Source of the DNA: Thermofilum sp.
GTDB taxonomy: Archaea > Thermoproteota > Thermoprotei > Thermofilales > Thermofilaceae
Reading direction: 5' to 3'
NCBI GenBank assembly: GCA_038741495.1
Contig: JAVYKX010000001.1
Span: 676,918 to 740,917 of the forward strand
Length of the DNA: 64,000 nt
Position 1 is the first letter of the stretch. Each line of letters begins with the position of its first letter. The notes under the pieces are model-generated. The model searched no databases. It had not been told where the DNA came from and saw nothing but the letters and a program-made list of their open reading frames with translations. This document shows positions 1-64,000 of this stretch, piece after piece. The position numbers and the translations under genes were made by a program.

Positions 1-160
1 CAGAGCCATCGCCCCTACGCGTAAAGCATATCCTGTAATCCCGGACATCAATGAGATCCGCGTCAACACCCAGTCCCCTAAGACTCTCAACGACGAACTT
101 CGCCACAAGCTCGGATCTACGCCCCTCCCTTCCGGTTCCGAGAACCACAGCGACCCTCAT
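1..160 (-). CDS. NADPH-dependent FMN reductase-like flavoprotein (N-terminal 53 residues; cut by window edge)
   Basis: ATG at 158-160 (minus strand) opens a frame that runs off the left edge. The N-terminus MRVAVVLGTGREGRRSELVA is the first beta strand and phosphate-binding loop of the flavodoxin-like NADPH-dependent FMN reductase family, which binds FMN through a G-T/S-x-R-x-x-R loop. A Shine-Dalgarno-like GGAGGT lies about 9 nt before the ATG, and a weak TATA-like stretch (CTTTAAGG on the minus strand) lies near 200. Substrate and length cannot be judged because the rest of the gene is outside the window. Confidence 0.75.
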   Translation of the reverse strand, partial: MRVAVVLGTGREGRRSELVAKFVVESLRGLGVDADLIDVRDYRICFTRRGDGS

Positions 161-372
161 GAGCGAAACCTCCGACCAAGCGCTAGAGAAGAGTCAAAGC
201 ACCTTAAAGCTCTACCGCGTGAAACTGTGATGAGCCACTCCTCAGGTTGCGTCAACCTTCACCCATGCTGCGAGGAGAGTAGTTGAGCGGCTCGCCCAGC
301 CAGCAGCAGCTCTCAGAGCACAGAGGCTTCGAGAACAGCGCTGCCGGCAGCCTCGCAGCCGGTCCAGGCGAG

Positions 373-780
373 TTAGGGGTTCTCGAGCAGAACCCTCCCA
401 CTGGTTGCGTCGAGGTGGGCGTAGAACCTGTTCAGAATGCCTCTGCCGAGGAGTAGCCGCCTGAGGAGCGGGTGGGCCCGCACCCTCACCAGCCCCAGGG
501 TTTCGCCGCAGAGGTAGACGCGAGCTAACGCTGTACTCAACCTGACTGGGAGGAAGCCACCGTGCAGCGCGTAGACGTCTTCGTCCACAGCCACGTAGTC
601 GAGCTCTAGCCTACTCCAGACGTCCTCCGTCACGAGGAGGGTGCCGTCAAAGCCTGTGTCGATGTAGAAGAGCTCCTCGGCGCTCCTCCCTGTCACAGGG
701 TTCTCCAGCTTAACTCTCACCGCCGGCGCAGGCGGCGACCGAGACCGGTCGTAAAACCCCTCACACTTCAAGACCCCCAC
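373..780 (-). CDS. Retropepsin-like (clan AA) aspartic protease-type protein
   Basis: 135 residues from a GTG start. The key feature is Asp-Thr-Gly at residues 41-43 (context FYIDTGFDGTLLV), the catalytic signature of single-domain retropepsin-like proteases. A second family hallmark, hydrophobic-Gly-Arg-x-hydrophobic-Leu-Asn (LLGRGILNRF), lies about 25 residues from the C-terminus. Such proteins would act as homodimers with one Asp per monomer. Its start overlaps the end of the upstream RHH-type gene by 20 nt, so the two are co-translated. No signal peptide is visible, so it should be cytoplasmic. Protease activity is inferred from the motif; the natural substrate is unknown, and the RHH partner is an obvious candidate. 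Confidence 0.75.
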   Translation of the reverse strand: MGVLKCEGFYDRSRSPPAPAVRVKLENPVTGRSAEELFYIDTGFDGTLLVTEDVWSRLELDYVAVDEDVYALHGGFLPVRLSTALARVYLCGETLGLVRVRAHPLLRRLLLGRGILNRFYAHLDATSGRVLLENP

Positions 781-1150
781 CCCCGACTTCGACGAACTCG
801 ACCCGCCTCGCCTCCAACGGTTTGATGAGGGAGTTCTTCAGGAGGCCGGCCTCGTACAGGCCCCGCAGCCTCTCCACAGCCTCTTCTAGCGTCTCGCAGC
901 GGAAGCTGACGGCCCCATCGTTAGCCACCACCAGGTACCCCTTGCCCCTCCCCGCGGCTAGCCGGCTGGCGGCGGATCTAAGAGGTTCGCGGGCGCCCCT
1001 CGCCTGCTCGAGGGGTGGAGGCGCTCTGAGCCACATCTCGAGGGCTTGGTTGACCGCCTGGGACACGGTTATCCCCAGCAGTGCCGCTCTAGCCTTAACC
1101 TCCGCGTAGAGTCTCTCGTCAACCCCCCTGACGAAAACCCCCTTAGCCAC
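761..1150 (-). CDS. RHH-like N-terminal domain protein paired with the aspartic protease-like gene
   Basis: 129 residues, GTG start. Residues 1-45 (FVRGVDERLYAEVKARAALL, then TVSQAVNQALEMWL) look like a ribbon-helix-helix DNA-binding domain of the VapB/CopG kind. A Pro/Ala/Arg-rich linker follows. A C-terminal block of about 55 residues (GKGYLVVANDGAVSF onward) recalls small archaeal DUF5678-type domains; that match is uncertain. The downstream retropepsin-like gene overlaps it by 20 nt. An AT-rich promoter-like stretch with TTAATATCTAGATATC lies about 20-35 nt upstream, close enough for a nearly leaderless transcript. The arrangement resembles a toxin-antitoxin operon with a protease in the second position. 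Confidence 0.65.
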   Translation of the reverse strand: MAKGVFVRGVDERLYAEVKARAALLGITVSQAVNQALEMWLRAPPPLEQARGAREPLRSAASRLAAGRGKGYLVVANDGAVSFRCETLEEAVERLRGLYEAGLLKNSLIKPLEARRVEFVEVGGGGLEV

Positions 1151-1546
1151 GAGAGGACACCTGATATCTAGATATTAAGCTTTCCGGAGCACTCTTCTAC
1201 TCGCCTGGTAGGCGCTGATACTGTACGTTCGCAGGGATTCAACCGTTTTCTACAGGCTGACGGCGAACCTCCCTGCCGTTGCTCTTCGCGCGCGAGCGGG
1301 CGGGGTGGAGGTTGAGGAGACAGCTTCCGGCGGGTGCTGATAACGGCTGTCTATCAGCAGAATTTGCTCAGACGGTTAAGGGCGTGGGCAGCCACGTAGC
1401 CGGGCTAGCACTCACTCTTGACCTGAGAGGGGCGAGCTGCTGCCTGCTGACCGGTGGGTGAGAGCCCTAGCGTCTCGAGCCTACGGGCTGGGCGGCGTGG
1501 GCACTCGTGGATTGGCTCTCGGAGAAGCAGGTGCGCGGGCGCGCAG
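1151..1546. other. Intergenic stretch without a recognisable gene
   Basis: This covers the space between the RHH-like gene start and the MNT gene end. Apart from the RHH-gene promoter at its left edge and a 7-bp inverted repeat (GCAGGGA and TCCCTGC arms, about 1226-1276), I see no coding signal or RNA gene. Short open frames here have no codon or motif support. Confidence 0.5.
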
Positions 1547-1882
1547 TCAGGCGATTCTGATCCAGTGCTTGGAGGCGTCCCTCAGCAGGGCGCTCTCCTG
1601 CAGCCTCTCCGCGAACTCCTCCGGCGTCAGCGGTATCGCCTCCACGAAAGGCTTTATCTGCGCTTTCCACTGTAGCTCGTTGATGAGGTCGAGCCTCTCG
1701 AGGAATTTCATCCCTCTGAAATCCTCGGAGACCACTACTAGGTCGACGTCGCTTGTCTTAAGCCAGGTGCCCTTAGCGTAGCTGCCGAAAAGGTACGCCT
1801 CTTTCACTCTAATCCTCTGCGAGAGCAGCTCCAGGAGGGTGCGCGCGGCTCTAAGCGCGGCTTCGAAGGAACTCTCTGACAA
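1547..1882 (-). CDS. MNT-type minimal nucleotidyltransferase (antitoxin of a HEPN/MNT pair)
   Basis: 111 residues. The polymerase-beta-like nucleotidyltransferase signature is complete: LFGSYAKG (Gly33-Ser34) followed by SDVDLVVV with metal-binding Asp45 and Asp47. In characterised HEPN/MNT modules the MNT protein neutralises the HEPN RNase, in some cases by adding AMP to it. The HEPN gene lies immediately upstream and overlaps by 32 nt, so both are made from one mRNA. The start is not certain because the overlap is long; a later start would trim the N-terminal helix only. Confidence 0.88.
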   Translation of the reverse strand: MSESSFEAALRAARTLLELLSQRIRVKEAYLFGSYAKGTWLKTSDVDLVVVSEDFRGMKFLERLDLINELQWKAQIKPFVEAIPLTPEEFAERLQESALLRDASKHWIRIA

Positions 1883-2285
1883 GCCTTATCACCTCGCCAG
1901 CCAAGCCGTACGCTCTCTGAGCTTCAACCTTATCCACTGACTCGCTGGGAAGCCCGCCCGCCGCGTCAGGGTACCGTGTCACCGTGTAGTACTTGTTCAG
2001 TATGAAAAGCTGTTCCTCCACCTCTCTAGGCAGCGAGAAGCCAGCTTCCTTGAGCAGTGTATACAGCTCAGTGACTGTGTGTATGCGTGGCGGCTCTTCC
2101 CTCCTCACCACGAAGAATAGCGCTTTCAGGGCCTTCTCGACCGCTTGCTGCGAGAAGAAAGCCGCGCGGAACCACCTCTCCCCCCTCAAGGCTATCTTCG
2201 CGTCCTCTAAGTCCTCCTCGGCGGCCTTAACCCAGAGCTCTACCTCTCTACGCGCTTGCACCGCTCTGTCAATAGCCCGCTTCAC
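1851..2285 (-). CDS. HEPN domain protein (toxin of a HEPN/MNT pair)
   Basis: 144 residues, GTG start, all-helical. The HEPN core is recognisable in the block around WFRAAFFSQQAVEKALKALF, then the PRIHTVTELYTLL helix, and the TRYPDAAGG turn typical of archaeal HEPN proteins paired with MNT enzymes. A strict R-X4-6-H catalytic motif is not clear, although His91 or its neighbour sits in the expected helix, so RNase activity is inferred from family and context. The MNT gene follows with a 32-nt overlap. An AT-rich GATATTAGG stretch lies directly upstream of the start. Confidence 0.85.
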   Translation of the reverse strand: MKRAIDRAVQARREVELWVKAAEEDLEDAKIALRGERWFRAAFFSQQAVEKALKALFFVVRREEPPRIHTVTELYTLLKEAGFSLPREVEEQLFILNKYYTVTRYPDAAGGLPSESVDKVEAQRAYGLAGEVIRLVREFLRSRA

Positions 2286-2765
2286 CTAATATCTTTTCCT
2301 AAAGCTGCTACCAAACTCCAGCTTCCCAGCACGCTTACAGCCACCTCGAGGGTTCCGGTAAAGCTATGCGAGCCGAGCAGGCCCTTTCCCGCTACCCCGT
2401 TACACCCGCACTTCCCCGGCGAGGTTATACTTCGGTCTCTGCAGCCCAGCCCGCCTCCCACCATGACGGCTGCCGCGGTGGAATGCCGCGAGAGGATTGA
2501 GTGGGTGTAACAGTCCTTTTGACAAGGGCGTTAGGCTTCATTCCACAGAAGAGTCTCCTGAAAAGGCTCAAGGAAGGAAGAGAGAAAGGAACCACTTAGC
2601 GAGAATCAATGTACCTGGTAAACTTTCACAAACGGGGGGTACCGAATCCGCTATCCAGGAACCTAGCGGCTGAGAGGAACCGGGTACGCACCGCGCCTTC
2701 AAGACCGCTCACTAGACAGGGTTGAGGGTTTGTTTCCCAGGCTCGAGCTTTCTCGCTAGAAAACA
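2286..2765. other. Intergenic stretch without a recognisable gene
   Basis: About 480 bp between the divergently transcribed HEPN and HAD genes. Short ORFs here lack family motifs. The right end leads into the promoter and operator of the sugar-phosphorylase operon. I see no RNA gene or repeat. Confidence 0.5.
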
Positions 2766-2794
2766 TTTTATGATAGAACACTACTGGTGAGTAG
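2766..2794 (+). promoter_or_regulatory. Promoter and palindromic operator (CTACT-N4-AGTAG) of the GH65 operon
   Basis: A TATA-like TTTTATGAT at 2766-2774 is followed at 2781-2794 by CTACTGGTGAGTAG, a perfect 5-bp-arm palindrome. It falls at the expected transcription start. TrmB of Thermococcus/Pyrococcus binds TACT-N3-AGTA at trehalose/maltose promoters (established); the core here is TACT-N4-AGTA. The same arms and spacer length occur at 12699-12712 in the promoter of the nearby ABC transporter operon. A TrmB-family gene (5614-6672) lies at the end of this operon, so autoregulation in response to sugar is the natural inference. Confidence 0.7.
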
Positions 2795-3476
2795 CATGAT
2801 AAAAATGATTGCCCTGATCTGGGACTTCGACGGCGTTGTAGTATTCACCCCTCATGAAAAAGCCTGGAGGATAACGGCACACCGCTTCGGGATACTAAAC
2901 CTTACGAGCGAGTTTTATCACCGCTACGTCTCGGGCAGGCCGCGCTACGAGGGAGCTAGGATCATTTTAAGCCTGCTCGGGGGGTACGCGGGGCCAGAGC
3001 TGGAGCAGCTTGTAGAGCTGTTTGCGAGCGAGAAGAATCGCGTCTTCAACCTTCTCGTGGAGAGCGGAGAGGTGGAGGTGAACAGACCCGCTATCGAGTT
3101 CATATTGAGGACGCGGAGGGGTAATCGTCCTGCTTTTAAGCATGTTCTGGCTTCCGCTTCCCGTAATGCTGTGAGGCTGGCTACTAGGCTGGAGTACCTT
3201 GGCCGTCCGCTCTCCAGCTTCTTTGACGCAGACGTGAGCGGCTCCGGTGCTACGAAGCGCGAGATATTCGAAAAAGCTATGAAGGCGGTAAGGGAGGCCG
3301 ACTGCTTCATTGCGATCGATGATGCACCTTCGGGTGTTAGAACTGCTGCAGAGCTTGGGATTATCCCGGTCGGGTATAGCGATAGGGGCCTCGAAGACCA
3401 CGGAGCTAGAATGATCATTGAGAAGTTTGAGGGGTTGGAGCCCGAGGTTCTAGTGGAACTATGCAGGTCGAGGTGA
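2787..3476 (+). CDS. HAD-family phosphatase / beta-phosphoglucomutase-like enzyme
   Basis: 229 residues. HAD motif I is DFDGVV (nucleophile Asp13, acid/base Asp15), motif II the Ser in LASAS, motif III a Lys near ATKREIF, and motif IV IDDAPSG. A helical cap follows motif I, as in beta-phosphoglucomutase. The stop overlaps the start of the GH65 gene by 16 nt. GH65 phosphorolysis of trehalose or maltose yields beta-glucose 1-phosphate, and a beta-phosphoglucomutase would convert it to glucose 6-phosphate, so this pairing is strong functional evidence; a plain sugar-phosphate phosphatase is the alternative. The GTG at 2787 lies inside the operator, so ATG at 2796 or 2805 may be the real start. 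Confidence 0.82.
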   Translation: MSSMIKMIALIWDFDGVVVFTPHEKAWRITAHRFGILNLTSEFYHRYVSGRPRYEGARIILSLLGGYAGPELEQLVELFASEKNRVFNLLVESGEVEVNRPAIEFILRTRRGNRPAFKHVLASASRNAVRLATRLEYLGRPLSSFFDADVSGSGATKREIFEKAMKAVREADCFIAIDDAPSGVRTAAELGIIPVGYSDRGLEDHGARMIIEKFEGLEPEVLVELCRSR

Positions 3477-5587
3477 AACCTTACAGGCTGTGCGTGAAGG
3501 GGTTCAGCAGACGGGACGAGCCTTGGGTAGGTACTCTACTCACTCTCTCGAACGGGCGCATAGCTGTGCGAGGTGAGCTTGAGCTCGAGCCCTTCGATAC
3601 TGGAACACTTCACGCCGGCTACTACCTCGATGTCCCGCTATGGAGGCGAGAGCTCGCTCAGCTGCCGAGAATCAACGGAGTCTACGTGCTGTGCTCTGGG
3701 GAGCCTGCACGGCCGGAGAAAGTGGAGAGAGAGCTCGACCTTCGGGAGGGTCTGTTAAGGGTTAGAGCTTCGCTGTCGTGCACTGCGGGCAACCTGCGCT
3801 ACACTAGCACGAGTGCTGCTCACAGGAGGCTGAAGAGCCTATACATGCAGAGAGTGGAGCTGGAGGGGTGCAGTGGCGAACTCCTAGTCACGCTACCGAT
3901 CGAGCTAGCCTCCAATCCCTTCGTGGCAGGCGCCTCTGTAAGGCACTTCGATATAGCTGGTTTCAAGTTTGACGGAGCTTGGCTTAGCGTGCTCCTCGAG
4001 CCTAAGCGCGGTGGCAAGCCGATTGCGCTGACGAGCTTCTTGAGGAGCACTGGCTGCTCCGAGTTAATTCCCGTGAGCTCAGCTGGCGCGCTCGGCTTTC
4101 TTGTCACAGGCTGCAGCAGTCGCGTAACGCTCGAGAGGTACACGTTCGTTGGCGAGACGCCGCAGCGCGAAGAGCCTCTCTGGGACTCCTTGTTACGGTC
4201 TCACAAAGCTGCGTGGCGCGAGCTGTGGGAGAAGATAGGGCTTGAGGTAGAAGGTGAGGATCGAATCGCGGGGGCGATAACGTTCTACACCTACCACTTA
4301 CTTCAGCTTATCGACGAGGACTCAGACTCTCTCATGATACCCAGCAGGGGTCTTCACGGATTCGGGTATCGCGGGCACATCTTCTGGGACACGGATCTCT
4401 ACCTAGCTCTATTCCTTTCGGCGCTATACCCGGAGGCGGCGAAGAAGGTTCTCAAGTTTAGGTGCAAGACACTTGAAGCGGCCCGAGCTTACGCGGCTCA
4501 AAGCGGGCACAAAGGAGCGAGGTACCCCTGGGAGTCTGTCGATAGTGGTTTCGAGGCCACACCGAGGCACGGGTTACTGCTGAAGGAGAACAGCTGCCAG
4601 TGCGTCGACATCCTGACCGGCGAGAAGGAGATCCACATAACCGCTGACGTGGCGTTTGCTGTTGACCTCTACTACAAGCTAACTGGGGATACGCACTTCA
4701 TGGCTGAGTGCGGCTTACACATCCTGGTGGAGAGTGCCCGCTTCTGGGCAAGCCGAGTGGCCTGGGACCCAGGTAAATCCGCCTATGTGATCAGGGATGT
4801 GATCGGGCCGGACGAGTACCACGTGGGCGTTGATAACAACTACTTCACAAACGTGATGGCGAAGCTCAACTTGGAGAGAGCTGCACACTACGTTGAGGAA
4901 GCCCTATCCTCGAAGAGCAGCCTCCTGCGAGCAGTTGCGGAAAATCTCGGAGTGACGAGGCAAGAAGTTGAGAAGTGGAAGGAGATCGCCGGAAGGATCT
5001 TCGAGGGTAGGAGGGAGGGGCTGGTGGTTGAGCAGTTTGAGGGTTACTTCGACCTTGAGGAAGGGCAGCTCAACTCCTCCTATGCTCCAGTGCGGGTACC
5101 CGTTGAAGAGTTAGAGAAGCTATCTCAGCTCAAGGTAATCAAGCAGGCAGACGTCGTGCTCGCCCTACTCATCCAAGATCTCGTGAGCGGGGTTCCAAAG
5201 GAAGTCCTGGAAGCAAACTACCGCTACTACCTGCCGAGGACAACGCACGAGTCATCCCTATCACTGCCCATATACGCTGCGGTGGCGATCTCTCTGAAGG
5301 ACGAGAACGCGGGGGGCTTGTTCTCGAAGGTGCTGGACACAGATCTCGGGAATCTGTACGGCAACACGGATGACGGTTTCCACGTGGGAGCTGCGGGCGG
5401 GCTGTGGTATGCAATCCTCTACGGCTTGCTAGGGTTAAGGCTCAGTCATGAGGAGCTGCGCTTTAAGCCCTCCTGTGTTGACGGTATCAGAAGGTTGTCC
5501 GTAAACATTAGCTACAGGGGCGCAAGGCTGAAGGTAGACCTCCGCTGCGATGGTGAACCGCTTCTCCACAAGAGCTTTTTAACCTAG
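3461..5587 (+). CDS. Glycoside hydrolase family 65 phosphorylase (trehalose/maltose phosphorylase type)
   Basis: 708 residues, slightly shorter than typical 750-780-residue GH65 enzymes. After an N-terminal beta-sandwich domain, the (alpha/alpha)6 barrel shows GHIFWDTDLYLALF, the catalytic-acid block VIGPDEYHVGVDNNYF (general acid Glu452), KQADVVLALL near residue 562 (phosphate pocket in characterised members) and THESSLSLPIYA. The enzyme cleaves an alpha-linked glucose disaccharide with inorganic phosphate; the exact disaccharide (trehalose, maltose, kojibiose) cannot be read from sequence. No signal peptide, hence intracellular. It overlaps the HAD gene and precedes the TrmB gene by 26 nt, forming one operon. 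Confidence 0.9.
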   Translation: MQVEVKPYRLCVKGFSRRDEPWVGTLLTLSNGRIAVRGELELEPFDTGTLHAGYYLDVPLWRRELAQLPRINGVYVLCSGEPARPEKVERELDLREGLLRVRASLSCTAGNLRYTSTSAAHRRLKSLYMQRVELEGCSGELLVTLPIELASNPFVAGASVRHFDIAGFKFDGAWLSVLLEPKRGGKPIALTSFLRSTGCSELIPVSSAGALGFLVTGCSSRVTLERYTFVGETPQREEPLWDSLLRSHKAAWRELWEKIGLEVEGEDRIAGAITFYTYHLLQLIDEDSDSLMIPSRGLHGFGYRGHIFWDTDLYLALFLSALYPEAAKKVLKFRCKTLEAARAYAAQSGHKGARYPWESVDSGFEATPRHGLLLKENSCQCVDILTGEKEIHITADVAFAVDLYYKLTGDTHFMAECGLHILVESARFWASRVAWDPGKSAYVIRDVIGPDEYHVGVDNNYFTNVMAKLNLERAAHYVEEALSSKSSLLRAVAENLGVTRQEVEKWKEIAGRIFEGRREGLVVEQFEGYFDLEEGQLNSSYAPVRVPVEELEKLSQLKVIKQADVVLALLIQDLVSGVPKEVLEANYRYYLPRTTHESSLSLPIYAAVAISLKDENAGGLFSKVLDTDLGNLYGNTDDGFHVGAAGGLWYAILYGLLGLRLSHEELRFKPSCVDGIRRLSVNISYRGARLKVDLRCDGEPLLHKSFLT

Positions 5588-5613
5588 GCACTCGATGTGA
5601 GGCCGGGGGATGG

Positions 5614-6672
5614 ATGGCAGAGGAAGCATTGCTCTCCAGGTTAATGCTGCTGGGCTTTACGAAGTACGAGGCTAGAGCGTATGTTACGCTCCTCAAGCAC
5701 GGCTCTCTGACTTCGTCGGAGATTATTAAGCTAGCTCGGATCCCGCAACCGAGGATCTACGACATCATGGATAGCCTCGTTTCAAAGGGGTTCGTGAGGA
5801 AGAGCAAGGGAAAACCCATCCGCTACTCTCTCGTCGACCCGAAGTCCGCGTTCAAGGGGTTTATGGAGGCGGAGATGGCGCGGATCGCTACTGTCGGGGA
5901 CGAGGTCTTGAAGTTCCACCGCGAGAGCTCTTCTCTGAGGTCAGTTACGGGGGAGAGCGTGTGGGTTTCACATGGCTACGCAGCTTACATGGCAGCGCTC
6001 AGCGAGGTTTTTCAGACAACGGAGGACGAGCTCCTCGCGGCGCTCTACTCTAGTACTCTGAACACCGTTTTGAGGTCAGACGAGTTCGTAGCGAAGCTCA
6101 AGAAGCTCTCTTCGTGCTTTGTCCTTTACGACCTGGAGCCGCAGCACCCCCTACCTGTGGAGGAGGTTCTCTACAGGCCCACCTATGGGCCTACCCTTTT
6201 TATCTCTGACTTGACGCGTGCTTGGCTTATCACCGGCATTCAAAACGGCAGGGAGCCTCTCATATACTACATTGAGGACATCGAGATCACGAGCCTCATT
6301 ACAATGTACTTCTTCGAGGTGCTGAGGCGCTGGTCCAAGCCTGTGCAGAACAAGCTTGCAGCTGAAGTGATGGAGCAGAGGTTCCGGAGTATAGTGAGAG
6401 CTGTTGATATGATCCGAGGCTTCGAGAAGCGGGGGCTCAAAGCCTACGTACAAGCAGAGGGGATCTGGTTGAGAACCGGGGAGCAGGGAGCCGTGGAGGG
6501 AGTAGCGGTTGAGACAAGGAGGGACGAGCTGAAAGGAATTACAAGCATCGTCGTAGAGCTCGCCAACGGAAACCGTGCGTCGATCGGAGGTCTCGGAGCA
6601 CGGTACGAAGACTTTGCAGCTTTAAAAATCAGGGTAAGGGCAGCACCATACAGCGCTCTTTCGAGCGGGTGA
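5614..6672 (+). CDS. TrmB-family sugar-responsive transcriptional regulator
   Basis: 352 residues. The N-terminus (about 1-75: LLGFTKYEARAYVTLLKHG, then PQPRIYDIMDSLVSKGFV) is the winged HTH of TrmB proteins. A helical linker follows to about residue 115, then an effector domain ending in an EGIWLRTG...EGVAVE beta-rich block like the sugar-binding TrmB C-terminus. A strong GGGGGATGG stretch precedes the ATG. As third gene of the HAD-GH65 operon it likely binds a sugar and represses the palindromic sites at 2781-2794 and 12699-12712; this link is inference. Confidence 0.9.
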   Translation: MAEEALLSRLMLLGFTKYEARAYVTLLKHGSLTSSEIIKLARIPQPRIYDIMDSLVSKGFVRKSKGKPIRYSLVDPKSAFKGFMEAEMARIATVGDEVLKFHRESSSLRSVTGESVWVSHGYAAYMAALSEVFQTTEDELLAALYSSTLNTVLRSDEFVAKLKKLSSCFVLYDLEPQHPLPVEEVLYRPTYGPTLFISDLTRAWLITGIQNGREPLIYYIEDIEITSLITMYFFEVLRRWSKPVQNKLAAEVMEQRFRSIVRAVDMIRGFEKRGLKAYVQAEGIWLRTGEQGAVEGVAVETRRDELKGITSIVVELANGNRASIGGLGARYEDFAALKIRVRAAPYSALSSG

Positions 6673-6758
6673 GCAGAATTCTCCCCAGCCCTCGCAGTCG
6701 TGCACACGCTTATTTTCTCCGTGCAGCTGGGGAGAGCGGTTCGAGCGGGCCGGGCAAA

Positions 6759-6959
6759 TTATGGCGCGCGACGCCTCACTTCTCTCCTGACCACTACGAC
6801 TACCCCGGCTATGACGAGCGCCGAGATGAGCAGTAAGAGGAGAGAAACCACTATCACCTCCTCCGAGGGGTTCGAGAGCAGCGTTATCAGCGAGGTAAGC
6901 AGCCCAGCGACCCCCAGAGTGAAGAAAATCCTGCCCTGAACCGGGTTCACGCAGCTCAC
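6759..6959 (-). CDS. Small two-helix membrane protein at the end of the ABC operon
   Basis: 66 residues from GTG at 6957-6959, which overlaps the upstream ATPase stop as GTGA, a sign of translational coupling. Two hydrophobic stretches (about 10-28 and 35-58) are separated by NPSEE and followed by a positively charged tail RREVRRR, suggesting a two-TM inner-membrane protein with cytoplasmic C-terminus. I do not recognise a family. It may be an accessory subunit of the transporter, but only position supports that. Confidence 0.6.
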   Translation of the reverse strand: MSCVNPVQGRIFFTLGVAGLLTSLITLLSNPSEEVIVVSLLLLLISALVIAGVVVVVRREVRRRAP

Positions 6960-7957
6960 CAGTACTGTTCAACTTCGCCAGGGAAGTGGCAGGCTATCTT
7001 ACGCCCAGCATACTCGACGCTGGGCGGGCGCTCCCTGAAGCATTTCTCCCTAGCCCAGGGGCAGCGGGCTGCGAAGGGGCAGCCTGCGCTGGGTGTACCT
7101 CTGTACTCGGCATGCTTTACGAATAAATCACGCATGGATTTCAGCTTAGGTTCGAAAGCTGAGCCGAAGACAATGAGGGCGAGCGAGTAAGGGTGAAGAG
7201 GTTTCCTCATGACCTCCTCTGCTACTCCCTCCTCTACGACGAGCCCCCGGAGCATGACGAGTAGCTTCGAGGTTGGCGCTAAGTACCTTATAGTCCCAAG
7301 CTCGTGTGTTATGTAGAGTAGGGAGACGCCTGACGTCGCGTTGAGATCTTTCAGGAGGTCGAGGACGGATACCTTCATCGAGGGGTCAATCATAGAGACG
7401 GGTTCATCAGCTACCATTAGCTCGGGGTCTGGGATGAGAGCTCTAGCGATGTTGAGCCGCTGCCTCATCCCCCCGCTGAGGTGGTGGGGGTACTTATTGA
7501 GGAAGTACTCGGGCGGTGTGAGCCCCACCCGCTCCAGTAAATCTAACACGAGCCTCTTAACCTCGCTCTCCGGGATCCCCTTTCGGTGTGTTCTTATCAC
7601 GACTGCAAGTGTCTCGTAGACGCTTTTCACGGGGTTAAGCGAAGAGTAAGGATCCTGGTAGACGTACTGAAGCCTGATCTTTATCCTCTTCAGATCCCGC
7701 TCGGGGATCCTCTCCGTGTCCAAGCCCTTGTACAGGACTGAGCCGCTCGTAGGGCGCTGCAGGAGCGCGGCAACTCGGCCCAGCGTGGTTTTCCCGCTGC
7801 CGCTCTCTCCAACTACGCTGACTATCTCACCAGGGGTTATGTCAAGGGAAACATCGCGCACTGCGCTCACAGTGCCGCCCCTCCCTTTGAACACGACGTT
7901 AATATTCCTCAGGCTGAGCAGAGCGGGTTGCATACCCCTCACCCGTAGAGATGGCAA
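6956..7957 (-). CDS. Dipeptide/oligopeptide-family ABC transporter ATPase (DppF/OppF type)
   Basis: 333 residues from TTG at 7957. Walker A GESGSGKTTLG, Q-loop YQDPYSSLNPV, signature LSGGMRQRLNIARAL and Walker B LMVADEPVSM are all intact. The C-terminal tail has the Cys pattern GCPFAARCPWAREKC, typical of this ATPase subfamily. A GTG at 7942 overlaps the previous stop as GTGA, and ATG at 7933 has a GGTGAGGGG in front, so translation probably begins at one of these. It pairs with the DppD-type ATPase to power the two permeases. In Sulfolobus such systems import di- and oligosaccharides (established for cellobiose and maltose). Confidence 0.92.
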   Translation of the reverse strand: MPSLRVRGMQPALLSLRNINVVFKGRGGTVSAVRDVSLDITPGEIVSVVGESGSGKTTLGRVAALLQRPTSGSVLYKGLDTERIPERDLKRIKIRLQYVYQDPYSSLNPVKSVYETLAVVIRTHRKGIPESEVKRLVLDLLERVGLTPPEYFLNKYPHHLSGGMRQRLNIARALIPDPELMVADEPVSMIDPSMKVSVLDLLKDLNATSGVSLLYITHELGTIRYLAPTSKLLVMLRGLVVEEGVAEEVMRKPLHPYSLALIVFGSAFEPKLKSMRDLFVKHAEYRGTPSAGCPFAARCPWAREKCFRERPPSVEYAGRKIACHFPGEVEQYW

Positions 7958-8910
7958 GCTACCTTCCTCCCTCTTTCAGTTTCGCGGAGCTCGGGTCTTA
8001 CGTCCCTGCACTTGCTAGCTGCATGGGGGCAGCGGTCTACGAACGGGCAGCCTTTAGGCTTTAAGTGCAGAAGCAAGCTGGGAGGAGAGCCGGGGATAGA
8101 CCTTACCTTGCTGACATCGATATCTACTGTCATGAGGCTCTGCATCAGCCCCTGCGTGTAGGGGTGTAGGGGCTCCTTCACGACATCACTGGTGCCTCCC
8201 TCCTCGACGAGAACGCCCGCGTACAGTATAGCTAGCCTATCGGCAAGCTCAAAGAGACTTTCAATGTCGTGAGTCACGTAGACCATTGTCGTCTTCCCCG
8301 ATCTCTTCAGCTCAAGGAGGTAGCGGAGCACCTGCTTTTGTGTGAGCAGGTCAAGGGCGGAGACAGGCTCATCGAGAAACACGAGCCGTGGGTCGAGGAG
8401 CAGGGCCAGAGCTATCACGACTCTCTGCTTCATCCCCCCGCTGAGCTGGTGGGGGTACATGCCGAGAACCTGCTCGTCCAGACCCACCCTACTGAGCAGC
8501 TCGACTGCTCTCTCCCTGACCTCCTCCTCGCTCACATCAGGGTAGTGCGACCTGAAAGTCTCGAGGAAGTGGTCCCAAACTCTGATGAAGGGGTTGAGAG
8601 AGTTCTGAGCGGCCTGGAAAACCTGAGCGATAAGCCTCCCCCTTATCCTGCGGATCTCCTTCTCCTCCATTTCCAGCAGGTTTTTCCCCTCGAAAAGCAC
8701 CCGCCCCTTAACCTTCATGTTATAGGGGCCCACGCGGGTGACTGCTTGGATCAGCGTAGTTTTCCCGCTACCACTCTCACCTACAAGCCCGAGGACCTCG
8801 TTCTCGAGCACGGCGAGCGTCACGTGGTCCGCAGCCCTGATCAGCCCCTCCCTGACGACGTAGTCTGCTACTATGTCGTCCGCTCTCAAGATTTCCCTGC
8901 CGCTACTCAT
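7939..8910 (-). CDS. Dipeptide/oligopeptide-family ABC transporter ATPase (DppD/OppD type)
   Basis: 323 residues, ATG start, overlapping the upstream permease by 8 nt. Walker A GESGSGKTTLI, Q-loop FQAAQNSLNPF, signature LSGGMKQRVVIALAL, Walker B LVFLDEPVSALD and the switch His in YVTHDIES are present. The C-terminal oligopeptide-transporter extension carries GCPFVDRCPHAASKC. It forms the ATPase heterodimer with the next gene. Confidence 0.92.
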   Translation of the reverse strand: MSSGREILRADDIVADYVVREGLIRAADHVTLAVLENEVLGLVGESGSGKTTLIQAVTRVGPYNMKVKGRVLFEGKNLLEMEEKEIRRIRGRLIAQVFQAAQNSLNPFIRVWDHFLETFRSHYPDVSEEEVRERAVELLSRVGLDEQVLGMYPHQLSGGMKQRVVIALALLLDPRLVFLDEPVSALDLLTQKQVLRYLLELKRSGKTTMVYVTHDIESLFELADRLAILYAGVLVEEGGTSDVVKEPLHPYTQGLMQSLMTVDIDVSKVRSIPGSPPSLLLHLKPKGCPFVDRCPHAASKCRDVRPELRETERGRKVACHLYG

Positions 8911-9778
8911 ACTCCTTCAACCTCGGGATGAGCACCTCCTCTATGTACCTCGAGAATTCGATCAGCGACCACTGCAGCAGGACGATAGCCGCTAGCGGGG
9001 AGAACCAGTGCCAGAAGCCGCCTGGAATGAAGATCGACCTCGCCTGGAAGTACGCGATGTTGAGCATTGTACCCCAGTTGTACGGCGACCAGGGGGTTAC
9101 TCCGAGGAATGCTAAGCCTACGATGACGAAGATACCTCCTCTGAACATTCTAACGAACTCCACGAGCATGTAGGGCGATACCAGAGGGAGGATCTCCCCC
9201 AGGATGATCTGCGCATCCCCGACGCCCAGGCCCTTCAGCGCCTCGACAAAAGGCATTTCCCTTACCTGCAGGACTCTGGCCCTCATGCCGCGGGCATAGC
9301 CCATCCACATCGTCAGGGCGGATATAGCCCCGATGGAGAACACGTCCATCCTCCTAAACGTAGCGATGAGGATTAGGATTAGCGGGAGCGAGGGGATAAG
9401 GATGACTGTGTCCGTTAGTGTCATCAGAACTCTGTCGACGCCACCCCCAGCATAACCTGCGTACAGTCCCACTAGAGTTCCTATTGTGATGGCGATTGAG
9501 GCGACGAAGAGCCCCATTCTGAAGACATCGCTCGCCCCAAGCAACAGCTGCATCAGTGTATCCCTACCCATGTGGTCAGTACCTAACGGGTGCTCCAGGG
9601 AGGGCGGCAGGTAGCGCTTCTCCGGGCTGATCTCAATGCTCCTTGGATCTATGAGGAGGGGGGCGAGCAGGGCTGTGAGCGTGAAGAAGCAGAGGATAGC
9701 CGTGGAGGCTAGCGCCAGCTTGTTAACAGCTAACCCTTTTAGGAAGCTACTCAGCAGCTCGCGCTGTTGCTCTCTCAC
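8903..9778 (-). CDS. Dipeptide-family ABC transporter permease (DppC type)
   Basis: 291 residues, GTG start that overlaps the DppB-type stop by 4 nt. An N-terminal TM segment, the conserved hydrophilic HPLGTDHMGRDTL loop of DppC proteins and several further TM helices are visible. The cytoplasmic EAA loop, EALKGLGVGDAQIILGEILP, contacts the ATPases. It should form the translocation channel with the DppB-type subunit. Confidence 0.92.
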   Translation of the reverse strand: MREQQRELLSSFLKGLAVNKLALASTAILCFFTLTALLAPLLIDPRSIEISPEKRYLPPSLEHPLGTDHMGRDTLMQLLLGASDVFRMGLFVASIAITIGTLVGLYAGYAGGGVDRVLMTLTDTVILIPSLPLILILIATFRRMDVFSIGAISALTMWMGYARGMRARVLQVREMPFVEALKGLGVGDAQIILGEILPLVSPYMLVEFVRMFRGGIFVIVGLAFLGVTPWSPYNWGTMLNIAYFQARSIFIPGGFWHWFSPLAAIVLLQWSLIEFSRYIEEVLIPRLKEYE

Positions 9779-10776
9779 GGATACCTCACCCTTGGGTCGA
9801 GGATCGGGTACACGATATCCGCTACGAGGTTTGCCAGTGAAAGCGTGATTGCCTGAGCGAGGAAAAGCCCCTGTAGGAGCCCGTAGTCGTGGTTGTTGAA
9901 ACCGACGACGAAGTGATACCCCATGCCAGGGTACGCGAAGATAGTCTCAATCAGCAAGCTCCCGCCTACGATAAGGCCGAAAGCGATAGCAAGGCCGGCT
10001 ACCATGGGAAGCAGGCCACTCCGCATCACGTAGGTCTTAACTATTCTCCTCTCCTCCACACCCCTCGCCTGCGCGAAAAGCACGAAGTCCTCGCCAAGAG
10101 AGGAGACGGCTACGCTGCGCATCGTAAAGTACCAGCCCGCAGCAGCTGGAATCGCGTAAGAGAGCACGGGTAGGATAGCTCTTCTTGCTACCCCGCCGAT
10201 ATACTCTAGCGTAAAGCCCGGACTGACGCCGGGCTCCGTGGCTCCCTGGGCTGGCAGAACCCCCAAGCCTACAGCGAAGACGAAAATTAGCAGTAAAGCG
10301 ATGAGGAAGGAGGGGGTCGAGTCGATTATCGTGAACGCGGTGATGAGGATAGTGTCTGGGAGCTTTTTCCTCTGAAGTGCGCTAAAAGAGCCGAGGAAAG
10401 CGCCCAGCGTGAAGCCTATGATTATGCCCGGGATGCCGACGAGAAGGGTCCAGGGGAGACTCTCAACGATAACTCGGTTGACTGAAGTCCCGTAGGTGAA
10501 CGAGTAGCCGAGGTTTAGCCTGAGAAGCATGTTCAAGTACTCGAAATATTTCTCAGCGAGAGTCTTGTTGCCAGCCGCTAGCGCGTAGGTAACTGATGCT
10601 ATCTTGTAGGCTTGCTCGTAGGTGTAGCCGTGCATCCACATCAGCTCCCTTGCTATTCTCTCGATGGGGTCGCCGGGCATGTTGTTAACCAGGATGAACG
10701 TGATGTGCATTGATAGCAGGATTGTCAGAGCCGCATAGAGAAGCCCTTTAACAGCATGCCTAACAAGCCACCTCAT
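9775..10776 (-). CDS. Dipeptide-family ABC transporter permease (DppB type)
   Basis: 333 residues. It begins with a TM segment followed by the family motif VNNMPGDPIERIA, has a long extracytoplasmic loop, then further TM helices. The EAA loop (ARGVEERRIVKTYVMRSGLLP) is present before the final helices. It starts 73 nt after the binding-protein gene, the only sizeable gap in the operon. The T-run in that gap suggests lower expression of the permease genes than of the binding protein. Confidence 0.92.
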   Translation of the reverse strand: MRWLVRHAVKGLLYAALTILLSMHITFILVNNMPGDPIERIARELMWMHGYTYEQAYKIASVTYALAAGNKTLAEKYFEYLNMLLRLNLGYSFTYGTSVNRVIVESLPWTLLVGIPGIIIGFTLGAFLGSFSALQRKKLPDTILITAFTIIDSTPSFLIALLLIFVFAVGLGVLPAQGATEPGVSPGFTLEYIGGVARRAILPVLSYAIPAAAGWYFTMRSVAVSSLGEDFVLFAQARGVEERRIVKTYVMRSGLLPMVAGLAIAFGLIVGGSLLIETIFAYPGMGYHFVVGFNNHDYGLLQGLFLAQAITLSLANLVADIVYPILDPRVRYP

Positions 10777-10804
10777 TAAAATTCACCCTATACATAGTGG
10801 TTAG

Positions 10805-10840
10805 GGAGAATGAGGTAAAAAATGACTTGAGTTTAGTTCT
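10805..10840 (-). terminator. T-run between binding protein and permease genes
   Basis: The minus strand reads CATTTTTTACC (A6 on plus at 10817-10822) just after the binding-protein stop. U-runs serve as archaeal terminators. Partial termination here would give excess binding protein over permease, a usual stoichiometry. Strength is unknown. Confidence 0.45.
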
Positions 10841-10848
10841 CACCCCAC

Positions 10849-12681
10849 CTAGCCAGTAGGCCGTATCAGGCCGAGCCTCATCAGGAGGATGATAATCTTA
10901 GGCTCGCCGCCGCCTATCCAGGCTGAGTACACGGGGTGGTAACCTTTCGGCCAGCCCGTCGCCCGTATTCCGTCCACGTGCAGCCACATCATCTTCTTCT
11001 GGAAGTATGCGATCCCCGGCAGCCACTCGTGAGTGATGTAAGCGAGCGTCTCGATGATTCTTCTCTTCTCCTCCGGGTCCTTCGTGGCGAAGTACCGATC
11101 TACGAGCTCCTTCGTGTTGTACGTCTTACCCTCGATCGTGATGACGGGCCACGGGTCGTAGCCCTGCCAGCTCTGCACTGTGGAGCCGGGCCCGTAGATC
11201 CTTATGTAAGCGTAGATAGGGTCGAAAGTGTAAGCTCCGAGCGGGATGCCTCTCGGCTCAGCGAGGATGTCGAACTCTCCCTTTCCGTATATCTCGCCCA
11301 TCAGACCTAGAGGCACGGGATCCATCTTCACAATAAACCCGAACTTCTCCAGCTGCTCTTTGAGAACCTCGGCCGGCATCATCTTCTCCTTATCGGGCGC
11401 GTAGGGCCTCAGCCAGATCTCGAAGGGCTTTCCGTCCGGCCCGAGCCACTTCCCGTCAGGTCCTCTCGTGAACCCAAGCTCTTTCAGCAGCCTCTCGGCC
11501 TCGGCCGGGTTAGGCCTATAAGGCTTCAGAGTAGCGAGGAACTCTTTCCTGAAAACCATGTCCTCGAAGCCTCTGGGAATCCCAGTCTGGTACCTGGCGG
11601 GCAGCGCAAAGCCGGGGAACGTGGCCTCGGTTATCTTCTCAACGTCTATTACGTACGCGAGGGCTTTTCTGAAGCGGACATCGTTGTACGGCCACTTCCT
11701 GAAGTTGAAGAGGAAGCCAAACTCTGCTGGATCGTAGCTGATGCCGACGCCGAGGAAAGCCCCTTTCGCCTTGAGGGTCGTGTTTATCGCCTCCAGCATC
11801 GCAGGGGGTGTGGGAACTTGCCGGAAGTCTGTCTCACCGGCGGACATCGCGGTCCAGATCACTTCTTGCGCGATGAGCCTAGGTGTCAGAACCAGCCTGT
11901 CGAACGGGAATTTGTCTGCTGCGTAGTGTTTTGCGTATTTCTCGAGGAGAATGTAATCTGCAGTTACTTCCTTCAGCACGTAGGGCCCAGTTCCGATGAC
12001 CTTACCCGGGTACAGGGGGGCAGCTACCTTGTCGTAGAGTGCTTTCAGCTCAGCTTCGTATGGCTGCCCCCTACGCCGCAGGTCCACGATCCTCTTTGCG
12101 TCGCTCAAGTACTGGCCGAAAAGGTGATGAGGTGCGCATTGGTACTCCTGGAGAAACTCCCTAATTTCGCTCTCTGCAAGCCCCTTCTTTGTCAGCCTAA
12201 CAGTGTAGTCGTCCACCACCTCCAAGTTAACGTCAAGCAGCCACCCGTAAATAGCCTGCCTCAGCACCAGCAAGGTTTCAACATCTTTAGCTGTGAACGC
12301 TGTTCCATCATGCCACGTAACTCCCCTCCTCAGGCGCACGAGGAGGGCATCGGGTTGCCTCTCCCAGCTCTCGAAAAGCGCGGGTATCCACTCATCTGTA
12401 TCGATGATCACATACGCACCGGGCTCGTAGATGTACCACCTGATCTCCGCAAGCCCCTCCCATGTTCCGAACGGGTTCCCGTGGAAACCAGGGGGTGGAG
12501 CCCAGAACGCGGGGATCCTCAGCTCCTTCGGCTTAGGTGGTGGAGAGGTAGGTGGTGGAGGTGGTGGCGCCTGAGGAGCGAGAAAGAGTGCGGCAACAAG
12601 GGCGATGATGATCAAGGCGGCGACAGCTCCGAAGATGATGAAACGCTTCCCAAGGATTTTCCCCTTTGCCGCTTGGGTCAC
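10849..12681 (-). CDS. Dipeptide-family ABC transporter substrate-binding protein (SBP_bac_5), membrane anchored
   Basis: 610 residues from GTG. A TM anchor spans about residues 14-32 and is followed by a Pro-rich spacer (PPPPPPTSPPPKPKE), then a large periplasmic-type binding fold with family blocks such as RLRRGVTWHDGTAFTAKDV and NDVRFRKALAYVID. Sequence alone does not separate peptide from sugar substrates. The shared operator with the GH65 operon argues for an alpha-glucoside disaccharide. It is first in the operon, with a TATA box about 30-40 bp upstream. Confidence 0.9.
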   Translation of the reverse strand: MTQAAKGKILGKRFIIFGAVAALIIIALVAALFLAPQAPPPPPPTSPPPKPKELRIPAFWAPPPGFHGNPFGTWEGLAEIRWYIYEPGAYVIIDTDEWIPALFESWERQPDALLVRLRRGVTWHDGTAFTAKDVETLLVLRQAIYGWLLDVNLEVVDDYTVRLTKKGLAESEIREFLQEYQCAPHHLFGQYLSDAKRIVDLRRRGQPYEAELKALYDKVAAPLYPGKVIGTGPYVLKEVTADYILLEKYAKHYAADKFPFDRLVLTPRLIAQEVIWTAMSAGETDFRQVPTPPAMLEAINTTLKAKGAFLGVGISYDPAEFGFLFNFRKWPYNDVRFRKALAYVIDVEKITEATFPGFALPARYQTGIPRGFEDMVFRKEFLATLKPYRPNPAEAERLLKELGFTRGPDGKWLGPDGKPFEIWLRPYAPDKEKMMPAEVLKEQLEKFGFIVKMDPVPLGLMGEIYGKGEFDILAEPRGIPLGAYTFDPIYAYIRIYGPGSTVQSWQGYDPWPVITIEGKTYNTKELVDRYFATKDPEEKRRIIETLAYITHEWLPGIAYFQKKMMWLHVDGIRATGWPKGYHPVYSAWIGGGEPKIIILLMRLGLIRPTG

Positions 12682-12698
12682 GTCGCTTCAGTATTATC

Positions 12699-12741
12699 CT
12701 ACTAGCAAGTAGTATATAAGCGTTGCCTCATATAAGCTTTC
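12699..12741 (-). promoter_or_regulatory. TATA box and CTACT-N4-AGTAG operator of the ABC transporter operon
   Basis: On the minus strand GCTTATATACT (12711-12721) is a clear TATA box. CTACTAGCAAGTAG at 12699-12712 overlaps its downstream edge and has the same arms and spacing as the palindrome at 2781-2794 in the GH65 promoter. A repressor bound here would block TBP or RNA polymerase. A second TATA-like AGCTTATATGA lies at about 12729-12739. Confidence 0.75.
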
Positions 12742-13320
12742 CGCTCTGCTTATATGGGCTGCTATGGAAAAACATTGCTAAGTATTCCGGGTAAAAGAAA
12801 TCAGCGTGCTACGCTAGCTAGAACTGATAATCAGCCATGTGGATGGCGGGAGACTGGCGAGCAGGAAGTTACGCAGAGCAGGCGGTGCAGCCTCATCTTA
12901 ATCTCGGTTCTGCTGGAGAAAGCAGGTGACTACCCTAGAGTACACTCGATAATAACTCCCCGCCTGGATCCTCGCCAGGCTCTCTGAGTGCAGGAAGTTT
13001 GCGATTTCTTGAAGAGGACGGGCTGAGGTCGACCTCCTGAAATACTGTGAGTGCGCGGCTGAAAAGCAGGTGCACCACGCTGCTAACAAGCTCTTTCCTC
13101 TCCGGGCACCCTCTAGCTCTTCGAGCACATCTTCGTAGAGTACCAGGAATGCGGACGAGAGTGTGGGAGAACCTTATACCTGCTTCAACGTGCTGAGAAT
13201 AAATCCCAGCTGGGCTGCAGCGGGAAAACCTGCTAGTAGGTGGGCTCCCGTGAAAGTCTAGAGTGTAAGAGTTCACCCTGCAGAAGCAGCCTTAAGAGAA
13301 AAAGGGGGAAATCTGCCAGT
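12742..13320. other. Intergenic stretch containing a possible decayed gene
   Basis: About 580 bp between the ABC operon promoter and the subtilase stop. The only structure I see is the probable minus-strand gene remnant at about 12935-13190, annotated separately. Plus-strand ORFs look random. Confidence 0.5.
12935..13190 (-). pseudogene. Possible decayed protein gene of unknown family
   Basis: On the minus strand a TATA-like GTATAAGG near 13175 is followed by protein-like segments in alternating frames: AFLVLYEDVLEELEGARRGK in one, ELVSSVVHLLFSRALTVFQE in another, and EIANFLHSESLARIQ back in the first. Two frameshifts would join them into one helical protein. I do not recognise the family. 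Confidence 0.3.
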
Positions 13321-14574
13321 TCAGGGCTGCGAGAGCGCGTACTGGACTGCGCTGTACGCGTCGACGAGCCCGTACCCGTAGAGCTCATCGTAGCCCTGAG
13401 GGCCGAGGTCTATGGCCGTGGTGGTGAGGACCAGCTTCATGGCGTCCGGGCTTAACCTGCTCTTGCCGGCGGCGAGCCTCAGAGCCTGCACTAGCGCAGC
13501 GACGCCTGACACGTGCGGGCAGGCCATCGACGTGCCGCTCATGTAGCCGTACTTATTCTTTGGCAGAGTCGAGTATATGCTGACGCCCGGGGCCACAACG
13601 TCAGGGTTCCTGTTGCTCCAGCTGGGGACGTTGTAGCTGCTGTCTATCGCGCCCACCGCGATCACCTCGGGGTAGGCTGCCGGGTAGCTAGGCGTCGAGG
13701 CCCCCTCGTTACCTGCTGCTGCCACCAGTACGGCGCCGTAGCTGTACGCGTAGCGGACTGCCTCGTAGAGCGTGTCGCTGTGGGGCCCTCCCAGCGACAT
13801 GCTTATGACGTCAGCGTCGTCACTCGTGCCCGCTATCCCGTCGGGCCCCTTAACCGCCTCGACTATCCCCCTCGCCACGTCGGACAAGTAGCCACTTCCA
13901 CTAGCTGAAAGCACTCTGATCGCGTAAAGAGTCACCTTGGGGGCAACGCCCGCTACTCCAGCCCCGTTAAGCCTAGCCGCCACTATCCCGGCGACGTGGG
14001 TTCCGTGGCCGTTCTGGTCGCTGCACTTCTTTAAGTCAGTCCCCCTGTAGAAGATAGCGCCATCAGACAGCGAAACTACGCACCAGGTGACTGCGCCGGA
14101 GAGGTCGCGGTGCGTGTAGTCTATCCCTGTATCGACAACCGCGACTTGGACTTGAACGTGGTAACCGTACGCAGCGTCCCCATAGCTGGAGGAGTACGCG
14201 TTCCACACCTCGGGGGCGCGGACGTACTCGATGTTCCACTGCACCTCTCCCAGGATCTTCACAATCTTATCCTCCTCTACGCGCACCACGCCCTTTACGA
14301 GCGACTTCAACTTACCGGCGTGCTCCCTCGTGGTGCGCACCACGAGGACGCTAAGCTCCGGGATCTCGCCGACGATCTCGCCGTACTTCGAGAGAGGCTC
14401 ACGGTAGTCCTCCACGCTCCCCTCAACCTTCACCATAACCCTGATGGGCTCAGAGGGGAGCGCCTGAGACTCGGGAGCCGCAGCCCACAGCAAAACTGTT
14501 ACAACCATCATAGCCGCGATGCAAGCTGCTAGGGCAGCCCTGCCGACAGCTCTAAGGGCTTTTTCCCTGCTCAT
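13321..14574 (-). CDS. Secreted subtilisin-like serine protease (family S8)
   Basis: 417 residues with a signal peptide (hydrophobic core about 14-31). Residues 43-108 form an inhibitor_I9-like propeptide (IRVMVKVEGSVEDYREPL). The catalytic domain has the full triad: Asp148 in VAVVDTGIDYTH, His190 in NGHGTHVAGIVAA and Ser349 in SGTSMACPHVSG, plus oxyanion Asn289 in AAAGNEGAS. No C-terminal anchor is seen, so it is probably released. It would degrade external proteins for uptake. A TATA-like CTTTATAATAAAA lies near 14595-14610 and the gene appears monocistronic. Confidence 0.95.
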   Translation of the reverse strand: MSREKALRAVGRAALAACIAAMMVVTVLLWAAAPESQALPSEPIRVMVKVEGSVEDYREPLSKYGEIVGEIPELSVLVVRTTREHAGKLKSLVKGVVRVEEDKIVKILGEVQWNIEYVRAPEVWNAYSSSYGDAAYGYHVQVQVAVVDTGIDYTHRDLSGAVTWCVVSLSDGAIFYRGTDLKKCSDQNGHGTHVAGIVAARLNGAGVAGVAPKVTLYAIRVLSASGSGYLSDVARGIVEAVKGPDGIAGTSDDADVISMSLGGPHSDTLYEAVRYAYSYGAVLVAAAGNEGASTPSYPAAYPEVIAVGAIDSSYNVPSWSNRNPDVVAPGVSIYSTLPKNKYGYMSGTSMACPHVSGVAALVQALRLAAGKSRLSPDAMKLVLTTTAIDLGPQGYDELYGYGLVDAYSAVQYALSQP

Positions 14575-14709
14575 CGCTGCCTGCTAGCACTTAATTTTAT
14601 TATAAAGATTTCGCTAGGCAAAACCGCTAAGCGAGCACCTAGGAGTTATTCGCGCGTTCGGGGATCAAGCTTCCGGACCCTGAAGTGCTCTCTTGGCCGG
14701 GCTAGCGCG

Positions 14710-15924
14710 CTATAAGTCGTCAACGTCCACTACTTCTATAGCTGAGGGCTTAACTTCAACGTCGTTTTTGTCCTGGACGAACAGTACTCTCCTAGCTGAA
14801 GGTACTTTGCTAAGCTTCTCCTCAACCCGCTTGATATCCCGGCCGCTAACCCTCCCCCACTTCACCTCTAAGGCGATTTCAGGCTTGTTGAACCTCAGCA
14901 GGCAGCCGTCTACTTCGAAATCCTTCGCCTCGATTACACTCTCCCTCAGCCCGTGCTTCTCGGCGAGAAACTCTCTCACTTCATCCTCAACAATCCTCGG
15001 CATGAGCTCGTCGATAATCCTCAGGATCTCTTCCCTGCCAACTTTCCTCTCGGATATGTTGTACTTCTCGTCAGCGTAGTAGTAGATCCTCACTAGGGGC
15101 GAGGCGATTTTGTAAACAAACTTCCTCTTGTTGAAGACTTCTACTCTCCTAATCAACCCGAAAGACACCAGGTTGTTCAAGTACGGCTGGATAATGCTGG
15201 CGTCTTCCTTCTTGATCAACCTCCTCGAGAACAAGTAGCTCGCTATCTCTCCCGAGATCACTCTCCCGCTAGCTATCGCTCTCAAAATCCCTTCGTAGAT
15301 TGAGGACATTTCCCTCTCCTCTTCATAGAAAATCTCCCCTATCAGGGCGGGAATCGTCTTGACAGAGCTCAGCAGAACCAGGGCTATGTTTTCCCTCGCT
15401 GACTTCTTCTCGTCGAAGTAGTCCACCGCTATCGGCTCCCTCAGCAGAATAGCGAGCTCCAGCCTATCCTTCTTCGAGAGATTGAACCCCTCGAGAGCTT
15501 TCAAGCAGTCTCTAAGACTTATCAAGCCTATAGGAACTTCTGCAAAAAGCCCTAGTAGCGGAGACTTTGCCGAAACAAGCTTCCTGGAGAGGAAGAGCGT
15601 TGAAGAGATTAGTATCAGCTTCCCACGTTTTTTAGCGTAGTGCAGAAAGTCGAAGAAATCCTGCCCAAGCCTGTGGAACTCGTCAACCACAACGGTTTTA
15701 CCTTCATCTAGAGCTCTCTTGAGGATTTCCAGAAAAGCTTCATAGCTTATAGAATCGCCGTCCTTCGTTACAATACCCCTACTAGTTTTCACGAAAAAGT
15801 ACTCATCATACTTAACGAAGTTACTCACAAGGAAGGTTTTCCCAGTCTTCCTCCTCCCGTACACTAGCACCCACTTCTTCAGCTCGCTTATCCTCCTAAC
15901 CTCCTCAGGTCTCTCTATAATCAC
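14710..15924 (-). CDS. Archaeal P-loop ATPase with C-terminal nuclease-like domain (DUF234-type family)
   Basis: 404 residues from GTG at 15922-15924. Walker A YGRRKTGKTFLV lies near residues 23-34 and Walker B TVVVDEFHRL near 100. A winged-helix segment follows (about 220-265), then a C-terminal domain with EALVEVKW-like AEIALEVKWGRVSGRD, resembling the PD-(D/E)XK-type DUF234 region. These ATPases are numerous in archaea and their role is unknown. The base composition is less GC-rich than neighbouring genes, hinting at horizontal spread. A long palindrome lies 2 bp before the start. Confidence 0.85.
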   Translation of the reverse strand: MIIERPEEVRRISELKKWVLVYGRRKTGKTFLVSNFVKYDEYFFVKTSRGIVTKDGDSISYEAFLEILKRALDEGKTVVVDEFHRLGQDFFDFLHYAKKRGKLILISSTLFLSRKLVSAKSPLLGLFAEVPIGLISLRDCLKALEGFNLSKKDRLELAILLREPIAVDYFDEKKSARENIALVLLSSVKTIPALIGEIFYEEEREMSSIYEGILRAIASGRVISGEIASYLFSRRLIKKEDASIIQPYLNNLVSFGLIRRVEVFNKRKFVYKIASPLVRIYYYADEKYNISERKVGREEILRIIDELMPRIVEDEVREFLAEKHGLRESVIEAKDFEVDGCLLRFNKPEIALEVKWGRVSGRDIKRVEEKLSKVPSARRVLFVQDKNDVEVKPSAIEVVDVDDL

Positions 15925-15925
15925 G

Positions 15926-15951
15926 ATAAGTATAACCCCGGTTATACTTAT
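15926..15951 (-). promoter_or_regulatory. 26-bp perfect inverted repeat over the promoter/start of the ATPase gene
   Basis: ATAAGTATAACC at 15926-15937 and GGTTATACTTAT at 15940-15951 are exact 12-bp inverted arms around a CC spacer. The right arm contains a TATA-like TTAATAAGTATAA on the minus strand, and the repeat ends one base before the GTG start codon, so it spans the expected TATA-to-transcription-start interval of a leaderless mRNA. A dimeric repressor site, perhaps bound by the gene product itself, is the simplest reading. Confidence 0.65.
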
Positions 15952-16739
15952 TAAGCCTTTTCCTCCCGAACAACTCTCCCCCTCGAGAACCCTGCCTTTT
16001 CGCCAGCCAGCCCGGGTGGCTTCTAAAGAGATACTACTTCAGCCCTGAACAGCAGCGCCAACCACAGCCACGTCTTAAGCTAAGCCGCTTCCTTAGGCTG
16101 CTTCTTGAAACTTTAGGGCCAGAAGCAGCACCGGGTGCGCGAAAGCCCCTGCCTCTCCTTTACGAAGATGCTTGCCCAAAGGCGTGTCAATAGCCGCGAT
16201 ACCCATACGAGCTAGCATCTAAAGAGCTGATGGTGTGCTACAGCCCACGTGTATATCAACTTCCACGTCTTATCTACCATCCAGCTCGAGGCGTGCAGCC
16301 GAAGCCCAGTCCATCAACTCCTCAACACCGGTAAGCCAGGCGAGAGCCCTCCCGGCAAGCAGCCCAGTGTAGTATCTCTCAGCTTGCAGTTATGAAAGCG
16401 GCCTCCGCCCTAAGCTGCACGGGAGCAAGTACCACTAGCATACCTTCATCCTGCGGTAAAGATGAGATCCAGCGAGTGAGGATGAAGAGTAGGAGCGGTT
16501 CCTCTAAACCGGCTCGCACTAACCCCTCCTCACATCGTTTTAAGCAGCACTCCTCAGTCAGCCATCTCTCTCATTCCTCCAACGCCTCAGCTAGCTCTCT
16601 GAAAATCCTAAAGGTATAGAGACGTTGTTTCTTCTAACTTGCGATAGCGTAAATTCTTCTATGAGCGGTCTCCTTAGCCTGCCGTCCTGGATCGACACTG
16701 AAAGCTACAGAGCTCAGGTGCTTCGAAGAGCGCGCTCCC
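15952..16739. other. 788-bp stretch without an intact gene
   Basis: No intact ORF with family support. The minus strand at about 16245-16640 holds a probable decayed gene, annotated separately. The remainder shows no RNA gene, repeat or promoter that I can identify. Confidence 0.5.
16245..16640 (-). pseudogene. Possible decayed protein gene of unknown family
   Basis: One minus-strand frame reads YTFRIFRELAEALEE, then TGA, then a long segment including GLEEPLLLFILTRWISSL and APVQLRAEAAFITAS. After a stop, another frame continues with ERYYTGLLAGRALAWLTGVE and ELMDWASAARLELD. The amphipathic, compositionally normal segments suggest a helical protein broken by one nonsense and one frameshift change. 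The family is not recognised. Confidence 0.3.
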
Positions 16740-18935
16740 TTACCCGGATGCTGGCTTTCTCAGCTCCTTCAGGGTGATCTCTCTCGTCATGAAGCCGGCT
16801 GTCTCGGAGTCGTAGCTCCTCTTCGTGGTGGTGCTCTGCTTCACTAGCCCTGCGTCGGCGGAAACCCAGTAGTAGCCGCGCGTGATGGTCACCACTGTGA
16901 TGCCGCCGCTGGAGAAGCGCTCCACGAGCTCGAGGCGGATGCTCGCGCAGAAGTACGTGCGCCCGTCCAGCGCGGTCACGTTCTCGAAGCTTTCCACGAC
17001 CTCGCGGCCCTCCAGCAGGCCTCTGTACTCCCTACCCTCTACGATCAGGGTGAAGCCCGCGGAGTAGTTCCAACTGCTCCCTCGAGCCAGGGGGAAAGGG
17101 GGCTCCGGCAGCGGCTCGTCGTAGGTGCACTTAACGCCGTCGGCCTCCCACTCTTTCAGCTTCCCGTCGACGTAGAAGTACCTGGCGGTGTAGTAGGGTG
17201 TCTCCACGATCACCTCGTTCTCCCCCACGCGCCTCCAGGTCATCGCGTAAGCCTCACCGTCCTCCCTGACCTCGAACACCTTCACCGTCCCCACGGGGAG
17301 CACAGGCCTCTCGAGCCTCTGCTCCTTGACTTGCACCCTCGCAGGTGTCGCGTTAGCGATGAGGCGGGCGAGGTTCCTGATGAACACGCTGTTGTCCGCG
17401 AGGCGGCAGAAAGGCTCCGTGAAGAGCGTTATGTCGCCGAGCGCGAGGACTGTCCCGTTACCCCAATTGAGCAGAGCCGCGACCGCGTACTCCCCCGGCT
17501 CCTCCGCCACCGAGAGGATTGTCCCGCTGGGCACCCAGGCTGCTTCGTGTCTTGAGCGCACTGCCGTCGCGGTTAGCAGCACGAGCTCTCTCACGCCGCT
17601 GAATACGCTGGCGTTCGTAAACCTTCTCACGTACACGTTCCTGTAGAAGCCGAAGTGGTCGCTAGGGCTGTAGAGGTAGCCGTACGCGAAGGTGACCCCA
17701 AACCTCGAGGCGAGCGAGTTGATCGGCGCAGTGATGTAGTTCGAGAGCCCTTCGTAGCCGATGTACTCGTACGCCGGGTCGTAGAGCAGGAGGAGTACCC
17801 CGCCCCTCTTCACGAACTCTTCAACCTCCTTCACTTCCTCGCTCGTGTAGGGCCTCGTGGGGGCCGCGACGATGAGAGCTGAAGCGTTGGCGAGCTCTCT
17901 CCTCACCCTGTCCCACGTGTCGAGGAAGCCTACTGTCACGTTGAGCTTAGCCAGCTCCGCTAGGAGCGCGTCGAGGCTCCACCAGGAAACCCTGTTCCCG
18001 TGTGAAAGGTCGACCACCACCCTGCCGGGGCCCGTCGCGGGCTGCAGGGAGGCAGCTTCCTTCTCGGCGAGCTGGCCGGGGGGCAGGTAGATGTAGTAGA
18101 CCGCCGGGGGCGGGTGCAGGCTCGCGAGGAGGCTCGCCGTCACGTTCCTCCACCCGTACAGCGAGCCAACGGTCGCGTTGGGGAGCTTAAGCTCCTCCAC
18201 GGTGTACCTCAGGAGCCCTGTTCTCCTAGCAGCCTCCTCGACCGCCTGCTCGACCGAGCCGAGCTGGTCCACGAGGCCCAGCTTAAGCGCCTCAGAGCCG
18301 AGGTAGACGAGAGCTCTGCTGAGCTCCTCCCTCGAGGCTTTCAGCCTCTCCCCCCTGCCCTCCTGCACCGCGGAGATGAACGCGTCGAGCGCGCGGCTCA
18401 GGTTGCTGAAGAAGTGGAGTCGGGAGAAGGCGGTGAGCTTGTAGGGGCCTGTCTCCAGCACAGCCTCAGAGGGGATGAGGATCGGGGGCGCGGTCGCGAT
18501 AACCCCTATCGAGCCGACGAGCGAGGTTGGGTGGGCGAAAATGTAGTCTGCTGCAGCGCAGATATAGTAGCCGCCGGAGAGCGCGTTCACCGCCACAGCG
18601 ACGACGGGCTTCCTCGTTTTCAGCTGCTTCAAGCTGTAGTAGACCTGCTCCACGTAGTCTGCGCTGCCGCCGAAGGAGTCGACTACGAGGACTACAGCCC
18701 CTACGCGCTCATCCGTGTAGGCTCGGTGGATCAGCGCAGTGTAGTAGTCCGCGTCCTCCGAGGTGAGGATGTAACCGCTCACCCTAATCACGGCGACAAC
18801 GCCCGTAAGCCTAGGGTAGAGAACAGCGGAAGCAGCAGCTAGCGCTAAAGCCACGAGAACTGCAGCCAGGATCCAGCGAGCTTTTCTCAAAGCGCTAGCA
18901 CCGGAGGTAGAAGCCTGCTCCAGCGATTTCAGCAT
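16740..18935 (-). CDS. SppA-type (S49) membrane protease fused to a GATase-like/IFT52-type domain
   Basis: 731 residues. A TM anchor (about 20-40) precedes an S49 protease domain: VVLVVDSFGGSADYV, catalytic Ser120 in NALSGGYY and Lys166 in TGPYKLTAF (the Ser/Lys dyad of archaeal SppA). From about residue 304 a Rossmann-like domain (GRVVVDLSHGNRVSWWSLDA ... EFVKRGGVLLLLYDP) resembles GATase-like IFT52/DUF4350 domains to about 525. The last 200 residues are beta-rich with no TM segment. Ordinary SppA proteins are about 230-330 residues, so more than half is extra. It should sit outside the membrane. Confidence 0.85.
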   Translation of the reverse strand: MLKSLEQASTSGASALRKARWILAAVLVALALAAASAVLYPRLTGVVAVIRVSGYILTSEDADYYTALIHRAYTDERVGAVVLVVDSFGGSADYVEQVYYSLKQLKTRKPVVAVAVNALSGGYYICAAADYIFAHPTSLVGSIGVIATAPPILIPSEAVLETGPYKLTAFSRLHFFSNLSRALDAFISAVQEGRGERLKASREELSRALVYLGSEALKLGLVDQLGSVEQAVEEAARRTGLLRYTVEELKLPNATVGSLYGWRNVTASLLASLHPPPAVYYIYLPPGQLAEKEAASLQPATGPGRVVVDLSHGNRVSWWSLDALLAELAKLNVTVGFLDTWDRVRRELANASALIVAAPTRPYTSEEVKEVEEFVKRGGVLLLLYDPAYEYIGYEGLSNYITAPINSLASRFGVTFAYGYLYSPSDHFGFYRNVYVRRFTNASVFSGVRELVLLTATAVRSRHEAAWVPSGTILSVAEEPGEYAVAALLNWGNGTVLALGDITLFTEPFCRLADNSVFIRNLARLIANATPARVQVKEQRLERPVLPVGTVKVFEVREDGEAYAMTWRRVGENEVIVETPYYTARYFYVDGKLKEWEADGVKCTYDEPLPEPPFPLARGSSWNYSAGFTLIVEGREYRGLLEGREVVESFENVTALDGRTYFCASIRLELVERFSSGGITVVTITRGYYWVSADAGLVKQSTTTKRSYDSETAGFMTREITLKELRKPASG

Positions 18936-18977
18936 TTCGCGCGCAGTGAACGCGAGAAACTGCCTCCAGGAGGCCCT

Positions 18978-19437
18978 CTAGGCCTTGATAGTGGCTTTAA
19001 ACTCTTCGATAAAATCCTCGACGGATATAGCGGTCACACCGTACCTCGCGTATCCGGAGTACCTGGAGGGGTCATCGGTCAGGATCGGGATGTTCCTCAG
19101 GACGGCGATCGCAGCATTGAAGACATCTACCAGGTTGAAATCCTGGTTGCGCTTAACGAGGTCTGCCGCGATCATAGCTGCTCTCAGGGCAGTTTCCCTG
19201 TCGATGTTCTCCACAACGTAGAGCTTGTAAAGCACCTCGGCAGCTCTCTCCAGGAGGGAGTAGTCGTGGAGCTTGTAGTAGATGTAGGAGAGAAACTCCT
19301 GGACAGATAGAACTGAAACGTGAATCCTAAAATTTTGATAGGATAAGCACGAGCAGATTGCGCACTTCCTGCGAGTGCAGGTACGTGAGAGCGTACGTGT
19401 CGACCAGAACCTCCCTGTAAGGCAGCTGAGAAGACAT
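18978..19437 (-). pseudogene. PIN-domain toxin (VapC) with a frameshift near the N-terminus
   Basis: ATG at 19435-19437 opens MSSQLPYREVLVDTYALTYL, a PIN N-terminus with catalytic Asp, which stops at LILSKF. Removing one base from the AAAATTTT run (19329-19336) restores a single frame continuing SKFRIHVSVLSVQEFLSYIY through NLVDVFNAAIAVLRN and PILTDDPSRY to the stop at 18978. All three usual acidic positions are then present. Either the toxin is inactive, or the extra base is a sequencing error or a slippage site. Confidence 0.75.
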
Positions 19438-19445
19438 AGGCTCAC

Positions 19446-19601
19446 TCAGCTCATCGCAGCTTCCTCCAGCTCTCTTCGCTCAAAGCGACTGTCTTCAAAG
19501 TATATCCCCGGAAGCTTCGCCACGTAGACGACCATGTTCGAGTAGTCGGCTCTTACAATATCAAGTGCATATAAGTACCCCGGAAAGTTTAAGTATTTCA
19601 C
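19446..19601 (-). CDS. Possible small antitoxin upstream of the frameshifted PIN gene
   Basis: A minus-strand frame from GTG (19599-19601) gives about 51 residues beginning MKYLNFPGYLYALD and ending RFERRELEEAAMS. Its stop lies 8 nt before the PIN start, the place where a VapB gene is expected. No RHH or AbrB motif is clear, and the upstream part of this frame overlaps the plus-strand promoter region, so it could be a truncated antitoxin or a chance ORF. Confidence 0.35.
   Translation of the reverse strand: MKYLNFPGYLYALDIVRADYSNMVVYVAKLPGIYFEDSRFERRELEEAAMS
19565..19600 (+). promoter_or_regulatory. TATA-box promoter of the secreted protein gene at 19630
   Basis: GCATATAAG at 19568-19576 is a canonical TATA box about 55 bp before the ATG at 19630, predicting a short leader of about 30 nt. 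It faces the putative antitoxin gene and may overlap its coding sequence. Confidence 0.5.
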
Positions 19602-19629
19602 AGTTTCAGCAGGAGTTGCGAAGGGGTCG

Positions 19630-20781
19630 ATGAAAGTTTCAAGAAAACCCTTAACAGCGCTCGCCGCCGCTCTGGGGCTAGTGTTTCTCTTGGCTAACGC
19701 ACCGCTACTCTCAAGGGCGCAGCCCGTGCCGAGAGAGGAGGCTGGTGTAGAGGTTCTGCCGGCCTTCACGAACAGGTCTAGGTTCCTCATAGCCTGGGTG
19801 ACGCCGTGGGGCTACCTCTTCGACAGCGAGAGCTTCAGCGGGGACTTCATCCCAGGCATAGTGGTCGCTTACGACGTAGACTGCGGCCTATGCACCAGCG
19901 GCCTCGAGTCGTGGCTTGACCGCTCTCTAAAGTACGTGGAGGCACTCAGGGAGAAAAGCGGGATTGTTTTCGTCAACTTGTTCCCGGAGAAGTACCACCC
20001 CTCGTGGAAGTGGCGCGGCGAGCTGACTAGAGTTGCGCTGAACGAGATAGTGCTCAGCGAGCTGAAGAAGATCGTCGGGGACGGGGATGGAGTCTACATA
20101 GGGTTCAGCGAGCTGACAGCTTGCGTGAACGACCAGGGCTGCCGGAGCGAGCTGGTCGACGCGTACAGGGCTCTGAGGAGAGAGTTCCCCCTGGCTAGGC
20201 TGTACTACTACGGCTCTGGGGGAGACCGGGTCGAGGCTGTGGTGGCGCTGTACAGGGAGGCCGGGCTGGACCTGGTGGGGCTGGACGTGTGGGACTACGA
20301 GTACAGGAGTGGCAGAGTGGCTATCGCCAGGCACCTCGCCGAGAAGCTGAGAGAGCTCGCCGAGCAGGTACCGAACGGTAGCCTGATGGTGGGGGAGGTG
20401 GGCTTCAGGCTGAACGACCGCGAAGCGTATGTGGAGGCTTGGAACTGGCAGAGGCCCATCGTGTACGATGAGGGGGCTGATGCCACCTACTACAGGTAGG
20501 TTGTAGAGCATCTAGCGAGCCTAGGCCTTAGGCCCGCGTTTCTCGGAGTGTGGGCGTGGAACGATGGGGTGTTCGCCATTCAGAAGGACTTCGAAGTGCA
20601 GAGAGCGATCGTCGAGGCAGCTCAGGGCGCGGGGCTTCAGCCGAGAGTGGTGTGCAAGGAGCGTTCCGGAGCGGCTGCCGTGCTAGCGGTAATCGCCGCG
20701 GCTCCCGCGTTAGCCGCAGCGGCTCTTCTCCTGCTATTCAAGGTGAGGAGGCGTAAGCAGGAAAAACTAAGGCTAAACTAA
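19630..20781 (+). pseudogene. Secreted membrane-anchored protein (glycosidase-like?) interrupted by an in-frame TAG
   Basis: The frame from ATG 19630 reads a signal peptide (about 8-28), a CGLC motif, FSELTACVND and GSLMVGEVGFRLND, then TAG at 20497-20499. The same frame continues with VVEHLASLGLRPAFLGVWAW and ends in a TM segment (about 355-373) with tail KVRRRKQEK at 20781. The 384-codon frame is clearly one gene: the anchor lies beyond the stop. Alternating strand/helix pattern and the two Glu motifs (FSE, GEVGF) recall TIM-barrel glycosidases, but the family is not certain. Without readthrough the product would lose about 93 residues including the anchor. Confidence 0.7.
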
Positions 20782-20799
20782 GACTTACGGCATTAGTAT

Positions 20800-23028
20800 T
20801 TAGCACTCCACTCTTCTCCAGGAGGTGTCGTAGCAGGCTTCAGCCGGTACCTCGAGAATGGCTCTCAGCCTGATATCTCTCGAGGAGGCTCCCACTCTGA
20901 CCTCGTAGGCTCCCTTTTCGACAACCCACTTCCCTCCGTTGAACGTCGCGAGGCGCTCTAACGGCACTCGCACTTCAACGCTCTCCTCCTCTCCGGGTGC
21001 AAGCAGCTTAGTCTTGCGGAAGCCTTTGAGCTCCTGGAAAGGCCTGCTGAACTTGCTCTCCAGGGCTCTCAAGTACACCTGGACGACCTCTTTGCCCGGA
21101 TACCGCCCGCTATTCCTCACCTTCAGCCTGACGACCACTTCACTCCCGCTCAGCTTCACCTCGAGGTCGCGGTAGTCGAACGCCGTGTAGCTGAGCCCGT
21201 AGCCGAACTCGTACGCAGGCTCGACAGCGAAAGTGTCGTAGTACCTGTACCCCACGTAGATATCCTCGCTGTAGATCACCTCCTCGGGGTCTCGGGGCGG
21301 CGTGCCCGGGAACGTCCTCGCGGCGGGTATCTCGTAGAGGTCCCTGGGCCAGGTCAGCGGGAGCTTACCGCTCGGCGAAACCCTGCCGAGGAGGATGTCG
21401 GCCACCGCCCTACCTGCTTCCTGGCCGGGCAGCCAGATGGCGAGTACGGCGTCTACCTTGTCCCTCCAGCTCGCCACGTCCACGGGTCCAGGGACGTTTA
21501 GCAGGACGACTACCTTTTTCCTGTGCTCGTGGAAAACGCGGGAAACTCGCTCTATCAGGCTGAGCTCATCATCCCTCAGGTAGTAGTCTCCCTTGACCGG
21601 GAACCTGTCGAAGCCCTCGGTGGATATTCTCGAAACCGTTATGACCGCTGCATCGTTCCTCTGCGCCGCCTCCTCGAGGAAAGCGTCGGTGAACGGATCC
21701 TCTTGAAGGTGCATCACCCGCGTGTACTCCATCATCATGTCGACAAAGTGCGTCATAAGCATCTCGATCAGCCAGCTATCTGACTTCGCGAGCGCCCCCT
21801 CCCTGTAAGCCCTGTAGAGCTGCAGGGATTCACCGTACTCGTAGAACCTGTGCACCATGCCCCTGTAAACTCTCTCGATTTCCTCGTCGACCAGCGCACC
21901 CCTCTCCCTCAACCCGTCCGCGATGGAGACCACGTAGCGCGGGTAGGAGTCACCGCTCCCCAAACCGCCCTTCACAGTCCAGTAAGACCCCCTCCCGAAC
22001 AGGGCGACGCGCGGCTTCTCGGGTAGCGGTAAAGCTCCCTCGTTCTTCAGCAGCGCAGCCCCCTCCACGGCAGCCTCGTAAGCCACTTTCGCGTGCTCCT
22101 CAAGTTTCAGGTCCCCGGAGCCCTCCTGCCCCCTAAACCTCGGGCTTTTAGCCACCAGCTCCAGGACTCTCCTAGCTCTCGCGTCGACAACCTCCCCCGG
22201 TATAGCTCCCCGCTCGTATGCTTTGAGAAGCTCCGCGACCACCTGGTCGCTGCCAGGCATGATGAGGTCTACTCCGGCTTTAATCATTTCAACCGGGTTG
22301 TCGCCAGCGCCCCAGTCGGTCATCACAAGGCCCTCGAAGCCCCACTCCTCCCGGAGAACTCTCGTTAGAAGCCACTCGTTCTGAACGCAGTACTTCCCGT
22401 TGAGCTTGTTGTAGGCGCCCATCACAGCCCACGGCTTAGCCCCCCTCACAGCGATCTCGAAAGGCCTCAGGTAGATCTCGCGCAGCGCTCTCTCAGAAGC
22501 TGCGACGTTGTACAGCAACCTGTTAGTCTCTTGCTCGTGCCCGGCGAAGTGCTTCAAGGTCGCGCCCACTCCAGCTGACTGAACACCTCTCACGTAAGCC
22601 GCACCCATCACGCCGCTGAGCAGAGGGTCTTCGCTAAAGTACTCGAAAATCCTCCCGCACAGCGGGTGCCTGTGGATGTTCAGCCCCGGTGCTAGCACAA
22701 CATCCACTCCGAGCGCCCTAGCCTCCTCGCCTATAGCTCTCCCGACCCTCTCGACCAGCTCCACGTTCCAGGCGGAGGCCAGCACGATCTCGTTGGGGAA
22801 CGAAGTCACGTAGTACCTCTGCGCGTCACCCAGCCTCAGCGGGTGCACTCTGACGCCCGCGGGCCCGTCGGCGAGAACCACTGCAGGCACTCCGAGCCGA
22901 GCCACAGGCCTCGTCTCCCCTGCTGCCCCGTGCACCAGCTTGGAAAAGCCTGCGCCAACAAGTAGGGATATCTTCTCCTCGATGCTCATCTTGCCCAGGA
23001 TTTCTTGAACAGTATGCATCGTTACCAC
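20800..23028 (-). CDS. Glycoside hydrolase family 3 beta-glucosidase-type enzyme
   Basis: 742 residues. The N-terminal TIM barrel carries the nucleophile Asp238 in GLVMTDWGAGDN and upstream substrate residues in LAPGLNIHRHPLCGRIFEY and KHFAGHEQE. The C-terminal alpha/beta domain (VITVSRISTEG) and a fibronectin III-like domain near the end complete the usual GH3 architecture. No signal peptide, so it acts inside on imported beta-glucosides or xylosides. GTG at 23028 is the longest start; ATG at 23019, preceded by GTGGTAA, is equally good. A TATA-like AAAAGCTTATG lies near 23052-23062. Confidence 0.93.
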   Translation of the reverse strand: MVTMHTVQEILGKMSIEEKISLLVGAGFSKLVHGAAGETRPVARLGVPAVVLADGPAGVRVHPLRLGDAQRYYVTSFPNEIVLASAWNVELVERVGRAIGEEARALGVDVVLAPGLNIHRHPLCGRIFEYFSEDPLLSGVMGAAYVRGVQSAGVGATLKHFAGHEQETNRLLYNVAASERALREIYLRPFEIAVRGAKPWAVMGAYNKLNGKYCVQNEWLLTRVLREEWGFEGLVMTDWGAGDNPVEMIKAGVDLIMPGSDQVVAELLKAYERGAIPGEVVDARARRVLELVAKSPRFRGQEGSGDLKLEEHAKVAYEAAVEGAALLKNEGALPLPEKPRVALFGRGSYWTVKGGLGSGDSYPRYVVSIADGLRERGALVDEEIERVYRGMVHRFYEYGESLQLYRAYREGALAKSDSWLIEMLMTHFVDMMMEYTRVMHLQEDPFTDAFLEEAAQRNDAAVITVSRISTEGFDRFPVKGDYYLRDDELSLIERVSRVFHEHRKKVVVLLNVPGPVDVASWRDKVDAVLAIWLPGQEAGRAVADILLGRVSPSGKLPLTWPRDLYEIPAARTFPGTPPRDPEEVIYSEDIYVGYRYYDTFAVEPAYEFGYGLSYTAFDYRDLEVKLSGSEVVVRLKVRNSGRYPGKEVVQVYLRALESKFSRPFQELKGFRKTKLLAPGEEESVEVRVPLERLATFNGGKWVVEKGAYEVRVGASSRDIRLRAILEVPAEACYDTSWRRVEC

Positions 23029-23165
23029 TGAGCGTGAAGCTGAGACCGCATAAGCTTTTAGCCTGTCTTCCCCCGCTCGAGCAGCACTGGGACCGCGTTT
23101 TCCGTGAGACTAGGAGGGGTTGAGCTACAGCGGCGTTCTCAAAGGCTCGCTGCCCAGCGCGGCCC

Positions 23166-23549
23166 TCAACGAGGCGCCATGCTCCTGAGAAGGCTGCGCA
23201 GCTTGTCCTGAATCTCTTCAAGCTCCCTGTAAGTAACCACGGTGATATCTTTGAGATCCTCAGGATGCCGATCCACAACGTCCGGCAGCACGCCCTTGAT
23301 GCTCCCCTCTTTAACCACTACCAGGAACCTGTAGCCGGGGACGTCTATTCTCTTAGCAAGGCTAGCAAGGAAGCTGAAAACGTCTTGCGCAGTATCGATC
23401 AGGAGGGCGTGGTCACCTTTCCGGGCTAAAAGATGGAAAACATGGCTATAGCCGCTTAAACCTTCAACGCTTACGTTAGCCGTAACCGCGAAGCCCTCTT
23501 CTGAGAGAATCCTCGAGATAAGGTCTAGCACCTCCTCGCCCTTCGGCAT
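23166..23549 (-). CDS. Conserved-looking hypothetical cytoplasmic protein
   Basis: 127 residues, ATG start. N-terminal helix (EEVLDLISRILSEEGFAV), then strands ANVSVEGLSGYSHVFHLLA and KGDHALLIDTAQD, then helix-strand repeats to VTYRELEEIQDKL. The pattern resembles small restriction-endonuclease-like folds, but a convincing E-x-K is missing, so I do not assign one. A TATA-like GATAAAAAAAG lies about 55-65 bp upstream on the minus strand. It is separate from the GH3 gene by 137 bp. Confidence 0.65.
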   Translation of the reverse strand: MPKGEEVLDLISRILSEEGFAVTANVSVEGLSGYSHVFHLLARKGDHALLIDTAQDVFSFLASLAKRIDVPGYRFLVVVKEGSIKGVLPDVVDRHPEDLKDITVVTYRELEEIQDKLRSLLRSMAPR

Positions 23550-24344
23550 GAGCTCTCTACACCTACAACTAGGAGGCGCGTGGAAAGTTTTACAAGAGCT
23601 CTTTTTTTATCCTTTACTTCTACATTCTTGGAGATCTATTCTCGTTGCGGAGAAGTCTCTGCGTTCACCCCCCTCCCTTGAACTCTGCCCCAGGAGGTGA
23701 GGCGCTGAGCCGTGTAACGCTGTGGAAGTTTTACAGGGCTTGGGTGGGTGAGGTCACGTGCACCGGTTCCCGCAGCTAACTCCCTTCGAAAGGTTGAAGA
23801 GAAGCTGGGAGTAGGGGTGAAGCCCGCTGAAACGGTGCAGCAGTTGGGTCGCTGATTATTGCAGTGCCCTGGCGGCAAGGCTTTGAAGAAGCTTAGGATT
23901 GCGCCCGCCGAGCTGTGATTCACCAGAAAGAAGTTGAGCTGTCAGCCTTTCTGGAATAGGTTTTCCCGGCCTAAAGGATGCGAGAATTACCGAAAGGCTG
24001 TAAAGAGGATAGGCTTTTCCGGGCGGGAGCGCTCTTCGATCCTCGGCCTAAAACTTGCAGGAGAGCTCTCTTTGACTTTAAGGAGGAGCTGGAAGAGCGC
24101 ACCAGGCAGCATAGAAGGCTTTTAGCCGCTTGAGCTCTTCTCGCTTCTGAGAAGCTGTGAGGTTGTCAGACAGGTCGGTGTGCCACACGTTTAGGCTTCG
24201 GGCTCTCTCATCATCCACGCATTTACCTGCGCGGTAGTTTAAGTAAGTGGTGGCTCGGATCCCTGCTCCGCTAGCGCTGAAGAGCCTCGGAAACTGCAGT
24301 GCTACCTTCGCGTGAGCAAGGGTAAAGGATAAATTGTTAGAGTC
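23550..24344. other. About 800 bp without a recognisable gene
   Basis: A T-rich tract (23602-23612) is probably the promoter of the minus-strand gene at 23549, and GGATAAATTG near 24327-24336 is a weak TATA for the ATPase to the right. The remaining ORFs on both strands lack family motifs and have random-looking composition. No RNA gene or long repeat seen. Confidence 0.5.
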
Positions 24345-24359
24345 TTGATTGTTACAATC

Positions 24360-25718
24360 GTGAATGTAAAATTCGTCGACCGCGAGGAGGAGCTGAACTT
24401 CCTGGAGAAGCTCTGCAGCGAGGAGAGGGCCCACCTCGTCATCGTCTACGGGAGGCGGAGAGTGGGTAAAACGAGGCTGCTGCTCGAGCTGCTGTCCAGG
24501 AAGCCTGGCCTCTACTTCTACATTCCCTTAGGCGGGAGCGACACGGTGCTGGCAGAGCTCTCCAGAGTGGTGGAGGGTGAGCTCTTCAGGGGTTTCCGCT
24601 TCCCGGACTTCTCATCATTTCTCGAGTACGTTGCGAGGAAGCTGGAGAAGGGTGAGCTCGTAGTCCTGGACGAGTTCCAGCGGCTGGCAGAGGTTGAGGG
24701 GGCCATCTCGCTCCTTCAGAAGTACTGGGATGAGCGCTTCTCCAGGCTGCGCGGCACTCTCGTACTTTCCGGCTCCACGGTGGGAGTGATTGAGAGAGTT
24801 GCTTTGAGGGGTGATGCCCCTCTGTACGGGCGCAGGACCGCGGTGCTAAAGCTCGAGCCTCTACGTTTCCGCGCGCTAGCCGACTGGTTCGCTAGGTACG
24901 AGCCCCTAGACCTCGTCAAGACTTACGGGGTTTTCGGGGGTACGCCAGCCTACCTCGAGCTTGTGGACGAGGGGGAAAGCCCTGAGGAGAACGCTATCAA
25001 GCTGGTGCTGAGCAAGCGGGGCCCCCTGCACGAGGAGCCGCTCTTCCTGCTTCTCGAGGAGCTGAGGAGCCCGGCCCGCTACCTGGATGTGCTCACCGCG
25101 GTGTCTCAAGGGAAGCGGACGCTAAGCGAGATCGCTAGCGCCGCCGGAATCCCCAGAGAGAACTTGACAACCTACCTGGCCACGCTCGAGCAGCTGGGCC
25201 TGATTGAGAGGGAGAGGCCTGTCCTCTCGAAAGGGCGGTCGCTGTACTCGATCAGAGACCCTTTCTTCGCCTTCTGGTTCCGCTTCGTCCACTCCAACAA
25301 GTCGCTGCTTGAGAGGGGGCTGGAGAGGGAGCTGTGGGCTAGCATCGCGGCCGACTTCAACGCCTACCTCGGCTGGGTCTTCGAGAAGGTAGCGGTAGAG
25401 CACGTGGTCAGCGAGGCGCGCGCCGGGCTACTCCCCTTCAAGCTCGACACTCTGGGTAGGTGGTGGACTAGAGGAGAGGAGGTCGACATCGTAGCGGCAT
25501 CCACTAGGGAGGGGGTCGGCGCGCTGATCGAGGTGAAGTGGGCTGACTTAAGCTACCGCGAAGCCAGATCGGTGCTCAGAAGGCTGTCGGAGAAGGGGGC
25601 GCAAGTCCCGCTGCGAGAGAAGCTATACGGGCTCGTGTCCAGGAAGCTGGAGAGAAAGGAAGAGCTGAGGAAGGAAGGCTACCTGGTTTACGACCTCGCG
25701 GACATCGTGGAGCGGTGA
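24360..25718 (+). CDS. Archaeal P-loop ATPase with wHTH and DUF234-type C-terminal domain
   Basis: 452 residues from GTG 24360 (TTG at 24345 is an in-frame alternative); the first conserved block is FVDREEELNFL. Walker A VYGRRRVGKTRL and Walker B LVVLDEFQRL are intact. Sensor region VLSGSTVGVIERV and FGGTPAYLELVDEG are typical of this archaeal STAND-like family. A wHTH (about 245-295) and the C-terminal EEVDIVAAS...GALIEVKWADL block (PD-(D/E)XK-like DUF234) follow. Same family as the gene at 14710-15924, but GC-rich like its surroundings. Function unknown; links to DNA-associated or defence roles are conjecture. Confidence 0.87.
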   Translation: MNVKFVDREEELNFLEKLCSEERAHLVIVYGRRRVGKTRLLLELLSRKPGLYFYIPLGGSDTVLAELSRVVEGELFRGFRFPDFSSFLEYVARKLEKGELVVLDEFQRLAEVEGAISLLQKYWDERFSRLRGTLVLSGSTVGVIERVALRGDAPLYGRRTAVLKLEPLRFRALADWFARYEPLDLVKTYGVFGGTPAYLELVDEGESPEENAIKLVLSKRGPLHEEPLFLLLEELRSPARYLDVLTAVSQGKRTLSEIASAAGIPRENLTTYLATLEQLGLIERERPVLSKGRSLYSIRDPFFAFWFRFVHSNKSLLERGLERELWASIAADFNAYLGWVFEKVAVEHVVSEARAGLLPFKLDTLGRWWTRGEEVDIVAASTREGVGALIEVKWADLSYREARSVLRRLSEKGAQVPLREKLYGLVSRKLERKEELRKEGYLVYDLADIVER

Positions 25719-25828
25719 CCTGCGCTTCGCGAAGGGCTTCGCCCGGTCAGCACCGGGTGGCGCGTTCCGCACGAAGCATTGGCAGCTGCTCCCGCAACAG
25801 TTTAAAGCACGCTGGGCTCGACTTGAGC

Positions 25829-26185
25829 GTGCGGGATGAGATAAGAGTAGCTAGCAGGGGGCGCGGCGTCTACGACATCACAGCGTACGCCGAGAGGCTT
25901 GTGAAGAGCTCTGGGGCGCGGAAAGGCCTCTTGATCCTCTACAGTGTAGACCCGCTGTGCCGGCTCGTCACGATCGAGTACGACGCTGACCTAATCGGCG
26001 ACCTCATGTCTCTCATCGATGGCCTCAAAGCCAAGAACCCCTACGTGGTCGCCTCCATCTTTCACCCGAGCCTCGCGATCCCCTTCGAGGAAGGCCTCCT
26101 GCTCGGACCGTTCCAGCAGGTCTGCCTCCTCGACCTCAACGAGTCCGCAGGGGAGCGCAGAGTGGTAGCTGAGGTGATCTCTTGA
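25829..26185 (+). CDS. YjbQ/UPF0047-like protein, first of a tandem pair
   Basis: 118 residues from GTG 25829. A TATA-like TTTAAAG at 25801-25807 places transcription start at this codon, so I reject the long upstream extension. Family blocks: GRGVYDITAYAERLV at the N-terminus, IEYDADLIGDLMSLID in the middle, then PFEEGLLLGPFQQVCLLDLN and RRVVAEVI. Canonical YjbQ proteins have a HT(S/T)A active-site motif and a second His before the SSLLG turn; here both His positions are replaced (YSVDPLC; VVASIFH). It is therefore a divergent, possibly non-catalytic paralogue. Its stop overlaps the next start as TTGA. Confidence 0.75.
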   Translation: MRDEIRVASRGRGVYDITAYAERLVKSSGARKGLLILYSVDPLCRLVTIEYDADLIGDLMSLIDGLKAKNPYVVASIFHPSLAIPFEEGLLLGPFQQVCLLDLNESAGERRVVAEVIS

Positions 26186-26586
26186 GGGTAGCCAGGCTTT
26201 CGAGAATCGAGCTAGTCACCTACGGCCCCAACAAGCTCTTCGACATCACTGACCGCGTGAGCGAGCTCGCGAAAGGAGTTGAAGAAGGTGTAGTCTTGCT
26301 GCAAGCTGTCGGCTCGACAGGCGCGCTCATCCTCCTACCCAGGCGGCGGGATGTCGTGGAAGCATTCGAGCGCGACCTCTGGGACCTCGTGCCGACACTA
26401 GGCTGGAAGCATCCCGGCAACGCTTACGCGCACTTGCGGTCAACGCTCATAGGCACACTACTAGCGCTACCCGTCGCGGGCGGCTCGATACCCCTCGAGG
26501 AGAGCGGCATCTTCTTCCTCGAGAACCAGCCCGCGTTAAACCGCAGGAGAGTGATCGTAGCTGCAGTTGTCGCGAAAGGCTCGTAG
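26182..26586 (+). CDS. YjbQ/UPF0047-like protein, second of a tandem pair
   Basis: 134 residues from TTG overlapping the previous stop (TTGA). It aligns with YjbQ over LFDITDRVSELAKGV, the D-L helix ERDLWDLVPTLGW, and YAHLRSTLIGTLLALPV, then an end block RRRVIVAAVV. The His of YAHLRSTLIG corresponds to the conserved second active-site His, but the first (HT(S/T)A) is replaced by AVGSTGAL. Coupled translation with the first paralogue suggests a mixed trimer or hexamer in which each half supplies part of the surface. Function is not known. Confidence 0.72.
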   Translation: MRVARLSRIELVTYGPNKLFDITDRVSELAKGVEEGVVLLQAVGSTGALILLPRRRDVVEAFERDLWDLVPTLGWKHPGNAYAHLRSTLIGTLLALPVAGGSIPLEESGIFFLENQPALNRRRVIVAAVVAKGS

Positions 26587-26643
26587 GGCGGCGAGCGCAA
26601 AGCCGGCCAAGCTCGAGAGAACAGCTCAGCTGGACCCCCAGCG

Positions 26644-27121
26644 CTAGGGTATAACCCTTACCCTGCTCACTCTCTTGAAGTCTTCGTCAGTAGCGATCAC
26701 ATCCACTCCCAGCCTTTCCGCTACAGCTAGGTGAAGCGCGTCAGCAGGCAGGAGACCGTAAGCCTCAACGTAGCTTAGGCTCTTCGACCAGTCACTGTAA
26801 AGGATTTCCTCGACTCTTAAACCCCTTTCAGCGAGGTGCTCAATGTACCTGGAAAACCCCTCTAAGGCTTTAAAACACTCGGCTCTCAGCTTCCTGTCGG
26901 CTTTTTAGCTTCTCTCTAATCCTCCAGACATCTTTGGTGTCTAGCAGTGCACTCGCAGCAGCTAGCAGGAGCTTAAAAGAGACTTCCTCCAGCACTAGCG
27001 GTGTAGTGCAGGCAAGTACTTCGCTCCTCTCGACAGCCTCCAGCACTTTCTCCGCAGCGCCAGCACCTGGCTCGTCGAGGAGAAGCTTTAGGAAAACCGA
27101 AGAGTCGAGGAAAATCCTCAA
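26644..27121 (-). pseudogene. PIN-domain toxin VapC with a single-base frameshift
   Basis: ATG at 27119-27121 gives MRIFLDSSVFLKLLLDEPGA, a typical VapC start with catalytic Asp6, and the frame runs to REKLKS. Removing one A from the A5 run (T5 on plus at 26902-26906) joins it to KADRKLRAECFKALEGFSRY, continuing to LLPADALHLAVAERL and VIATDEDFKRV, the remaining catalytic blocks. Total repaired length is about 158 residues, normal for the family. The vapB gene overlaps by 4 nt. Loss of function, a sequencing indel or slippage are all possible. Confidence 0.8.
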
Positions 27122-27345
27122 GAGTTAAGCACCGCGTAAGCTTCCTCAAGCTCCCTGAGAGTTAGCTTACTCTTAACGAGGCCTCTCATCTTAGAGGTCG
27201 CGGTCGGCCCGCCTGTCGAAGCGATGAAAGCCTCCATGGCTCTCCGGAGGGCTTCGCTCCTCGTTAAACCAAGCGCCTTAGCCTTCCTCGTGAACTCGCT
27301 GAGCAGCTCTTCGTCAACTCTTACATACAAACCCCGCTTCCCCAA
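27118..27345 (-). CDS. RHH antitoxin (VapB/CopG type)
   Basis: 75 residues. RGLYVRVDEELLSEFTRKAK forms the ribbon strand and first helix, and LTRSEALRRAMEAFI the second helix of an RHH DNA-binding domain; the C-terminus (LRELEEAYAVLN) would wrap the PIN partner. The stop and vapC start overlap by 4 nt. It remains intact although its toxin partner is frameshifted. Confidence 0.87.
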   Translation of the reverse strand: MGKRGLYVRVDEELLSEFTRKAKALGLTRSEALRRAMEAFIASTGGPTATSKMRGLVKSKLTLRELEEAYAVLNS

Positions 27346-27395
27346 GTATATACACCCCTCACTATACGTAATACTACAGCTATATATACTGTTTC
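27346..27395 (-). promoter_or_regulatory. Promoter of the vapBC locus with two TATA-like elements
   Basis: The minus strand holds AGTATATATAGC (about 27382-27393) and GTGTATATACTT just before the vapB start. The upstream box fits a short-leader transcript; the downstream element overlaps the expected start and may be part of an operator for autoregulation by the VapBC complex. Confidence 0.5.
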
Positions 27396-27459
27396 AACGT
27401 ACACTTCGGCTCTTCCGGCGCGCAGTCCCCCCCAACTGTCTGCACTATGCCGGACTACC

Positions 27460-27960
27460 TCACGACTTCGAGAGAACTACCACGACGTCCTTGAGGCCCG
27501 GCTCATCGACCACGCTCGCAGCCCCAGCCTGCTCAAGTATCTCGGGCAGGAGCTCCGCCTTTTTCCTGAGGAGCGTCACCACCCCGCGCCCACCTCTCCT
27601 GAGAACCCTCTTCACCTCGCCGATAAGGCCGGGCGCCTCGTGCACTACAGTCACCGAGTACGCTACGGGAAAGGAGCAGCTCCTGAAAGGGAGCAGTTCC
27701 GCGTGAGCGCAGACAAGGTCTGCCAGCTCACCCCTCCCCCTCCGCTTCGCGGCGAGCAGCATGGGGAGCGAGAGATCCACTCCGACCGCGTAGCAGTGCA
27801 GCTTCTCCAGCAGGAGGCCGGTACCACATCCGGCGTCGAGCGCAGGCTCCTCGGGTGGAACAGCTGCTAGCACGACCCGGTACTTCGCCTCTTGCTCTTC
27901 CCGGTAGAGCTCGTCGTAGCCCTCCGCGAGCAGGTCGTAGCTCAAGCTCACCTTCTCCAC
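27460..27960 (-). CDS. Class I SAM-dependent methyltransferase
   Basis: 166 residues, GTG start. Motif I LDAGCGTGLLLEKL (about 41-54) and the acidic residue after strand 2 in AVGVDLSLPML bind S-adenosylmethionine; LPFRSCSFPVAYSVTVVHEA is the motif II region of Methyltransf_11 proteins. It is shorter than the usual 200-250 residues and lacks an obvious substrate-recognition insert. It lies 36 nt downstream of the DUF554 gene. Substrate unknown. Confidence 0.87.
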   Translation of the reverse strand: MEKVSLSYDLLAEGYDELYREEQEAKYRVVLAAVPPEEPALDAGCGTGLLLEKLHCYAVGVDLSLPMLLAAKRRGRGELADLVCAHAELLPFRSCSFPVAYSVTVVHEAPGLIGEVKRVLRRGGRGVVTLLRKKAELLPEILEQAGAASVVDEPGLKDVVVVLSKS

Positions 27961-27996
27961 GCCCGCGCTGCGGCGAGCTCCAGGCTTAAGTCTCTT

Positions 27997-28659
27997 CTAT
28001 GCCAGTGCTAGGGACAGCAGCGGGGCGAAGATGAGCGAGGGGAGCATGTCCCCCACTCTAACCTTCCGCAAGTTCAGCAGGTTTACACCAACACCCAGCA
28101 GGAGGATCCCGCCCACAGCTGTAAGCGCACTAACCGAGGACTGCGGTAGCGATGCTCTCGCAGCCCACCCCAGCAGGGCGAGCGAGCCTTGAAAGCCGAG
28201 GAGAGGTAAAGCACTCGCCATCACACCCCAGCCCAGGGACGCAGCGTACGCTACAGAAACCACCCCATCCATCACCGACTTGGTTAGCAGGATTGTCGGG
28301 TCACCCATCCCATCCCTCAGCGAGCCGACAACAGTCATCGGCCCGACGCAGAAAGTTAGGAAAGCGGTCATCAGCCCTTCCGAGAAGGAGGAGCTGCGCT
28401 GCGAGAACCGGGACGCGAGAGACTCTATCCTGCCCTCAAGCCTCGCCGCGTGGCCCGCGAGCGTTCCCAGCAGCAGCGAAGCAACCAGCACGATCGGGTT
28501 AGCTTTCTCCAGAGCCATGCCCGCGCCGAGCCCGAGCGTGAATAGCCCTATCGCGTCTTTCACGAGCCCGAGCGCCCGCTCAGGGACTTTAGCCCGCAGA
28601 GCGAGGCCTAGAGACGAGCCGAGAAGCACAGCAGCCGTATTAACCAGCGTCCCGAGCAT
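27997..28659 (-). CDS. DUF554-family membrane protein
   Basis: 220 residues with about six to seven TM segments. The N-terminus LGTLVNTAAVLLGSSLGLAL, the motif MTAFLTFCVGPMTVVGSL and the DPTILLTKSVMDGVVSVAYA stretch are characteristic of DUF554 (YdfK-like) proteins, whose function is unknown although transport has been suggested. A strong Shine-Dalgarno GGAGG (28669-28673) precedes ATG by 9 nt, and a TATA-like GTTAGTATATG lies about 35 bp upstream. The methyltransferase gene follows closely. Confidence 0.9.
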   Translation of the reverse strand: MLGTLVNTAAVLLGSSLGLALRAKVPERALGLVKDAIGLFTLGLGAGMALEKANPIVLVASLLLGTLAGHAARLEGRIESLASRFSQRSSSFSEGLMTAFLTFCVGPMTVVGSLRDGMGDPTILLTKSVMDGVVSVAYAASLGWGVMASALPLLGFQGSLALLGWAARASLPQSSVSALTAVGGILLLGVGVNLLNLRKVRVGDMLPSLIFAPLLSLALA

Positions 28660-28754
28660 GGCGGCCCACCTCCTGCAAAGGCTTCACATATACTAACCGT
28701 CGCGAAGCGGAGAAAATAAGCATCTTTGAAAATGATGCCTTTTAAAGTATTCAT

Positions 28755-28797
28755 ACAGGCATGTTTATATATAGGTTCCCCGCATACGCGGTCGATG
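28755..28797 (+). promoter_or_regulatory. Strong TATA promoter deciding the start of the sugar-binding protein gene
   Basis: TTTATATATAGG at 28764-28775 is a textbook TATA box. Transcription would begin near 28793, so the ATG at 28795 (nearly leaderless) is the real start and the upstream in-frame ATG at 28726 is not used. CCGCATACGCGG (28779-28790) is a short palindrome at the start site and a candidate operator. Confidence 0.6.
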
Positions 28798-30135
28798 GGG
28801 AGCGCGAAACCACGCATTTCAACCCCCCTCATTCTCGCAATCGCCGTCGTAGTAACTGCTCTGGTAGTAGGCCTCGTGGCTTACTACCTTGGTGCGGCTG
28901 CGGCTGTCAAGCCTAAAGCCAACCTGCTCGAGATCTACCACTGGTGGACTTCCGGCGGCGAGAAGGCTGCGATCGACGCGCTAGTCAAAGTGTTCCAGGA
29001 GAAGTACCCCGACGTGGGTGTGATTCAGAGCCCCGTGGCGGGCGGCGCCGGCTACGTTATGAAAGCTGTCATGAAGGCGATGGTCGCGGCGGGTGAGGCT
29101 CCCGACGCTTTCCAGATGCACCTCGGCTACGAGATGAAACCCTATATCGACGCCGGCTACCTGGAGCCGATTGACGACCTGTGGAAGAGCGAGGGCTGGG
29201 AGCAAGTCTTCCCGCCCGTGATCAGGGACATGGCCTACTGGAACGGCCACTACTACGCTGTACCTGTGAACATCCACAGGGCGAACGTGCTCTGGTACAA
29301 CAAGAGGATTCTCGACCAGTATGGGATCGACCCGAACACGTTGAAGACTTGGGACGGCTTCTTCGCCGCTTGCGAGAAGCTCCGCGCAGCCGGCTTAAGG
29401 TACCCGATCGCGATGGGCGGCATCGGCAAGTGGGAGATTGCGCACACGATCGAGCAGATATTCCTGAGCCAGGGTATCGACTTCTACCAGGACCTCATCA
29501 ACGGCAAGCTGGCGGACCCGAACGACCCGCGCCTGGTTAGGTCCTTTGAGATCATGAGGAGGTACATGGAGTACGTTAACCCTGATTACGCCTCGCTGAC
29601 GTGGGACCAGGCAGTCGCCAAGGTGATCAGGGGTGAGGCCGCCTTCACGATCATGGGCGACTGGGCGAACGGCGAGTTCTACGTTGCCGGCAAGGTCTTC
29701 AACGTCGACTACGGCGCGATACCCTCACCCGGCACAGAGGGCATCTACATGATAGTCTCCGACTCCTTCCAGCTGCCGAAGGGCGCTAAGCACCCGGAGA
29801 ACGCTATCAAGTGGCTGAAGGTCGTCGGGTCCAGAGAAGGGCAGGACGCTTTCAACCCGATTAAGGGCTCTATCCCCGCGAGGGTGGATGCGGACATCAC
29901 GAAGTACGGGCCCTACCAGAGGAAAGCTATCGAGGACTTCAGGACTGCGAAGTACATGGCCCCGAGCATCGTTCACGGCAGCGGAGCTCCTGAGAAGTTC
30001 GCGAGCGCCTTCAACGATATAGCTTCCGACTTCGCAACCACCAGGGACGTGACTAAGGCCTGCAGGGCGATCATTGACGCGATAAACGCTGCTAAAGCCG
30101 ACTACACGAAGACCTGGAGGCTGACGGGAGGTTAA
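28795..30135 (+). CDS. Sugar ABC transporter substrate-binding protein (SBP_bac_1 type), membrane anchored
   Basis: 446 residues from ATG 28795. A TM anchor (about 11-34) and short spacer lead into a binding domain beginning LEIYHWWTSGGEKAAIDALV, with EAPDAFQMHLGYEMKPYI and AFTIMGDWANGEFYV. These are characteristic of glucose/mannose or glucosylglycerol-type (GlcS/GtsA-like) binding proteins of the CUT1 family. It sits at the head of an operon with two permeases and is followed by a T-run. No ATPase gene is attached. Confidence 0.9.
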   Translation: MGSAKPRISTPLILAIAVVVTALVVGLVAYYLGAAAAVKPKANLLEIYHWWTSGGEKAAIDALVKVFQEKYPDVGVIQSPVAGGAGYVMKAVMKAMVAAGEAPDAFQMHLGYEMKPYIDAGYLEPIDDLWKSEGWEQVFPPVIRDMAYWNGHYYAVPVNIHRANVLWYNKRILDQYGIDPNTLKTWDGFFAACEKLRAAGLRYPIAMGGIGKWEIAHTIEQIFLSQGIDFYQDLINGKLADPNDPRLVRSFEIMRRYMEYVNPDYASLTWDQAVAKVIRGEAAFTIMGDWANGEFYVAGKVFNVDYGAIPSPGTEGIYMIVSDSFQLPKGAKHPENAIKWLKVVGSREGQDAFNPIKGSIPARVDADITKYGPYQRKAIEDFRTAKYMAPSIVHGSGAPEKFASAFNDIASDFATTRDVTKACRAIIDAINAAKADYTKTWRLTGG

Positions 30136-30147
30136 AGCTGGATGCTG

Positions 30148-30168
30148 GTTTAAAAACAAGTTTTTTCT
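30148..30168 (+). terminator. Palindromic A/T terminator-like element after the binding-protein gene
   Basis: AAAAAC-AA-GTTTTT (30152-30165) followed by more T forms a small hairpin with a U-run 15-30 nt beyond the stop codon. It could lower permease expression relative to the binding protein, as in the operon at 10849. Confidence 0.45.
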
Positions 30169-30186
30169 CTCGTGTGGGGTGGTTGC

Positions 30187-31056
30187 ATGAGGCTTGAGGG
30201 TAAGCATGTGCTATACTTCCTTCTGGCGTTGTTTGTGGCTGTAGCGTTCTTCTTCATCTACTGCCTTATCGGCTGGAACGTTGTGCTGTCGTTCGCCCAG
30301 AGCAGGGGGCTGCTCATCGTCTACGAGTTTGCCGGCTTCCAGCAGTACGCGAAAGCTGTCAGCGACCCTGTGTTCTTCGTCTCGCTTAGGAACAACGCGC
30401 TCCTCATTCTACTCTTCATACCGGGGAGCATAGGCCTAGGTCTTTTACTGGCGATCTTGATGAGCACTGTCGGCGGCAAGCTCGAGACGTTTTTCCGCAT
30501 GATCTTCCTCCTACCCTTCTCCCTCTCTTTCGTGGTCACAGGCGCTATGTGGGCCTGGATGTACAACTACACGTTCGGCGTCGCGAACACGCTGCTCTCC
30601 GCGCTGCTGGGAGGGCTGCGCGTGAACTGGCTGGGCGACCCGGAGATAGCTATGTACAGCGTGATCCTCGCGCTCATGTGGCAGTTCTCCGGCTACACAG
30701 CCCTAGTGTTCCTGGCGGGGATAAAGTCCGTGCCTGTCGAGCAGCTTGAAGCAGCTACCGTCGACGGGGCGTCGACGATACAGGTATACTCGCACGTCAT
30801 CATCCCGCAGCTGAAGCCGTGGATCCTCTCAGCTTTCGTCGTCCTGATGGTCTTCGCCCTCAAGGCTTTCGACTTCATCTACGTTCTGACCAACGGCGGC
30901 CCAGGAGTGTCGACGTACGTGCTAGCTCTGCTAATGTACCGGAGAGCTTTCTTCGAGACGGACTTCCCCTACGGCGCGGCCCTGGCAACAATACTCCTAC
31001 TCATCGTGGTCGCCGTGGTGGCACCTTACCTCGTGACCTCTACGAGAAGGAGGTGA
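30187..31056 (+). CDS. Sugar ABC transporter permease (MalF/UgpA type)
   Basis: 289 residues from ATG 30187 (GTG at 30172 would add five residues; GGGGTGG precedes the ATG). Six TM helices and the cytoplasmic EAA loop EQLEAATVDGASTIQVYSHV are present. It overlaps the next gene by one base (TGATG) and pairs with it as the transmembrane heterodimer. Confidence 0.9.
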   Translation: MRLEGKHVLYFLLALFVAVAFFFIYCLIGWNVVLSFAQSRGLLIVYEFAGFQQYAKAVSDPVFFVSLRNNALLILLFIPGSIGLGLLLAILMSTVGGKLETFFRMIFLLPFSLSFVVTGAMWAWMYNYTFGVANTLLSALLGGLRVNWLGDPEIAMYSVILALMWQFSGYTALVFLAGIKSVPVEQLEAATVDGASTIQVYSHVIIPQLKPWILSAFVVLMVFALKAFDFIYVLTNGGPGVSTYVLALLMYRRAFFETDFPYGAALATILLLIVVAVVAPYLVTSTRRR

Positions 31057-31874
31057 TGCGCGTGAAGCTGGCTCGAGTTCTGGCCGGCGCGGTCCTCGCG
31101 GTTCTCGCGCTGCTCTGGCTGCTGCCCTTCTGGTCGGTGATCACCACAGCGCTCAAGGATGACCTTGAAGCGAGGATGACGGTCCCCATAGTTCCGCCTT
31201 CAAGGCCTACGCTCCTGCCCTTCGCCAGAGCCCTCGAAGCGATGAGCCAGGGCTTATTCAACAGCCTAGTCTTCACGGTGTCCGCCACGCTTCTCTCCAC
31301 GCTCATCGGGTCGCTCAACGGGTACGTGCTGTCGAAGATTCGCTTCAAGCACTCCGATATCGTCTTCCTGCTGCTGAGCTTCGGCATCTTCCTCCCCTAC
31401 CACGCCATCGCTATACCGCTGCTCATGGTGACCAGCAGGGTGGGCCTGTACAACTCGCTGCTAGGGATGACGCTTGTCCACACGATCTACGGGATACCGA
31501 TCTGCAGCCTCTTCTTCCGAAGCTTCCTCGACGAGCTCCCCCAAAGCCTGATCGACTCAGCGCGGGTCGACGGCGCGGAGGAGACGACGATCTACTTCAG
31601 AGTGGTTCTGCCTCTCTCCTGGCCAGCTTTCGTCGTAACCGCCGTGTTCCAGTTCACGAGCATCTGGAACGACTTCCTCTTCGGCCTCATCCTGACGAAA
31701 GGCGCCAACCAGCCCGCTAGCGTAGTCCTCGCAAACCTCCTCGGAACCACAGCCGCCGAGTGGAACACACAGATGGCAGGAACCTTCCTATACGCGTTCC
31801 CCGTGATGGTGTTCTACTTCCTTCTAGGGAAGTACCTCATACGCGGCTACCTTGCAGGTGCGATCAAAGCGTAG
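31056..31874 (+). CDS. Sugar ABC transporter permease (MalG/UgpE type)
   Basis: 272 residues. I take ATG 31056, which overlaps the previous stop in TGATG and has GGAGG just before it, rather than any upstream in-frame codon inside the first permease gene. Six TM helices and EAA loop DSARVDGAEETTIYFRVVLP. The operon ends here without an ATPase; a MalK-type ATPase is encoded 10 kb downstream at 42152. Confidence 0.92.
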   Translation: MRVKLARVLAGAVLAVLALLWLLPFWSVITTALKDDLEARMTVPIVPPSRPTLLPFARALEAMSQGLFNSLVFTVSATLLSTLIGSLNGYVLSKIRFKHSDIVFLLLSFGIFLPYHAIAIPLLMVTSRVGLYNSLLGMTLVHTIYGIPICSLFFRSFLDELPQSLIDSARVDGAEETTIYFRVVLPLSWPAFVVTAVFQFTSIWNDFLFGLILTKGANQPASVVLANLLGTTAAEWNTQMAGTFLYAFPVMVFYFLLGKYLIRGYLAGAIKA

Positions 31875-31993
31875 ACCGGGACCAGGCTAGGATCCCTGCT
31901 CTTCCCAGGGGGGAGTGCAGCCGGCACCATGGCTGCTGAGCTTCTCGACGCGCTGGAAAAACGGATAAATGGTTCTTCTGCACAGCCCGGTCA

Positions 31994-32782
31994 ATGGCGC
32001 TCGAATCCAACTACGTTGAGGGAATGAAACTTCTGCGTAGCGCTGCAACTCTTCAGATAATCGCGTACGCTCTGAGCTTCGCGGGCTCGCTGCTCTTCCT
32101 GCTGTCGCTGCTACCTCTCTTCACCTCACTCCACTTCGCGCCGCGGAACGGCTTTCCTTCTTGGCCCGCTGTCATCGAGAAGCTGGCGCCGGGCTTAGTC
32201 CTGCTCGCCTTAGCGGCAATTCTCCTGATAGTCGCTGCCGTGCTCGGCTTTATAGCTATTTTCGCGAAGCTCATCCCCTCGGCCTCACGCCTAGCGAATT
32301 GGAGGAGCAGGCTCAGCACGCCAAGCAAGCTGGTCAAGTACGGCTACTGGGGCGCTCTAGCCTTCGGGATCCTGGCTCTGATCATCGTAGGGGTAGCGCT
32401 CGCCACCCTTGCCCCGCAGATTACGAGGGGCTTCGTCCCCGGGGAGGGAAGGCTCCTCGCGCTCCTGGGCTGGGTGCTGGGCGGAGCTGCTCTCGCCCTT
32501 ATCGCCGCGATAATGAGCTTCATCGGCTGGATAGGGCTCCTCATCCTGCTCTTCGAGCTCTCATCGGAGACGGGTATCGGCGGCTTCAAGACAGCTGCAG
32601 TGCTTCACATCGCTGGCGTCGCAGCTTCTCTGCTCTCGGTTAGCGTGCCCTTGCTCTTCATCTCGGTTAGTGTGAGCACTGCTCTGGAGCTCGCAGCCTG
32701 GTACCTCACGAGGGATTCTGCGGAGAAAGCTCTCCAGCCCCCGCCACCCCCGCCGCCACCAACCCTTCCAACCTCTCCCTAG
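31994..32782 (+). CDS. Multi-pass membrane protein, DUF973-like
   Basis: 262 residues with five or six hydrophobic segments. The N-terminus YVEGMKLLRSAATLQIIAYA resembles DUF973 proteins of crenarchaea, which begin with a G-hydrophobic-x-LR motif. It ends in a cytoplasmic-looking Pro-rich tail (PPPPPPPPTLPTS). A TATA-like GGATAAATGG lies about 30 bp upstream, giving a near-leaderless start at 31994. Function unknown. Confidence 0.7.
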   Translation: MALESNYVEGMKLLRSAATLQIIAYALSFAGSLLFLLSLLPLFTSLHFAPRNGFPSWPAVIEKLAPGLVLLALAAILLIVAAVLGFIAIFAKLIPSASRLANWRSRLSTPSKLVKYGYWGALAFGILALIIVGVALATLAPQITRGFVPGEGRLLALLGWVLGGAALALIAAIMSFIGWIGLLILLFELSSETGIGGFKTAAVLHIAGVAASLLSVSVPLLFISVSVSTALELAAWYLTRDSAEKALQPPPPPPPPTLPTSP

Positions 32783-32939
32783 TAGAGATGCCTGGAAAGT
32801 AGTTTTTCCCAGTGGAGCAGCGACCGCGCCCGAGCTATGCGCCTCTATGCACCCCCGGCCTCAGGCCCTGCGGGTGGCTAAAAGCAGGCGCCGCGGGATT
32901 CGCAATACGTTTTTCAGCCCCGGCCAGCTTGTAGGAAAA

Positions 32940-34802
32940 GTGTCTTCGTCAAGCTTTCCCTACACGCCCCGGAAGCACCAACTCGAGGTCTCGAAGGAGA
33001 TCAGCAGGGAGCTTAGGAGGCGGAACGTGATCCTGGAGGCCCCCACGGGCTTCGGGAAGACTCCCGTCGTGATACACGCACTCCTCCCCTACCTGGAGAA
33101 GGGGTACAGGGTAGTGTGGGCTGTGAGGACGGGGAGCGAGACCGACAGGCCGATGGAGGAGCTGAAAGTTTTCCGCGAGAGAGTCGGCGTGAAGCTGTTC
33201 GCGATCAGCTTCCGGGGCAAGCGGGACATGTGCCTCCTCGCCCGGAGGTTCGGGGAGAAGCTAGACTACTCGGAGGTCTCGTACATCTGCAGCAGGGAGA
33301 GGGCGAGGTGCCCGTTCTACAGGAAGCTCAGCGAGGGTGTCGACTTGGAGCGCTTCAGGCGCCGGGGCGCCCTGACGTTCGTGGACGTGCTCACTGAGGC
33401 TGAGAAGCTCGGGGTCTGTCCCTACTTCCTCCAGAGGAGCTTGCTGAGGTTCGCGGACGTAGTCTCTTTGAGCTACAACTACGTGGTCAGCGAGGAGTTG
33501 AGCTGGAGCATCAAGTCGGTTTTCCCCTTTCGCGACTCAATTCTCGTAGTGGATGAGGCGCACAACCTCCAGCACCTCGACCTTGGCGGCGACGTGATCA
33601 CCGAGGGGACTCTAGGAAGGGCGGTGAGCGAGGCGAGGCAGATGGGCGAAGAGGAGGTTGCGGAGCTCGTCGAGCACGTTCGGGGCGCGGTTGAAGAGCT
33701 CTTCGGCAGGCTGGGTGAGGAGGAGTCGGCGACGTTCGAGCCTGAGCAGCTGCTCCCCGACAACTACCCTGAGCTGCTCGAGCGGGCGCTGAGGGTCGGG
33801 GAGGCAGTTCGGGAGCTGAGGTACAAGCAGGGGCGCAGGCCCCAGTCGAGCCTCCACCACTTCGCGGAGTTCATGAGCAGAGCGCTCTCCGCGAGGGGTG
33901 TGCGCGGAGTCGCGTTGATCGCCGAGAAGCTGGAGGGCAGGCTCCACCTCGAGATTCTCGACATGAGAGCTGCGGAGATCCTGCGGGGCGTGTGGAGGTC
34001 TTTCCGGAGAGTTATCTTCATGTCCGGCACTCTCTCGCCACTCGACGCCTTCGCGGAGACCGTCGGTGTCGACAACTACCACGCGATCAGCGTTCCCAGC
34101 CCGTACGACGAGGCTAACGCGTCCGTCTACGTCGTGAGGGACTTGTCTACGAGAGGAGAGGAGTTGAGCGACGAGATGGCCAGCAAGTACGTGGAGGCCG
34201 TCGCCAGGCTGCTCGGCAGGGTTCGGAGGAACACCGCGGTGTTCACAGCCAGCTACCGGGTTCAGGCTAGGCTTTTCGAGGCGGGCCTGCGCGAGAGAGC
34301 CGAGGAGCTCGGCTACGAGGTTTTCGCAGAAAGGCGGGACATGAGCGGTGACGAAGCCGACTCCGTCTTGAGGAAGTTCAAGTCGCTTGCCGCGGAGGGC
34401 CGGGGGCTCCTCGTCGCCCCGATGGGGGGCCGCTTCGCCGAAGGCTCGGACTACCCTGGGGAGGAGCTCATGTGCGTTTTCCTCGCGGGCATCCCCTTCG
34501 AGAAGCCGACCACGAAGACTAAGCTCTACGTCGAGTACTACGAGGAGCTCTACGGAGAGGATAGGGGGAGGCTTTACGCCTACGTGTACCCCGCGCTGCG
34601 GAAAGCCGCTCAAGCCCTCGGGAGAGCGCTCCGCAGCCCGTACGACCAGGCTGTCCTGGTTCTAGGCGATAGCAGGTACAAGACCTACTCGCAGCTTCTC
34701 CCAGACTACGTGCGCGAGCTCGCCAAGGAGGCGAGCTACAGGGATCTAGGCTCCGTGAGGCTCCCGTGGCTGGAGGTAAGGCTGCCTCGCCCCCCGCCTT
34801 GA
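32940..34802 (+). CDS. XPD/Rad3-family 5'-3' DNA helicase with Fe-S cluster
   Basis: 620 residues from GTG 32940; a TATA-like ATACGTTTTT about 35 bp upstream argues against the longer frame. Walker A EAPTGFGKT (33-41), DEAH box at 205-208, and C-terminal motifs MSGTLSPLDAF and QALGRALRSPYDQ are present. Four cysteines (98, 117, 124, 160) match the 4Fe-4S cluster of XPD. The enzyme unwinds DNA 5' to 3' in repair. The length agrees with archaeal XPD (550-650). It appears monocistronic. DinG-like paralogues are possible, but the Fe-S spacing favours XPD. Confidence 0.92.
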   Translation: MSSSSFPYTPRKHQLEVSKEISRELRRRNVILEAPTGFGKTPVVIHALLPYLEKGYRVVWAVRTGSETDRPMEELKVFRERVGVKLFAISFRGKRDMCLLARRFGEKLDYSEVSYICSRERARCPFYRKLSEGVDLERFRRRGALTFVDVLTEAEKLGVCPYFLQRSLLRFADVVSLSYNYVVSEELSWSIKSVFPFRDSILVVDEAHNLQHLDLGGDVITEGTLGRAVSEARQMGEEEVAELVEHVRGAVEELFGRLGEEESATFEPEQLLPDNYPELLERALRVGEAVRELRYKQGRRPQSSLHHFAEFMSRALSARGVRGVALIAEKLEGRLHLEILDMRAAEILRGVWRSFRRVIFMSGTLSPLDAFAETVGVDNYHAISVPSPYDEANASVYVVRDLSTRGEELSDEMASKYVEAVARLLGRVRRNTAVFTASYRVQARLFEAGLRERAEELGYEVFAERRDMSGDEADSVLRKFKSLAAEGRGLLVAPMGGRFAEGSDYPGEELMCVFLAGIPFEKPTTKTKLYVEYYEELYGEDRGRLYAYVYPALRKAAQALGRALRSPYDQAVLVLGDSRYKTYSQLLPDYVRELAKEASYRDLGSVRLPWLEVRLPRPPP

Positions 34803-34849
34803 GGCTCTGACCGATAGCTATTTTTCAGCCAGCACCCTCTGCACTCCCG

Positions 34850-36940
34850 ATGAGGAAAGCTGCACTTCTACTCGTTTTCTTAGTGGTTCTGCTACCTGCT
34901 AACCTACCGCTCGCGCAGCCTCCACTGCCGGGGGTACCCGCTCTAGCTTCTCAAACGGCTTCGAGCGACATAAGCATAGGCAAGCCTGCAGTGGTAACGC
35001 CAGGAGGCTCCTTCTCCTTCTCCCTCTCCACCGACCCAGGCCCCCTGAAGGGCGGCTACATCTACAGCGTGGTGTTTGACGGAGGTAGGCTGGTGCTCTT
35101 AAACTACACGCTGACCCTGAGCTACTCCGCCGGGAAGGTTTCCGCCTCTCTACCGTCGGGCGTCCGGCCAGGTCTCTACGACCTTGTCGTCGTAGGGCAG
35201 GCTCGCATCGAGCTCCCGAGGAGCGTCTGGGTTCTCGACCCCTCGAAGACGAGCTTCAGGATCGTCCACGTGACTGACCAGCACTACGGCGCAGGACAGC
35301 CGGACATACTCACAGGAGATACGAACCGCTTTGCCGGCTACGTGGTAGCCTCCCTGCTCGCACCCGACTTCATCGTAGATACGGGAGACTTGGCGGACAC
35401 CGTGAACGAGCGGTACTACCGCTGGGCAGTCGCCTACGAGAGAGCTTTCCTCTACAGCTACCCGATCTTCGCTATCCCGGGCAACCACGACACGCCAAGC
35501 GACTCGTGGAGCAAGCACTACGGTAGCCCCACCTGGTACAGGCTGATCGGTGACAAGCTGCTGATAATCGGATTATACACGTACGAGCAGGGCTACGCGC
35601 CGCTGGAGCAGCTGCGGTGGGCGGAGGAAGTGCTCAAGCAGCATGCCAGCGTACCCTACAAGGTAATTATGATGCACCACCCTGTCTTCTACTACCAGGG
35701 CGAGCTGAAGACAACGCATGACGATGAGAGAGTGATCTACCCGTACAGCCCCCAGAGCCCCGGCTCGCCGCTTTACTCATCTTGGAGCGGCAACATGGAA
35801 GCTACACGCTACTTTCTAAGGATAGTCGAGGAGAACGGTGTCTTCGCGGTATTCTCGGGTCACGTGCACCGCGACCTCTACGTCAAGTACACGAGCACCC
35901 GCACCGGCAGGACAACCTACTTCCTGACCGCGACGACGCTCGGCATGGGCTCCGCGATCTACGACGGCTTAGGCTTCTACGAGATTGACCTCAAAAGCGG
36001 CTCGATAAACTTCCCGGTTAAAACCAACACGTTCATCGGGTTTGCTAACGACACTAGGAGGCTTGCCCAGAACTCCATCCCGGTCGGCACCTACCCGCCA
36101 CCTAACAACCTGGGTGTATCGAACCAGGTGTTCACGCCCTCCGCGCTCTACCAATGGCCTCACGCGTACGTCCTCACCCTAGAGAACAGGCTGGACTACC
36201 TCAACCTAGAGAACGTGGCCGTGTGGTGCCTCCCGTGGAGCGGGGAATTCTCGGCTAAAATCATCGAGAGCGCTGGTGGCGCTGAGTTCTCGGTGCTCGA
36301 CACCCTGAGCCTCGGCGGCGAGCTCTACCTTGCAGTGAGGATCAAGCTCCCGCCCGGTGGGCGGCTTGTAGTCGCGCTGAGCAACGCGCCCGACACCTCG
36401 CCACCCACGGTCAAGAAGGTGCTGCTAATCCCAGAGCAGCCTCAGCCCGGCTCCAGCTTCCAGGCGCTAGTTGAAGTAGAGGACAGCGGCTGGGGTATCG
36501 CGCGCTTTACAGCCACCCTCGTGAGCGGGGGAGCCGCAACGCCACTAGAAGCTCAAATCTATACACCAGGCACTTTCGCGGACCCCATTAGTAGCTTCAC
36601 TTACAGGGTGTCCGGTAAGGTACCTGCGGGGAGCGGCGAGGTAAAGCTAGTCTTCAGCGCAGTCGACTTCGCTGGGAACAAAGTCGAGAAGGAGCTCGTG
36701 ATATTCCGTGCAACGGAGCAGCCACCGTCCCCACCCGCGCAGCCTCTGCCTACCCAGCCTCCGGAGCAGCCGCCTGCGCAGCCTCCAGAGCAGCCTGCGC
36801 CTGAGCAGCCCGCGCCCCAGCCAGCTTTCACCGCGCAGCCGATGCTGATAGCTGCAGCTGCTGCCTTGCTTCTCGCAGCAATAGTTCTACTAGTGGTGGC
36901 GGGCCTGCGCGCCAGGAGGAAAGCACAGCTTAACAAGTAG
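34850..36940 (+). CDS. Secreted, C-terminally anchored metallophosphoesterase
   Basis: 696 residues with a signal peptide (about 4-22) and a beta-rich N-terminal domain to about 130. The calcineurin-like phosphoesterase domain has all metal motifs: VTDQHYG (Asp143, His145), DTGDLAD (Asp177, Asp180), GNHDTPSD, MMHHPVFYY and SGHVHRD. A further beta domain is followed by a linker of Pro-Glu-Gln/Pro-Ala-Gln repeats (about 625-660), a TM helix and RARRKAQ. The enzyme thus faces outward on a stalk. Substrate (phosphomonoester, diester or nucleotide) cannot be read from sequence. It opens a five-gene co-directional cluster; each gene has its own TATA-like element. Confidence 0.9.
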   Translation: MRKAALLLVFLVVLLPANLPLAQPPLPGVPALASQTASSDISIGKPAVVTPGGSFSFSLSTDPGPLKGGYIYSVVFDGGRLVLLNYTLTLSYSAGKVSASLPSGVRPGLYDLVVVGQARIELPRSVWVLDPSKTSFRIVHVTDQHYGAGQPDILTGDTNRFAGYVVASLLAPDFIVDTGDLADTVNERYYRWAVAYERAFLYSYPIFAIPGNHDTPSDSWSKHYGSPTWYRLIGDKLLIIGLYTYEQGYAPLEQLRWAEEVLKQHASVPYKVIMMHHPVFYYQGELKTTHDDERVIYPYSPQSPGSPLYSSWSGNMEATRYFLRIVEENGVFAVFSGHVHRDLYVKYTSTRTGRTTYFLTATTLGMGSAIYDGLGFYEIDLKSGSINFPVKTNTFIGFANDTRRLAQNSIPVGTYPPPNNLGVSNQVFTPSALYQWPHAYVLTLENRLDYLNLENVAVWCLPWSGEFSAKIIESAGGAEFSVLDTLSLGGELYLAVRIKLPPGGRLVVALSNAPDTSPPTVKKVLLIPEQPQPGSSFQALVEVEDSGWGIARFTATLVSGGAATPLEAQIYTPGTFADPISSFTYRVSGKVPAGSGEVKLVFSAVDFAGNKVEKELVIFRATEQPPSPPAQPLPTQPPEQPPAQPPEQPAPEQPAPQPAFTAQPMLIAAAAALLLAAIVLLVVAGLRARRKAQLNK
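36715..36832 (+). repeat. Tandem Pro/Gln/Glu-coding repeat (linker of the phosphoesterase)
   Basis: Repeats of the type CAGCCTCC(G/A)GAGCAGCC encode PPEQPPAQPPEQPAPEQP. A very similar repeat encodes the N-terminal linker of the binding protein at 38289, so the two stalks share composition and possibly origin. Confidence 0.8.
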
Positions 36941-37003
36941 ATGATAATCTCCGGGAAAGATAGTAAAGATAACTTTTTTATTTTCCCCTAAGCTGTTAGC
37001 ACG

Positions 37004-38197
37004 ATGAAAGCGGCGAAATTAGCAGTAGCAGCAGCTCTGATCGCGGTTCTCGCTTTTTCCACTTACGCGCCGGCGCAGCCTGTCATCGTGGCTGTAGACC
37101 TAGGCCATGGCGAGAGCAACAAGTACCTGAACTACATCATGGGTAACATAACTTTCGTAACATGGAAGGTGATAACGGGGAAGATCAACGCCTCCACCCT
37201 GAAGGGCGTGGACATCCTTCTGCTCGGTCAGCCGACAGTCGCCTTCGCCCCCGACGAGATCGAAGCTATCAAAGCCTGGCTAGCTACGGGGAACAAGGTG
37301 CTCTACGTTGCCGGAGACAGCGACTACGGGCCGGGAGGTAAGACGATTACTCAGCTGAACGATTTTCTCGCAGCGATCGGCACCAAGCTGAGGCTAGAGC
37401 ATGTCGGCGTGTACAGCGACTACCCCGAGATGACGGCGAAAGCCTACTACAGGATGCTGACCTTCGTCGAGCCAGACAGCCACCCCCTTCTCCGCACTGA
37501 CATTGTAAAGCGCGACATCACTCTACCAATACTCATGCACGGCCCAGGCTGCGTGATCTGGGTTGACGAGCGCGGCAACTACCGCGATCCCGTGAAGGAG
37601 ACTTTCCCCGGCCTTGTGCGGCTTGTGTGGGCGCATAAAAGCTACGTTGCGGACAACACCGCCCCCACACCCTACCTCTACGACCTCATGAAGTACGGTA
37701 AAGGGACAGGCGACCACGACTTCGTCATGTACGCTGCCGAGTACTGGCCCGACAAGAACGTGCTCATCGTAGTTGCCAGCGAGTCCCTTTACGGCGACTA
37801 CGAGCCCGCGTGGGCTTCAGTCTACTACGGTGTTGAGCTGGACGGCCCCACCTTCGTCACGAACCTGTTCCGCTGGTGGGTCTACGTGGTCACCGAAGTC
37901 CCCAAGCAGGCCGCGCTAGCTCAGCTCTCCAGCAGCGTGAGCGAGCTTAAGACCGGGCTAGCTAGCCAGGCGGGCGAAATCCAGAAAGTGAAGAGCGATG
38001 TTCAGGGCTTAAGCTCGAAGCTCGACAGCTTATCCGGAAAGGTGAGCTCCCTCTCCTCCTCGCTCGACTCGCTGACTGGCACCGTGAACGCGCTGATGGT
38101 GCTCTCCATCGTCGAAGCTATCCTGATTATCGCAGCGCTGGCGCTCATCCTGCTCAGAAAGCCTAAGGCAGCCGGCACCAGTGAGGCGAAAGCCTAA
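37004..38197 (+). CDS. Secreted GATase-like domain protein with coiled coil and C-terminal anchor
   Basis: 397 residues. Signal peptide (about 5-25, ending PAQPVIVA), then a Rossmann-like domain starting VIVAVDLGHGESNKYLN and continuing through EIEAIKAWLATGNKVLYVA, reminiscent of GATase-like/IFT52-type domains. Residues about 305-360 form a heptad-rich coiled coil (LSSSVSELKTGLASQAGEIQ and SKLDSLSGKVSSLSSSLDSL), followed by a TM helix and LLRKPKA. Its start is leaderless relative to a TATA-like ACTTTTTTATTTTC near 36970-36983. It likely stands on the cell surface beside the phosphoesterase and binding protein. The SppA fusion at 16740 has a similar domain. Confidence 0.7.
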   Translation: MKAAKLAVAAALIAVLAFSTYAPAQPVIVAVDLGHGESNKYLNYIMGNITFVTWKVITGKINASTLKGVDILLLGQPTVAFAPDEIEAIKAWLATGNKVLYVAGDSDYGPGGKTITQLNDFLAAIGTKLRLEHVGVYSDYPEMTAKAYYRMLTFVEPDSHPLLRTDIVKRDITLPILMHGPGCVIWVDERGNYRDPVKETFPGLVRLVWAHKSYVADNTAPTPYLYDLMKYGKGTGDHDFVMYAAEYWPDKNVLIVVASESLYGDYEPAWASVYYGVELDGPTFVTNLFRWWVYVVTEVPKQAALAQLSSSVSELKTGLASQAGEIQKVKSDVQGLSSKLDSLSGKVSSLSSSLDSLTGTVNALMVLSIVEAILIIAALALILLRKPKAAGTSEAKA

Positions 38198-38205
38198 GAG
38201 CCGTG

Positions 38206-38224
38206 CTTTAAAAAGGTTTTTTCC
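38206..38224 (+). terminator. A/T palindrome and T-run after the GATase-like gene
   Basis: TTTAAAAAGGTTTTTTCC lies 10-25 nt after the stop codon: A5-GG-T6. It should end transcription before the separate promoter (GGCTTTTTTAAGC, about 38245-38259) of the binding-protein gene. Confidence 0.5.
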
Positions 38225-38288
38225 TTCCATTATTTCTCGCGCAATAGGCTTTTTTAAGCATGCACGTGCTGAAGCATGGTGGTGAGGA

Positions 38289-39824
38289 GTGGATAGGCGG
38301 TTGATTTTAGCTGTACTGATTCTCTTCGTAGTGGCCGCGGCAGCGCTGCTCCTTCTCCCGAAACAGCCTCCGCCTCAGCAGCCTCCAGCCACGCAGCCGC
38401 CTGAGCAGCCTCCACATGAGCAGCCTCCACCTTCACAACCCCCACCCGCGCAGCCTCCACCTCAGGAGCAGCCGGCAGGCGTGACGCTGTACGTGATCAC
38501 TAGGCACGAGCAGACAATACAGGATGCGACGAGGAAGCTGTTCCTGAGCAGCAGCTTAGCCAAGCAGTACAACATCGTGAATATCGTGTTCCTTCCCGTC
38601 AACGCGGAGCAGTGGCCTGAGTACATTAAGAGCGCGGCGGCGAAAGGGCAGGGTATCGACGTCGCGTGGGGCGGTGGGCCCACGCTCTTCAACCTCCTGG
38701 ACGAGCAGGGCCTCCTGGAGCCTATCGACGAGAGTAAAGTCCCCGAGTTTAAGCTGGTCCTGGATGAGCTGAAGAAGATTCCCTCAAGCCTCGCTGGAGC
38801 CCCGACCTTCAAGGTCGGGAGTGACGGGAAGATTCGCTGGATTGGCGCTAGCGTTAGCAGTTTCGGCTTCACAGTGAACCGGGAGATCCTTGCAAGGTAT
38901 AGCCTCCCAGCCCCGGTTAAGTGGGCTGACCTGGGTAGCCCCGTCTACGCGAGAACCCTTCCGGCGCTCCAGCTCGTCGGGGTGGCGGATCCCACGATGA
39001 GCACGAGCAACTTGAGGATGTTCGAGATCATCCTGCAGGCGTACGGCTGGGAGAAGGGTTGGAGAGCGCTCACCCTGATAGCCGCAAACTCGAAGATCTA
39101 CAGCGGGAGCAGTGATGTGCGGGACGCTGTAATTAGGGGCGACTTGGCTGTCGGGACGACTATCGACTTCTACGGCTACACGGCGCAGCAGCAGAACCCC
39201 GCCTGCCTCTACGTCATCCCTGCCGGCGAGAGCATTGTCAACGCCGACCCCATAGCTGTGCTGAAAGGCGCGAGGCACCCGCGCGAGGCGGCTGTTTTCG
39301 TCGCCTGGGTGCTGAACGAGATGGGTGGGCAGCTCGTCTGGCTAGACCCCAACATCAACAGGCTGCCGATCAACCCAAAGGTTTTCGAGACGCCGGAGGG
39401 GGCGAAGAGGCCCGACCTCAAGAAAGCTCTCGACGAGCTTTTCTCCGCTTCGGGGATCGCCTTCAACGAGACTCTGTCCTCGCTCTGGGTGACTGCTGTC
39501 ATGTACTACTTCAAGGCGACGCTGGTGGACGCCCACGACGACCTCCAGCCTGTGTGGGCGCAGATCGCCAAGGCCTACCTCGATGGGAAGATCACCCAGC
39601 AGCAGTTTAACATGCTGGTAGATGCTCTCACAGCGCCTCTCACGTTCACTGACCCCTTGACGGGCGCGAAGACGACTTTCACGCTGGACTACGCAGTCAA
39701 GATAAGCAGGTACATGGCTACAGACCCTGCTATCTACCAGAACCTTATGAACCAGTGGAAAGAGGCGGCTAGGGCACGCTACTTAAAAGCTCAGGAGCTT
39801 TTCAAGCAGGTAGCGAAGCCGTAG
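38289..39824 (+). CDS. ABC transporter substrate-binding protein (iron/thiamine/phosphonate-type family), membrane anchored
   Basis: 511 residues from GTG. N-terminal TM anchor (about 4-23), then a 38-residue linker of PxQP repeats, then a type II binding fold starting VTLYVITRHEQTIQDATRKL. Blocks IDVAWGGGPTLFNLLDEQGL and GFTVNREILARYSLPAPVKW match the AfuA/ThiB/PhnS group of binding proteins. Downstream genes encode a fused double permease and an FbpC-type ATPase, the usual partners. Substrate not determinable; adjacency to a surface phosphoesterase raises the possibility of an organophosphate, which is inference. Confidence 0.87.
   Translation: MDRRLILAVLILFVVAAAALLLLPKQPPPQQPPATQPPEQPPHEQPPPSQPPPAQPPPQEQPAGVTLYVITRHEQTIQDATRKLFLSSSLAKQYNIVNIVFLPVNAEQWPEYIKSAAAKGQGIDVAWGGGPTLFNLLDEQGLLEPIDESKVPEFKLVLDELKKIPSSLAGAPTFKVGSDGKIRWIGASVSSFGFTVNREILARYSLPAPVKWADLGSPVYARTLPALQLVGVADPTMSTSNLRMFEIILQAYGWEKGWRALTLIAANSKIYSGSSDVRDAVIRGDLAVGTTIDFYGYTAQQQNPACLYVIPAGESIVNADPIAVLKGARHPREAAVFVAWVLNEMGGQLVWLDPNINRLPINPKVFETPEGAKRPDLKKALDELFSASGIAFNETLSSLWVTAVMYYFKATLVDAHDDLQPVWAQIAKAYLDGKITQQQFNMLVDALTAPLTFTDPLTGAKTTFTLDYAVKISRYMATDPAIYQNLMNQWKEAARARYLKAQELFKQVAKP
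38360..38480 (+). repeat. Pro/Gln-coding repeat (linker of the binding protein)
   Basis: Imperfect CAGCCTCCAC/G repeats encode QPPPQQPPATQPPEQPPHEQ and following PxQP units. Compare the repeat at 36715-36832. The stalk would hold the binding domain away from the membrane. Confidence 0.8.
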
Positions 39825-39900
39825 GTCAAGCTCCCGTTTTCTTCTCAGCTGGCCGTAAAACCCGTATTGTTTTTCCCTCCAGGCTTCGGAGCTCTGCTGC

Positions 39901-42147
39901 GTGATAGATATATCTCGGGTACGGCTCCTTCAACTGCGGGAGCTCTGCTTGAAAGTAGGAAAGCACCACGTCTGGCTTTTCGGATTAGCGGTCGCGGCAG
40001 TCTACACGGTGCTCTGGCACCTAGACCCCGGGGCCGCTAGGAGCGCGGATCCCGCCTTCTGGCTTGCGTGCGTCGCGGGAGGCTTAGGGCTGTACGCGGC
40101 CGGCTACGACTACCGGTGGGTGAAGTTTAGCTCCGGTCTCAGCTTCCTCTCAATATTCACGCTGATGTACAACTTCTTCATAATCGCCACCGGAACCCCC
40201 TCGCTGCCCCGAGCCACCGCCTTCCTGCTCACGCCTCTGCTCACTGTAGCGGCGGCAGGCTACCTCACCGAGAGGGTAAAGCGGTTTCTGCAGGCTCGCG
40301 AGGCTAGGAGAGGGGCGGTCCCGCTGGCCCGCAGGCTCAAAAGCACTTTCTACGAGCTAGACCTCCTGCTCTGGTTCTTCCTGGTTTTCGGCTCCCTCTT
40401 CCTCATCGCGTTCCTGGTGACGCCTCTCCTCCTCGTCCTTGCTAACGCGTTCAGAGCCCCCGCGGGGGCAGCGTGGTACTCCAACTTTCAGCGCATCTTC
40501 AGCGCTAGGGAGTACGTGCGCTTAGAGCTGCTGCCCGGGGAGCAGTTTATCTTCGCCATACCTGTCGGGAACGAAACGCTCTACATCGTGAAAGGAGTGA
40601 ACTACGGCATCCTGGTGAACAGCCTAATCCTCTCCTTCATCGTGACTGTTACTGCGACGACGCTCGGCATCGCAGTTGCTTTCATCCTGGCCCGCTACTC
40701 GTTTCCGGGTAAGGAGGCGCTGAGGATCCTCTCCCTGGTCCCCTTGTTCGTCACCCCCTTCGTGAACTCCTACGTGGTGAAGATCCTGTTCAGCGAGTAC
40801 GGCCCGCTCTCAGCGCTCACCAGCGCGCTGTTCGGCTGGAGGTTCCGGCTCGACGGGCTCGTGGGCGTCGCAGTCGCGCAGATAATCTCCTTCTACCCGA
40901 TCGTCTACCTAAACGCTTACAGCGCGTTCCTCAACGTGGATCCGAGCACGGAGGAGCAGGCCGAGAATCTCGGAGCGCGTGGCTTCAGGCTCTTCCGGAC
41001 AGTCACCTTCCCTCTAGCCCTGCCCGGCATAGTCGCGGGGGCAATTATCGTGTACATCTTCAGCCTCGAGGACGTGGGCGCCCCGCTGATATTCCAGGAG
41101 TGGAACCTTATGAGCGCGCAGATTTTCCGAGGCTTCATCACCTACACGGGTATAGTCTCGCCTGAAGCGGCTGCGCTGGGCGTAGTCATGCTGTCGGTAG
41201 CAGTGATGGGCTTCCTGGCGATAAGGAACTACGTGGGGATGAGGAGCTACGCGATGATCAGCAGGGGGGGTCGCCTCGCCTCCAGGCAGAGGCCTCTCGG
41301 CAGGGTTGGGAAGCTCGTCGTCTACTTCCTTGTCTTCCCGCTAGTGCTCTTCACCTCGTTCCCCCAGATCGGGGTTTTCCTGCTTGCGTTCAACGTGATG
41401 CCTCCGAGGGGCTTCGACCTCCGCTTCGACGCTTTCACGCCGAGGTACTTCGAGGAGCTTTTCCTGGATCCCGGCGTCTTCATGTTCATACGGAACACTC
41501 TCATCTACGCTACTCTTTCCGTCATGCTCGCAGTCGTAGTGGCGGTGATGATAGGCTACGGCGTCAGCAGGATCAGAGTGAGCTGGCTCTCCAACATGCT
41601 TGACACGCTGGCGACAATCCCCCTCGCGATCCCTGGGCTCGTGATCGCCCTTGGCTACTACTACTTCTTCACGACGTTCTTCTCGGGATCGCCCCTCGAC
41701 CCCACCTCTATCGGGGCCTTCCAGGCGTGGGTGATCCTCGTGATATCCTACAGCGTGAGGAAGCTCCCCTACGTCGTGCGGTCCGTGTACGCGGGCTTCC
41801 AGCAAGTGCACGTCGGGCTGGAGGAAGCCGCCCTCAACCTCGGAGCCACCAGGGCGAAGGTAGTGTTCGGCGTCGTGCTCCCCTACATCATCTCCTATAT
41901 CTTCAGCGGCGCCGTCCTCGGCTACATCTACATGGCGACTGAAGTGAGTACGAGCATCACGATCGGGAACTTCAACCCCTCGCAGGCCCCCATGACCTAC
42001 TACATGATGAACGTGTACAAGGGAGGCTCCCCGATTGGCGTCCAGATCGCGGCCGCGATGGGCGTTCTGCTTATATTGATTCAGCTCGCAGCGATACTGG
42101 TAGTGGTGAGGGTGCTGAAGCAGAGGTACGCGTTCATAGGGGTGTGA
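39901..42147 (+). CDS. Fused double ABC permease (FbpB/AfuB type)
   Basis: 748 residues from GTG. Four N-terminal helices precede two full permease domains, each with its own EAA loop: EEQAENLGARGFRLFRTVTF (about 360) and EEAALNLGATRAKVVFGVVL (about 640). The architecture, two MetI domains in one chain, is typical of iron(III), thiamine and 2-aminoethylphosphonate importers. The start is 77 nt after the binding protein and the ATPase gene follows by 4 nt. Confidence 0.92.
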   Translation: MIDISRVRLLQLRELCLKVGKHHVWLFGLAVAAVYTVLWHLDPGAARSADPAFWLACVAGGLGLYAAGYDYRWVKFSSGLSFLSIFTLMYNFFIIATGTPSLPRATAFLLTPLLTVAAAGYLTERVKRFLQAREARRGAVPLARRLKSTFYELDLLLWFFLVFGSLFLIAFLVTPLLLVLANAFRAPAGAAWYSNFQRIFSAREYVRLELLPGEQFIFAIPVGNETLYIVKGVNYGILVNSLILSFIVTVTATTLGIAVAFILARYSFPGKEALRILSLVPLFVTPFVNSYVVKILFSEYGPLSALTSALFGWRFRLDGLVGVAVAQIISFYPIVYLNAYSAFLNVDPSTEEQAENLGARGFRLFRTVTFPLALPGIVAGAIIVYIFSLEDVGAPLIFQEWNLMSAQIFRGFITYTGIVSPEAAALGVVMLSVAVMGFLAIRNYVGMRSYAMISRGGRLASRQRPLGRVGKLVVYFLVFPLVLFTSFPQIGVFLLAFNVMPPRGFDLRFDAFTPRYFEELFLDPGVFMFIRNTLIYATLSVMLAVVVAVMIGYGVSRIRVSWLSNMLDTLATIPLAIPGLVIALGYYYFFTTFFSGSPLDPTSIGAFQAWVILVISYSVRKLPYVVRSVYAGFQQVHVGLEEAALNLGATRAKVVFGVVLPYIISYIFSGAVLGYIYMATEVSTSITIGNFNPSQAPMTYYMMNVYKGGSPIGVQIAAAMGVLLILIQLAAILVVVRVLKQRYAFIGV

Positions 42148-42151
42148 GGAG

Positions 42152-43246
42152 ATGGTGGAGATCCGCCTCGTCGGGGTCAGCAAGATCTACGGCAGCGTCA
42201 GGGCGCTCGACCGGGTCACGCTCGAGGTGAAAGACGGAGAGCTGTTCACGATCCTGGGCCCCAGCGGCTGCGGCAAGACCACTCTCCTCCGCGTCGTCGC
42301 AGGCTTCGAAGTCCCCGAGGAGGGCAAAGTGTACTTCGGGGACCAGGACGTGACTTTCGTGAAACCCTACATGAGGAACACCGCGATGGTTTTCCAGAAC
42401 TACGCGCTCTGGCCCCACATGACCGTCTTCGAGAACGTGGCCTACGGGTTGAAGATACGGAAGCGCCAGCTGAAGCTCACCGACGAGGAGATTGAGCGCA
42501 GAGTGAGGGACGCGCTGCGCCTCGTCCGCCTAGAGGGGCTCGAGGACAGGTACCCGCTCCAGCTGAGCGGTGGGCAGCAGCAGAGAGTAGCGCTTGCCAG
42601 AGCTCTCGTAGTCGAGCCGAGAGTCCTGCTCCTCGACGAGCCTCTCAGCAACCTCGACGCGAAGCTCAGGCTGGAGATGAGGGGAGAGATAAAGAGGATT
42701 CAATCAACCCTCAAGATCACTGCAATTTACGTGACTCACGACCAGGAGGAGGCGATGAGCCTCGCCGACCGCATCGCGGTGATGAACAAGGGCCGTGTCC
42801 TCCAGGTGGGCACCCCTCGGGAGATCTACTCGAAGCCCAGCAACCTCTTCGTCGCGACTTTCATCGGTAGAAGCACGTACCTCGTCGGCACGGCGGTGGA
42901 GGTCACTGAGGGTAGAGTCCGCCTCCGAGTGGACGGCCAGATGCTCGAAGGCTTTCTGGCGCCAGGCTACAAGGTCAGCGCCGGCGACAAGGTTGCAGCG
43001 ATCATGAAAACTGAGGACTTTACAGCAGGTGGTGACTTCGGCAATTCTCTAGAAGGCGAGGTGGAGGTGCTGATGTTTATCGGCATGTTCAACCAAGTCC
43101 GCGTCCGCGTAGGGGAGCAGAAGCTCACCGCCCTCCTGGACCCCTCCCTGGAGCTCGCGCCAGGCCAGAGAGTAAAGCTGGGCATCAGGCCCTCAGACGT
43201 TCACGTGTTCCCGCTCACAGGCTGGGAGGAGGAAGAGTTCGCCTGA
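42152..43246 (+). CDS. ABC transporter ATPase (FbpC/MalK type)
   Basis: 364 residues. Walker A GPSGCGKTTLLR, Q-loop VFQNYALWPH, signature LSGGQQQRVALARAL, Walker B LLLDEPLSNLDAKL and switch His in YVTHDQEEA. The C-terminal 120 residues form a TOBE domain (SLEGEVEVLMFIGMFNQVRV). It drives the fused permease directly upstream; because the sugar importer at 28795-31874 has no ATPase, it could be shared, as MalK-type ATPases sometimes are. Confidence 0.93.
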   Translation: MVEIRLVGVSKIYGSVRALDRVTLEVKDGELFTILGPSGCGKTTLLRVVAGFEVPEEGKVYFGDQDVTFVKPYMRNTAMVFQNYALWPHMTVFENVAYGLKIRKRQLKLTDEEIERRVRDALRLVRLEGLEDRYPLQLSGGQQQRVALARALVVEPRVLLLDEPLSNLDAKLRLEMRGEIKRIQSTLKITAIYVTHDQEEAMSLADRIAVMNKGRVLQVGTPREIYSKPSNLFVATFIGRSTYLVGTAVEVTEGRVRLRVDGQMLEGFLAPGYKVSAGDKVAAIMKTEDFTAGGDFGNSLEGEVEVLMFIGMFNQVRVRVGEQKLTALLDPSLELAPGQRVKLGIRPSDVHVFPLTGWEEEEFA

Positions 43247-43284
43247 ATACTCTGAGTTTCCCACGAGCGCTTGTTTTCCCACTG

Positions 43285-43689
43285 TTATTCAAGCAGCAGG
43301 GTAGAGACCCCCTCGGCTTCCGCCACGCCCGCCTGCTCCCGGTCTGCTGTAAGCAGGCTTAAACCTCTCGCTTTCGCTAAAGCGATGTAGAGCGCGTCGT
43401 ACACCGTGACCCCTCTGGTGAAAGCAATCCCGATTGCCGGCTCGAGGTAAGCCATTTCGTTCTCGAGCTTCACCGCTCTCCCCAGGAGCACTCTCAGGGC
43501 CTCAAGCATCGAATCAGCAGCCTCTCGCGTCACAAGCCCGCGCCTCAAAGCCCTCCAGACAGCGTTCACCGCCTCCTTTGCAACCAAGTCGACCGAAACG
43601 GCTCCAGCCCTCACGTGCTCTGCAACCTCCTCCCAGCCCTCCTCCCTGAGCAGGAGCTTCACCAGCGCTGAGGCGTCAATGACTATCAC
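43285..43689 (-). CDS. PIN-domain toxin (VapC)
   Basis: 134 residues. Catalytic acidic residues lie in MIVIDASALVKLLLREEG (Asp5), AKEAVNAVWRAL, TVYDALYIALAKARGL and LLTADREQA. The start overlaps the vapB stop by 14 nt. Expected to be an RNase neutralised by the upstream RHH protein. It converges with the ATPase gene. Confidence 0.92.
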   Translation of the reverse strand: MIVIDASALVKLLLREEGWEEVAEHVRAGAVSVDLVAKEAVNAVWRALRRGLVTREAADSMLEALRVLLGRAVKLENEMAYLEPAIGIAFTRGVTVYDALYIALAKARGLSLLTADREQAGVAEAEGVSTLLLE

Positions 43690-43924
43690 GGTCCTCCCTC
43701 ACAAGGAGCCTGGCAGTCCCCCGGGGCGCTGGCGCGACCGAATCCAGCATCTTTAGAGCTTCTTCTACAGCTTTAGCTCTCTCGAGCTCTTCAACTCTCC
43801 GGGCGATCCAGCCCCTAATCTCTTCAGCCCAGTTGACCACGCTGGCGTACGCGTCCATCTTCTCCTTCAGCTCTCTGGGCACTTTCACGCTCACAACGAC
43901 TGACCGGGTGGCCGAGCGCTTCAC
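43676..43924 (-). CDS. Antitoxin (VapB) of the PIN toxin
   Basis: 82 residues from GTG at 43922-43924. A TATA-like CCTTAAATTTAGG (about 43945-43957 on the minus strand) puts transcription start at this codon, so the longer upstream frame is not used. RSVVVSVKVPRELKEKMDAY is the ribbon and first helix of an RHH-type domain, and the C-terminal VREDRDSH tail overlaps vapC. Confidence 0.85.
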   Translation of the reverse strand: MKRSATRSVVVSVKVPRELKEKMDAYASVVNWAEEIRGWIARRVEELERAKAVEEALKMLDSVAPAPRGTARLLVREDRDSH

Positions 43925-44071
43925 GTAAACCTTACCGGTATACCTAAATTTAAGGTTATTCCAGGGGTTGATGGTAGACTTAAAAGTAGACAGCGGCGAT
44001 CTACCGGACTGCGCCGGGGCGCGAGCCCCACCAGCACTACGGTTAAAGCTTGCCTCAAACCCGGTGCAATT

Positions 44072-45157
44072 GTGGCCGCAAACTTGCGTGCGGACGCTCG
44101 CTGGTGCGGGCAACTCCGGGAGGCTCTCCTCTACGAAAGGCTCCGCGGCGGGCTAGTGCGCTGCAACCTCTGCGAGCGGCGCTGCACCATCAGCGAAGGG
44201 TCAGCGGGTTTCTGCGGTACTCGGGTGAACAGGGGTGGGACGCTGTACACTCTAACTTACGGGAACCTCTCCGCCGTGGAGTCGAGGCCTATCGAGATCA
44301 AGCCCTTCTTCCACTTCTGGCCCGGCTCCACGGCGCTAACTTTCTCGACGTGGTCGTGCAACTTCCGCTGCCCCTGGTGCCAGAACTGGCACCTCTCCCG
44401 CACCCTCCCGGGCGAAGTAGAGGGGTTGAGCTTAGAGCCTGCAGAGCTCGTCGAGCTAGCGGTGAGGCGAGGCGACGAGGGGGTGTGCGTCTCTTTTAAC
44501 GAGCCGACGCTTCTCTTCGAGTACAGCCTCGAGGTTTTCAAGCTTGCACGCGAGAGAGGGCTGTACGCGACGTACGTGAGCAACGGCTACATGACGCTCG
44601 AAGCGCTGAGGAAGCTGCGCGAAGCGGGGCTCGACGGCTTAAAGGTCGACGTAAAAGGCGGAGTAGAGGAGTACAGGAGGTTTAACAGCGCGCTCGCGGA
44701 AGTCGTCTGGAGGAACGCTAGAGAGGCGAAGCGCATAGGCATCCACGTAGAGGTAGTCTACTTGGTGGTGACCGGTGCGACAGATAGCGAAAACCTCATC
44801 CGCGAGACTATCGAGCGGCACTTGAAGGAGCTCGGCCCCGAGACGCCGCTCCACTTCACCCGCTACTTCCCTGCCTACAAGTACCGCGAGCCGCCGACAC
44901 CCGTCGAGAAGCTGGAGCGCGCCTACGAGCTCGCGAAGAAGGAGGGCGTCCTCTTCCCATACTTGGGGAACGTGCCCGGCCACCCCTACGAGAACACTTA
45001 CTGCCCTGAGTGCGGCGAGCTCCTCCTCAAGCGCTACAGCTGGCTTCTCCTCAGCTCGAAGCTAAGCAACGGGAAATGTCCCCGCTGCGGCCGCGAAATT
45101 CCCGTAAGAGGTCCTGTGAAGCTCGGGAAGAGAGCGGCCTGGGAGCCTCTCCTGTGA
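44072..45157 (+). CDS. amrS: AmmeMemoRadiSam-type radical SAM enzyme (AmrS-like, PflA-related)
   Basis: 361 residues from GTG, leaderless relative to GGTTAAAGC near 44040-44048. N-terminal CNLCERRC with Cys31/34/38/48, radical SAM motif CNFRCPWC (Cys96/100/103), SFNEPTLLFEY, and a C-terminal zinc ribbon CPEC...CPRC. AmrS proteins belong to the archaeal Memo/AMMECR1 system; their modification target is not established. The partner genes memo and ammecr1 are not in this window. Confidence 0.87.
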   Translation: MAANLRADARWCGQLREALLYERLRGGLVRCNLCERRCTISEGSAGFCGTRVNRGGTLYTLTYGNLSAVESRPIEIKPFFHFWPGSTALTFSTWSCNFRCPWCQNWHLSRTLPGEVEGLSLEPAELVELAVRRGDEGVCVSFNEPTLLFEYSLEVFKLARERGLYATYVSNGYMTLEALRKLREAGLDGLKVDVKGGVEEYRRFNSALAEVVWRNAREAKRIGIHVEVVYLVVTGATDSENLIRETIERHLKELGPETPLHFTRYFPAYKYREPPTPVEKLERAYELAKKEGVLFPYLGNVPGHPYENTYCPECGELLLKRYSWLLLSSKLSNGKCPRCGREIPVRGPVKLGKRAAWEPLL

Positions 45158-45226
45158 TTTTTCAATGCCTTCCCGCGCTTAAAATGAAGTCAGCGCTCCC
45201 GCTGGACGGGAGGTTGGAGAGCACTG

Positions 45227-45646
45227 CTACTCTAGGTGCAGTTTTCTCTTCGCGTACTCCTCCAGCCTCCTGATGTACTCTCTACGTAACCCGATGAAAA
45301 CCCCTCCCCACTTGCCCCCTATATAGGCAGCGCTCTTCATAGGCCCGAGGGCTTCGCTGAGCTCTCGGCTTACCAGCAGGAGCTTAACTCTCCTCGCCTC
45401 CCGCAGCGAAACCACCAGCCGGTCGCCCGCCGTGTAAGCTGTAGCGTAGCAGTGCCCGCCCGGCGGCAGCAGAAGCTCGTTGAGCTCATCCGCCTCGACG
45501 TCCAGGTGGGTCACCTTGGCTTGGGAGTACCCCTTCAAGTGCACGTAGACAGAGCAGCTGACCGGCTTCCAGGAGGATCCAGCGTGCACGAGCACCCTGG
45601 CCGGAACCGGGAGCTTCCCCTCGCCGGGCCCCGTCAATAGGGTCAC
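45227..45646 (-). CDS. Hypothetical protein, second gene of a small two-gene operon
   Basis: 139 residues, start overlapping the preceding stop by 4 nt. Beta-rich N-terminal half (PVSCSVYVHLKGYSQAKVTH), a PPGGHCYATAY motif, then helix SRELSEALGPMKSAAYIGGK. No family recognised. It converges with the radical SAM gene. Confidence 0.65.
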   Translation of the reverse strand: MTLLTGPGEGKLPVPARVLVHAGSSWKPVSCSVYVHLKGYSQAKVTHLDVEADELNELLLPPGGHCYATAYTAGDRLVVSLREARRVKLLLVSRELSEALGPMKSAAYIGGKWGGVFIGLRREYIRRLEEYAKRKLHLE

Positions 45647-45948
45647 CCGTAGCTGTACGGCCCCTGCGAGGCAGCGTGTATGAGCGCGTCTACCTGCTCC
45701 TCTCCCAGCACCCTGTCGAGGACCTTCCTCACGTTATCCAGCGTCGGCTTCCTCCGCGCTTTAGTCACCAGCTGCTTGAGCTCCGGGTGCTCCTCCACCA
45801 GCATCCTGGCCATCTCCTCGAAGAGCTTCCTGCCCTCAGAGTTGAGGGAATCCATCGAGAAGTAGGCTCTATAGCCTTCTGCGAGCTTGCGCGCAAGCCT
45901 AACCACGTCAGGCCCGAAAGCGCTCACCTGGAAGCTTAGGTGGAGCAA
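45643..45948 (-). CDS. Hypothetical helical protein, first gene of a small two-gene operon
   Basis: 101 residues from TTG 45948; a GTG seven codons later (MSAFGPDVVRLARKLAEGYR) is equally likely. Helices GRKLFEEMARMLVEEHPELK and LDNVRKVLDRVLGEEQVDA are predicted. The partner gene overlaps by 4 nt. It starts just 4 bp after the truncated acyl-CoA synthetase gene, so all three may be one transcript. No family recognised. Confidence 0.65.
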   Translation of the reverse strand: MLHLSFQVSAFGPDVVRLARKLAEGYRAYFSMDSLNSEGRKLFEEMARMLVEEHPELKQLVTKARRKPTLDNVRKVLDRVLGEEQVDALIHAASQGPYSYG

Positions 45949-45952
45949 CCGA

Positions 45953-46609
45953 TTAACTTAACTCTAAGCTTACTGGGAAACGCACCACGATATCTACTAG
46001 AGCCTTCTTATCCCTCGGCGGCTCCCCTCTGTAGCCTTCGAAAAGCCTGTAACCCTTCAGATCCCTCAGCATCTCCTCGACGTCTACCGGAGTGACCGGC
46101 GCCACCCTGAAGCTCACGTCTCTCAGCAGCTCGACGAAAACCCCGCCCACACTCACCATGACTACAGGCCCGAATTGAGGGTCTCTGACCGCTCCCACAA
46201 TAACCTCTAAACTTCTCCCTACCATCTCCTGCACTAGTACACCGTACACCCTCGCCCCGGGAGCCTTCCTCTCCACGCTCCGGATTATGGCCGAGTACTT
46301 CTTCTCGACTTCTTCGGGGGTCCTAACGCCTAGAACCACGCCCCCTACATCTGACTTGTGGAGGATGTCTGGGCTCACCACCTTCAAGACGACGGGGAAC
46401 CCGATCCTCTCAGCTATCCTCACTGCCTCAGCGCTGGACCGAGCGACGCCGAACCTCGGCACAGGCAAGCCGTAGCTCTCGCAGAAGAGCAGTGCCTCGT
46501 GCTCCAGGAGCTTCACTCTACCTTCAGCGCGAACGGTCGCGAGCAGAGCTTTAGGATTCGGAGCCAACTTCGCCCTCGCTGAAAACCTCGTCAAAAGACT
46601 AAATACCAT
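45953..46609 (-). CDS. ADP-forming acyl-CoA synthetase beta (ATP-grasp) subunit, apparently truncated at the C-terminus
   Basis: 218 residues from ATG 46607-46609. Family blocks: KLLEHEALLFCESYGLPVPR, FPVVLKVVSPDILHKSDVGG, VLVQEMVGRSLEVIVGAVRD and GPVVMVSVGGVFVELLRDV. The protein stops at ALVDIVVRFPVSLELS, just where normal beta subunits continue for 20-30 residues including the Asp-Ile-Asn-Pro motif that binds metal/nucleotide. No continuation is visible in other frames. Normal enzymes make ATP from ADP and acyl-CoA; no alpha subunit gene lies nearby. It may be inactive. Confidence 0.82.
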   Translation of the reverse strand: MVFSLLTRFSARAKLAPNPKALLATVRAEGRVKLLEHEALLFCESYGLPVPRFGVARSSAEAVRIAERIGFPVVLKVVSPDILHKSDVGGVVLGVRTPEEVEKKYSAIIRSVERKAPGARVYGVLVQEMVGRSLEVIVGAVRDPQFGPVVMVSVGGVFVELLRDVSFRVAPVTPVDVEEMLRDLKGYRLFEGYRGEPPRDKKALVDIVVRFPVSLELS

Positions 46610-46768
46610 GAAGTTAACCTGTAAGACACTCCGGAACCTCAGCCGCCGAGAACCGCACAACAGCTGCAGACTTCAACAAACGTCTAAACCTAGAGCCGCA
46701 ACCCGGCGTCTCGCCAGGATCCTAAAACCTACCCAGTGCGCAGCACTCGACTGTTCTCTAAGTAGAGG

Positions 46769-47041
46769 CTAGTGGTCTTCCGGGAGATATTTTACTGTGA
46801 TCGAATCCGTGCTGCGGACAGCGCAGCCGTACTCTTCTAGCGTGCGGTAGAGCAGGTCGAGGTCGAGGGCCTCCCCCTCTACTGTGAGCTTTACAGTCTC
46901 AGTTTTCAAATCTACTTCAACGATATCCGCGGTAACCTGCGAGGCACCTGAGTGCTCGCAGATGCCTGCCGCCAGGCGCGGGAGGGGTAGCTCTCGCGGC
47001 TTGAGGACATCGAGCACAACTCTAACTACTCGGCTAGGCAC
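46769..47041 (-). CDS. DUF211 family protein
   Basis: 90 residues. VVRVVLDVLKPRELPLPRLA, IVEVDLKTETVKLTVEGEAL and CAVRSTDSITVKYL match the compact ferredoxin-like DUF211 fold (structure known from Methanothermobacter, metal binding reported, role unknown). Its start overlaps the stop of the VIT1-like gene by one base. This coupling suggests a regulator or metallochaperone for that transporter. Confidence 0.87.
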   Translation of the reverse strand: MPSRVVRVVLDVLKPRELPLPRLAAGICEHSGASQVTADIVEVDLKTETVKLTVEGEALDLDLLYRTLEEYGCAVRSTDSITVKYLPEDH

Positions 47042-47646
47042 TAAGTACCACCTAGGAGCAGGGCTGTGAGCAGAACTGCTGCCCCCGACACTACCATAGC
47101 TAACCCGTAGCGGAGGGGTGCCCCGCCAGCGATTCTGCTGAGGAAGAAGCCGAGCATGAGGAGCGCGGTGAAGCCGAGAGCTATAGAGGTAGCTACCGCT
47201 AAGTGGAAGTCGAGAAGCCCAATAGCTGAGGCTGTGACAGGTGACGCTACGAGGAGGGCCCCGAGCGCCGGAGCGGAGGCGTCGATGAGCGCAGCGATTA
47301 TAGCGGCAGTTTTCTGGGCGTGGCTGAGGAGCGTTGAGCTGAGGTCTCTCAGCATTGCTTTCTCGAGCTCTTCTATCTCTCTCTGCCTCTCCGCGTACTC
47401 GGTGAGGAGAGCTCCCGTGAACCCGGAGACCCCCATAGCTGCGCTTGCCGCGAGCCCAGCGCTGACTATCAGCGCAGGGTTCCTGCCGCCGGCCAGGTAG
47501 TAGCCGGCTACGAAGCCGAGCATGGTGAGTAACCCGTCGAAGAAATTCATGGCGAAGTACCTTCTAGCGATCTTCGGGAAGTCCGTTGCGCGGATAAGCG
47601 ATAAAACAGTACTCAACTTCGAGAGCAGCCCCTGCTCACTTCTCAT
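47041..47646 (-). CDS. VIT1/CCC1-family membrane protein (metal transporter type)
   Basis: 201 residues, about five TM helices. The signature NFFDGLLTMLGFVAGYYLAG followed by GVSGFTGALLTEYAERQREI is that of the VIT1/CCC1 iron/manganese transporters and their relatives. TATA box TTTATATTTTG near 47672-47683 and ATG at 47646 give a short leader. Substrate metal not predictable. Confidence 0.85.
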   Translation of the reverse strand: MRSEQGLLSKLSTVLSLIRATDFPKIARRYFAMNFFDGLLTMLGFVAGYYLAGGRNPALIVSAGLAASAAMGVSGFTGALLTEYAERQREIEELEKAMLRDLSSTLLSHAQKTAAIIAALIDASAPALGALLVASPVTASAIGLLDFHLAVATSIALGFTALLMLGFFLSRIAGGAPLRYGLAMVVSGAAVLLTALLLGGT

Positions 47647-47698
47647 ATACTACTGGATTCACTCGCTCCCAAAATATAAACGCTGCGCGCTCGGGGGC

Positions 47699-48244
47699 TC
47701 AGGGGGGCAGGCTCGCTTCGACGAGCTGCAGAGTGACGTGTGCTTCGATGAAAGCTGCTACAGCGATCAGCAGCGCGGAGACCAGCAGCCCTTTGAGGTA
47801 GCTTTCCGCGGCTCTGCCGAGGTCCCCCTCCTTCTTCATGATTCTCCGCCAAAGCTCGAGCCCGAAAGCCGTGGAGGCAGCAGAAGAGTAGATGAACGCG
47901 GGCACCTCTACCACGCCGTGGGGGAGGATCGACAGGGCGAGAAGGCTTGGAGAGAGCCTCGCGGACGCCTGAACCAGCACCGCTCCGATGACGACGCCGT
48001 TGATGAAAATTAGGAGTGCGGGCCCCGCTACCACGAGCCCCGAGACTGCGATCAGGAAGAGTACCCGCAGGTTGTTCGAGAGGATCACCATGGCGAGGAA
48101 GAACCTCTCCTGGAGTAGCCACCTGCTGGGCTCGCCGAAGAAGCTTCTCAAGTCGAGCACAGCTGGGCCAGATGCCCAGCCGATCGCGAGACCCAGGGAG
48201 AAGACTAGCGTCATAACTGCGAGGAGCCTAGCTAGCAGCTTCAT
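47699..48244 (-). CDS. SpoIIM-like (DUF95) membrane protein
   Basis: 181 residues, about five TM helices. FFLAMVILSNNLRVLFLIAV, FINGVVIGAVLVQASARL and ILPHGVVEVPAFIYSSAAST are the hallmark blocks of archaeal stage II sporulation M-related proteins. No role in archaea is established. TATA-like AAAAGTATTTTG lies near 48266-48277, close to the ATG (leaderless). Confidence 0.88.
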   Translation of the reverse strand: MKLLARLLAVMTLVFSLGLAIGWASGPAVLDLRSFFGEPSRWLLQERFFLAMVILSNNLRVLFLIAVSGLVVAGPALLIFINGVVIGAVLVQASARLSPSLLALSILPHGVVEVPAFIYSSAASTAFGLELWRRIMKKEGDLGRAAESYLKGLLVSALLIAVAAFIEAHVTLQLVEASLPP

Positions 48245-48306
48245 AGGCTTCTAAAGCGCTCCAGAACAAAATACTTTTCCCCAGCCGCCGTCGCGCCTGG
48301 AGACTG

Positions 48307-49176
48307 CTAGGCTTTTCTCACCTGCGCGAGCAGCGGGTGCGTGTGCTCGATGGGGAGGAAGCGCGGGTTATAGTTCTCGCGGGGCACCAGCTTCCTGGCG
48401 CCTCTGGGGCAGCGCTCGACGCAGAGACCGCAGCCCATGCACTTGGCAGGGTCAACGGATGCTTTGCCCTGCGGCGAGGGCTGCACGGCGCTGAAAGAGC
48501 AGAGCTTCGCGCACACTCCGCAGTTCTCGAGCCCGGCGCACTTCTCGCCATCTATGCTCGCGAGTAGGGGGCCTGGGTAGACTCCCTCCCCGGTGAGGAT
48601 GTAGCTTCTCGTCGGGATACAGTATCGCGCGTCGCAGTTGCAGATGACGAAAGCCCAGTTTTTCGCCTTGAAGCACGCGAACACTTCGTGGATGAGATTC
48701 CGCTCGTGGAACTCTCTCAGCAGCTTCTTCGCCTCCTCCTTAGAGATGAACCTGTAGTCCTCGGGGTGCGCCGCCTTGTAGGCGCGGGCACCGTACATGA
48801 TCACCATGTCCGTGTAGTAGGGCTCCTCCTTGACACCGATACCCCGCTTGCAGACGCAGGGGCCTATCGCGATGTGCGTGTCCTCTGGGAGGCTGTCGAT
48901 CAGCCTCAACGCTGCTTCATGCTCGACAACGACGCCGTGGGGGAGGAACCAGAGAGCCTTGCCGATAGCGGTGAGGATCGCGCGGCCCGGCCTAGTCCCG
49001 CTGAGGAGCCTGTTCTTGAGGAGCTTGTCTATAAGCCAGACGACCCCCGGCTCTATCTTCGCGTAGAAAGCGTGGAGCCACACCTGGAACCGGGACTCCT
49101 CCGCGAAACCCTCATCCGTGAAAATGTGGAGAGCCGCCAGCGCAAGGGCTGACGCGGCGGAGGCTAGCGCTAGCAT
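48307..49176 (-). CDS. Membrane-anchored or membrane-associated 4Fe-4S ferredoxin-type protein
   Basis: 289 residues with an N-terminal hydrophobic segment (about 1-18). Three cysteine regions: GPCVCKRGIG (about 106), VICNCDARYCIPTRSY (about 177), and a C-terminal two-cluster ferredoxin ECAGL-like block KCAGLENCGVCAKLC plus KCMGCGLCVERCP. The middle resembles iron-sulfur proteins that read out or reduce partners in archaea. TATA TTAAGCTTATATGC (about 49194-49207) gives a leaderless start. Partner enzyme unknown. Confidence 0.8.
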   Translation of the reverse strand: MLALASAASALALAALHIFTDEGFAEESRFQVWLHAFYAKIEPGVVWLIDKLLKNRLLSGTRPGRAILTAIGKALWFLPHGVVVEHEAALRLIDSLPEDTHIAIGPCVCKRGIGVKEEPYYTDMVIMYGARAYKAAHPEDYRFISKEEAKKLLREFHERNLIHEVFACFKAKNWAFVICNCDARYCIPTRSYILTGEGVYPGPLLASIDGEKCAGLENCGVCAKLCSFSAVQPSPQGKASVDPAKCMGCGLCVERCPRGARKLVPRENYNPRFLPIEHTHPLLAQVRKA

Positions 49177-49304
49177 ACGGGCAGCTCACAGGCACAGCAT
49201 ATAAGCTTAACCGCGAAGAGGTGTTAGGAAATCCGATTTCGCTGGGTTAAGCGCTCCAAGCGCTGCGTTTAATTCCAGGGAACGCGTCCGACCAGCGGGG
49301 CTGC

Positions 49305-50618
49305 ATGATCTCAGCTGACGTCGCGGTTCTGGGGTGTGGGTGGGCCGGGGTCCTCGCAGCTCTAGAGCTAAAGTCGAGAGCACCCTCCTTGAGCGTCGTC
49401 TGCGTGGACGCGGATAGGAAGCCTGGCGGGCTGCTGAGGAGCGAGGAGCTGTGCGGCCACGTTTTCGACATCGGCGGGAGCCACGTGATTTTCTCGAAGA
49501 GCGCCGAGACCCTCAGCGAGATCCTCAGCCTGCTGGAGGGTAACTACGTGCAGCACGAGAGGAAGTCTTACGTCCTCTACAAAGGGGTCAAGGTCCCCTA
49601 CCCTTTCGAGAACGGATTGCACGCTCTGCCGCCGGGGGATAGGGCGGAGATGCTGGTAAGCTTCGTCGAAGCGCTAGTTGAGCGCGCTGCTAGCGCGAGG
49701 GAGCCCGCGAGCCTTCAGGAGTGGATCAGGATGTTCTTCGGCAGAGCCATCGCGGAAGCGTACCTAGAGCCGTACAACAGGAAGATCTGGAAGCACGACC
49801 CCAGCGAGATCGACATAGACTGGGTGTACACGCCCGGCAGGCTCCCCTTTCCCGACTGGAGGGATGTCGTGAGGAGCGGCGCAGGGATCGAGACGAGAGG
49901 CTACCTCGAGCAGGCCCGCTTCTACTACCCCGCCAAGGGAGGTATTCAGGCTCTCTACGACGCCGCGAGGAGGCGTGCCGAAGCGCTGGGGGTAGTGTTC
50001 CTCTGGGGCGAGAAGGTATCCGAGCTGCGGAGAGATAGCGGGAAGTGGCTGGTGAACCGCGCGGTAGAGGCTAGGAGAGTGTTCTCCACGATCCCGCTGC
50101 GCGAGCTGGTCGCGGCGCTGAAGGCCCCTGAGGACGTTATCCGCGCAGCCGAGAAGCTCAGGTACAACAGAGTCGCCGTAGTGGGGCTCGCTCTGAGAAA
50201 GCCGGCGCCGCTCGAGCACTGGGTTTACGTCCCCCAAGGAGACGTGGTTTTCCACAGGTACGCTTGGATCTCCAACTACAGCGAGTGGAACGCGCCTAGG
50301 GGCTCCTCAACCCTGCAGGCTGAGATCACGCTGAGACCGGAGGATAGAGTTAAGGAAGCTGAAATCTTCGAGAGAACACTCGAGGGGTTGGAGAAGCTGG
50401 GTGTAGCAGGCAGCGAGGATGTGAAAGTGGCGGGCGTCTGGGTCCACGAGTACGGTTACCCCGTGTACTTGAAGGGTCACCGCAGTGCTCGAGAGGAGGT
50501 CGCCCGCTTCCTCGGCGAAGCCGGCGTGGTGAGCGTGGGCAGGTGGGGCTCCTGGCACTACTGGAACATGGATAGGGTTTACGTGGAAGTTAAGAGCACT
50601 GTCTCCAGGATCGTTTAG
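49305..50618 (+). CDS. FAD-dependent oxidoreductase (UDP-galactopyranose mutase/protoporphyrinogen oxidase-like)
   Basis: 437 residues. Dinucleotide-binding GxGxxG in VAVLGCGWAGVLAALELKS, followed by DADRKPGGLLRSEELCGHVF and FDIGGSHVIF. YYPAKGGIQALYDAARRRAE and the end block SVGRWGSWHYWNMDRVYVEV are typical of archaeal amine-oxidase-fold proteins related to UDP-galactopyranose mutase. No surrounding sugar-nucleotide genes to settle the reaction. TATA-like GCGTTTAATTCC near 49263-49274. Confidence 0.85.
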   Translation: MISADVAVLGCGWAGVLAALELKSRAPSLSVVCVDADRKPGGLLRSEELCGHVFDIGGSHVIFSKSAETLSEILSLLEGNYVQHERKSYVLYKGVKVPYPFENGLHALPPGDRAEMLVSFVEALVERAASAREPASLQEWIRMFFGRAIAEAYLEPYNRKIWKHDPSEIDIDWVYTPGRLPFPDWRDVVRSGAGIETRGYLEQARFYYPAKGGIQALYDAARRRAEALGVVFLWGEKVSELRRDSGKWLVNRAVEARRVFSTIPLRELVAALKAPEDVIRAAEKLRYNRVAVVGLALRKPAPLEHWVYVPQGDVVFHRYAWISNYSEWNAPRGSSTLQAEITLRPEDRVKEAEIFERTLEGLEKLGVAGSEDVKVAGVWVHEYGYPVYLKGHRSAREEVARFLGEAGVVSVGRWGSWHYWNMDRVYVEVKSTVSRIV

Positions 50619-50686
50619 CTGCCGGGCCGCGCCGGCAAGAAGCTCGCAGCCAGGCTAAGGTGGCGGGCTGCAGCTGCCAGTGCGCG

Positions 50687-50865
50687 CTAGGAGGGGTGGA
50701 CCAGCTTAACCTGGACTACCTTGAGCTCCGCCAGCCGGAAGTCGGTTGTGATCAGGACTCCTCCCAGGATTTTTCGCGGATGCTAGAGTGCAGACGTCCA
50801 CCAGGGAAGTCCTGCCCCGTACTTGCACTTGAGGGCTCCCGCAGCGCCCGTGAGCCGCTCGTCGG
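50687..50865 (-). pseudogene. C-terminal remnant of a PIN-domain toxin gene
   Basis: On the minus strand GRTSLVDVCTLASAK in one frame leads, after removal of one A from the A5 run at 50770-50774, into AKILGGVLITTDFRLAELKV and a stop at 50687. This is the C-terminal half of a VapC: the LVDVCTLASA and ITTD blocks carry the last catalytic acids. Upstream LKCKYGAG is in another frame, so at least two lesions exist. The N-terminal half is not upstream on this strand; a matching N-terminal half lies on the plus strand at 51017-51130. Confidence 0.6.
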
Positions 50866-50869
50866 AAGG

Positions 50870-51140
50870 CATCACTGAGGCGGAGTCTCTGAGTGACGCG
50901 CTTCCAACCGTACCGATTATCCCGCTGAAAACCTCTTCGGAGCGGATGAGGGAATTAGTGCACCAGATGCTGGAGGAGCTTCAAGAGGAGAGAGTGAGGG
51001 GGCGTCTGAGGAAGGTTAAGTACGTATTCGACACGGGCCCGCTTCTCCTCTACTTCGCTGGAGATGAGAGAGTGGGAGGCTTCTTCGAAGACGTTTTTTA
51101 GAGGTGAAGCTGAAGGCTACAGCCCTCCGGTAGCGCAGGC
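50870..51140 (+). pseudogene. Antitoxin tail and N-terminal remnant of a PIN-domain toxin
   Basis: A plus frame reads SSERMRELVHQMLEELQEER (antitoxin-like tail), then KYVFDTGPLLLYFAGDERVG, a PIN N-terminus with catalytic Asp, continuing EDVF then TAG. Removing one T from the T6 run at 51096-51101 extends it as FRGEAEGYSPPVAQAPFL before decay. No PIN C-terminus follows. With the minus-strand C-terminal piece at 50687-50865 this may be one locus broken by inversion. Confidence 0.6.
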
Positions 51141-51293
51141 ACCGTTTCTGGGCTTAAGCGGGTGATCACTGCGCTCTACATACTGGCAGTTTTTGCTCGC
51201 ATGCAAGCTGAGCAGAGCAGGCTCGAGGACGGGGCGCAAACCTGCCTCGAGGAGGGAGCTCTGCAGAGGCTGTTGAGCTTGCTTACAGGAGCT

Positions 51294-52121
51294 TTAGGGG
51301 ACTAGCAGCTCCAACACGCTGGAGTGCCTTGTCTCGCTCCACTCTGCATAGGGGAAGTGCGCCTCCACGGTGTACGTGCCGCTCTCGCTGGCCACGTACT
51401 CGTACTCCGACTGGACTACCTCCCCGGTTTTCAGCACGCGCTCCTGGACAACTTGCACGCATATCTTCTCGGGGTCGTAGCCCACTGGGAAGAGCTCGAC
51501 TTCGCGGCCGCTCGGGGTTCGAAGCTGGACTTTGAAGTCTGGAGTGCAGGGCGTCGGGGAAAGGTACTTGAAGTCTACTTCCCCGGGGTTTACAGCTACT
51601 GCTACGATCCTGACTGTCTCGCCCTTGCTGAAATTAAGCTTGTCCACCTTGAGGTAGAAAACCACTCCCCGGCGGCTCGATGCCAAGAGATTGACCTCCC
51701 GCAGCAGCTGGTAAAGGTAAGTGATCTCTCTGGGAGGCTGCTCGCCGACATCAGTCCAGTAGTAGCTCACCGGGAAGTCTCCGCTGTACAGAGTGAGATT
51801 GTAGGTGAAGTAGTCTGCTCCACCTCCAGGCTCGAGCATCAAACCGCGAGGGTAAACTTCAAGGAGAAAGCTCACCCTCTTCGCCATCTCCTCGACGATT
51901 GAGTGCGGTACCGTGAAGCTCCCCTGACCGGTGCGGCCTTTGAAGGAGATGGCTCCGTCGGAGTAGTACTCGTACTTCTCGCGAGCACCCCAGAAGCCAC
52001 CCGCAACAGCGAGCTCCGCTATCTTCCTAGGCTCCTCCCGGAAGCTAACCAGCCTCATACCCGCAATACCGGCTACTACTACTGCAAGCAAGAGGAGCAT
52101 GTAGATAGCCACTCTCTTCAT
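51294..52121 (-). CDS. Membrane-anchored extracellular protein with C-terminal Ig-like domain
   Basis: 275 residues. Signal anchor about 4-22, then a domain with YEYYSDGAISFKGRTGQGSF and EMAKRVSFLLEVYP, and from about residue 170 a beta-sandwich-like segment (KGETVRIVAVAVNPGEVDFK ... SGTYTVEAHFPYAEWSE) like BsuPI/proteinase-inhibitor or CARDB-type Ig folds. No enzyme motif. TATA TTATATACTTC near 52142-52152 gives a leaderless start. Function unknown. Confidence 0.7.
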   Translation of the reverse strand: MKRVAIYMLLLLAVVVAGIAGMRLVSFREEPRKIAELAVAGGFWGAREKYEYYSDGAISFKGRTGQGSFTVPHSIVEEMAKRVSFLLEVYPRGLMLEPGGGADYFTYNLTLYSGDFPVSYYWTDVGEQPPREITYLYQLLREVNLLASSRRGVVFYLKVDKLNFSKGETVRIVAVAVNPGEVDFKYLSPTPCTPDFKVQLRTPSGREVELFPVGYDPEKICVQVVQERVLKTGEVVQSEYEYVASESGTYTVEAHFPYAEWSETRHSSVLELLVP

Positions 52122-52327
52122 GCGGAAGAAAAGCCGATCGAAGTATATAATGCTGCCCTTAGAACACCAGGCCGCTCCGGCCGGCTACAGCTCTAGCACC
52201 GAAAAGCGCGGCCCCGGCCGCTGCGTCAATGCTCCGCTATCTTGAAAGGTGCGGAGCCGCCGCAGCATAGGCGGGACGCCAGCTACTTCAGAAAGCATAT
52301 AACACCACGGTAAACCTAGTATACCTG

Positions 52328-52588
52328 GTGTACATGGCTTCCGTCACCGTCTCGTTGAAAGTGCCCAGGAGGCTCGTAGAGCTGGCCGATAAGATGGTCA
52401 GGTACGGTATCGCGAGGAGCAGGTCGCACGCGTTCAACATCATGATCGAGAAGGGGCTCGGCAAAGTAGTCGAGGAGGTCGAGCTCTGGGAATCTGCCTA
52501 CAGGAAGGTCGAAGAGCTGAAAGAAGCGAAGTACAGGTTGAGGCACGGTCGTCTCAGCGAGCTGCTCAGGGAGGATAGATCCGAATGA
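52328..52588 (+). CDS. RHH antitoxin (VapB)
   Basis: 86 residues from GTG (ATG at 52334 is an alternative). MASVTVSLKVPRRLVELADK and ARSRSHAFNIMIEKGL make the ribbon-helix-helix. A TATA box AGCATATAAC (about 52293-52302) places transcription start at the first codon. The vapC start overlaps the stop by 4 nt. Confidence 0.9.
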   Translation: MYMASVTVSLKVPRRLVELADKMVRYGIARSRSHAFNIMIEKGLGKVVEEVELWESAYRKVEELKEAKYRLRHGRLSELLREDRSE

Positions 52589-53010
52589 TTTACCTGGATA
52601 CCAACGTCATCATATCTTACGTTGACGAGCTGGATTCAAAGCACCCCGATGCGCTGGAGCTTCTCAGCTTGCTTGAAGGCGAGAAAGTTGCGAGCAAGCT
52701 CACGCTCCTGGAGCTAGTCTCAGTCTTCTCTCGAGCTGGCTTAGACGACCCGGTAGCCTTAGCCTTGTACTCGATCGAGGAGGTTGGAGTCAGGATCGAA
52801 GACATCGACTTCAACATAGTGGTCAGCAAAGCTGTGAGGCTGGCTCGAGATCTGAAGCTCAAAACGCTGGACTTGCTCCACCTAGCCGCTTGCGCTGAGA
52901 TGAGGTCCGAGATCTTCGCAACGTTCGATGAAGCCATCCTGAAGAGAGCTGAAGACATCCGCAGGCTGCTGGGAGTCAGGGTTATCGGCGGGCCTTGGCG
53001 TACTCGATGA
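52585..53010 (+). CDS. PIN-domain toxin (VapC)
   Basis: 141 residues. MIYLDTNVIISYVDE (Asp5), KLTLLELVSVFSR (Glu), LKTLDLLHLAACAEM (Asp) and IFATFDEAIL (Asp) supply the four acidic residues of the PIN active site. Intact and in frame, unlike several other copies in this window. Confidence 0.93.
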   Translation: MIYLDTNVIISYVDELDSKHPDALELLSLLEGEKVASKLTLLELVSVFSRAGLDDPVALALYSIEEVGVRIEDIDFNIVVSKAVRLARDLKLKTLDLLHLAACAEMRSEIFATFDEAILKRAEDIRRLLGVRVIGGPWRTR

Positions 53011-53061
53011 GAAGCTAGAGGAGGTAGCGCTTCCTGCTTTCAGGAGCGGGAGGCTTCCGCC

Positions 53062-54816
53062 TCACACCTTCAGGAAGGTAGGGGCTGATAGCTTCTCGAG
53101 GACTTCGGAGAGGGGGAAGGACTCGCGCGCCCGGATCCACGCTTCCTCAGCGTAGAAGCGAGCTGCGAGGCGTAGCGCATCCTGGTCGATCTCGACGACC
53201 TCGTCCTCTCTGCGGAAGTAGGAGGTGAGGCTTAGGGCTGCTGCGAGCTGGAGAGCTCTGCGCTCCAGCCTCATCGAGAAGGGGAGGGCTTTCGACGGCG
53301 GGATGTGCTCGAAGATCAAGTCCCTAGTTTTCTCGATAAGCTCCAGGTCTTTCTCCTTGAGCAGGACGAGCTTCGGCTTAAGCTCCCGCGCCAGCGGGTG
53401 GCGGGTCTGCACCGCGTAGACGAGAGTGAGGTGGTCGCGGATGAGGGGCGCTTTCTCAGCCATCTTCCTCGTCGTGATGCCGAGCATGAGGCGCTTCTGG
53501 CTCTCCGCCAGCTCCTTGTACTTCTCCCTGGTTAGCCTGTGAAGCCTGCAGAGCATGCGGTCCTCGATCGCGTTGAAGTTGGGGTCGTTGACTGTGACAT
53601 CGTACCCGCGCTCGTAGACTCTCGTGTTGTAGTTCACGCTGAAGAACGAGTCGAACTTGTAGGGGCCAACCTTGTAGGCTTTAGTCTCGTACGAGATCAC
53701 ACCCCCCTCCATCGCAAGCTTAAGCGGCTCCACCATCCCCTTGTACTTGAACCAGTCGTTGAACTCAGTGACGATGAAGTTGAAGCGCCTACCCACGTAC
53801 GCTTCGCCAATCGCAATGAACATCGCCGGAGTCATCCCGCCGCAGTACCTGTTGACCCCCGGGATCCCGTGGGGAAGCACGCCGAGCTTCTCGTTGCCGA
53901 GAATGAAGTCCTTAGTTGCGAAAGTCTTCCCCGTCCCCGGCTCGCCGAACAAAGCGAGGTTGAAGCCCGTAGCGAGCGCGCGGTGGCCGCTCTCGGTCAC
54001 AACTCCGGTATCGGAGAGCGAGTACTGCTGGGTTAGCGTTAGCAGCTCGTCGAAGAAGACGACAGGCCCGAACAAATCGACAAGGTACTCGACGAGGCTC
54101 CGCGGCGAGAAGCTCTCGCCGAACTCCAGTACGCGGTCCAGCCTCTCCCTCAGGAGCGCGCTCAAGTAGGCGCGGAGCTCCTCCTCCCTCCTGACAACCT
54201 CAGCGTACTCCTCTTCAGCCTGCTTCGTGCTCAACCTCGGGAGCCCGCCGGGCGCGTACTCGTTAAGAGCCTCCTCGACCGCAGGCCTGATCTCCTCGGG
54301 GATGCTCCAGGTCTTCTCCCCTTCTCTCGCCTCCCACACGAGCTCCCACCTGTCCCTCAGCTCTGCCAGCAGCCTAGCCGGGTGCACGCGCTCTCCCAGG
54401 AGCTCGGAGGATCTAGCCGCGATGAAGCTGAAAGAAGCCTCGTTAACCTCGAGCAGCGCCTTCAGGACGGCGTAGGCCTTCTTCCCGTACTGCTCTAGGG
54501 CCGAGCGCACCGCAGCCTTTACGGAGTCCCAGGAACCCTCCAGCTTGAGCTCGCCCTCCGAAACCGTGTAGTACTTGCCTCGGAAGCTCATGTAGACCCT
54601 GTAGGGAGACAGCCGGATGATCTCCGCCAGCTGCTCGTCAGTCACTACGCCTGCCAGCTCCTCCAAGCTCTTAGGCTCCTCAAAGTACTTCAACCCCATC
54701 ACGTCCCTGTACACTCTAGCTTTCAAGGGGTTGGGAAAGGGGTCCTCCAGCTGCGGGAGGTACCTTCTGAGCAGCAAGACTCTTTCACGAATCTTGTCCT
54801 CCACCACAGGGCTCAA
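53062..54816 (-). CDS. AAA+ ATPase of unknown function (MoxR/MCM-like core) with N-terminal extension
   Basis: 584 residues. The first 215 residues are helical, with a possible wHTH about 118-175 and a coiled-coil-like stretch about 198-232. The AAA+ core has Walker A LFGEPGTGKTFATKD (291-298), a Walker B-position strand FNFIVTEFND, an Arg-rich sensor/finger block NAIEDRMLCRLHRL, and a helical lid. Where AAA+ proteins have Asp-Glu, this one has Thr-Glu. MVEPLKLAMEGGVISYE matches the MoxR/MCM presensor region. No VWA partner lies next to it. Function unknown. Confidence 0.8.
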   Translation of the reverse strand: MSPVVEDKIRERVLLLRRYLPQLEDPFPNPLKARVYRDVMGLKYFEEPKSLEELAGVVTDEQLAEIIRLSPYRVYMSFRGKYYTVSEGELKLEGSWDSVKAAVRSALEQYGKKAYAVLKALLEVNEASFSFIAARSSELLGERVHPARLLAELRDRWELVWEAREGEKTWSIPEEIRPAVEEALNEYAPGGLPRLSTKQAEEEYAEVVRREEELRAYLSALLRERLDRVLEFGESFSPRSLVEYLVDLFGPVVFFDELLTLTQQYSLSDTGVVTESGHRALATGFNLALFGEPGTGKTFATKDFILGNEKLGVLPHGIPGVNRYCGGMTPAMFIAIGEAYVGRRFNFIVTEFNDWFKYKGMVEPLKLAMEGGVISYETKAYKVGPYKFDSFFSVNYNTRVYERGYDVTVNDPNFNAIEDRMLCRLHRLTREKYKELAESQKRLMLGITTRKMAEKAPLIRDHLTLVYAVQTRHPLARELKPKLVLLKEKDLELIEKTRDLIFEHIPPSKALPFSMRLERRALQLAAALSLTSYFRREDEVVEIDQDALRLAARFYAEEAWIRARESFPLSEVLEKLSAPTFLKV

Positions 54817-54847
54817 ACACTAAGCAGCGCAAACGGGGGATATCACT

Positions 54848-54862
54848 CTTTTTATCAAAAAG
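54848..54862. promoter_or_regulatory. AT-rich palindrome between divergent genes, probable shared promoter element
   Basis: CTTTTT-ATC-AAAAAG is a perfect inverted repeat between the AAA+ gene (minus) and the peptidase gene (plus). On the minus strand CTTTTTGATAAAAAG provides the TATA about 35 bp before the AAA+ start. It may be a symmetrical TATA or an operator. Confidence 0.5.
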
Positions 54863-54917
54863 CTATCAGCGCTGCACGCCGCGATAGCGAGGAGCGCGGT
54901 CGAGCCGCCACCTAGAT

Positions 54918-55460
54918 ATGCTTACCCGCGTTGCAGAAGCTGTGGGCACCGAGCAAGGCGGGTTTGAAGCCTCGAGCAACGGAGAGCTGCTTACCCTCCT
55001 CGAAGAACTGCTCATGCGAGGCGCCGTGTTCATCTTCCTCGGGAACGAGCTCAGGGGAGATGACGCCGCAGGCTTAGCCGTAGGCAGGGCGCTAGCCGGG
55101 AGAGTCGACCCCAAGAGAGTGGTCCTGTGCGGCGAAGGGCTGGAATCCTGCACGAGCAGGATCAGGAGGAGGAAGCCCAAGCTAGCCATCCTCGTGGATG
55201 CTGTCGACGCGGGCCTCCCACCCGGCTCGGTAGTGGTGGCAAGTGTGCGGAGCGAGGGGAGCCCGCCGCCCCTCTCCACCCACGGCTTGCCGAAGGCCTT
55301 ACTGCTCAAGCTTCTGGGCGTTGAAGAAGCCTGGATTCTCGGCGTTCAGGTTGGCTCGCGCAGCGTGGGAGCGCCCCTCACGCCTGAAGTAGCAGCGGCT
55401 TGCAGCTCGCTAGCTAAGCTCCTCCTAGGGCTGCTAGGGAAAAAGAGCCGAGCCGAGTGA
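54918..55460 (+). CDS. Hydrogenase maturation-type endopeptidase (HycI/HybD family)
   Basis: 180 residues; ATG at 55014 (MRGAVFIFLGNELRG) would be closer to usual family length. Metal-binding positions are LGNELRGDDAAG (Asp49), LVDAVDAGLPPGS (Asp94) and STHGLPK (His122). The family removes a C-terminal peptide from NiFe-hydrogenase large subunits after nickel insertion. No hydrogenase genes are in the window, so the substrate is elsewhere. Confidence 0.85.
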   Translation: MLTRVAEAVGTEQGGFEASSNGELLTLLEELLMRGAVFIFLGNELRGDDAAGLAVGRALAGRVDPKRVVLCGEGLESCTSRIRRRKPKLAILVDAVDAGLPPGSVVVASVRSEGSPPPLSTHGLPKALLLKLLGVEEAWILGVQVGSRSVGAPLTPEVAAACSSLAKLLLGLLGKKSRAE

Positions 55461-55520
55461 CCCGCGGCACTGCGCGGCCTCAGAGCCCCAGCGAGCTGCG
55501 GAAAGCTATTATACTGAGAG

Positions 55521-56111
55521 GTGTTGAGCGAGAGGATGAAATCCGAGAAGTTTGCAACGCTCGTATCGCTCGCGCTGTCCCCTCAAATATACGGAGGTGT
55601 CGTAGCGTACCTGCTCTGGAGAGAGGTGCGGATAGGCGGAGTTGAGGCGGTTGCCGTGCTCCTCCTCACTCAGACTTTTCTCCCGCTCGTGCCCATCCTC
55701 GTGGATGCCGCCAGGAGGAGGATCGACATCTTCGTCAGCGACCGGCGCGTGCGCCTAAAGTACTACGTCCTCACAATCGCATCCTACGCTCTAGGAGCCG
55801 CGCTCTGCACGCTGAAGAACTGGTACGTGTACATTCCCTCCTTCGCAGCCTACGCTGCCAGCGCAGCCCTCCTAGCGGTTGTCAACGAGCTTGCCAAGTG
55901 GAAGATCAGCGCTCACACCGCCGGCATCACGGGCCCCACCACGCTCCTGGTCTACGCCTGCGGGAACCACTACACCCCGCTCTACCTGCTCGTCATCCCA
56001 GTCTTCTGGGCCCGCTTAAGGCTGGGCGCGCACACCGTGGGACAGCTCGTAGCCGGCGCCATCACCGCGGCAGCTATGACGGCAGCAGTTCTCTCGGTGT
56101 GGCTGCAGTGA
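55521..56111 (+). CDS. Membrane protein related to PAP2-type phosphatases
   Basis: 196 residues, about six TM helices. KWKISAHTAGITGP and ARLRLGAHTVGQLVAGA correspond in place to the PSGH and SR-X5-H-X3-D motifs of PAP2 phosphatases, but the first K-X6-RP motif and the final Asp are not evident, so activity is uncertain. Start codons GTG 55521, TTG 55524 or ATG 55536 are all possible; TATA CTATTATACTG lies near 55505-55515. The next gene overlaps by GTGA. Confidence 0.7.
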   Translation: MLSERMKSEKFATLVSLALSPQIYGGVVAYLLWREVRIGGVEAVAVLLLTQTFLPLVPILVDAARRRIDIFVSDRRVRLKYYVLTIASYALGAALCTLKNWYVYIPSFAAYAASAALLAVVNELAKWKISAHTAGITGPTTLLVYACGNHYTPLYLLVIPVFWARLRLGAHTVGQLVAGAITAAAMTAAVLSVWLQ

Positions 56112-56416
56112 GCATCGAAGTCGAGATACTGGAGAGAGGCCCGGGGAAGATCACCCTAAAGGGTGGCGCCCGTCTTCTCTTCCGAAGGTTTCACGTGAAG
56201 GTGGCTTGTGAGGGGGATGAAGAGCTGGTAAAGGTAGTTGAAGAAGCCGCCCGGTTGAGAAGCCTCGAAGTTCTCGAAACTCTGCGCAGCAGGCTCGCTG
56301 CTGTGGAGCGGGAGCCGCGGCAGCTCAGGATCCGGCTAGCGGGGGGAGAGTGCGTGGTTTCAGGTGATGCGAGAGCGCTCGAACTACTTTACGACTTCCT
56401 GCGGGGACTCCTATAG
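56108..56416 (+). CDS. Small hypothetical protein coupled to the PAP2-like gene
   Basis: 102 residues from GTG overlapping the previous stop as GTGA; I reject the longer frame that begins inside the PAP2-like gene. Beta strands (IEVEILERGPGKITLKGGAR, then FRRFHVKVAC) are followed by helices and RQLRIRLAGGECVVSG. No family recognised. Confidence 0.65.
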   Translation: MSIEVEILERGPGKITLKGGARLLFRRFHVKVACEGDEELVKVVEEAARLRSLEVLETLRSRLAAVEREPRQLRIRLAGGECVVSGDARALELLYDFLRGLL

Positions 56417-56430
56417 GAGCCGGGTCAGCG

Positions 56431-57252
56431 TTAAAGCGCGATTTCCGGGGCGCTCAGTTCTCGAGCTGCTGGAGGCTTTGGGGAAGACTTCATGAGCCCA
56501 AGCTTCACGTATGCTTCTGCCAGCGCCCAGCCCAGCTGAGTCAGCTTAATCCTCTTCGCCCTCCCTTCCTGCTCTCTCTCCAGAAGCCCCCTCTCCTCCA
56601 TGGACTCCACAATTCGGCTGTAAGTAGCTCTTACGACTGCTTGCGAAGGCTCTTTGCCGAGCCACTTGATGAGCTCGGAGATGCTCTCCGCGGACCCGTT
56701 CCTCACGTAAAGGGCTGTGAGGATGCTCACCTCCTTGCTCTCTTCGTCGAGCAGCTCCACGCGGGCTCTCGGCTTCTCGATGAGGCAGATGTCCTGGAGA
56801 GTGAGGTTGTCCTTCCTCTCCAGGAACTCGGTGAACTCCGGCGTCTCGGGGTCCGGGATGAACTCCCCGCTCTGCTCCGGCCTCGCCGCGTACAGCCTGG
56901 AGTTCGGGAAAAGGGAGGAGATGATCGCTACAGTCGCCGCCATGTAGGGAGGCATGTCGGTTAAGTCCACGAACACGATCTTCCCCTCCTCGCTCTTCAA
57001 GATCGCGTAGAGCGCTGCCGCGACGCTCGCGTAGCTGAGGGGGTTCACCTTTACGAGGACGGGCTTGAAGAAGGAGAGCACTTGCTGGATTTTCTTCACG
57101 TTGTGCCTTGAAACCGCGCCGTAGCGGTCGGGCTTGCTGTCGTACAGCAGGTAAACCCTCTCGATGGGGTACGAGAGCCTTACGCGGTCGAAGCCCTCGA
57201 GTATCAGCCTGGGGTGGAAGCCGACGTAGTGCACTGTCACCGCTGGCGGCAC
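56431..57252 (-). CDS. CARF-domain protein with winged HTH (nucleotide-sensing regulator)
   Basis: 273 residues. The first 140 residues are Rossmann-like: VHYVGFHPRLILEGFDRVRL, RVYLLYDSKPDRYG, VLVKVNPLSYASVAAALYAI and VFVDLTDMPPYMAATVAIIS. This matches the CARF domain of archaeal regulators of the HFX_2341/Csa3-related kind, where DxTDxPP lines the ligand pocket. Residues about 175-255 are a wHTH (EVSILTALYVRNGSAESISE). CARF domains sense cyclic oligoadenylates or other nucleotides in CRISPR and other defence contexts. No cas gene is nearby. It is divergent from the NurA-HerA operon. Confidence 0.8.
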   Translation of the reverse strand: MPPAVTVHYVGFHPRLILEGFDRVRLSYPIERVYLLYDSKPDRYGAVSRHNVKKIQQVLSFFKPVLVKVNPLSYASVAAALYAILKSEEGKIVFVDLTDMPPYMAATVAIISSLFPNSRLYAARPEQSGEFIPDPETPEFTEFLERKDNLTLQDICLIEKPRARVELLDEESKEVSILTALYVRNGSAESISELIKWLGKEPSQAVVRATYSRIVESMEERGLLEREQEGRAKRIKLTQLGWALAEAYVKLGLMKSSPKPPAARELSAPEIAL

Positions 57253-57291
57253 TGATTCCCCCTCAGCTACAGCGAGCTCGTACTGTAATGA

Positions 57292-57498
57292 GTGGGCAGC
57301 TACCTGCTTATATATGTTTGCAACCGTTGCTGGAGAAAGTTATTGTACGCTGAAAATGCTTCAAACCTCCCTAGCTTTTTGCAACACCTGAAGTGCTACA
57401 ATCATACATTTGCAATACGTTACGGGCGCGAGCCCTCTGAACTCCAGAGGAGTTTCCTTCGCCACTTTATTATGGGAAGGTTGCGCTGGGAGAAGTGA
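57292..57498 (+). CDS. Possible small zinc-finger-like protein upstream of nurA
   Basis: 68 residues from GTG 57292. LIYVCNRCWRKLLYAEN supplies CxxC, and LQHLKCYNHTF supplies C-x2-H 20-odd residues later, a plausible zinc site. A basic tail (RRSFLRHFIMGRLRWEK-like) follows. It ends 6 nt before nurA, in the position of an operon gene. The TATA core at 57304-57312 falls within its first codons, so either the promoter for this ORF is further upstream or the ORF is not translated in full. Confidence 0.42.
   Translation: MGSYLLIYVCNRCWRKLLYAENASNLPSFLQHLKCYNHTFAIRYGREPSELQRSFLRHFIMGRLRWEK
57300..57314. promoter_or_regulatory. TATA region between the CARF-wHTH gene and the NurA-HerA operon
   Basis: CTGCTTATATATG on plus and CATATATAAGCAG on minus share one AT core. 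On minus it lies about 50 bp before the CARF gene; on plus it lies inside the small Cys-containing ORF and could drive a transcript that begins with nurA. Confidence 0.5.
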
Positions 57499-57504
57499 GA
57501 GCTG

Positions 57505-58497
57505 ATGGCGCTGCTGCAGCGGTCAGGCTACCTCGACTCTGACGTGAAGATGCTTGTCGAGAAGCTTGCAGAGATCTACAGGCAGGGAGGCAAGCCGGTG
57601 CAGCTCACTCTCACGGGGGAGCCTGCGCGCCCCCACCCAGTCCTGAAGCTCGGAGGACTCACGATCCGGGGCCCACCCGTGTCCGAGACGAGGTTTCGGG
57701 CAATCGAGGAGGTGCCCCACAACTTCACAGTCTTCGCGGTAGACGCGGCCGCGCGGCTACTCTTCGACGCGGGCCCCTACAAGATCGTGTCCGCCAAGGT
57801 GGTGGTGGGAGTCTGGAGGGGGCTTGAAAGGCTGCGCATCATCGGCCCTGTGAAGCGCATAGCCCTTTTCGAAAGCTTGCAGGACGCGGGCGACTGGCTA
57901 GCAGCTGTGGAGCTGGAGGCCGCGTACAGGTTCGCTAGAGAAAACCCGGGGGCATTCTTCCTCATGGATAGGCCCTTGGCCGCGCCCGCCGGCTCGCGAG
58001 CGCACAGAGCTCTCAAAGCGCTAACGGAGCGGTCTTGGAGGGTGATCGGCCTCCCGAAGAGCACCGGCGTGAAAGTCTCCACGGGCGAGGGGCTGGCGGG
58101 CTACTTGTCGAAGCTAGCTAGCAGAGTGCTCGCCGGCTTGCCTTGGGTGTACTACCCCGTCGTGGAGCAGCCGAAGCTCGGGCTCGCGGTAGCCGCCGTC
58201 AGGCTCGCTTCGAGCGGCCCAGTGTTCCGGCTGGACCTCACCTGGAGGATGGCTGAGTCCTACGACGTGGCGGACGTGGCGGGCATGCTGGCGTACCTCC
58301 AGGACTTCAGCTCCCCAGGCTACCCCCTCCCCTTGAAAATTGTCCACGAGCTCAGCCGGATCAGCGGGGACGAGCTCGAGATGGACAGGGCTCTGTTCCT
58401 GGAGGAGGTCAGCCTCACCGGGGTGGCGCGCAGCCTCCTCGAGGACGCAGCAGGCTCGGAGTTCAAAACCAGGTACTTGTGGGGTGGGCTCAGTTGA
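57505..58497 (+). CDS. nurA: NurA-domain nuclease
   Basis: 330 residues. NurA motif I is present in FTVFAVDAAARLLFD (Asp80), a central AFFLMDRPLAAP provides a second Asp, and the C-terminal HELSRISGDELEMDRALFLE region is family-like. NurA nucleases act as dimers on the HerA hexamer and resect DNA ends. The stop overlaps the herA start as TTGA, a tight pair. Mre11 and Rad50 genes, often adjacent in archaea, are not in this window. Confidence 0.82.
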   Translation: MALLQRSGYLDSDVKMLVEKLAEIYRQGGKPVQLTLTGEPARPHPVLKLGGLTIRGPPVSETRFRAIEEVPHNFTVFAVDAAARLLFDAGPYKIVSAKVVVGVWRGLERLRIIGPVKRIALFESLQDAGDWLAAVELEAAYRFARENPGAFFLMDRPLAAPAGSRAHRALKALTERSWRVIGLPKSTGVKVSTGEGLAGYLSKLASRVLAGLPWVYYPVVEQPKLGLAVAAVRLASSGPVFRLDLTWRMAESYDVADVAGMLAYLQDFSSPGYPLPLKIVHELSRISGDELEMDRALFLEEVSLTGVARSLLEDAAGSEFKTRYLWGGLS

Positions 58498-60104
58498 AGC
58501 TAGGAGTAGTCGTCTGGGCTGAGGGAACTGAGGTCAGGTTCCGCGTAGCCGAGGGGGCGCGCGTCGAGAGAGGGATGCTGGCTAAGGTCGAGGACAAGGG
58601 CAGAGTGTACGTCGTGAGGGTAGTCGACTTCAAGCCGGAAAGCCTCCTCTCGCCCGCCGAGGTGGCGGTGATCAGCAGCAATGTTGGGCGCGAGGGTGGG
58701 CTCCTCCTGCGGGACAAGGACCTCAGGCTCTACGACACCGCTATAGCTGTGATTGTCGCGCAGATCGACGAGGATGGGGAAGTTCACGGCCCCACCAGCG
58801 TCCCCGCGCTCTTCACCAGTGTGGAGGAGCTCGAGGTCCCGGACCTGGAGAAACTGAAGCTCCACGTCGGCGACATCCCCATCGGCTACGTGAGGTTCGG
58901 CCACTCTCCCGTGGAGGTTGTTGTAGCGCTCGACGGGGGGAAGACGATCCCCCACCACGTGCTGGTCGTGGGGGGCACGGGAGCGGGCAAGTCCAACTTG
59001 GGGAGAGTGCTGTCCGCCTCGATCCTGAACACTAGGGGGAGGTACAGCCTGGTGCTTTTCGACTGCGAGAACGAGTACCTGCTGGGCTCCAAGCCGGGGG
59101 AGATGGGGCTGGCCCACCTCCCCTTCTCCGAGGAGTACCTCTTCCTCGTCACGGGCAGGGTCCCGAGGCCTGGGAGGCTGCGGGTCGAGCTGCCGGAGCT
59201 GGGGGAGGAGAGGAAGATCCCCGCCTACCCTTTGAAGATGGATGTGTCGAGGCTTAAGCCCCAGGACTTCACGCTCACCGGGGAGTTCAGCGGCCCCCAG
59301 GAGGAGCTGCTCTGGCTCGCTTACAAGCAGTTTGGCGACGAGTGGGTTAGCGCGCTGCTCACGATGGACAGCAGGTCTCTCTACATGAGGCTTTCCCGCC
59401 TGGTCCCCGTGAACACAATCAACGTGACGAAGAGGAAGCTAAGGCACTTGACCGGCGACGGGGACATCTTCTGCAGGGACTGCGACTACGACCTCGCGAC
59501 GGCAACTCTCTCCATGGTGCAGAGGGGTAGGGTGGTCCTCGTCGAAACACCTTTCGCGACGGAGGGCGAGGAGAAGCTCCTCGCCGTCGCGGTCGCTAGG
59601 CGCATCTTCTACGCGTACGAGAAGCTGAGGAAGGAGGCTCCGGAGAAGTGGGAGGAGCTGCCCCCAGTTCTCGTGATGGTTGAGGAAGCTCACCGGTACT
59701 TGAGCAAGCAGGCATTGGGAGGGTCGGGGGAGGTGCGGGAGAACATTTTCTCGGTGATCGCGAAGAGGGGGCGTAAGTACAAGGTTGGCGGGCTCTACAT
59801 CACTCAGATGCCCAGCGAGCTGATGGAGGCTGTTGTGAGGCAAGCGTTGACGAAAATCATCCTATCGCTGCCGACGAGGCCCGACTACACCACAGTGATC
59901 AACCACAGCCCGTACCTCGACGGGGCTGAGAGCGAGATCAAGACGCTCGACAGGGGTGAAGCCATCGTTGTGAGCATGCCGAGCGGCTTCCGCTTCGCCG
60001 TCTCCGTCAGGATCTTCAAGTACGAGGACTATGCCCTCACCCTCATCGAGCAGCAGAGGAAAAGCCTCGCCACCTCGGCGGCAGTTTCGGTGGAGAGAGC
60101 TTAG
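58494..60104 (+). CDS. herA: HerA-type DNA translocase ATPase
   Basis: 536 residues from TTG that overlaps the nurA stop. N-terminal HAS-barrel (about 1-80), Walker A VLVVGGTGAGKSN (157-168), Walker B VLVMVEEAHRYLS, and the conserved SVIAKRGRKYKVGGLYITQ block with arginine finger. These proteins form hexamers that pump double-stranded DNA into NurA. Length and order agree with archaeal HerA. It may also belong to the broader HerA-NurA-like defence modules. Confidence 0.9.
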   Translation: MKLGVVVWAEGTEVRFRVAEGARVERGMLAKVEDKGRVYVVRVVDFKPESLLSPAEVAVISSNVGREGGLLLRDKDLRLYDTAIAVIVAQIDEDGEVHGPTSVPALFTSVEELEVPDLEKLKLHVGDIPIGYVRFGHSPVEVVVALDGGKTIPHHVLVVGGTGAGKSNLGRVLSASILNTRGRYSLVLFDCENEYLLGSKPGEMGLAHLPFSEEYLFLVTGRVPRPGRLRVELPELGEERKIPAYPLKMDVSRLKPQDFTLTGEFSGPQEELLWLAYKQFGDEWVSALLTMDSRSLYMRLSRLVPVNTINVTKRKLRHLTGDGDIFCRDCDYDLATATLSMVQRGRVVLVETPFATEGEEKLLAVAVARRIFYAYEKLRKEAPEKWEELPPVLVMVEEAHRYLSKQALGGSGEVRENIFSVIAKRGRKYKVGGLYITQMPSELMEAVVRQALTKIILSLPTRPDYTTVINHSPYLDGAESEIKTLDRGEAIVVSMPSGFRFAVSVRIFKYEDYALTLIEQQRKSLATSAAVSVERA

Positions 60105-60149
60105 GGCGAGCGAGCGGCTTCGGAAGGCTAGTGTCAGCGTGCTGCCGTG

Positions 60150-60560
60150 CTAGAGATCCCTCCACGACGCGACTTCTACGTACTTAGCAGCAATCCTCCT
60201 CAGCTTCTCATCCTCTGTTACGAGTGGTACCCCGAAGGCGATGCTGGCCGCTAGATAGCTAGCATCGTAGAAAGTGATACCGTTGTCCACAGCTAGGTTT
60301 AGAATAGCAGAGTACCCTAGATCCCTCCACCCCACCTTGATAATGCCTTTCACCAGGAGGAGCTTACCTATAGCCAGGGCGGTGCGCTCTACCTCCTCTC
60401 GGCTGGCAACCCCCCTCACCACCTGCTTCCACAGCGCATTGCCAATCTCGTAGAAGGCTAAGTCTAAAGTCGCGAGGCCGTCGAGCTTATCCAGCAGGGC
60501 CTCCTCCTCAACGTTCTTGATCATCAGCAGTAGAGAGCTTGCGTCGACGATCGCCTTCAC
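60150..60560 (-). CDS. PIN-domain toxin (VapC)
   Basis: 136 residues. MKAIVDASSLLLMIKN (Asp6), LDLAFYEIGNALWKQV (Glu), ITFYDASYLAASIA (Asp) and PLVTEDEKLRR (Asp) give an intact active site. Overlaps vapB by 4 nt. Confidence 0.93.
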   Translation of the reverse strand: MKAIVDASSLLLMIKNVEEEALLDKLDGLATLDLAFYEIGNALWKQVVRGVASREEVERTALAIGKLLLVKGIIKVGWRDLGYSAILNLAVDNGITFYDASYLAASIAFGVPLVTEDEKLRRIAAKYVEVASWRDL

Positions 60561-60781
60561 CGCTCCTCCCTGGAGGCCCTAACCGCCTGGATAATCTCCT
60601 CGTCGCTGAGCTTCGAGAGCGTTCTCCTAGCCTCAGCTAGTGATTTAACTAGAAGCTCTCGCTCCCTTCTCTCAACCTCCTCCTCAAGGGCTCTTCTAAC
60701 TACTTCGCTCACGTTGATGTTCAGCTCTTTCACCTTCCTCTTAAGCTCCCTGCTCAGCCTCACGGTTATAATCTCCGTCAT
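60557..60781 (-). CDS. Antitoxin (VapB) of the PIN toxin
   Basis: 74 residues from ATG 60779-60781. A TATA box GCTTATATACGG (about 60805-60816, minus) lies about 25 bp before this ATG, so I prefer it over the upstream ATG at 60802. TEIITVRLSRELKRKVKELN and VSEVVRRALEEEVERRER form the RHH-type domain and helix. Confidence 0.9.
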   Translation of the reverse strand: MTEIITVRLSRELKRKVKELNINVSEVVRRALEEEVERRERELLVKSLAEARRTLSKLSDEEIIQAVRASREER

Positions 60782-60877
60782 TACATCAAACGTAATACGC
60801 ACACCGTATATAAGCTTTTAGCAGCTGCGTTGAGGAAACCTAGTGCCTCAGTCAAGGGCGCTCCGGGGCCTCCACCT

Positions 60878-61489
60878 TTAGGTGAATTCGACTCCGGAGG
60901 CTTTTCTCACGATAGTGCCGCGATAGAGGAAGCTGATCTGCCTCAAGGCAGCGTAGTAGTCGAACTCGTTGAGCGCGCTGACCGCGTCCATCGGGACGTA
61001 GACCCGGAACCACCTGAGCGCGGCGCTGCCCGCAGTGTGGAGGACGCAGATGTTCGCCACTGTGCCCGTCACAACAAGGTTCGAGATTCTGTAGGCTCTC
61101 AGCAGGTCCTCCAGCGGGGTCCCGTAGAAGCCGTCGTACCTCGTCTTCTGAACCACGATGTCGCCCGGCTGCGGCTTCAGCTCTTCGACGATCTCCCAGC
61201 CCCATGTCCCGGCCTTGACGTGCTCACCCCAGATGCTGAACTCGGGGTCGCCCTCGTAGTGCGTATCCTGCGTGTAGAATATTCTCACCCCCTTGGCTCT
61301 AGCCCTGGCGAGGAGCTGCTTGATCGGCTCCACGGTGGCCGCCGCGGTGGGTACGACGAGCTTGCCTCCAGGCTTCACGAAGTCGTTCTGCATATCTACA
61401 ACGATGATCGCTGTCTCGCGAGCGGGGAGCTCTACCCTCTCAACAACAGGGATCTCGGGGACCTCGAGCCTGAGGCCGCCCATCTTCAC
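60878..61489 (-). CDS. Isochorismatase/nicotinamidase-family hydrolase
   Basis: 203 residues from GTG (ATG 61483 is an alternative). The cysteine-hydrolase triad is complete: Asp32 in IIVVDMQNDFV, Lys115 in VVQKTRYDGFYG, Cys148 in GTVANICVLHTA. The archaeal nicotinamidases have an Asp-x-His metal site; here QDTHYEGDPEF is the equivalent. Reaction (nicotinamide to nicotinate or an isochorismatase-like hydrolysis) is not decidable from this. Confidence 0.88.
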   Translation of the reverse strand: MKMGGLRLEVPEIPVVERVELPARETAIIVVDMQNDFVKPGGKLVVPTAAATVEPIKQLLARARAKGVRIFYTQDTHYEGDPEFSIWGEHVKAGTWGWEIVEELKPQPGDIVVQKTRYDGFYGTPLEDLLRAYRISNLVVTGTVANICVLHTAGSAALRWFRVYVPMDAVSALNEFDYYAALRQISFLYRGTIVRKASGVEFT

Positions 61490-61539
61490 CGCCGTGCTGA
61501 GACGCGGGGAGCTAAAAAACTACCTCTTCCCGGGGAGCT

Positions 61540-62391
61540 CTAGTAGGCGCCGAGGCCGCCCGTCTTCTTCAGGTTCCCCTCCACGGCTTTCAGGAGCGCT
61601 ACGCCGAGAGCGATGAGTCCTAGCGTGTAAGTCAGGAGGACGGCCCACTCTAGGGCTGGCGGTAGGAGTGCCGGGTACTCCATCGCGTAGAACCTGAGCA
61701 GGTCGGCGACGTAGGTGAAGGGTACGGCGAGGGCGATGCTGCGCAGCGGCTCAGGCAGGTTCGAGACAGGGTAGAAGATCCCGCAGAGGCCGAGGAAGAC
61801 GAACTGCAGCACGTTGTTCAGCGGGCCTACGTTCTTGAAGCGGAAGACAAGCGCCCCGTAGACGAGGCCGAAGCCTAGGGCGGTGAGCATCCCGGTCAGC
61901 AGCACTGCTACGACTCCGAGCGGGCTTCTGAGCACCACATCCACGCCGAAGAGCGCTTTGAAGAAAGCGTAGACGTAGAGTATGCCGATCGATAGGCTGA
62001 TCATCCTGGGGTAGACGCTCCTCGAGAAGAGGATGGCTCGGTTAGCGTTCGTAACCATCAAGAACTCGAGAGTGCCGAGCTGCTGCTCCCTTCTGATCGC
62101 CATGCCGAAGGACCACAAGCCGGCGGCGACGAAATCCCAGAGGATGTAGCCCCAGAAGAAGAAGTTAAGCATCACAGGGTTGCTCCACTGCTCCCTTGGG
62201 AGGAACAAGAGGACAGGCGTGACGAACAGCACCAGCCAGGCAGGTGTGGCAATGATGTCCGAGATCAGCCACGCAATGTACCTGAAGTGGACTTTCACCC
62301 CTGCCTCGACCGCCGCCCGCACCTCCAGGAGGAGGCGGTGAAAGCCCGCAGTTCTAGTGCTTGGATAGCTCTCCCTTCCTCCTCGCTTCAT
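61540..62391 (-). CDS. ABC-2 type transporter permease
   Basis: 283 residues, six TM helices. IRREQQLGTLEFLMVTNANR is the E-loop region and GLCGIFYPVSNLPEPLRSIA the conserved motif of ABC2_membrane proteins. It overlaps the next upstream permease by 38 nt and probably forms a heterodimer with it. Likely exports lipid, polysaccharide or drug. Confidence 0.88.
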   Translation of the reverse strand: MKRGGRESYPSTRTAGFHRLLLEVRAAVEAGVKVHFRYIAWLISDIIATPAWLVLFVTPVLLFLPREQWSNPVMLNFFFWGYILWDFVAAGLWSFGMAIRREQQLGTLEFLMVTNANRAILFSRSVYPRMISLSIGILYVYAFFKALFGVDVVLRSPLGVVAVLLTGMLTALGFGLVYGALVFRFKNVGPLNNVLQFVFLGLCGIFYPVSNLPEPLRSIALAVPFTYVADLLRFYAMEYPALLPPALEWAVLLTYTLGLIALGVALLKAVEGNLKKTGGLGAY

Positions 62392-63202
62392 CCTCCCACC
62401 TCGAGTAGAAGAACCTGCCCAGCGCGAGGTAGCCGAGAGCTAGTGCGGACATCAGCACCAGCCTCTGCCAGAGCTCGAGCTGGAGGGGGACGCCGGCGAC
62501 AACCCCCTTCAGGATGGTGGCAGCGTGAGCTGTCGGCAAGGCTTCAGCTACGAGCTGCACGATTCTCGGGAAGATTTCCAGCGGGTAGTAGAAGCCGGAG
62601 AGCGCTGCGACGAAAGAGTTCACGACGCTGGCGGCCGCCCACACCTCCTTGAAGCGCACAGTGAGCGCTGCGATGACGAGCCCGAGCCCAGCTAGAGGGA
62701 GCAGCGCTAGGAGTATCACAGCTGCGGCTAGCGCCCACTCGGCTGGGGAGAGGAGAGACCCCTGCCACGCAACCACCGCGGCGATATCCACGGCGAAGAC
62801 TAGTATCGTGAGGATCGAGTAGGCCAGGGAGTGGAGGAGCCACAGCGCTACAGCGCTGTTCGGGGTGAGGTAGTGGAGCTCGAAAGTCCCCATGAGCTGC
62901 TCCTCCCTGATTATCGCGCTCGTGTTCTCGATGACGATCATGCTGGCGATCATCAGCACACCACCCAGAGTAATGTAGAGGAGGGGGCTGCTGGAGCCCG
63001 TGTTGGCTTGAAAGTTGGAGAGCGCCAGCGGCCCCGAGACAGCGTAGCCTATACCGATGAACAAGCCCGAAATCATGAAGGGCAGCGTGACAAGCAGGAC
63101 TAAGCTCCCAACGTAGCGGAACGTGATCTTGAGCTCCTTAGACACCACCCCGACGAGGACAAGGAAGGGGCCCAGCCTAGCCTTGCTTTTCAAGCCTTTC
63201 AC
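62354..63202 (-). CDS. ABC-2 type transporter permease
   Basis: 282 residues, six TM helices. IREEQLMGTFELHYLTPNSA and ALSGFYYPLEIFPRIVQLVA are the matching family blocks. It overlaps the ATPase stop by 26 nt. Paralogous to the neighbouring permease. Confidence 0.88.
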   Translation of the reverse strand: MKGLKSKARLGPFLVLVGVVSKELKITFRYVGSLVLLVTLPFMISGLFIGIGYAVSGPLALSNFQANTGSSSPLLYITLGGVLMIASMIVIENTSAIIREEQLMGTFELHYLTPNSAVALWLLHSLAYSILTILVFAVDIAAVVAWQGSLLSPAEWALAAAVILLALLPLAGLGLVIAALTVRFKEVWAAASVVNSFVAALSGFYYPLEIFPRIVQLVAEALPTAHAATILKGVVAGVPLQLELWQRLVLMSALALGYLALGRFFYSRWEDEARRKGELSKH

Positions 63203-64000
63203 CCGTGAGTGTGATAAACACGTCCTCCAGCGTAGGCTCCAGGCTCCTCATGCTCACCAGCCTAGCACCGCTCGAGATCAGGGCCGAGAGGACTTCCCTA
63301 GGCATCTCGTCCCCCTGGTACACTACCCGAACCTCGTAGAGACCGGCGGCGGGGTCCTTAATGCTTGCAGCAGCGCCCACAACCCCCTCCACTCTCCTGA
63401 GCTTTGCCGCGATCTCCCCGTCCTGGAGGAAAGCTTCCAGCTCGAGCACCCTATGCTGGGAGACACGTGCTTTGAGCTCCGCTGGAGTGCCTACCGCGAT
63501 GATCGCACCCTTGTTGATGATAGCGATGCGGTCGCAGAGCATATCCGCCTCGAACATGTTGTGAGTAGTCAGGAGCACCGTCTTCCCCTCCTCCCTCAGC
63601 TGCAGCACTACTTCCCGAACTTTCCTGGCAGCGTAGGGGTCTAGCCCGATCGTCGGCTCGTCGAGGAACAGGATCGGGGGGTCATGCAGAAGCGCTCTGG
63701 CGATGTTCAGCTTCGACTTCATCCCCGTGCTGTACTCTTCGACGAGGCGGTCAGCATCACCCTGAAGGTCCAGGAGCTCGAGGAGGTACCTGATCCTCTC
63801 CTTAGCGTAGCTCGGCTCAAGGTGGTAGAGGCGGGCAAAGTACATGAGGTTCTCGCGCCCACTCAGCTTCCAGTAGAAGCCCCGGTCGCTGTAAAGACTC
63901 ACACCGATGCTCTCCCGCACCTTCCCCGGCTCCTCGACGACGTTAAAGCCATTCACCCACGCTTCCCCCTCGTCGGGGAGCAGCAGCGTGCTGAGAATCT
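63177..64000 (-). CDS. ABC transporter ATPase (ABC-2 type exporter; 5' end outside window)
   Basis: The frame is open to the right edge, starting ILSTLLLPDEGEAWVNGFNV, so the Walker A part is missing. Signature EYSTGMKSKLNIARALL, Walker B ILFLDEPTIGLDP and switch TTHNMFEADMLCDR are present, followed by a C-terminal domain of about 80 residues. Likely drives the two permeases downstream. Confidence 0.9.
   Translation of the reverse strand, partial: ILSTLLLPDEGEAWVNGFNVVEEPGKVRESIGVSLYSDRGFYWKLSGRENLMYFARLYHLEPSYAKERIRYLLELLDLQGDADRLVEEYSTGMKSKLNIARALLHDPPILFLDEPTIGLDPYAARKVREVVLQLREEGKTVLLTTHNMFEADMLCDRIAIINKGAIIAVGTPAELKARVSQHRVLELEAFLQDGEIAAKLRRVEGVVGAAASIKDPAAGLYEVRVVYQGDEMPREVLSALISSGARLVSMRSLEPTLEDVFITLTGERLEKQG

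Follow-up and report, generated by a model that had tools for sequence, protein, structure and literature searches.

Why should one palindrome occur at the promoters of both a sugar-phosphorylase operon and a neighbouring transporter operon? The question is raised by a window (the whole stretch of DNA analysed) of 64,000 nucleotides from Thermofilum sp. (JAVYKX010000001.1), in which a plus-strand operon for a HAD-family protein, a GH65 phosphorylase and a TrmB-type regulator converges with a minus-strand operon for an Opp-type ABC transporter, with one palindrome per promoter (Table 1). A sequence-only reading of this DNA had reported CTACT-N4-AGTAG at 2781-2794 and 12699-12712, and both sequences are exactly there; a pattern search finds no further copy in the window, where 0.07 would be expected and two copies were reached in one of 100 dinucleotide shuffles. 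The TATA-like element TTTATGAT stops 4 bases ahead of the 18-bp form of operator 1, which ends on the first base of the ATG at 2796. Operator 2 has two bases in common with its TATA box and precedes the start of the binding-protein gene (12681). The HAD promoter, with its gap of 4, has the poorer TATA fit of the pair.

Table 1. Genes and predicted control elements of the two convergent operons.
Feature	Position	Strand	Basis
TATA-like element, HAD-GH65-TrmB promoter, TTTATGAT	2767..2774	+	pattern match
Operator 1 (predicted), CACTACT-GGTG-AGTAGCA, N4 class	2779..2796	+	12/14 half-site positions
HAD hydrolase, beta-phosphoglucomutase-like	2796..3476	+	PF00702 above cut-off; NCBIfam bPGM 5e-13, below model cut-off
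GH65 phosphorylase, kojibiose phosphorylase-like	3461..5587	+	PF03632/PF03636/PF03633; solved relative 3wiq best
TrmB regulator (own-I), presumed reader of both operators	5614..6672	+	PF01978, PF11495 above cut-off
Opp-type ATPase, OppF-like	6956..7957	-	PF00005, PF08352
Opp-type ATPase, OppD-like	7939..8910	-	PF00005, PF08352
Opp-type permease, OppC-like	8903..9778	-	PF00528, PF12911
Opp-type permease, OppB-like	9775..10776	-	PF00528; best NCBIfam Opp2B and Opp4B, below cut-off
Family 5 solute-binding protein	10849..12681	-	PF00496
Operator 2 (predicted), TACTACT-TGCT-AGTAGGA on minus strand, N4 class	12697..12714	-	13/14 half-site positions
TATA box, transporter operon, CTTATATA	12713..12720	-	pattern match

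One answer would be that the pair arose by chance or belongs to some other regulator, and the genome-wide distribution of the 14-mer speaks for it. There are 8 copies in the 1.616-Mb genome against the roughly 1.8 obtained by scaling the window shuffle value, and half of them lie inside genes (L003, L004, L013, L018). Besides the two window sites, that leaves a copy at the promoter of a gene for an archaeal histone (L001) and one that precedes a cas6-type gene by about 550 bases and is also covered by a doubtful antisense ORF (L014). The earlier expectation that ten fixed bases should recur about once per megabase therefore overstated their rarity, and the genome scan that had been proposed as a check lends no support to the 14-mer as a mark of sugar promoters. 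As a marker of the regulon across the genome, the bare 14-mer was rejected.

Allowing the spacer to vary from 0 to 12, N4 is prominent in this genome, with 8 of 18 sites and 3 each for the next-best spacers; with the spacers summed, the real pattern is outnumbered by a backward control (18 versus 30). Bare TACTN3AGTA is not enriched in the same genome (11 versus 19 for the control). A longer motif with at most two mismatches yields 8 N4 sites, three of them intergenic, including both window sites. It also yields 18 N3 sites, of which 15 could be classified and only two are intergenic: these are the HAD and MalE promoters of a second, paralogous HAD-GH65-TrmB locus in this genome (own-II, with its TrmB at L078:12536-13543, the window locus being own-I), whose operators have the same half-sites at N3 spacing. 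With up to one mismatch allowed, the N3 motif has 36 copies in another genome (G392), so it is not specific everywhere. A possible second regulon at C1:17,000-30,000, which holds 4 of 23 TACTN4AGTA sites, was rejected: there are no sugar genes there, and a histone gene is present along with what we judged by eye to be ATP synthase-like and other housekeeping genes. Also on the side of another regulator, four TrmB-like proteins of this genome match the query; for the other two genes (near C1:785,522 and C1:314,685), no N3 or N4 operator appeared among the best six palindromes in each of five stretches.

What argues against coincidence is that the same two promoters carry the motif in relatives and that the TrmB gene sits within the operon it would control. 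Sought upstream of orthologous operons, as the sequence-only reading had proposed, TACYACT-Nx-AGTRGTA (x being 3 or 4) turns up in pairs: each of the 12 HAD-GH65-TrmB loci in which both promoters could be read carries it at the HAD promoter and again at that of the transporter. The spacer class is identical at the two promoters in these 12, clearly so in 10 and ambiguously at MalE in L104 and L105, where the MalE promoters score 13 at N1; at the L101 HAD promoter N4 and N7 tie. All 24 scored promoters reach 12 of 14 positions at exactly one of the two spacers, N3 or N4, compared with 0 of 155 other upstream regions at the same loci, in a scoring whose target stretches were placed with the sites already in view and whose motif came in part from loci that were then counted. 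When 80 named loci totalling 1,109,402 bases are scanned, N3 gives 12 sites, N4 gives 13 and the remaining spacers 0-3, as against means of 0.70 and 1.03 for 60 scrambled half-sites (the 80 include L102 and L137, taken as G013 (L080) and G019 (L180)). A search of the phylum for more HAD-GH65 loci gave matches at 1e-60 in 7 of 398 genomes; the G383 and G392 loci, on contigs of the same lengths (30,089 and 36,176) as those of L107 and L104, were taken as these two and not counted twice.

Weighing these observations, we regard chance or a different regulator as a highly improbable source of the pair. The two palindromes probably serve as operators for the TrmB encoded at 5614-6672, which would control the enzyme and transporter operons together. 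Comparison among relatives thus lends weight to the earlier proposals that a single TrmB-linked operator serves both operons, that the GH65 operon is coupled in this way to the transporter operon, and that the site may be a lineage variant of the TrmB operator, N4 as against the known N3.

The candidate regulator scores 78.4 bits against the winged-helix domain PF01978 (cut-off 25.6) and 87.9 bits against the sugar-binding domain PF11495 (cut-off 22.2); read by eye, the reported sugar-site G and E align, and the remaining pocket residues differ. The closest model is the TrmB of the trehalose/maltose (TM) operon in Pyrococcus furiosus and Thermococcus litoralis, for which a review gives the operator as TACT-N3-AGTA (PMC4158304). 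The systems share a two-domain regulator, TACT/AGTA half-site cores, an operator at the TATA box of a sugar importer and, presumably, repression that is released by sugar. They differ in that the window spacer is 4 rather than 3 (own-II sites have 3), the half-site is longer (TACYACT), a second operator stands at the phosphorylase operon containing the TrmB gene, the importer is Opp-type rather than CUT1 and the enzyme is kojibiose-type. Differences in spacing among TrmB proteins are known in themselves, the same review listing TACT-N7-8-GAGTA for Halobacterium (PMC4158304); among open-licence PMC articles we found no record of an N4 TrmB operator or of the paired arrangement.

Would binding at these sites repress or activate? 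According to the review, TrmBL1, Tgr and the protein from Halobacterium act as repressors and as activators, their sites lying ahead of BRE/TATA or where transcription starts (PMC4158304), and in L111, L113 and L114 an N3-like palindrome beside TrmB does lie upstream of a TATA-like element, as might be anticipated if TrmB acted at the window sites as an activator, alone or in addition to repressing. In 19 of 26 GH65-locus promoters, however, the operator starts inside the TATA box, sharing two bases with it, and extends downstream, so that initiation should be blocked; we consider activation improbable. Under repression, a sugar-free TrmB dimer would occupy both operators and block TBP/TFB or RNA polymerase, until an imported alpha-glucobiose, bound at the C-terminal domain, caused its release. 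The inducer would most likely be kojibiose or another alpha-1,2-glucoside, taken up by the Opp-type transporter, phosphorolysed by GH65 to glucose and beta-glucose-1-phosphate, the latter then being converted to glucose-6-phosphate by the HAD enzyme.

That choice of sugar departs from the earlier guess of trehalose or maltose, which is unsupported because the residues W391, E392 and T417 of kojibiose phosphorylase (CsKP numbering), W357, E358 and T386 in the window GH65, are present in 12 of 12 GH65 proteins compared. At the EEAPxx positions 64, 392, 394, 402, 416 and 585, the window protein has E, E, V, P, L and E, matching three of the four fixed letters, with V at 394 where the kojibiose phosphorylase motif has A. 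KQAD and H-x-S-S stretches, which we take to be phosphate-binding, are common to the phosphorylase 3wiq and all 12 proteins. As far as residues can tell, the GH65 protein fits a kojibiose phosphorylase rather than a trehalose or maltose phosphorylase. Its HAD neighbour scores 49.4 bits against NCBIfam TIGR01990, under the cut-off of 189.4, and we therefore limit its label to HAD, beta-phosphoglucomutase-like. An archaeal kojibiose catabolic pathway from Pyrococcus sp. ST04 (Jung 2014, cited in PMC8537180 and PMC6599011) is alike, by its title, in being a kojibiose phosphorylase route. The E. coli ycj cluster, as described in PMC6599011, combines the same enzyme pair (YcjT, a kojibiose phosphorylase, and YcjU, a beta-phosphoglucomutase) with one local repressor, YcjW, released by kojibiose in vitro; it differs in being bacterial, in its LacI-type repressor and in its transporter.

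The Opp-type set is complete, comprising a family 5 binding protein, two permeases and two ATPases with the oligo_HPY domain. All five subunits match the Opp/Dpp family, members of which are used for sugars; what sets the window system apart is its putative TrmB operator alongside a GH65 phosphorylase. Might the operon belong to the regulon and yet import another cargo, a peptide or some other sugar? Family 5 binding proteins are diverse, and the nearest relatives of this one across 81 genomes of the class are at most 34% identical. Their neighbours at six loci are mixed: GH130 adjacent in L236, a MurNAc-type cluster in L237 and L238, GH35 at 8 kb in L239 and no sugar gene noticed in L240 and L241. 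Against this, the transporter beside the same operator is a CUT1 sugar importer (MalEFGK) in 11 of 11 relatives with a readable transporter, and GH65 appears to be intracellular in type, so that its substrate would require an importer. In sequence, the solved structures closest to the binding protein are sugar/oligopeptide binders of the Thermotoga type, among them 4pfu, which is named mannoside-binding; a fold comparison was set aside, the model, built from three sequences, being too poor (mean pLDDT 49.5). On balance, we think a different cargo rather unlikely.

Having argued that both palindromes are probably operators, we can ask what the spacing does, since own-II carries N3 operators and two paralogous repressors in one cell would thus seem to read operators that differ in length by 1 bp. 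The half-site centres are 11 bp apart at N4 and 10 at N3, a difference that may keep the own-I repressor off own-II operators and the reverse. In the scenario we put forward, for which the sequence evidence leaves the scales about level, this single base pair insulates the two TrmBs at unchanged half-sites, both operators of each regulon being alike, and the N4 regulon has traded its importer while keeping the operator: the CUT1 system that stands under the second operator elsewhere among the relatives would have been swapped for the Opp-type importer in the window lineage.

Alternatively, the operators may be real without insulating anything, own-I and own-II TrmB binding N3 and N4 alike and the spacing simply being inherited with the locus. 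Both half-site distances are near one turn of the DNA helix, and the half-sites of the two classes are identical. Spacer class tracks the TrmB tree with at least two changes, as plain inheritance predicts. The window TrmB is sister to that of the N4 relative L100 (100/99); L101 has an N4 site, yet its TrmB falls within the N3 clade. Each locus nonetheless retains a single class at both promoters, and when scored at the opposite spacer N3-class promoters reach only 9-10 and N4-class promoters 7-9, values like those of control regions. This alternative is a realistic one, to which we give somewhat less than an even chance. If spacing is indeed read by the protein, Ser41-Glu42, which separates 5 N3 from 8 N4 GH65-linked TrmBs, is a candidate, and the P. 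furiosus TrmB, with its known N3 site, has K-S-G in this region; as a general cause of N3 it was rejected, given that L111, L113 and L114 have K-A-G and L109 has L-T-G despite N3-like sites.

Section 8 of the 2014 review gives the function of the Thermofilum (there spelt Thermophilum) TrmB proteins as not known (PMC4158304). With the regulon proposed here, they would gain a concrete, predicted set of two promoters and an inducer that can be tested, and a system annotated as a peptide importer would be predicted to transport sugar. A pair of paralogous repressors whose operators share their half-sites and differ in spacing would, moreover, offer a clean natural case of how archaea may avoid regulatory cross-talk.

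CTACTN4AGTAG matches the 64-kb window only twice, as CTACTGGTGAGTAG at 2781-2794 and CTACTAGCAAGTAG at 12699-12712; 0.07 matches are expected in a shuffled window, and two were reached in one of 100 shuffles. The first site adjoins the HAD start codon and the second the TATA box of the transporter operon, which bears out the sequence-only reading that the palindromes sit in the GH65 and transporter promoters. Scoring the longer palindrome TACYACT-Nx-AGTRGTA with spacers of three or four bases (N3 or N4) yielded no site of 12/14 or better in the window beyond these two. A 742-aa ORF at window 20800-23028, a GH3 beta-glucosidase by look, has neither an N3 nor an N4 operator. G+C content is 0.55-0.57 across window 4001-16000 versus 0.59-0.62 in the remaining 4-kb blocks, a small dip that would fit acquisition of an island without demonstrating it.

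Genes and operons next to the two window palindromes
Feature	Position	Strand
HAD	2796-3476	+
GH65	3461-5587	+
TrmB	5614-6672	+
Convergent transporter operon (family 5 binding protein, 2 permeases, 2 ATPases)	12681 down to 6956	-

The 14-mer occurs eight times in the 1.616-Mb genome, and four of these copies are intragenic (L003, L004, L013 and L018). Besides the two window sites, that leaves a copy in an archaeal histone gene's promoter (L001, C1:17074) and another that precedes a cas6-type gene (L014, C1:813114); these last two may reflect either chance or wider regulation. Among spacers 0 to 12, N4 ranks first with 8 of 18 sites (the next spacers have three each); with all spacers taken together, the true motif has 18 sites versus 30 for the backward control. 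TACTN3AGTA shows no excess in this genome (11 versus 19 in the control), and TACTN4AGTA has 23 sites versus 3, the majority of the 23 within open frames. The genome-wide concentration in sugar promoters that had been anticipated is thus not seen with the short motif, and the 14-mer by itself is weak evidence. At L082 (~1471-1483; C1:777970), TACT-N5-AGTA lies in front of an ORF that resembles a binding protein, about 7.6 kb from a third TrmB gene, possibly a third spacing, or chance.

A GH65 protein search matched four of 17 family genomes, our own and three congeners (G012, G013, G016), with no GH65 match in three of six congeners. Across the class, 7 of 81 genomes matched, G019 being new; the GH65s of G026 and G027 are distant and sit on short contigs, where no TrmB was seen. 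The window's own genome has a second GH65 copy at C1:527405. PMC6965361 reports GH65 in 4/4 Thermofilum genomes compared and a TrmB adjoining alpha-mannan genes. Searching 567 relatives with a TrmB alignment, we kept 80 named loci; HAD/GH65/TrmB loci are among L100 to L107 and L118, and L102 was taken as G013 and L137 as G019, both within the 80.

In GH65 loci, TACYACT-Nx-AGTRGTA is found at the HAD and MalE promoters with one of two spacers: three bases in the genome's second HAD-GH65-TrmB operon, G012, G013, G016 and G019, and four bases in the window, L100, L101 (HAD only), L103 (MalE only), L104, L105, L106, L107 and L118, the last three being close relatives of one another, which bears on the site counts. 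Both promoters share their class in all 12 loci where both are readable, so that the conservation expected upstream of orthologous operons holds for HAD and transporter promoter alike. In 10 of these 12, one spacer alone out of 0-10, N3 or N4, scores best at both promoters; the L104 MalE promoter scores 13 at N1 versus 12 at N4, that of L105 scores 13 at both, and N4 is tied with N7 at the L101 HAD promoter. Weaker scores three bases off the class spacer result from the ACTACT repeat. All 24 scored promoters, whose target stretches were positioned after the sites had been seen, reach at least 12/14 at N3 (10) or N4 (14) and none at both; in the control, none of 155 further upstream regions from these loci does so.

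A scan of all 80 loci that needed no such placement (1,109,402 bases, spacers 0 to 10, threshold at least 13/14), using a motif derived from some of these loci, gave 12 sites at N3, 13 at N4 and 0 to 3 at every other spacer; 60 scrambled half-sites gave means of 0.70 (maximum 3) at N3 and 1.03 (maximum 4) at N4. Intergenic positions account for 10 of the 12 sites at N3 and 12 of the 13 at N4; HAD/MalE promoters of GH65 loci hold 4 of the intergenic N3 sites and 11 of the intergenic N4 sites. It is this conservation across relatives that decides the matter and makes the window palindromes predicted operators.

With up to two mismatches, the N4 motif has eight sites in the own genome versus two for the backward control, three of which, the two window sites and C1:378603 (L186), lie between genes. 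The N3 motif has 18 versus 24; among the 15 of 18 classified, the sole two intergenic sites lie at two promoters of the second operon, HAD and MalE, and rank among the best four. At no more than one mismatch, N3 counts in nine genomes (control in brackets) were 4 (4) in our own, 3 (0) in G012, 3 (1) in G013, 3 (4) in G016 and 3 (0) in G019, two sites in each of these five being the HAD and MalE promoters; G011 had 4 (1), G014 and G383 had 0, and G392 had 36 (0), where the motif is too common for any inference. In G011, which has no GH65 match, L248 (G011:C1:96861) has a perfect N3 operator at 1501-1517 after a TATA box, together with a start that resembles the G013 HAD gene; this may be what is left of an operon since lost.

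How might one regulator family accommodate two spacers? Half-site centres are, by arithmetic, separated by 10 bp in N3 and 11 bp in N4, both about one helical turn at roughly 3.4 angstrom and 34 degrees per base, so the extra base would leave the dimer on the same face and shift a half-site by about that much. On a TrmB tree of 19 rows the window TrmB groups with L100 (100/99), and the N3 TrmBs fall in one clade, which also contains L101 (N4). Spacer class requires at least two changes on this tree versus a mean of 4.1 in shuffles, a count this low arising in 5 of 500 shuffles for N4 and in 10 of 500 for N3. The columns in which five N3 and eight N4 TrmBs have no letter in common include window residues 40-42, which immediately precede the recognition helix: the N3 proteins read K or R, then S-E; the N4 proteins read Ala or Gly followed by R, K, H or G, with H-G-G in L101. 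We reject these residues as a general spacer rule, since L111, L113 and L114 (K-A-G) and L109 (L-T-G) carry N3-like sites. With TATA boxes located by simple pattern, the last two bases of the best match are common to the operator in 19 of 26 promoters, the other seven being variable, the window's HAD promoter included (gap 4). This predicted placement equals the repressor position of P. furiosus TrmB at malE, likewise described with the operator at the TATA box (PMC4158304).

MalE, F, G and K all match in the 11 transporter-readable loci (second operon, G012, G013, G016, G019, L100, L103-L107), and five binding proteins of these CUT1 loci, run against Pfam, gave PF01547/PF13416; L118 has part of MalE, and L101 stops short of any transporter. 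The window's second operator belongs to an Opp-type system, whose binding protein had no match at 1e-8 in those 11 loci, L101 or L118, and shares no more than 34% identity with any protein found in 81 class genomes. An OppC-like fragment stands at the end of the L105 contig. Disaccharide import by the Opp-type system is putative. Among the neighbourhoods of six relatives of the window's binding protein, GH130 adjoins one, a MurNAc-type cluster two, GH35 lies 8 kb off one, and no sugar gene was noticed in two. The GH130-type protein adjoins the closest relative found (34%; L236, G025, 298-4223). The MurNAc-type catabolic clusters stand beside Opp-type importers at L238 (G035, 2386-15829) and L237 (G006, 1070-9237), archaeal genomes of the window's order and family; Pfam identifies AnmK, NamZ, a SIS-domain MurQ-like protein and a BadF-type kinase in the former and the SIS protein in the latter, whose other members were assigned by look. 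Since Archaea are not known to have murein, scavenging of bacterial wall pieces is only a guess. In Desulfurococcales, a full Opp-type importer adjoins TrmB at L113 (2952) and L114 (7204) and an incomplete one at L111 (11357), each with an N3-like palindrome upstream of a TATA-like element; this would be another TrmB-Opp coupling, with the site in a different place.

Across the 12 GH65 proteins compared, CsKP positions 391, 392 and 417 are always W, E and T and position 402 is always P; E stands at 64 in all 11 readable ones, and position 394 is A in six, V in three (the window's included), S in two and C in one. PMC8537180 reports W-E-T as conserved in kojibiose phosphorylases, with EEAPxx as their motif, and gives other motifs for maltose, trehalose, oligo-alpha-1,3 and trehalose-6-phosphate enzymes. 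The best solved relative of the window GH65 is kojibiose phosphorylase 3wiq. Residues, motifs and relative together make kojibiose or a related alpha-1,2-glucoside a better guess for the putative substrate than trehalose or maltose, the sugars first suggested.

The window pathway is likely the known kojibiose route, which has reportedly been described in Pyrococcus ST04. The same route is known from E. coli ycj (PMC6599011). Spacing differences between TrmB proteins are already known, the Halobacterium family member having N7-8 according to PMC4158304. From sequence alone, we ascribe to the window system the mode of working of the TrmB/TM system, with its regulator a family member and its operator a spacer variant. 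That the system would be of the known TrmB/kojibiose type, with a variant operator spacer, is a well-supported prediction.

Follow-up and report, generated by a model that had tools for sequence, protein, structure and literature searches.

The locus lies in a 64-kb stretch of Thermofilum DNA, hereafter the window, and comprises a gene for a CARF-wHTH regulator and, across a gap of 252 bp, a divergently transcribed pair of genes for a NurA nuclease and a HerA translocase:

56431..57252, minus strand: CARF-wHTH regulator, 273 aa, DUF6293/HFX_2341-like, with the CARF domain at about residues 1-160 and the winged helix at about residues 173-250
57505..58497, plus strand: NurA nuclease, 330 aa, CARF-linked subfamily
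58479..60104, plus strand: HerA translocase, 541 aa, Walker A GGTGAGKS, overlapping the end of nurA
57292..57498, plus strand: zinc-finger-like ORF, judged to be intergenic regulatory DNA and not a gene

This layout, together with the family matches below, bears out the divergent arrangement of regulator and NurA-HerA that a sequence-only reading of the window had proposed. That reading had also placed the zinc-finger-like ORF in the arrangement; we have dropped it as a gene because it gave no match in family searches and because stops break its frame in the corresponding stretch of genus relatives, including the closest one. No cas genes adjoin the locus.

Protein families at the locus

The regulator matches the PADLOC CARF models (E 1.6e-14) and scores above the Pfam cut-off for DUF6293_C (29.6 versus 27) and below that for HFX_2341_N (22.1 versus 30); the best family matches among 16 members of its family are PF22665 (14/16) and PF19810 (11/16). 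Csa3 structures, including cA4-bound Csa3, are the best match to its AlphaFold2 model (pLDDT 84), and the top Foldseek matches of the model are Csa3, Csm6 and ring nucleases. Membership of the CARF domain superfamily is confirmed, with a predicted Rossmann-like CARF fold. Assignment to Csa3 itself was rejected: the protein gives no match to TIGR01884 (weak matches come from 2 of 16 relatives, the strongest at E 1.8e-5), and a separate true Csa3 above the family cut-off is encoded elsewhere in the genome (G000:C3:137899). Motif 2 reads T-D-M-P in 15 of the 16 Thermofilales sequences and T-S-M-P in the other; the basic residue of this motif (GxR or TK) that serves cOA phosphates is absent from the Thermofilales proteins, and Asp-Met-Pro in the window protein takes the place of the cA4-binding basic residue of Csa3. 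Most copies outside Thermofilales carry STTKEA, with Lys as against Asp-Met-Pro. Some homologues in another family lie directly upstream of NAD+ synthase.

The window NurA carries the NurA domain PF09376 (31.4 bits, cut-off 21) and retrieves 2ygk by profile search, and the catalytic D/E/D and C-terminal H (D80, E136, D155 and H281) are invariant across the CARF-linked subfamily. HerA has the central ATPase domain PF01935 (DUF87; 51 bits, cut-off 23.2) with an intact Walker A and is matched by the PADLOC HerA models; PADLOC gives no match for the NurA. Neither mre11 nor rad50 was found at this locus or at the G024 locus read. The earlier description of an operon lacking Mre11-Rad50 thus stands for the window operon but not for the genome, which holds a separate nurA-herA-mre11-rad50-like operon (G000:C1:417861-425031) and also a third NurA-HerA pair. 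Given the canonical-type operon and the third pair, the CARF-linked NurA-HerA is best seen as a specialised extra pair. The Thermofilum Rad50-like protein has no zinc hook, and for this reason a search for the hook had wrongly suggested that most of the genus is without Rad50.

Conservation of the module

The divergent CARF-nurA arrangement is found in all Thermofilales genomes in which both sides are readable (21 of 27 sampled), and in each of the 21 that carry the CARF gene this NurA is directly divergent from it; the one NurA of the order without a CARF partner (G007) starts at a contig edge. The arrangement recurs in 11 genomes of other orders or lineages of the phylum, 32 genomes in total, so that the adjacency is conserved order-wide and beyond and is not unique to one genome. 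The CARF-linked NurA subfamily, delimited by a sharp drop in E-value from 3.5e-48 to 4.1e-25, occurs in 31 of 398 phylum genomes, and the CARF gene adjoins this NurA in every one of the 31 with a readable flank. Distances for CARF, NurA and HerA are correlated (r 0.85-0.92; 0 of 2000 permutations), in keeping with common vertical descent, and the flanks of the module are conserved within the genus. Inheritance of the module looks vertical.

The intergenic region

The shared intergenic promoter region anticipated by the sequence-only reading bears a conserved operator-like array and TATA elements:

57278..57290, centre 57284, unstranded: operator-like palindrome O2, TCGTACTGTAATG, closer to the gene start than the CARF TATA box; PWM score 7.4; position kept in relatives
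57308..57316, minus strand: CARF-gene TATA box, TTATATATG, between O2 and O3
57319..57331, centre 57325, unstranded: operator-like palindrome O3, TGCAACCGTTGCT; PWM score 13.2, the top site in the window
57394..57406, unstranded: degenerate O5 copy, TGCTACAATCATA; PWM score 2.4; the site aligned with it in sister genome G025 is intact and scores 11.1
57466..57475, plus strand: candidate nurA-herA TATA element, TTTATTATGG, about 30-39 bp upstream of the nurA ATG; a conserved block in the genus alignment

The palindromes are centred on AC-N-GT, hold conserved positions, often lie about 20 bp apart and bracket the CARF TATA box; a TATA-like element occupies that position, between those of O2 and O3, in 19 of 21 relatives. 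Across 13 representatives we counted 48 AC-N-GT cores versus 14.5 expected, 14 core pairs 18-22 bp apart versus 0.3, and 82 shared core positions versus 2.5 (0 of 500 shuffles in each case); the offset spacers AC..GT, AC...GT and ACGT were not enriched. The array extends beyond Thermofilales, with 17 PWM matches in CARF-nurA intergenic regions compared to 2.6 in shuffles.

Genome-wide statements on doublets of these sites rest on pattern searches. The strict doublet occurs once per genome in four genus genomes, exclusively inside the CARF-nurA intergenic region. The window genome retains just two good operator-like sites, and neither the strict nor the looser doublet pattern matches anywhere in it; order-wide, the looser pattern is too noisy, having background matches elsewhere in the AT-rich genomes of the order. 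A wider operator regulon was rejected, as the cas, Csa3 and other NurA-HerA regions read hold no doublet, except for a single weak spaced pair in each of regions L102 and L210 that is probably due to chance. No array was found upstream of CARF homologues unlinked to nurA; the motif therefore follows the module and not the CARF protein alone, and another protein may bind it.

Interpretation of the module

We favour, as the probable reading, a dedicated, self-regulated CARF-wHTH switch module that governs a specialised NurA-HerA. Its observed basis is the linkage, the protein families, the conserved operator-like array, the TATA boxes and, in four relatives, the uniqueness of the doublet. We infer the CARF protein as binder of the array, autorepression, and a gating ligand, its nature and its trigger, as follows. 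A CARF-wHTH homodimer would bind the phased palindromes, of the type TGnTAC-n-GTAnCA, that separate the CARF promoter from that of nurA-herA; the sites flanking the CARF TATA box would repress the CARF gene itself, and the array as a whole would set expression of a specialised end-processing complex, presumed to be independent of Mre11-Rad50. A small ligand, probably derived from a nucleotide, would occupy the CARF pocket and alter DNA binding, and the altered binding would release or recruit transcription upon DNA damage or invasion. More tentatively, the module may be an ancient non-CRISPR CARF unit. Its re-specialised pocket (Asp-Met-Pro in Thermofilales, Lys elsewhere) would respond to a nucleotide other than cOA that signals DNA damage or invasion, and the regulator would act through the phased, dedicated operator array on a NurA-HerA resection machine of its own.

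A housekeeping repair regulon, in which the CARF protein tunes a backup end-resection complex in response to some cellular nucleotide (for example a DNA-damage or NAD-related metabolite) and has no antiviral role, is a credible but less probable account, and is in fact a special case of the switch module with another ligand and trigger. Vertical inheritance across the order, genus-conserved flanks, independence of the module from the presence of Cas10 and the homologues next to NAD+ synthase all agree with it, as does HFX_2341, the nearest named family, described as a vertically inherited global regulator that is also present in species without CRISPR-Cas (PMC11434293). It does not explain the need for another set when a full nurA-herA-mre11-rad50-like operon is already present.

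CARF domains usually read cyclic oligonucleotides in antiviral signalling, and the sequence-only reading had accordingly proposed co-regulation of DNA resection by a nucleotide messenger. The conserved adjacency and the operator-like array support the shared regulation in that proposal, but not a nucleotide messenger as the ligand: the canonical basic motif-2 residue is missing in Thermofilales, Cas10 was found in only 10 of the 21 Thermofilales genomes with the CARF gene, and the cyclic-oligonucleotide reading is unproven. We consider it unlikely that the module is a cOA-gated antiviral arm, in which a type III Cas10 would make cA4 or cA6 and the CARF protein would sense it and induce NurA-HerA against invader DNA. 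The genome does encode a candidate cOA synthetase, a Cmr-type Cas10 with GGDD, plus a Csx1 CARF effector; cA4-bound Csa3 is among the structures closest to the predicted model, and a HerA-type ATPase and its partner nuclease are described as working in an anti-phage system (PMC11291478). Yet Cas10 is missing in six near-complete carriers (G003, G006, G013, G017, G019 and G023), G020 has Cas10 without the CARF gene, Thermofilales have D-M-P in place of the motif-2 residues G-h-R/K, which contact cA4 phosphates, and the cas regions read lack operator doublets (L210 supplies the one weak spaced pair). The broader anti-phage suggestion gains no direct support either, with inheritance that looks vertical and a NurA that PADLOC does not match.

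Still more doubtful is that some other DNA-binding protein uses the array, or that it serves HerA as an architectural or loading site, with the CARF protein regulating other genes: the bare upstream regions of unlinked CARF genes would suit this, but the sites keep phase with both the TATA box and the start of the CARF gene, and the rest of the four genomes is free of the strict doublet. That unrelated genes simply happen to be neighbours in a single genome is ruled out for practical purposes by conservation in 32 genomes from several orders or lineages of the phylum.

Relation to known systems

The sequence-only reading had held that such co-regulation would be new, but effects of the CARF-wHTH proteins Csa3a and Csa3b on nurA/rad50/mre11/herA genes have been reported in Sulfolobus islandicus (PMC7480081; Liu 2017, via PMC12977600; Liu 2020), and the principle of CARF-wHTH action on nurA-herA operons is therefore not new. 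The locked module, the regulator family and the operator array appear new. The Sulfolobus proteins share domain order and fold with the window protein, whereas they belong to TIGR01884, are linked to cas genes instead of NurA-HerA, have G-h-R in place of D-M-P in motif 2, and use the operator TCCCN8GGGA as compared to TGnTACnGTAnCA. Palindromic operators located upstream of BRE/TATA are a further trait in common (CAPPa, PMC8699464). Neither NurA nor HerA appears in the 2014 CARF paper.

DNA damage sensing in archaea of this phylum is poorly understood, and CARF domains have been studied almost solely as CRISPR effectors. A long-locked CARF-NurA-HerA unit with a readable operator and lineage-varying pocket residues makes it possible to test which ligand CARF regulators read outside CRISPR and what purpose extra NurA-HerA pairs serve; a small-molecule signal may toggle DNA processing on and off through a CARF sensor paired with NurA-HerA.

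Haloarchaeal HFX_2341 (DUF6293) resembles the window family in its CARF-like plus wHTH architecture and vertical inheritance; its overexpression represses cas genes and its deletion raises nutrient-transport genes, and the available portion of its description gives no NurA-HerA link of the kind seen here (PMC11434293). The canonical archaeal nurA-herA-mre11-rad50 operon likewise has NurA and HerA in one operon, but the window locus lacks mre11-rad50, has a short divergent NurA subfamily, is CARF-linked and is present additionally. Bacterial anti-phage pairs also join a HerA ATPase to a nuclease partner; the window module differs in its nuclease, its chromosomal location, its apparently vertical inheritance and its CARF transcription factor partner.

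The CARF–NurA–HerA locus

The sequence-only reading of a CARF-wHTH regulator divergent from NurA and HerA is borne out by the ORFs at the locus and by PADLOC and Pfam matches:

56431-57252, minus strand: CARF-wHTH regulator, 273 aa, CARF domain N-terminal, winged helix C-terminal
57505-58497, plus strand: NurA, divergent from the CARF gene
58479-60104, plus strand: HerA, divergent from the CARF gene, its ORF overlapping the NurA ORF

PADLOC CARF models match the regulator at E 1.6e-14, and Pfam places DUF6293_C above cut-off with a weak HFX_2341_N match; the nearest named family is that of HFX_2341, a regulator of haloarchaea that is inherited vertically and whose overexpression represses cas genes (PMC11434293). 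An AlphaFold2 model built from 16 relatives (mean pLDDT 84) retrieves Csa3, apo and cA4-bound, as its top structural matches, followed by Csm6 and ring nucleases. A profile search with NurA retrieves the Sulfolobus solfataricus structure 2ygk; because D80, E136, D155, and H281 are invariant across 19 relatives, the predicted catalytic residues are consistent with an active nuclease. Toxin–antitoxin-like pairs (a small antitoxin-like ORF plus a PIN-like ORF, called by eye) flank the region on each side, at 52328-53010 and 60150-60802.

A zinc-finger-like ORF, formerly counted in the divergent set, was rejected as a gene: a family search gave no match, and the corresponding stretch is interrupted by stops in genus relatives, including the nearest, G025, where it is only 45% identical over 56 residues (CARF, 75%; HerA, 88%). 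The stretch most plausibly represents regulatory DNA.

Conservation and inheritance

The adjacency is not unique to this genome. Across the Thermofilales (named relatives being Thermofilum and other Thermofilaceae/Thermofilales bins), CARF is present in 21/27 genomes and this NurA in 22/27, and every genome readable on both sides has the two as divergent neighbors with HerA downstream; in the single exception, G007 (NurA, no CARF), a contig edge falls there. This NurA subfamily, separated from other NurAs by a wide score gap (E 3.5e-48 versus 4.1e-25), occurs in 31 of 398 sampled Thermoproteota genomes. Outside the order, divergent NurA–HerA lies beside 11 of the 17 CARF homologues read; six lack it. 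Two of these lie elsewhere; in the other four (L163–L166), all from a single different family within the phylum, the CARF-wHTH gene directly precedes NAD+ synthase, with neither NurA–HerA nor an operator array. Since CARF, NurA, and HerA distances correlate (r 0.85-0.92), identity is lower between more distant taxa, and part of the genus has its flanking genes in common (this genome's flanks match only its sister G025), the three-gene unit looks vertically inherited. A literature search, its scope excluding the 2020 CARF classification, found no description of it.

An operator-like array

AC-N-GT-centered palindromes are enriched in the intergenic regions of 21 genomes (83 observed, 23.7 expected), while control spacers (AC..GT, AC...GT, ACGT) show no enrichment there. 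Among 13 representatives, palindromes (48 versus 14.5 expected), pairs 18-22 bp apart (14 versus 0.3), and positions common to more than one genome (82 versus 2.5) were equaled in 0/500 shuffles, and pair spacing and positions exceed 1000 random placements even with site number fixed. Six clusters (O1-O6) hold 64/83 cores in bins, picked post hoc, spanning 55 of ∼255 bp; in 19/21 genomes the CARF gene has a TATA-like element between O2 and O3. The consensus is approximately TGnTAC-n-GTAnCA. The strict doublet YWACNGTWR-N10-12-YWACNGTWR has a single match per genome in four members of the genus, only in the CARF|nurA region, and its reversed control gives zero matches; a looser pattern yields background matches in AT-rich genomes. 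Outside the order, CARF|nurA regions are also enriched (17 PWM matches versus 2.6 in shuffles), and the PWM scan found no array at CARF genes away from nurA. The genome of the window retains a good site at 57284 and another at 57325, which lie 41 bp from each other on either side of the CARF TATA box, and a decayed third at 57400.

Putative ligand pocket and proposed regulation

The family's D-x-T-D-M-P-P aligns by profile with Csa3 motif 2 (L-x2-G-h-R), the floor of the cA4 pocket (PMC8844856, PMC8699464). D96, T98, M100, and P101 are invariant in 16/16 Thermofilales sequences; at position 99, G001 has Ser and the other 15 have Asp. Outside the order most homologues read D-x-T-S-T-T-K-E-A, with a lysine. 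Because the pocket is kept yet the basic residue is absent in one order, we infer that some ligand is bound, not clearly cA4.

The genome encodes a Cmr-type Cas10 with GGDD, as well as Csx1 and a true Csa3. Cas10 was found in 10/21 Thermofilales CARF carriers, six near-complete carriers giving no match; one near-complete genome has Cas10 and no CARF gene.

Most likely, a CARF-wHTH dimer would sit on the palindrome array, shut down its own promoter through sites on either side of its TATA box, and use the same array to control nurA-herA, with a bound ligand altering this control in response to a putative trigger. Of this scheme, the data show the linkage, the protein families and the array; occupancy of the array by the CARF protein, autorepression, ligand and trigger are inferred. 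In Sulfolobus islandicus, Csa3b overexpression raises nurA, rad50, mre11, and herA transcripts 2.4- to 3.0-fold (PMC7480081), and Csa3a is reported (Liu 2017, Liu 2020, as cited in PMC12977600) to link CRISPR and DNA-repair gene activation.

Other NurA–HerA pairs

The 1.6-Mb genome (96% complete) holds three NurA–HerA pairs, the studied one and two others, one of them with the Mre11-Rad50-like genes missing from our locus:

G000:C1:417861-425031: nurA-herA-mre11-rad50-like operon
about G000:C1:801700-804700: third NurA–HerA pair

The CARF-linked pair is therefore an extra, specialized one. The Rad50-like protein of the Thermofilum operon (L099:12518-15031, i.e. G000:C1:422517-425030; L102:3012-5549) lacks the CxxC zinc hook and contains no cysteine; a hydrophobic double segment of ∼40 residues, possibly a membrane hairpin, replaces the hook. 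In one genus member (L107, G023:C14) there is a further mre11-rad50-nurA-herA operon, whose gene order differs and whose zinc hook is normal. In this genome's own canonical-type operon, nurA and herA are separated by a PaREP1/HEPN-like gene in antisense orientation (L099:9194-9565).
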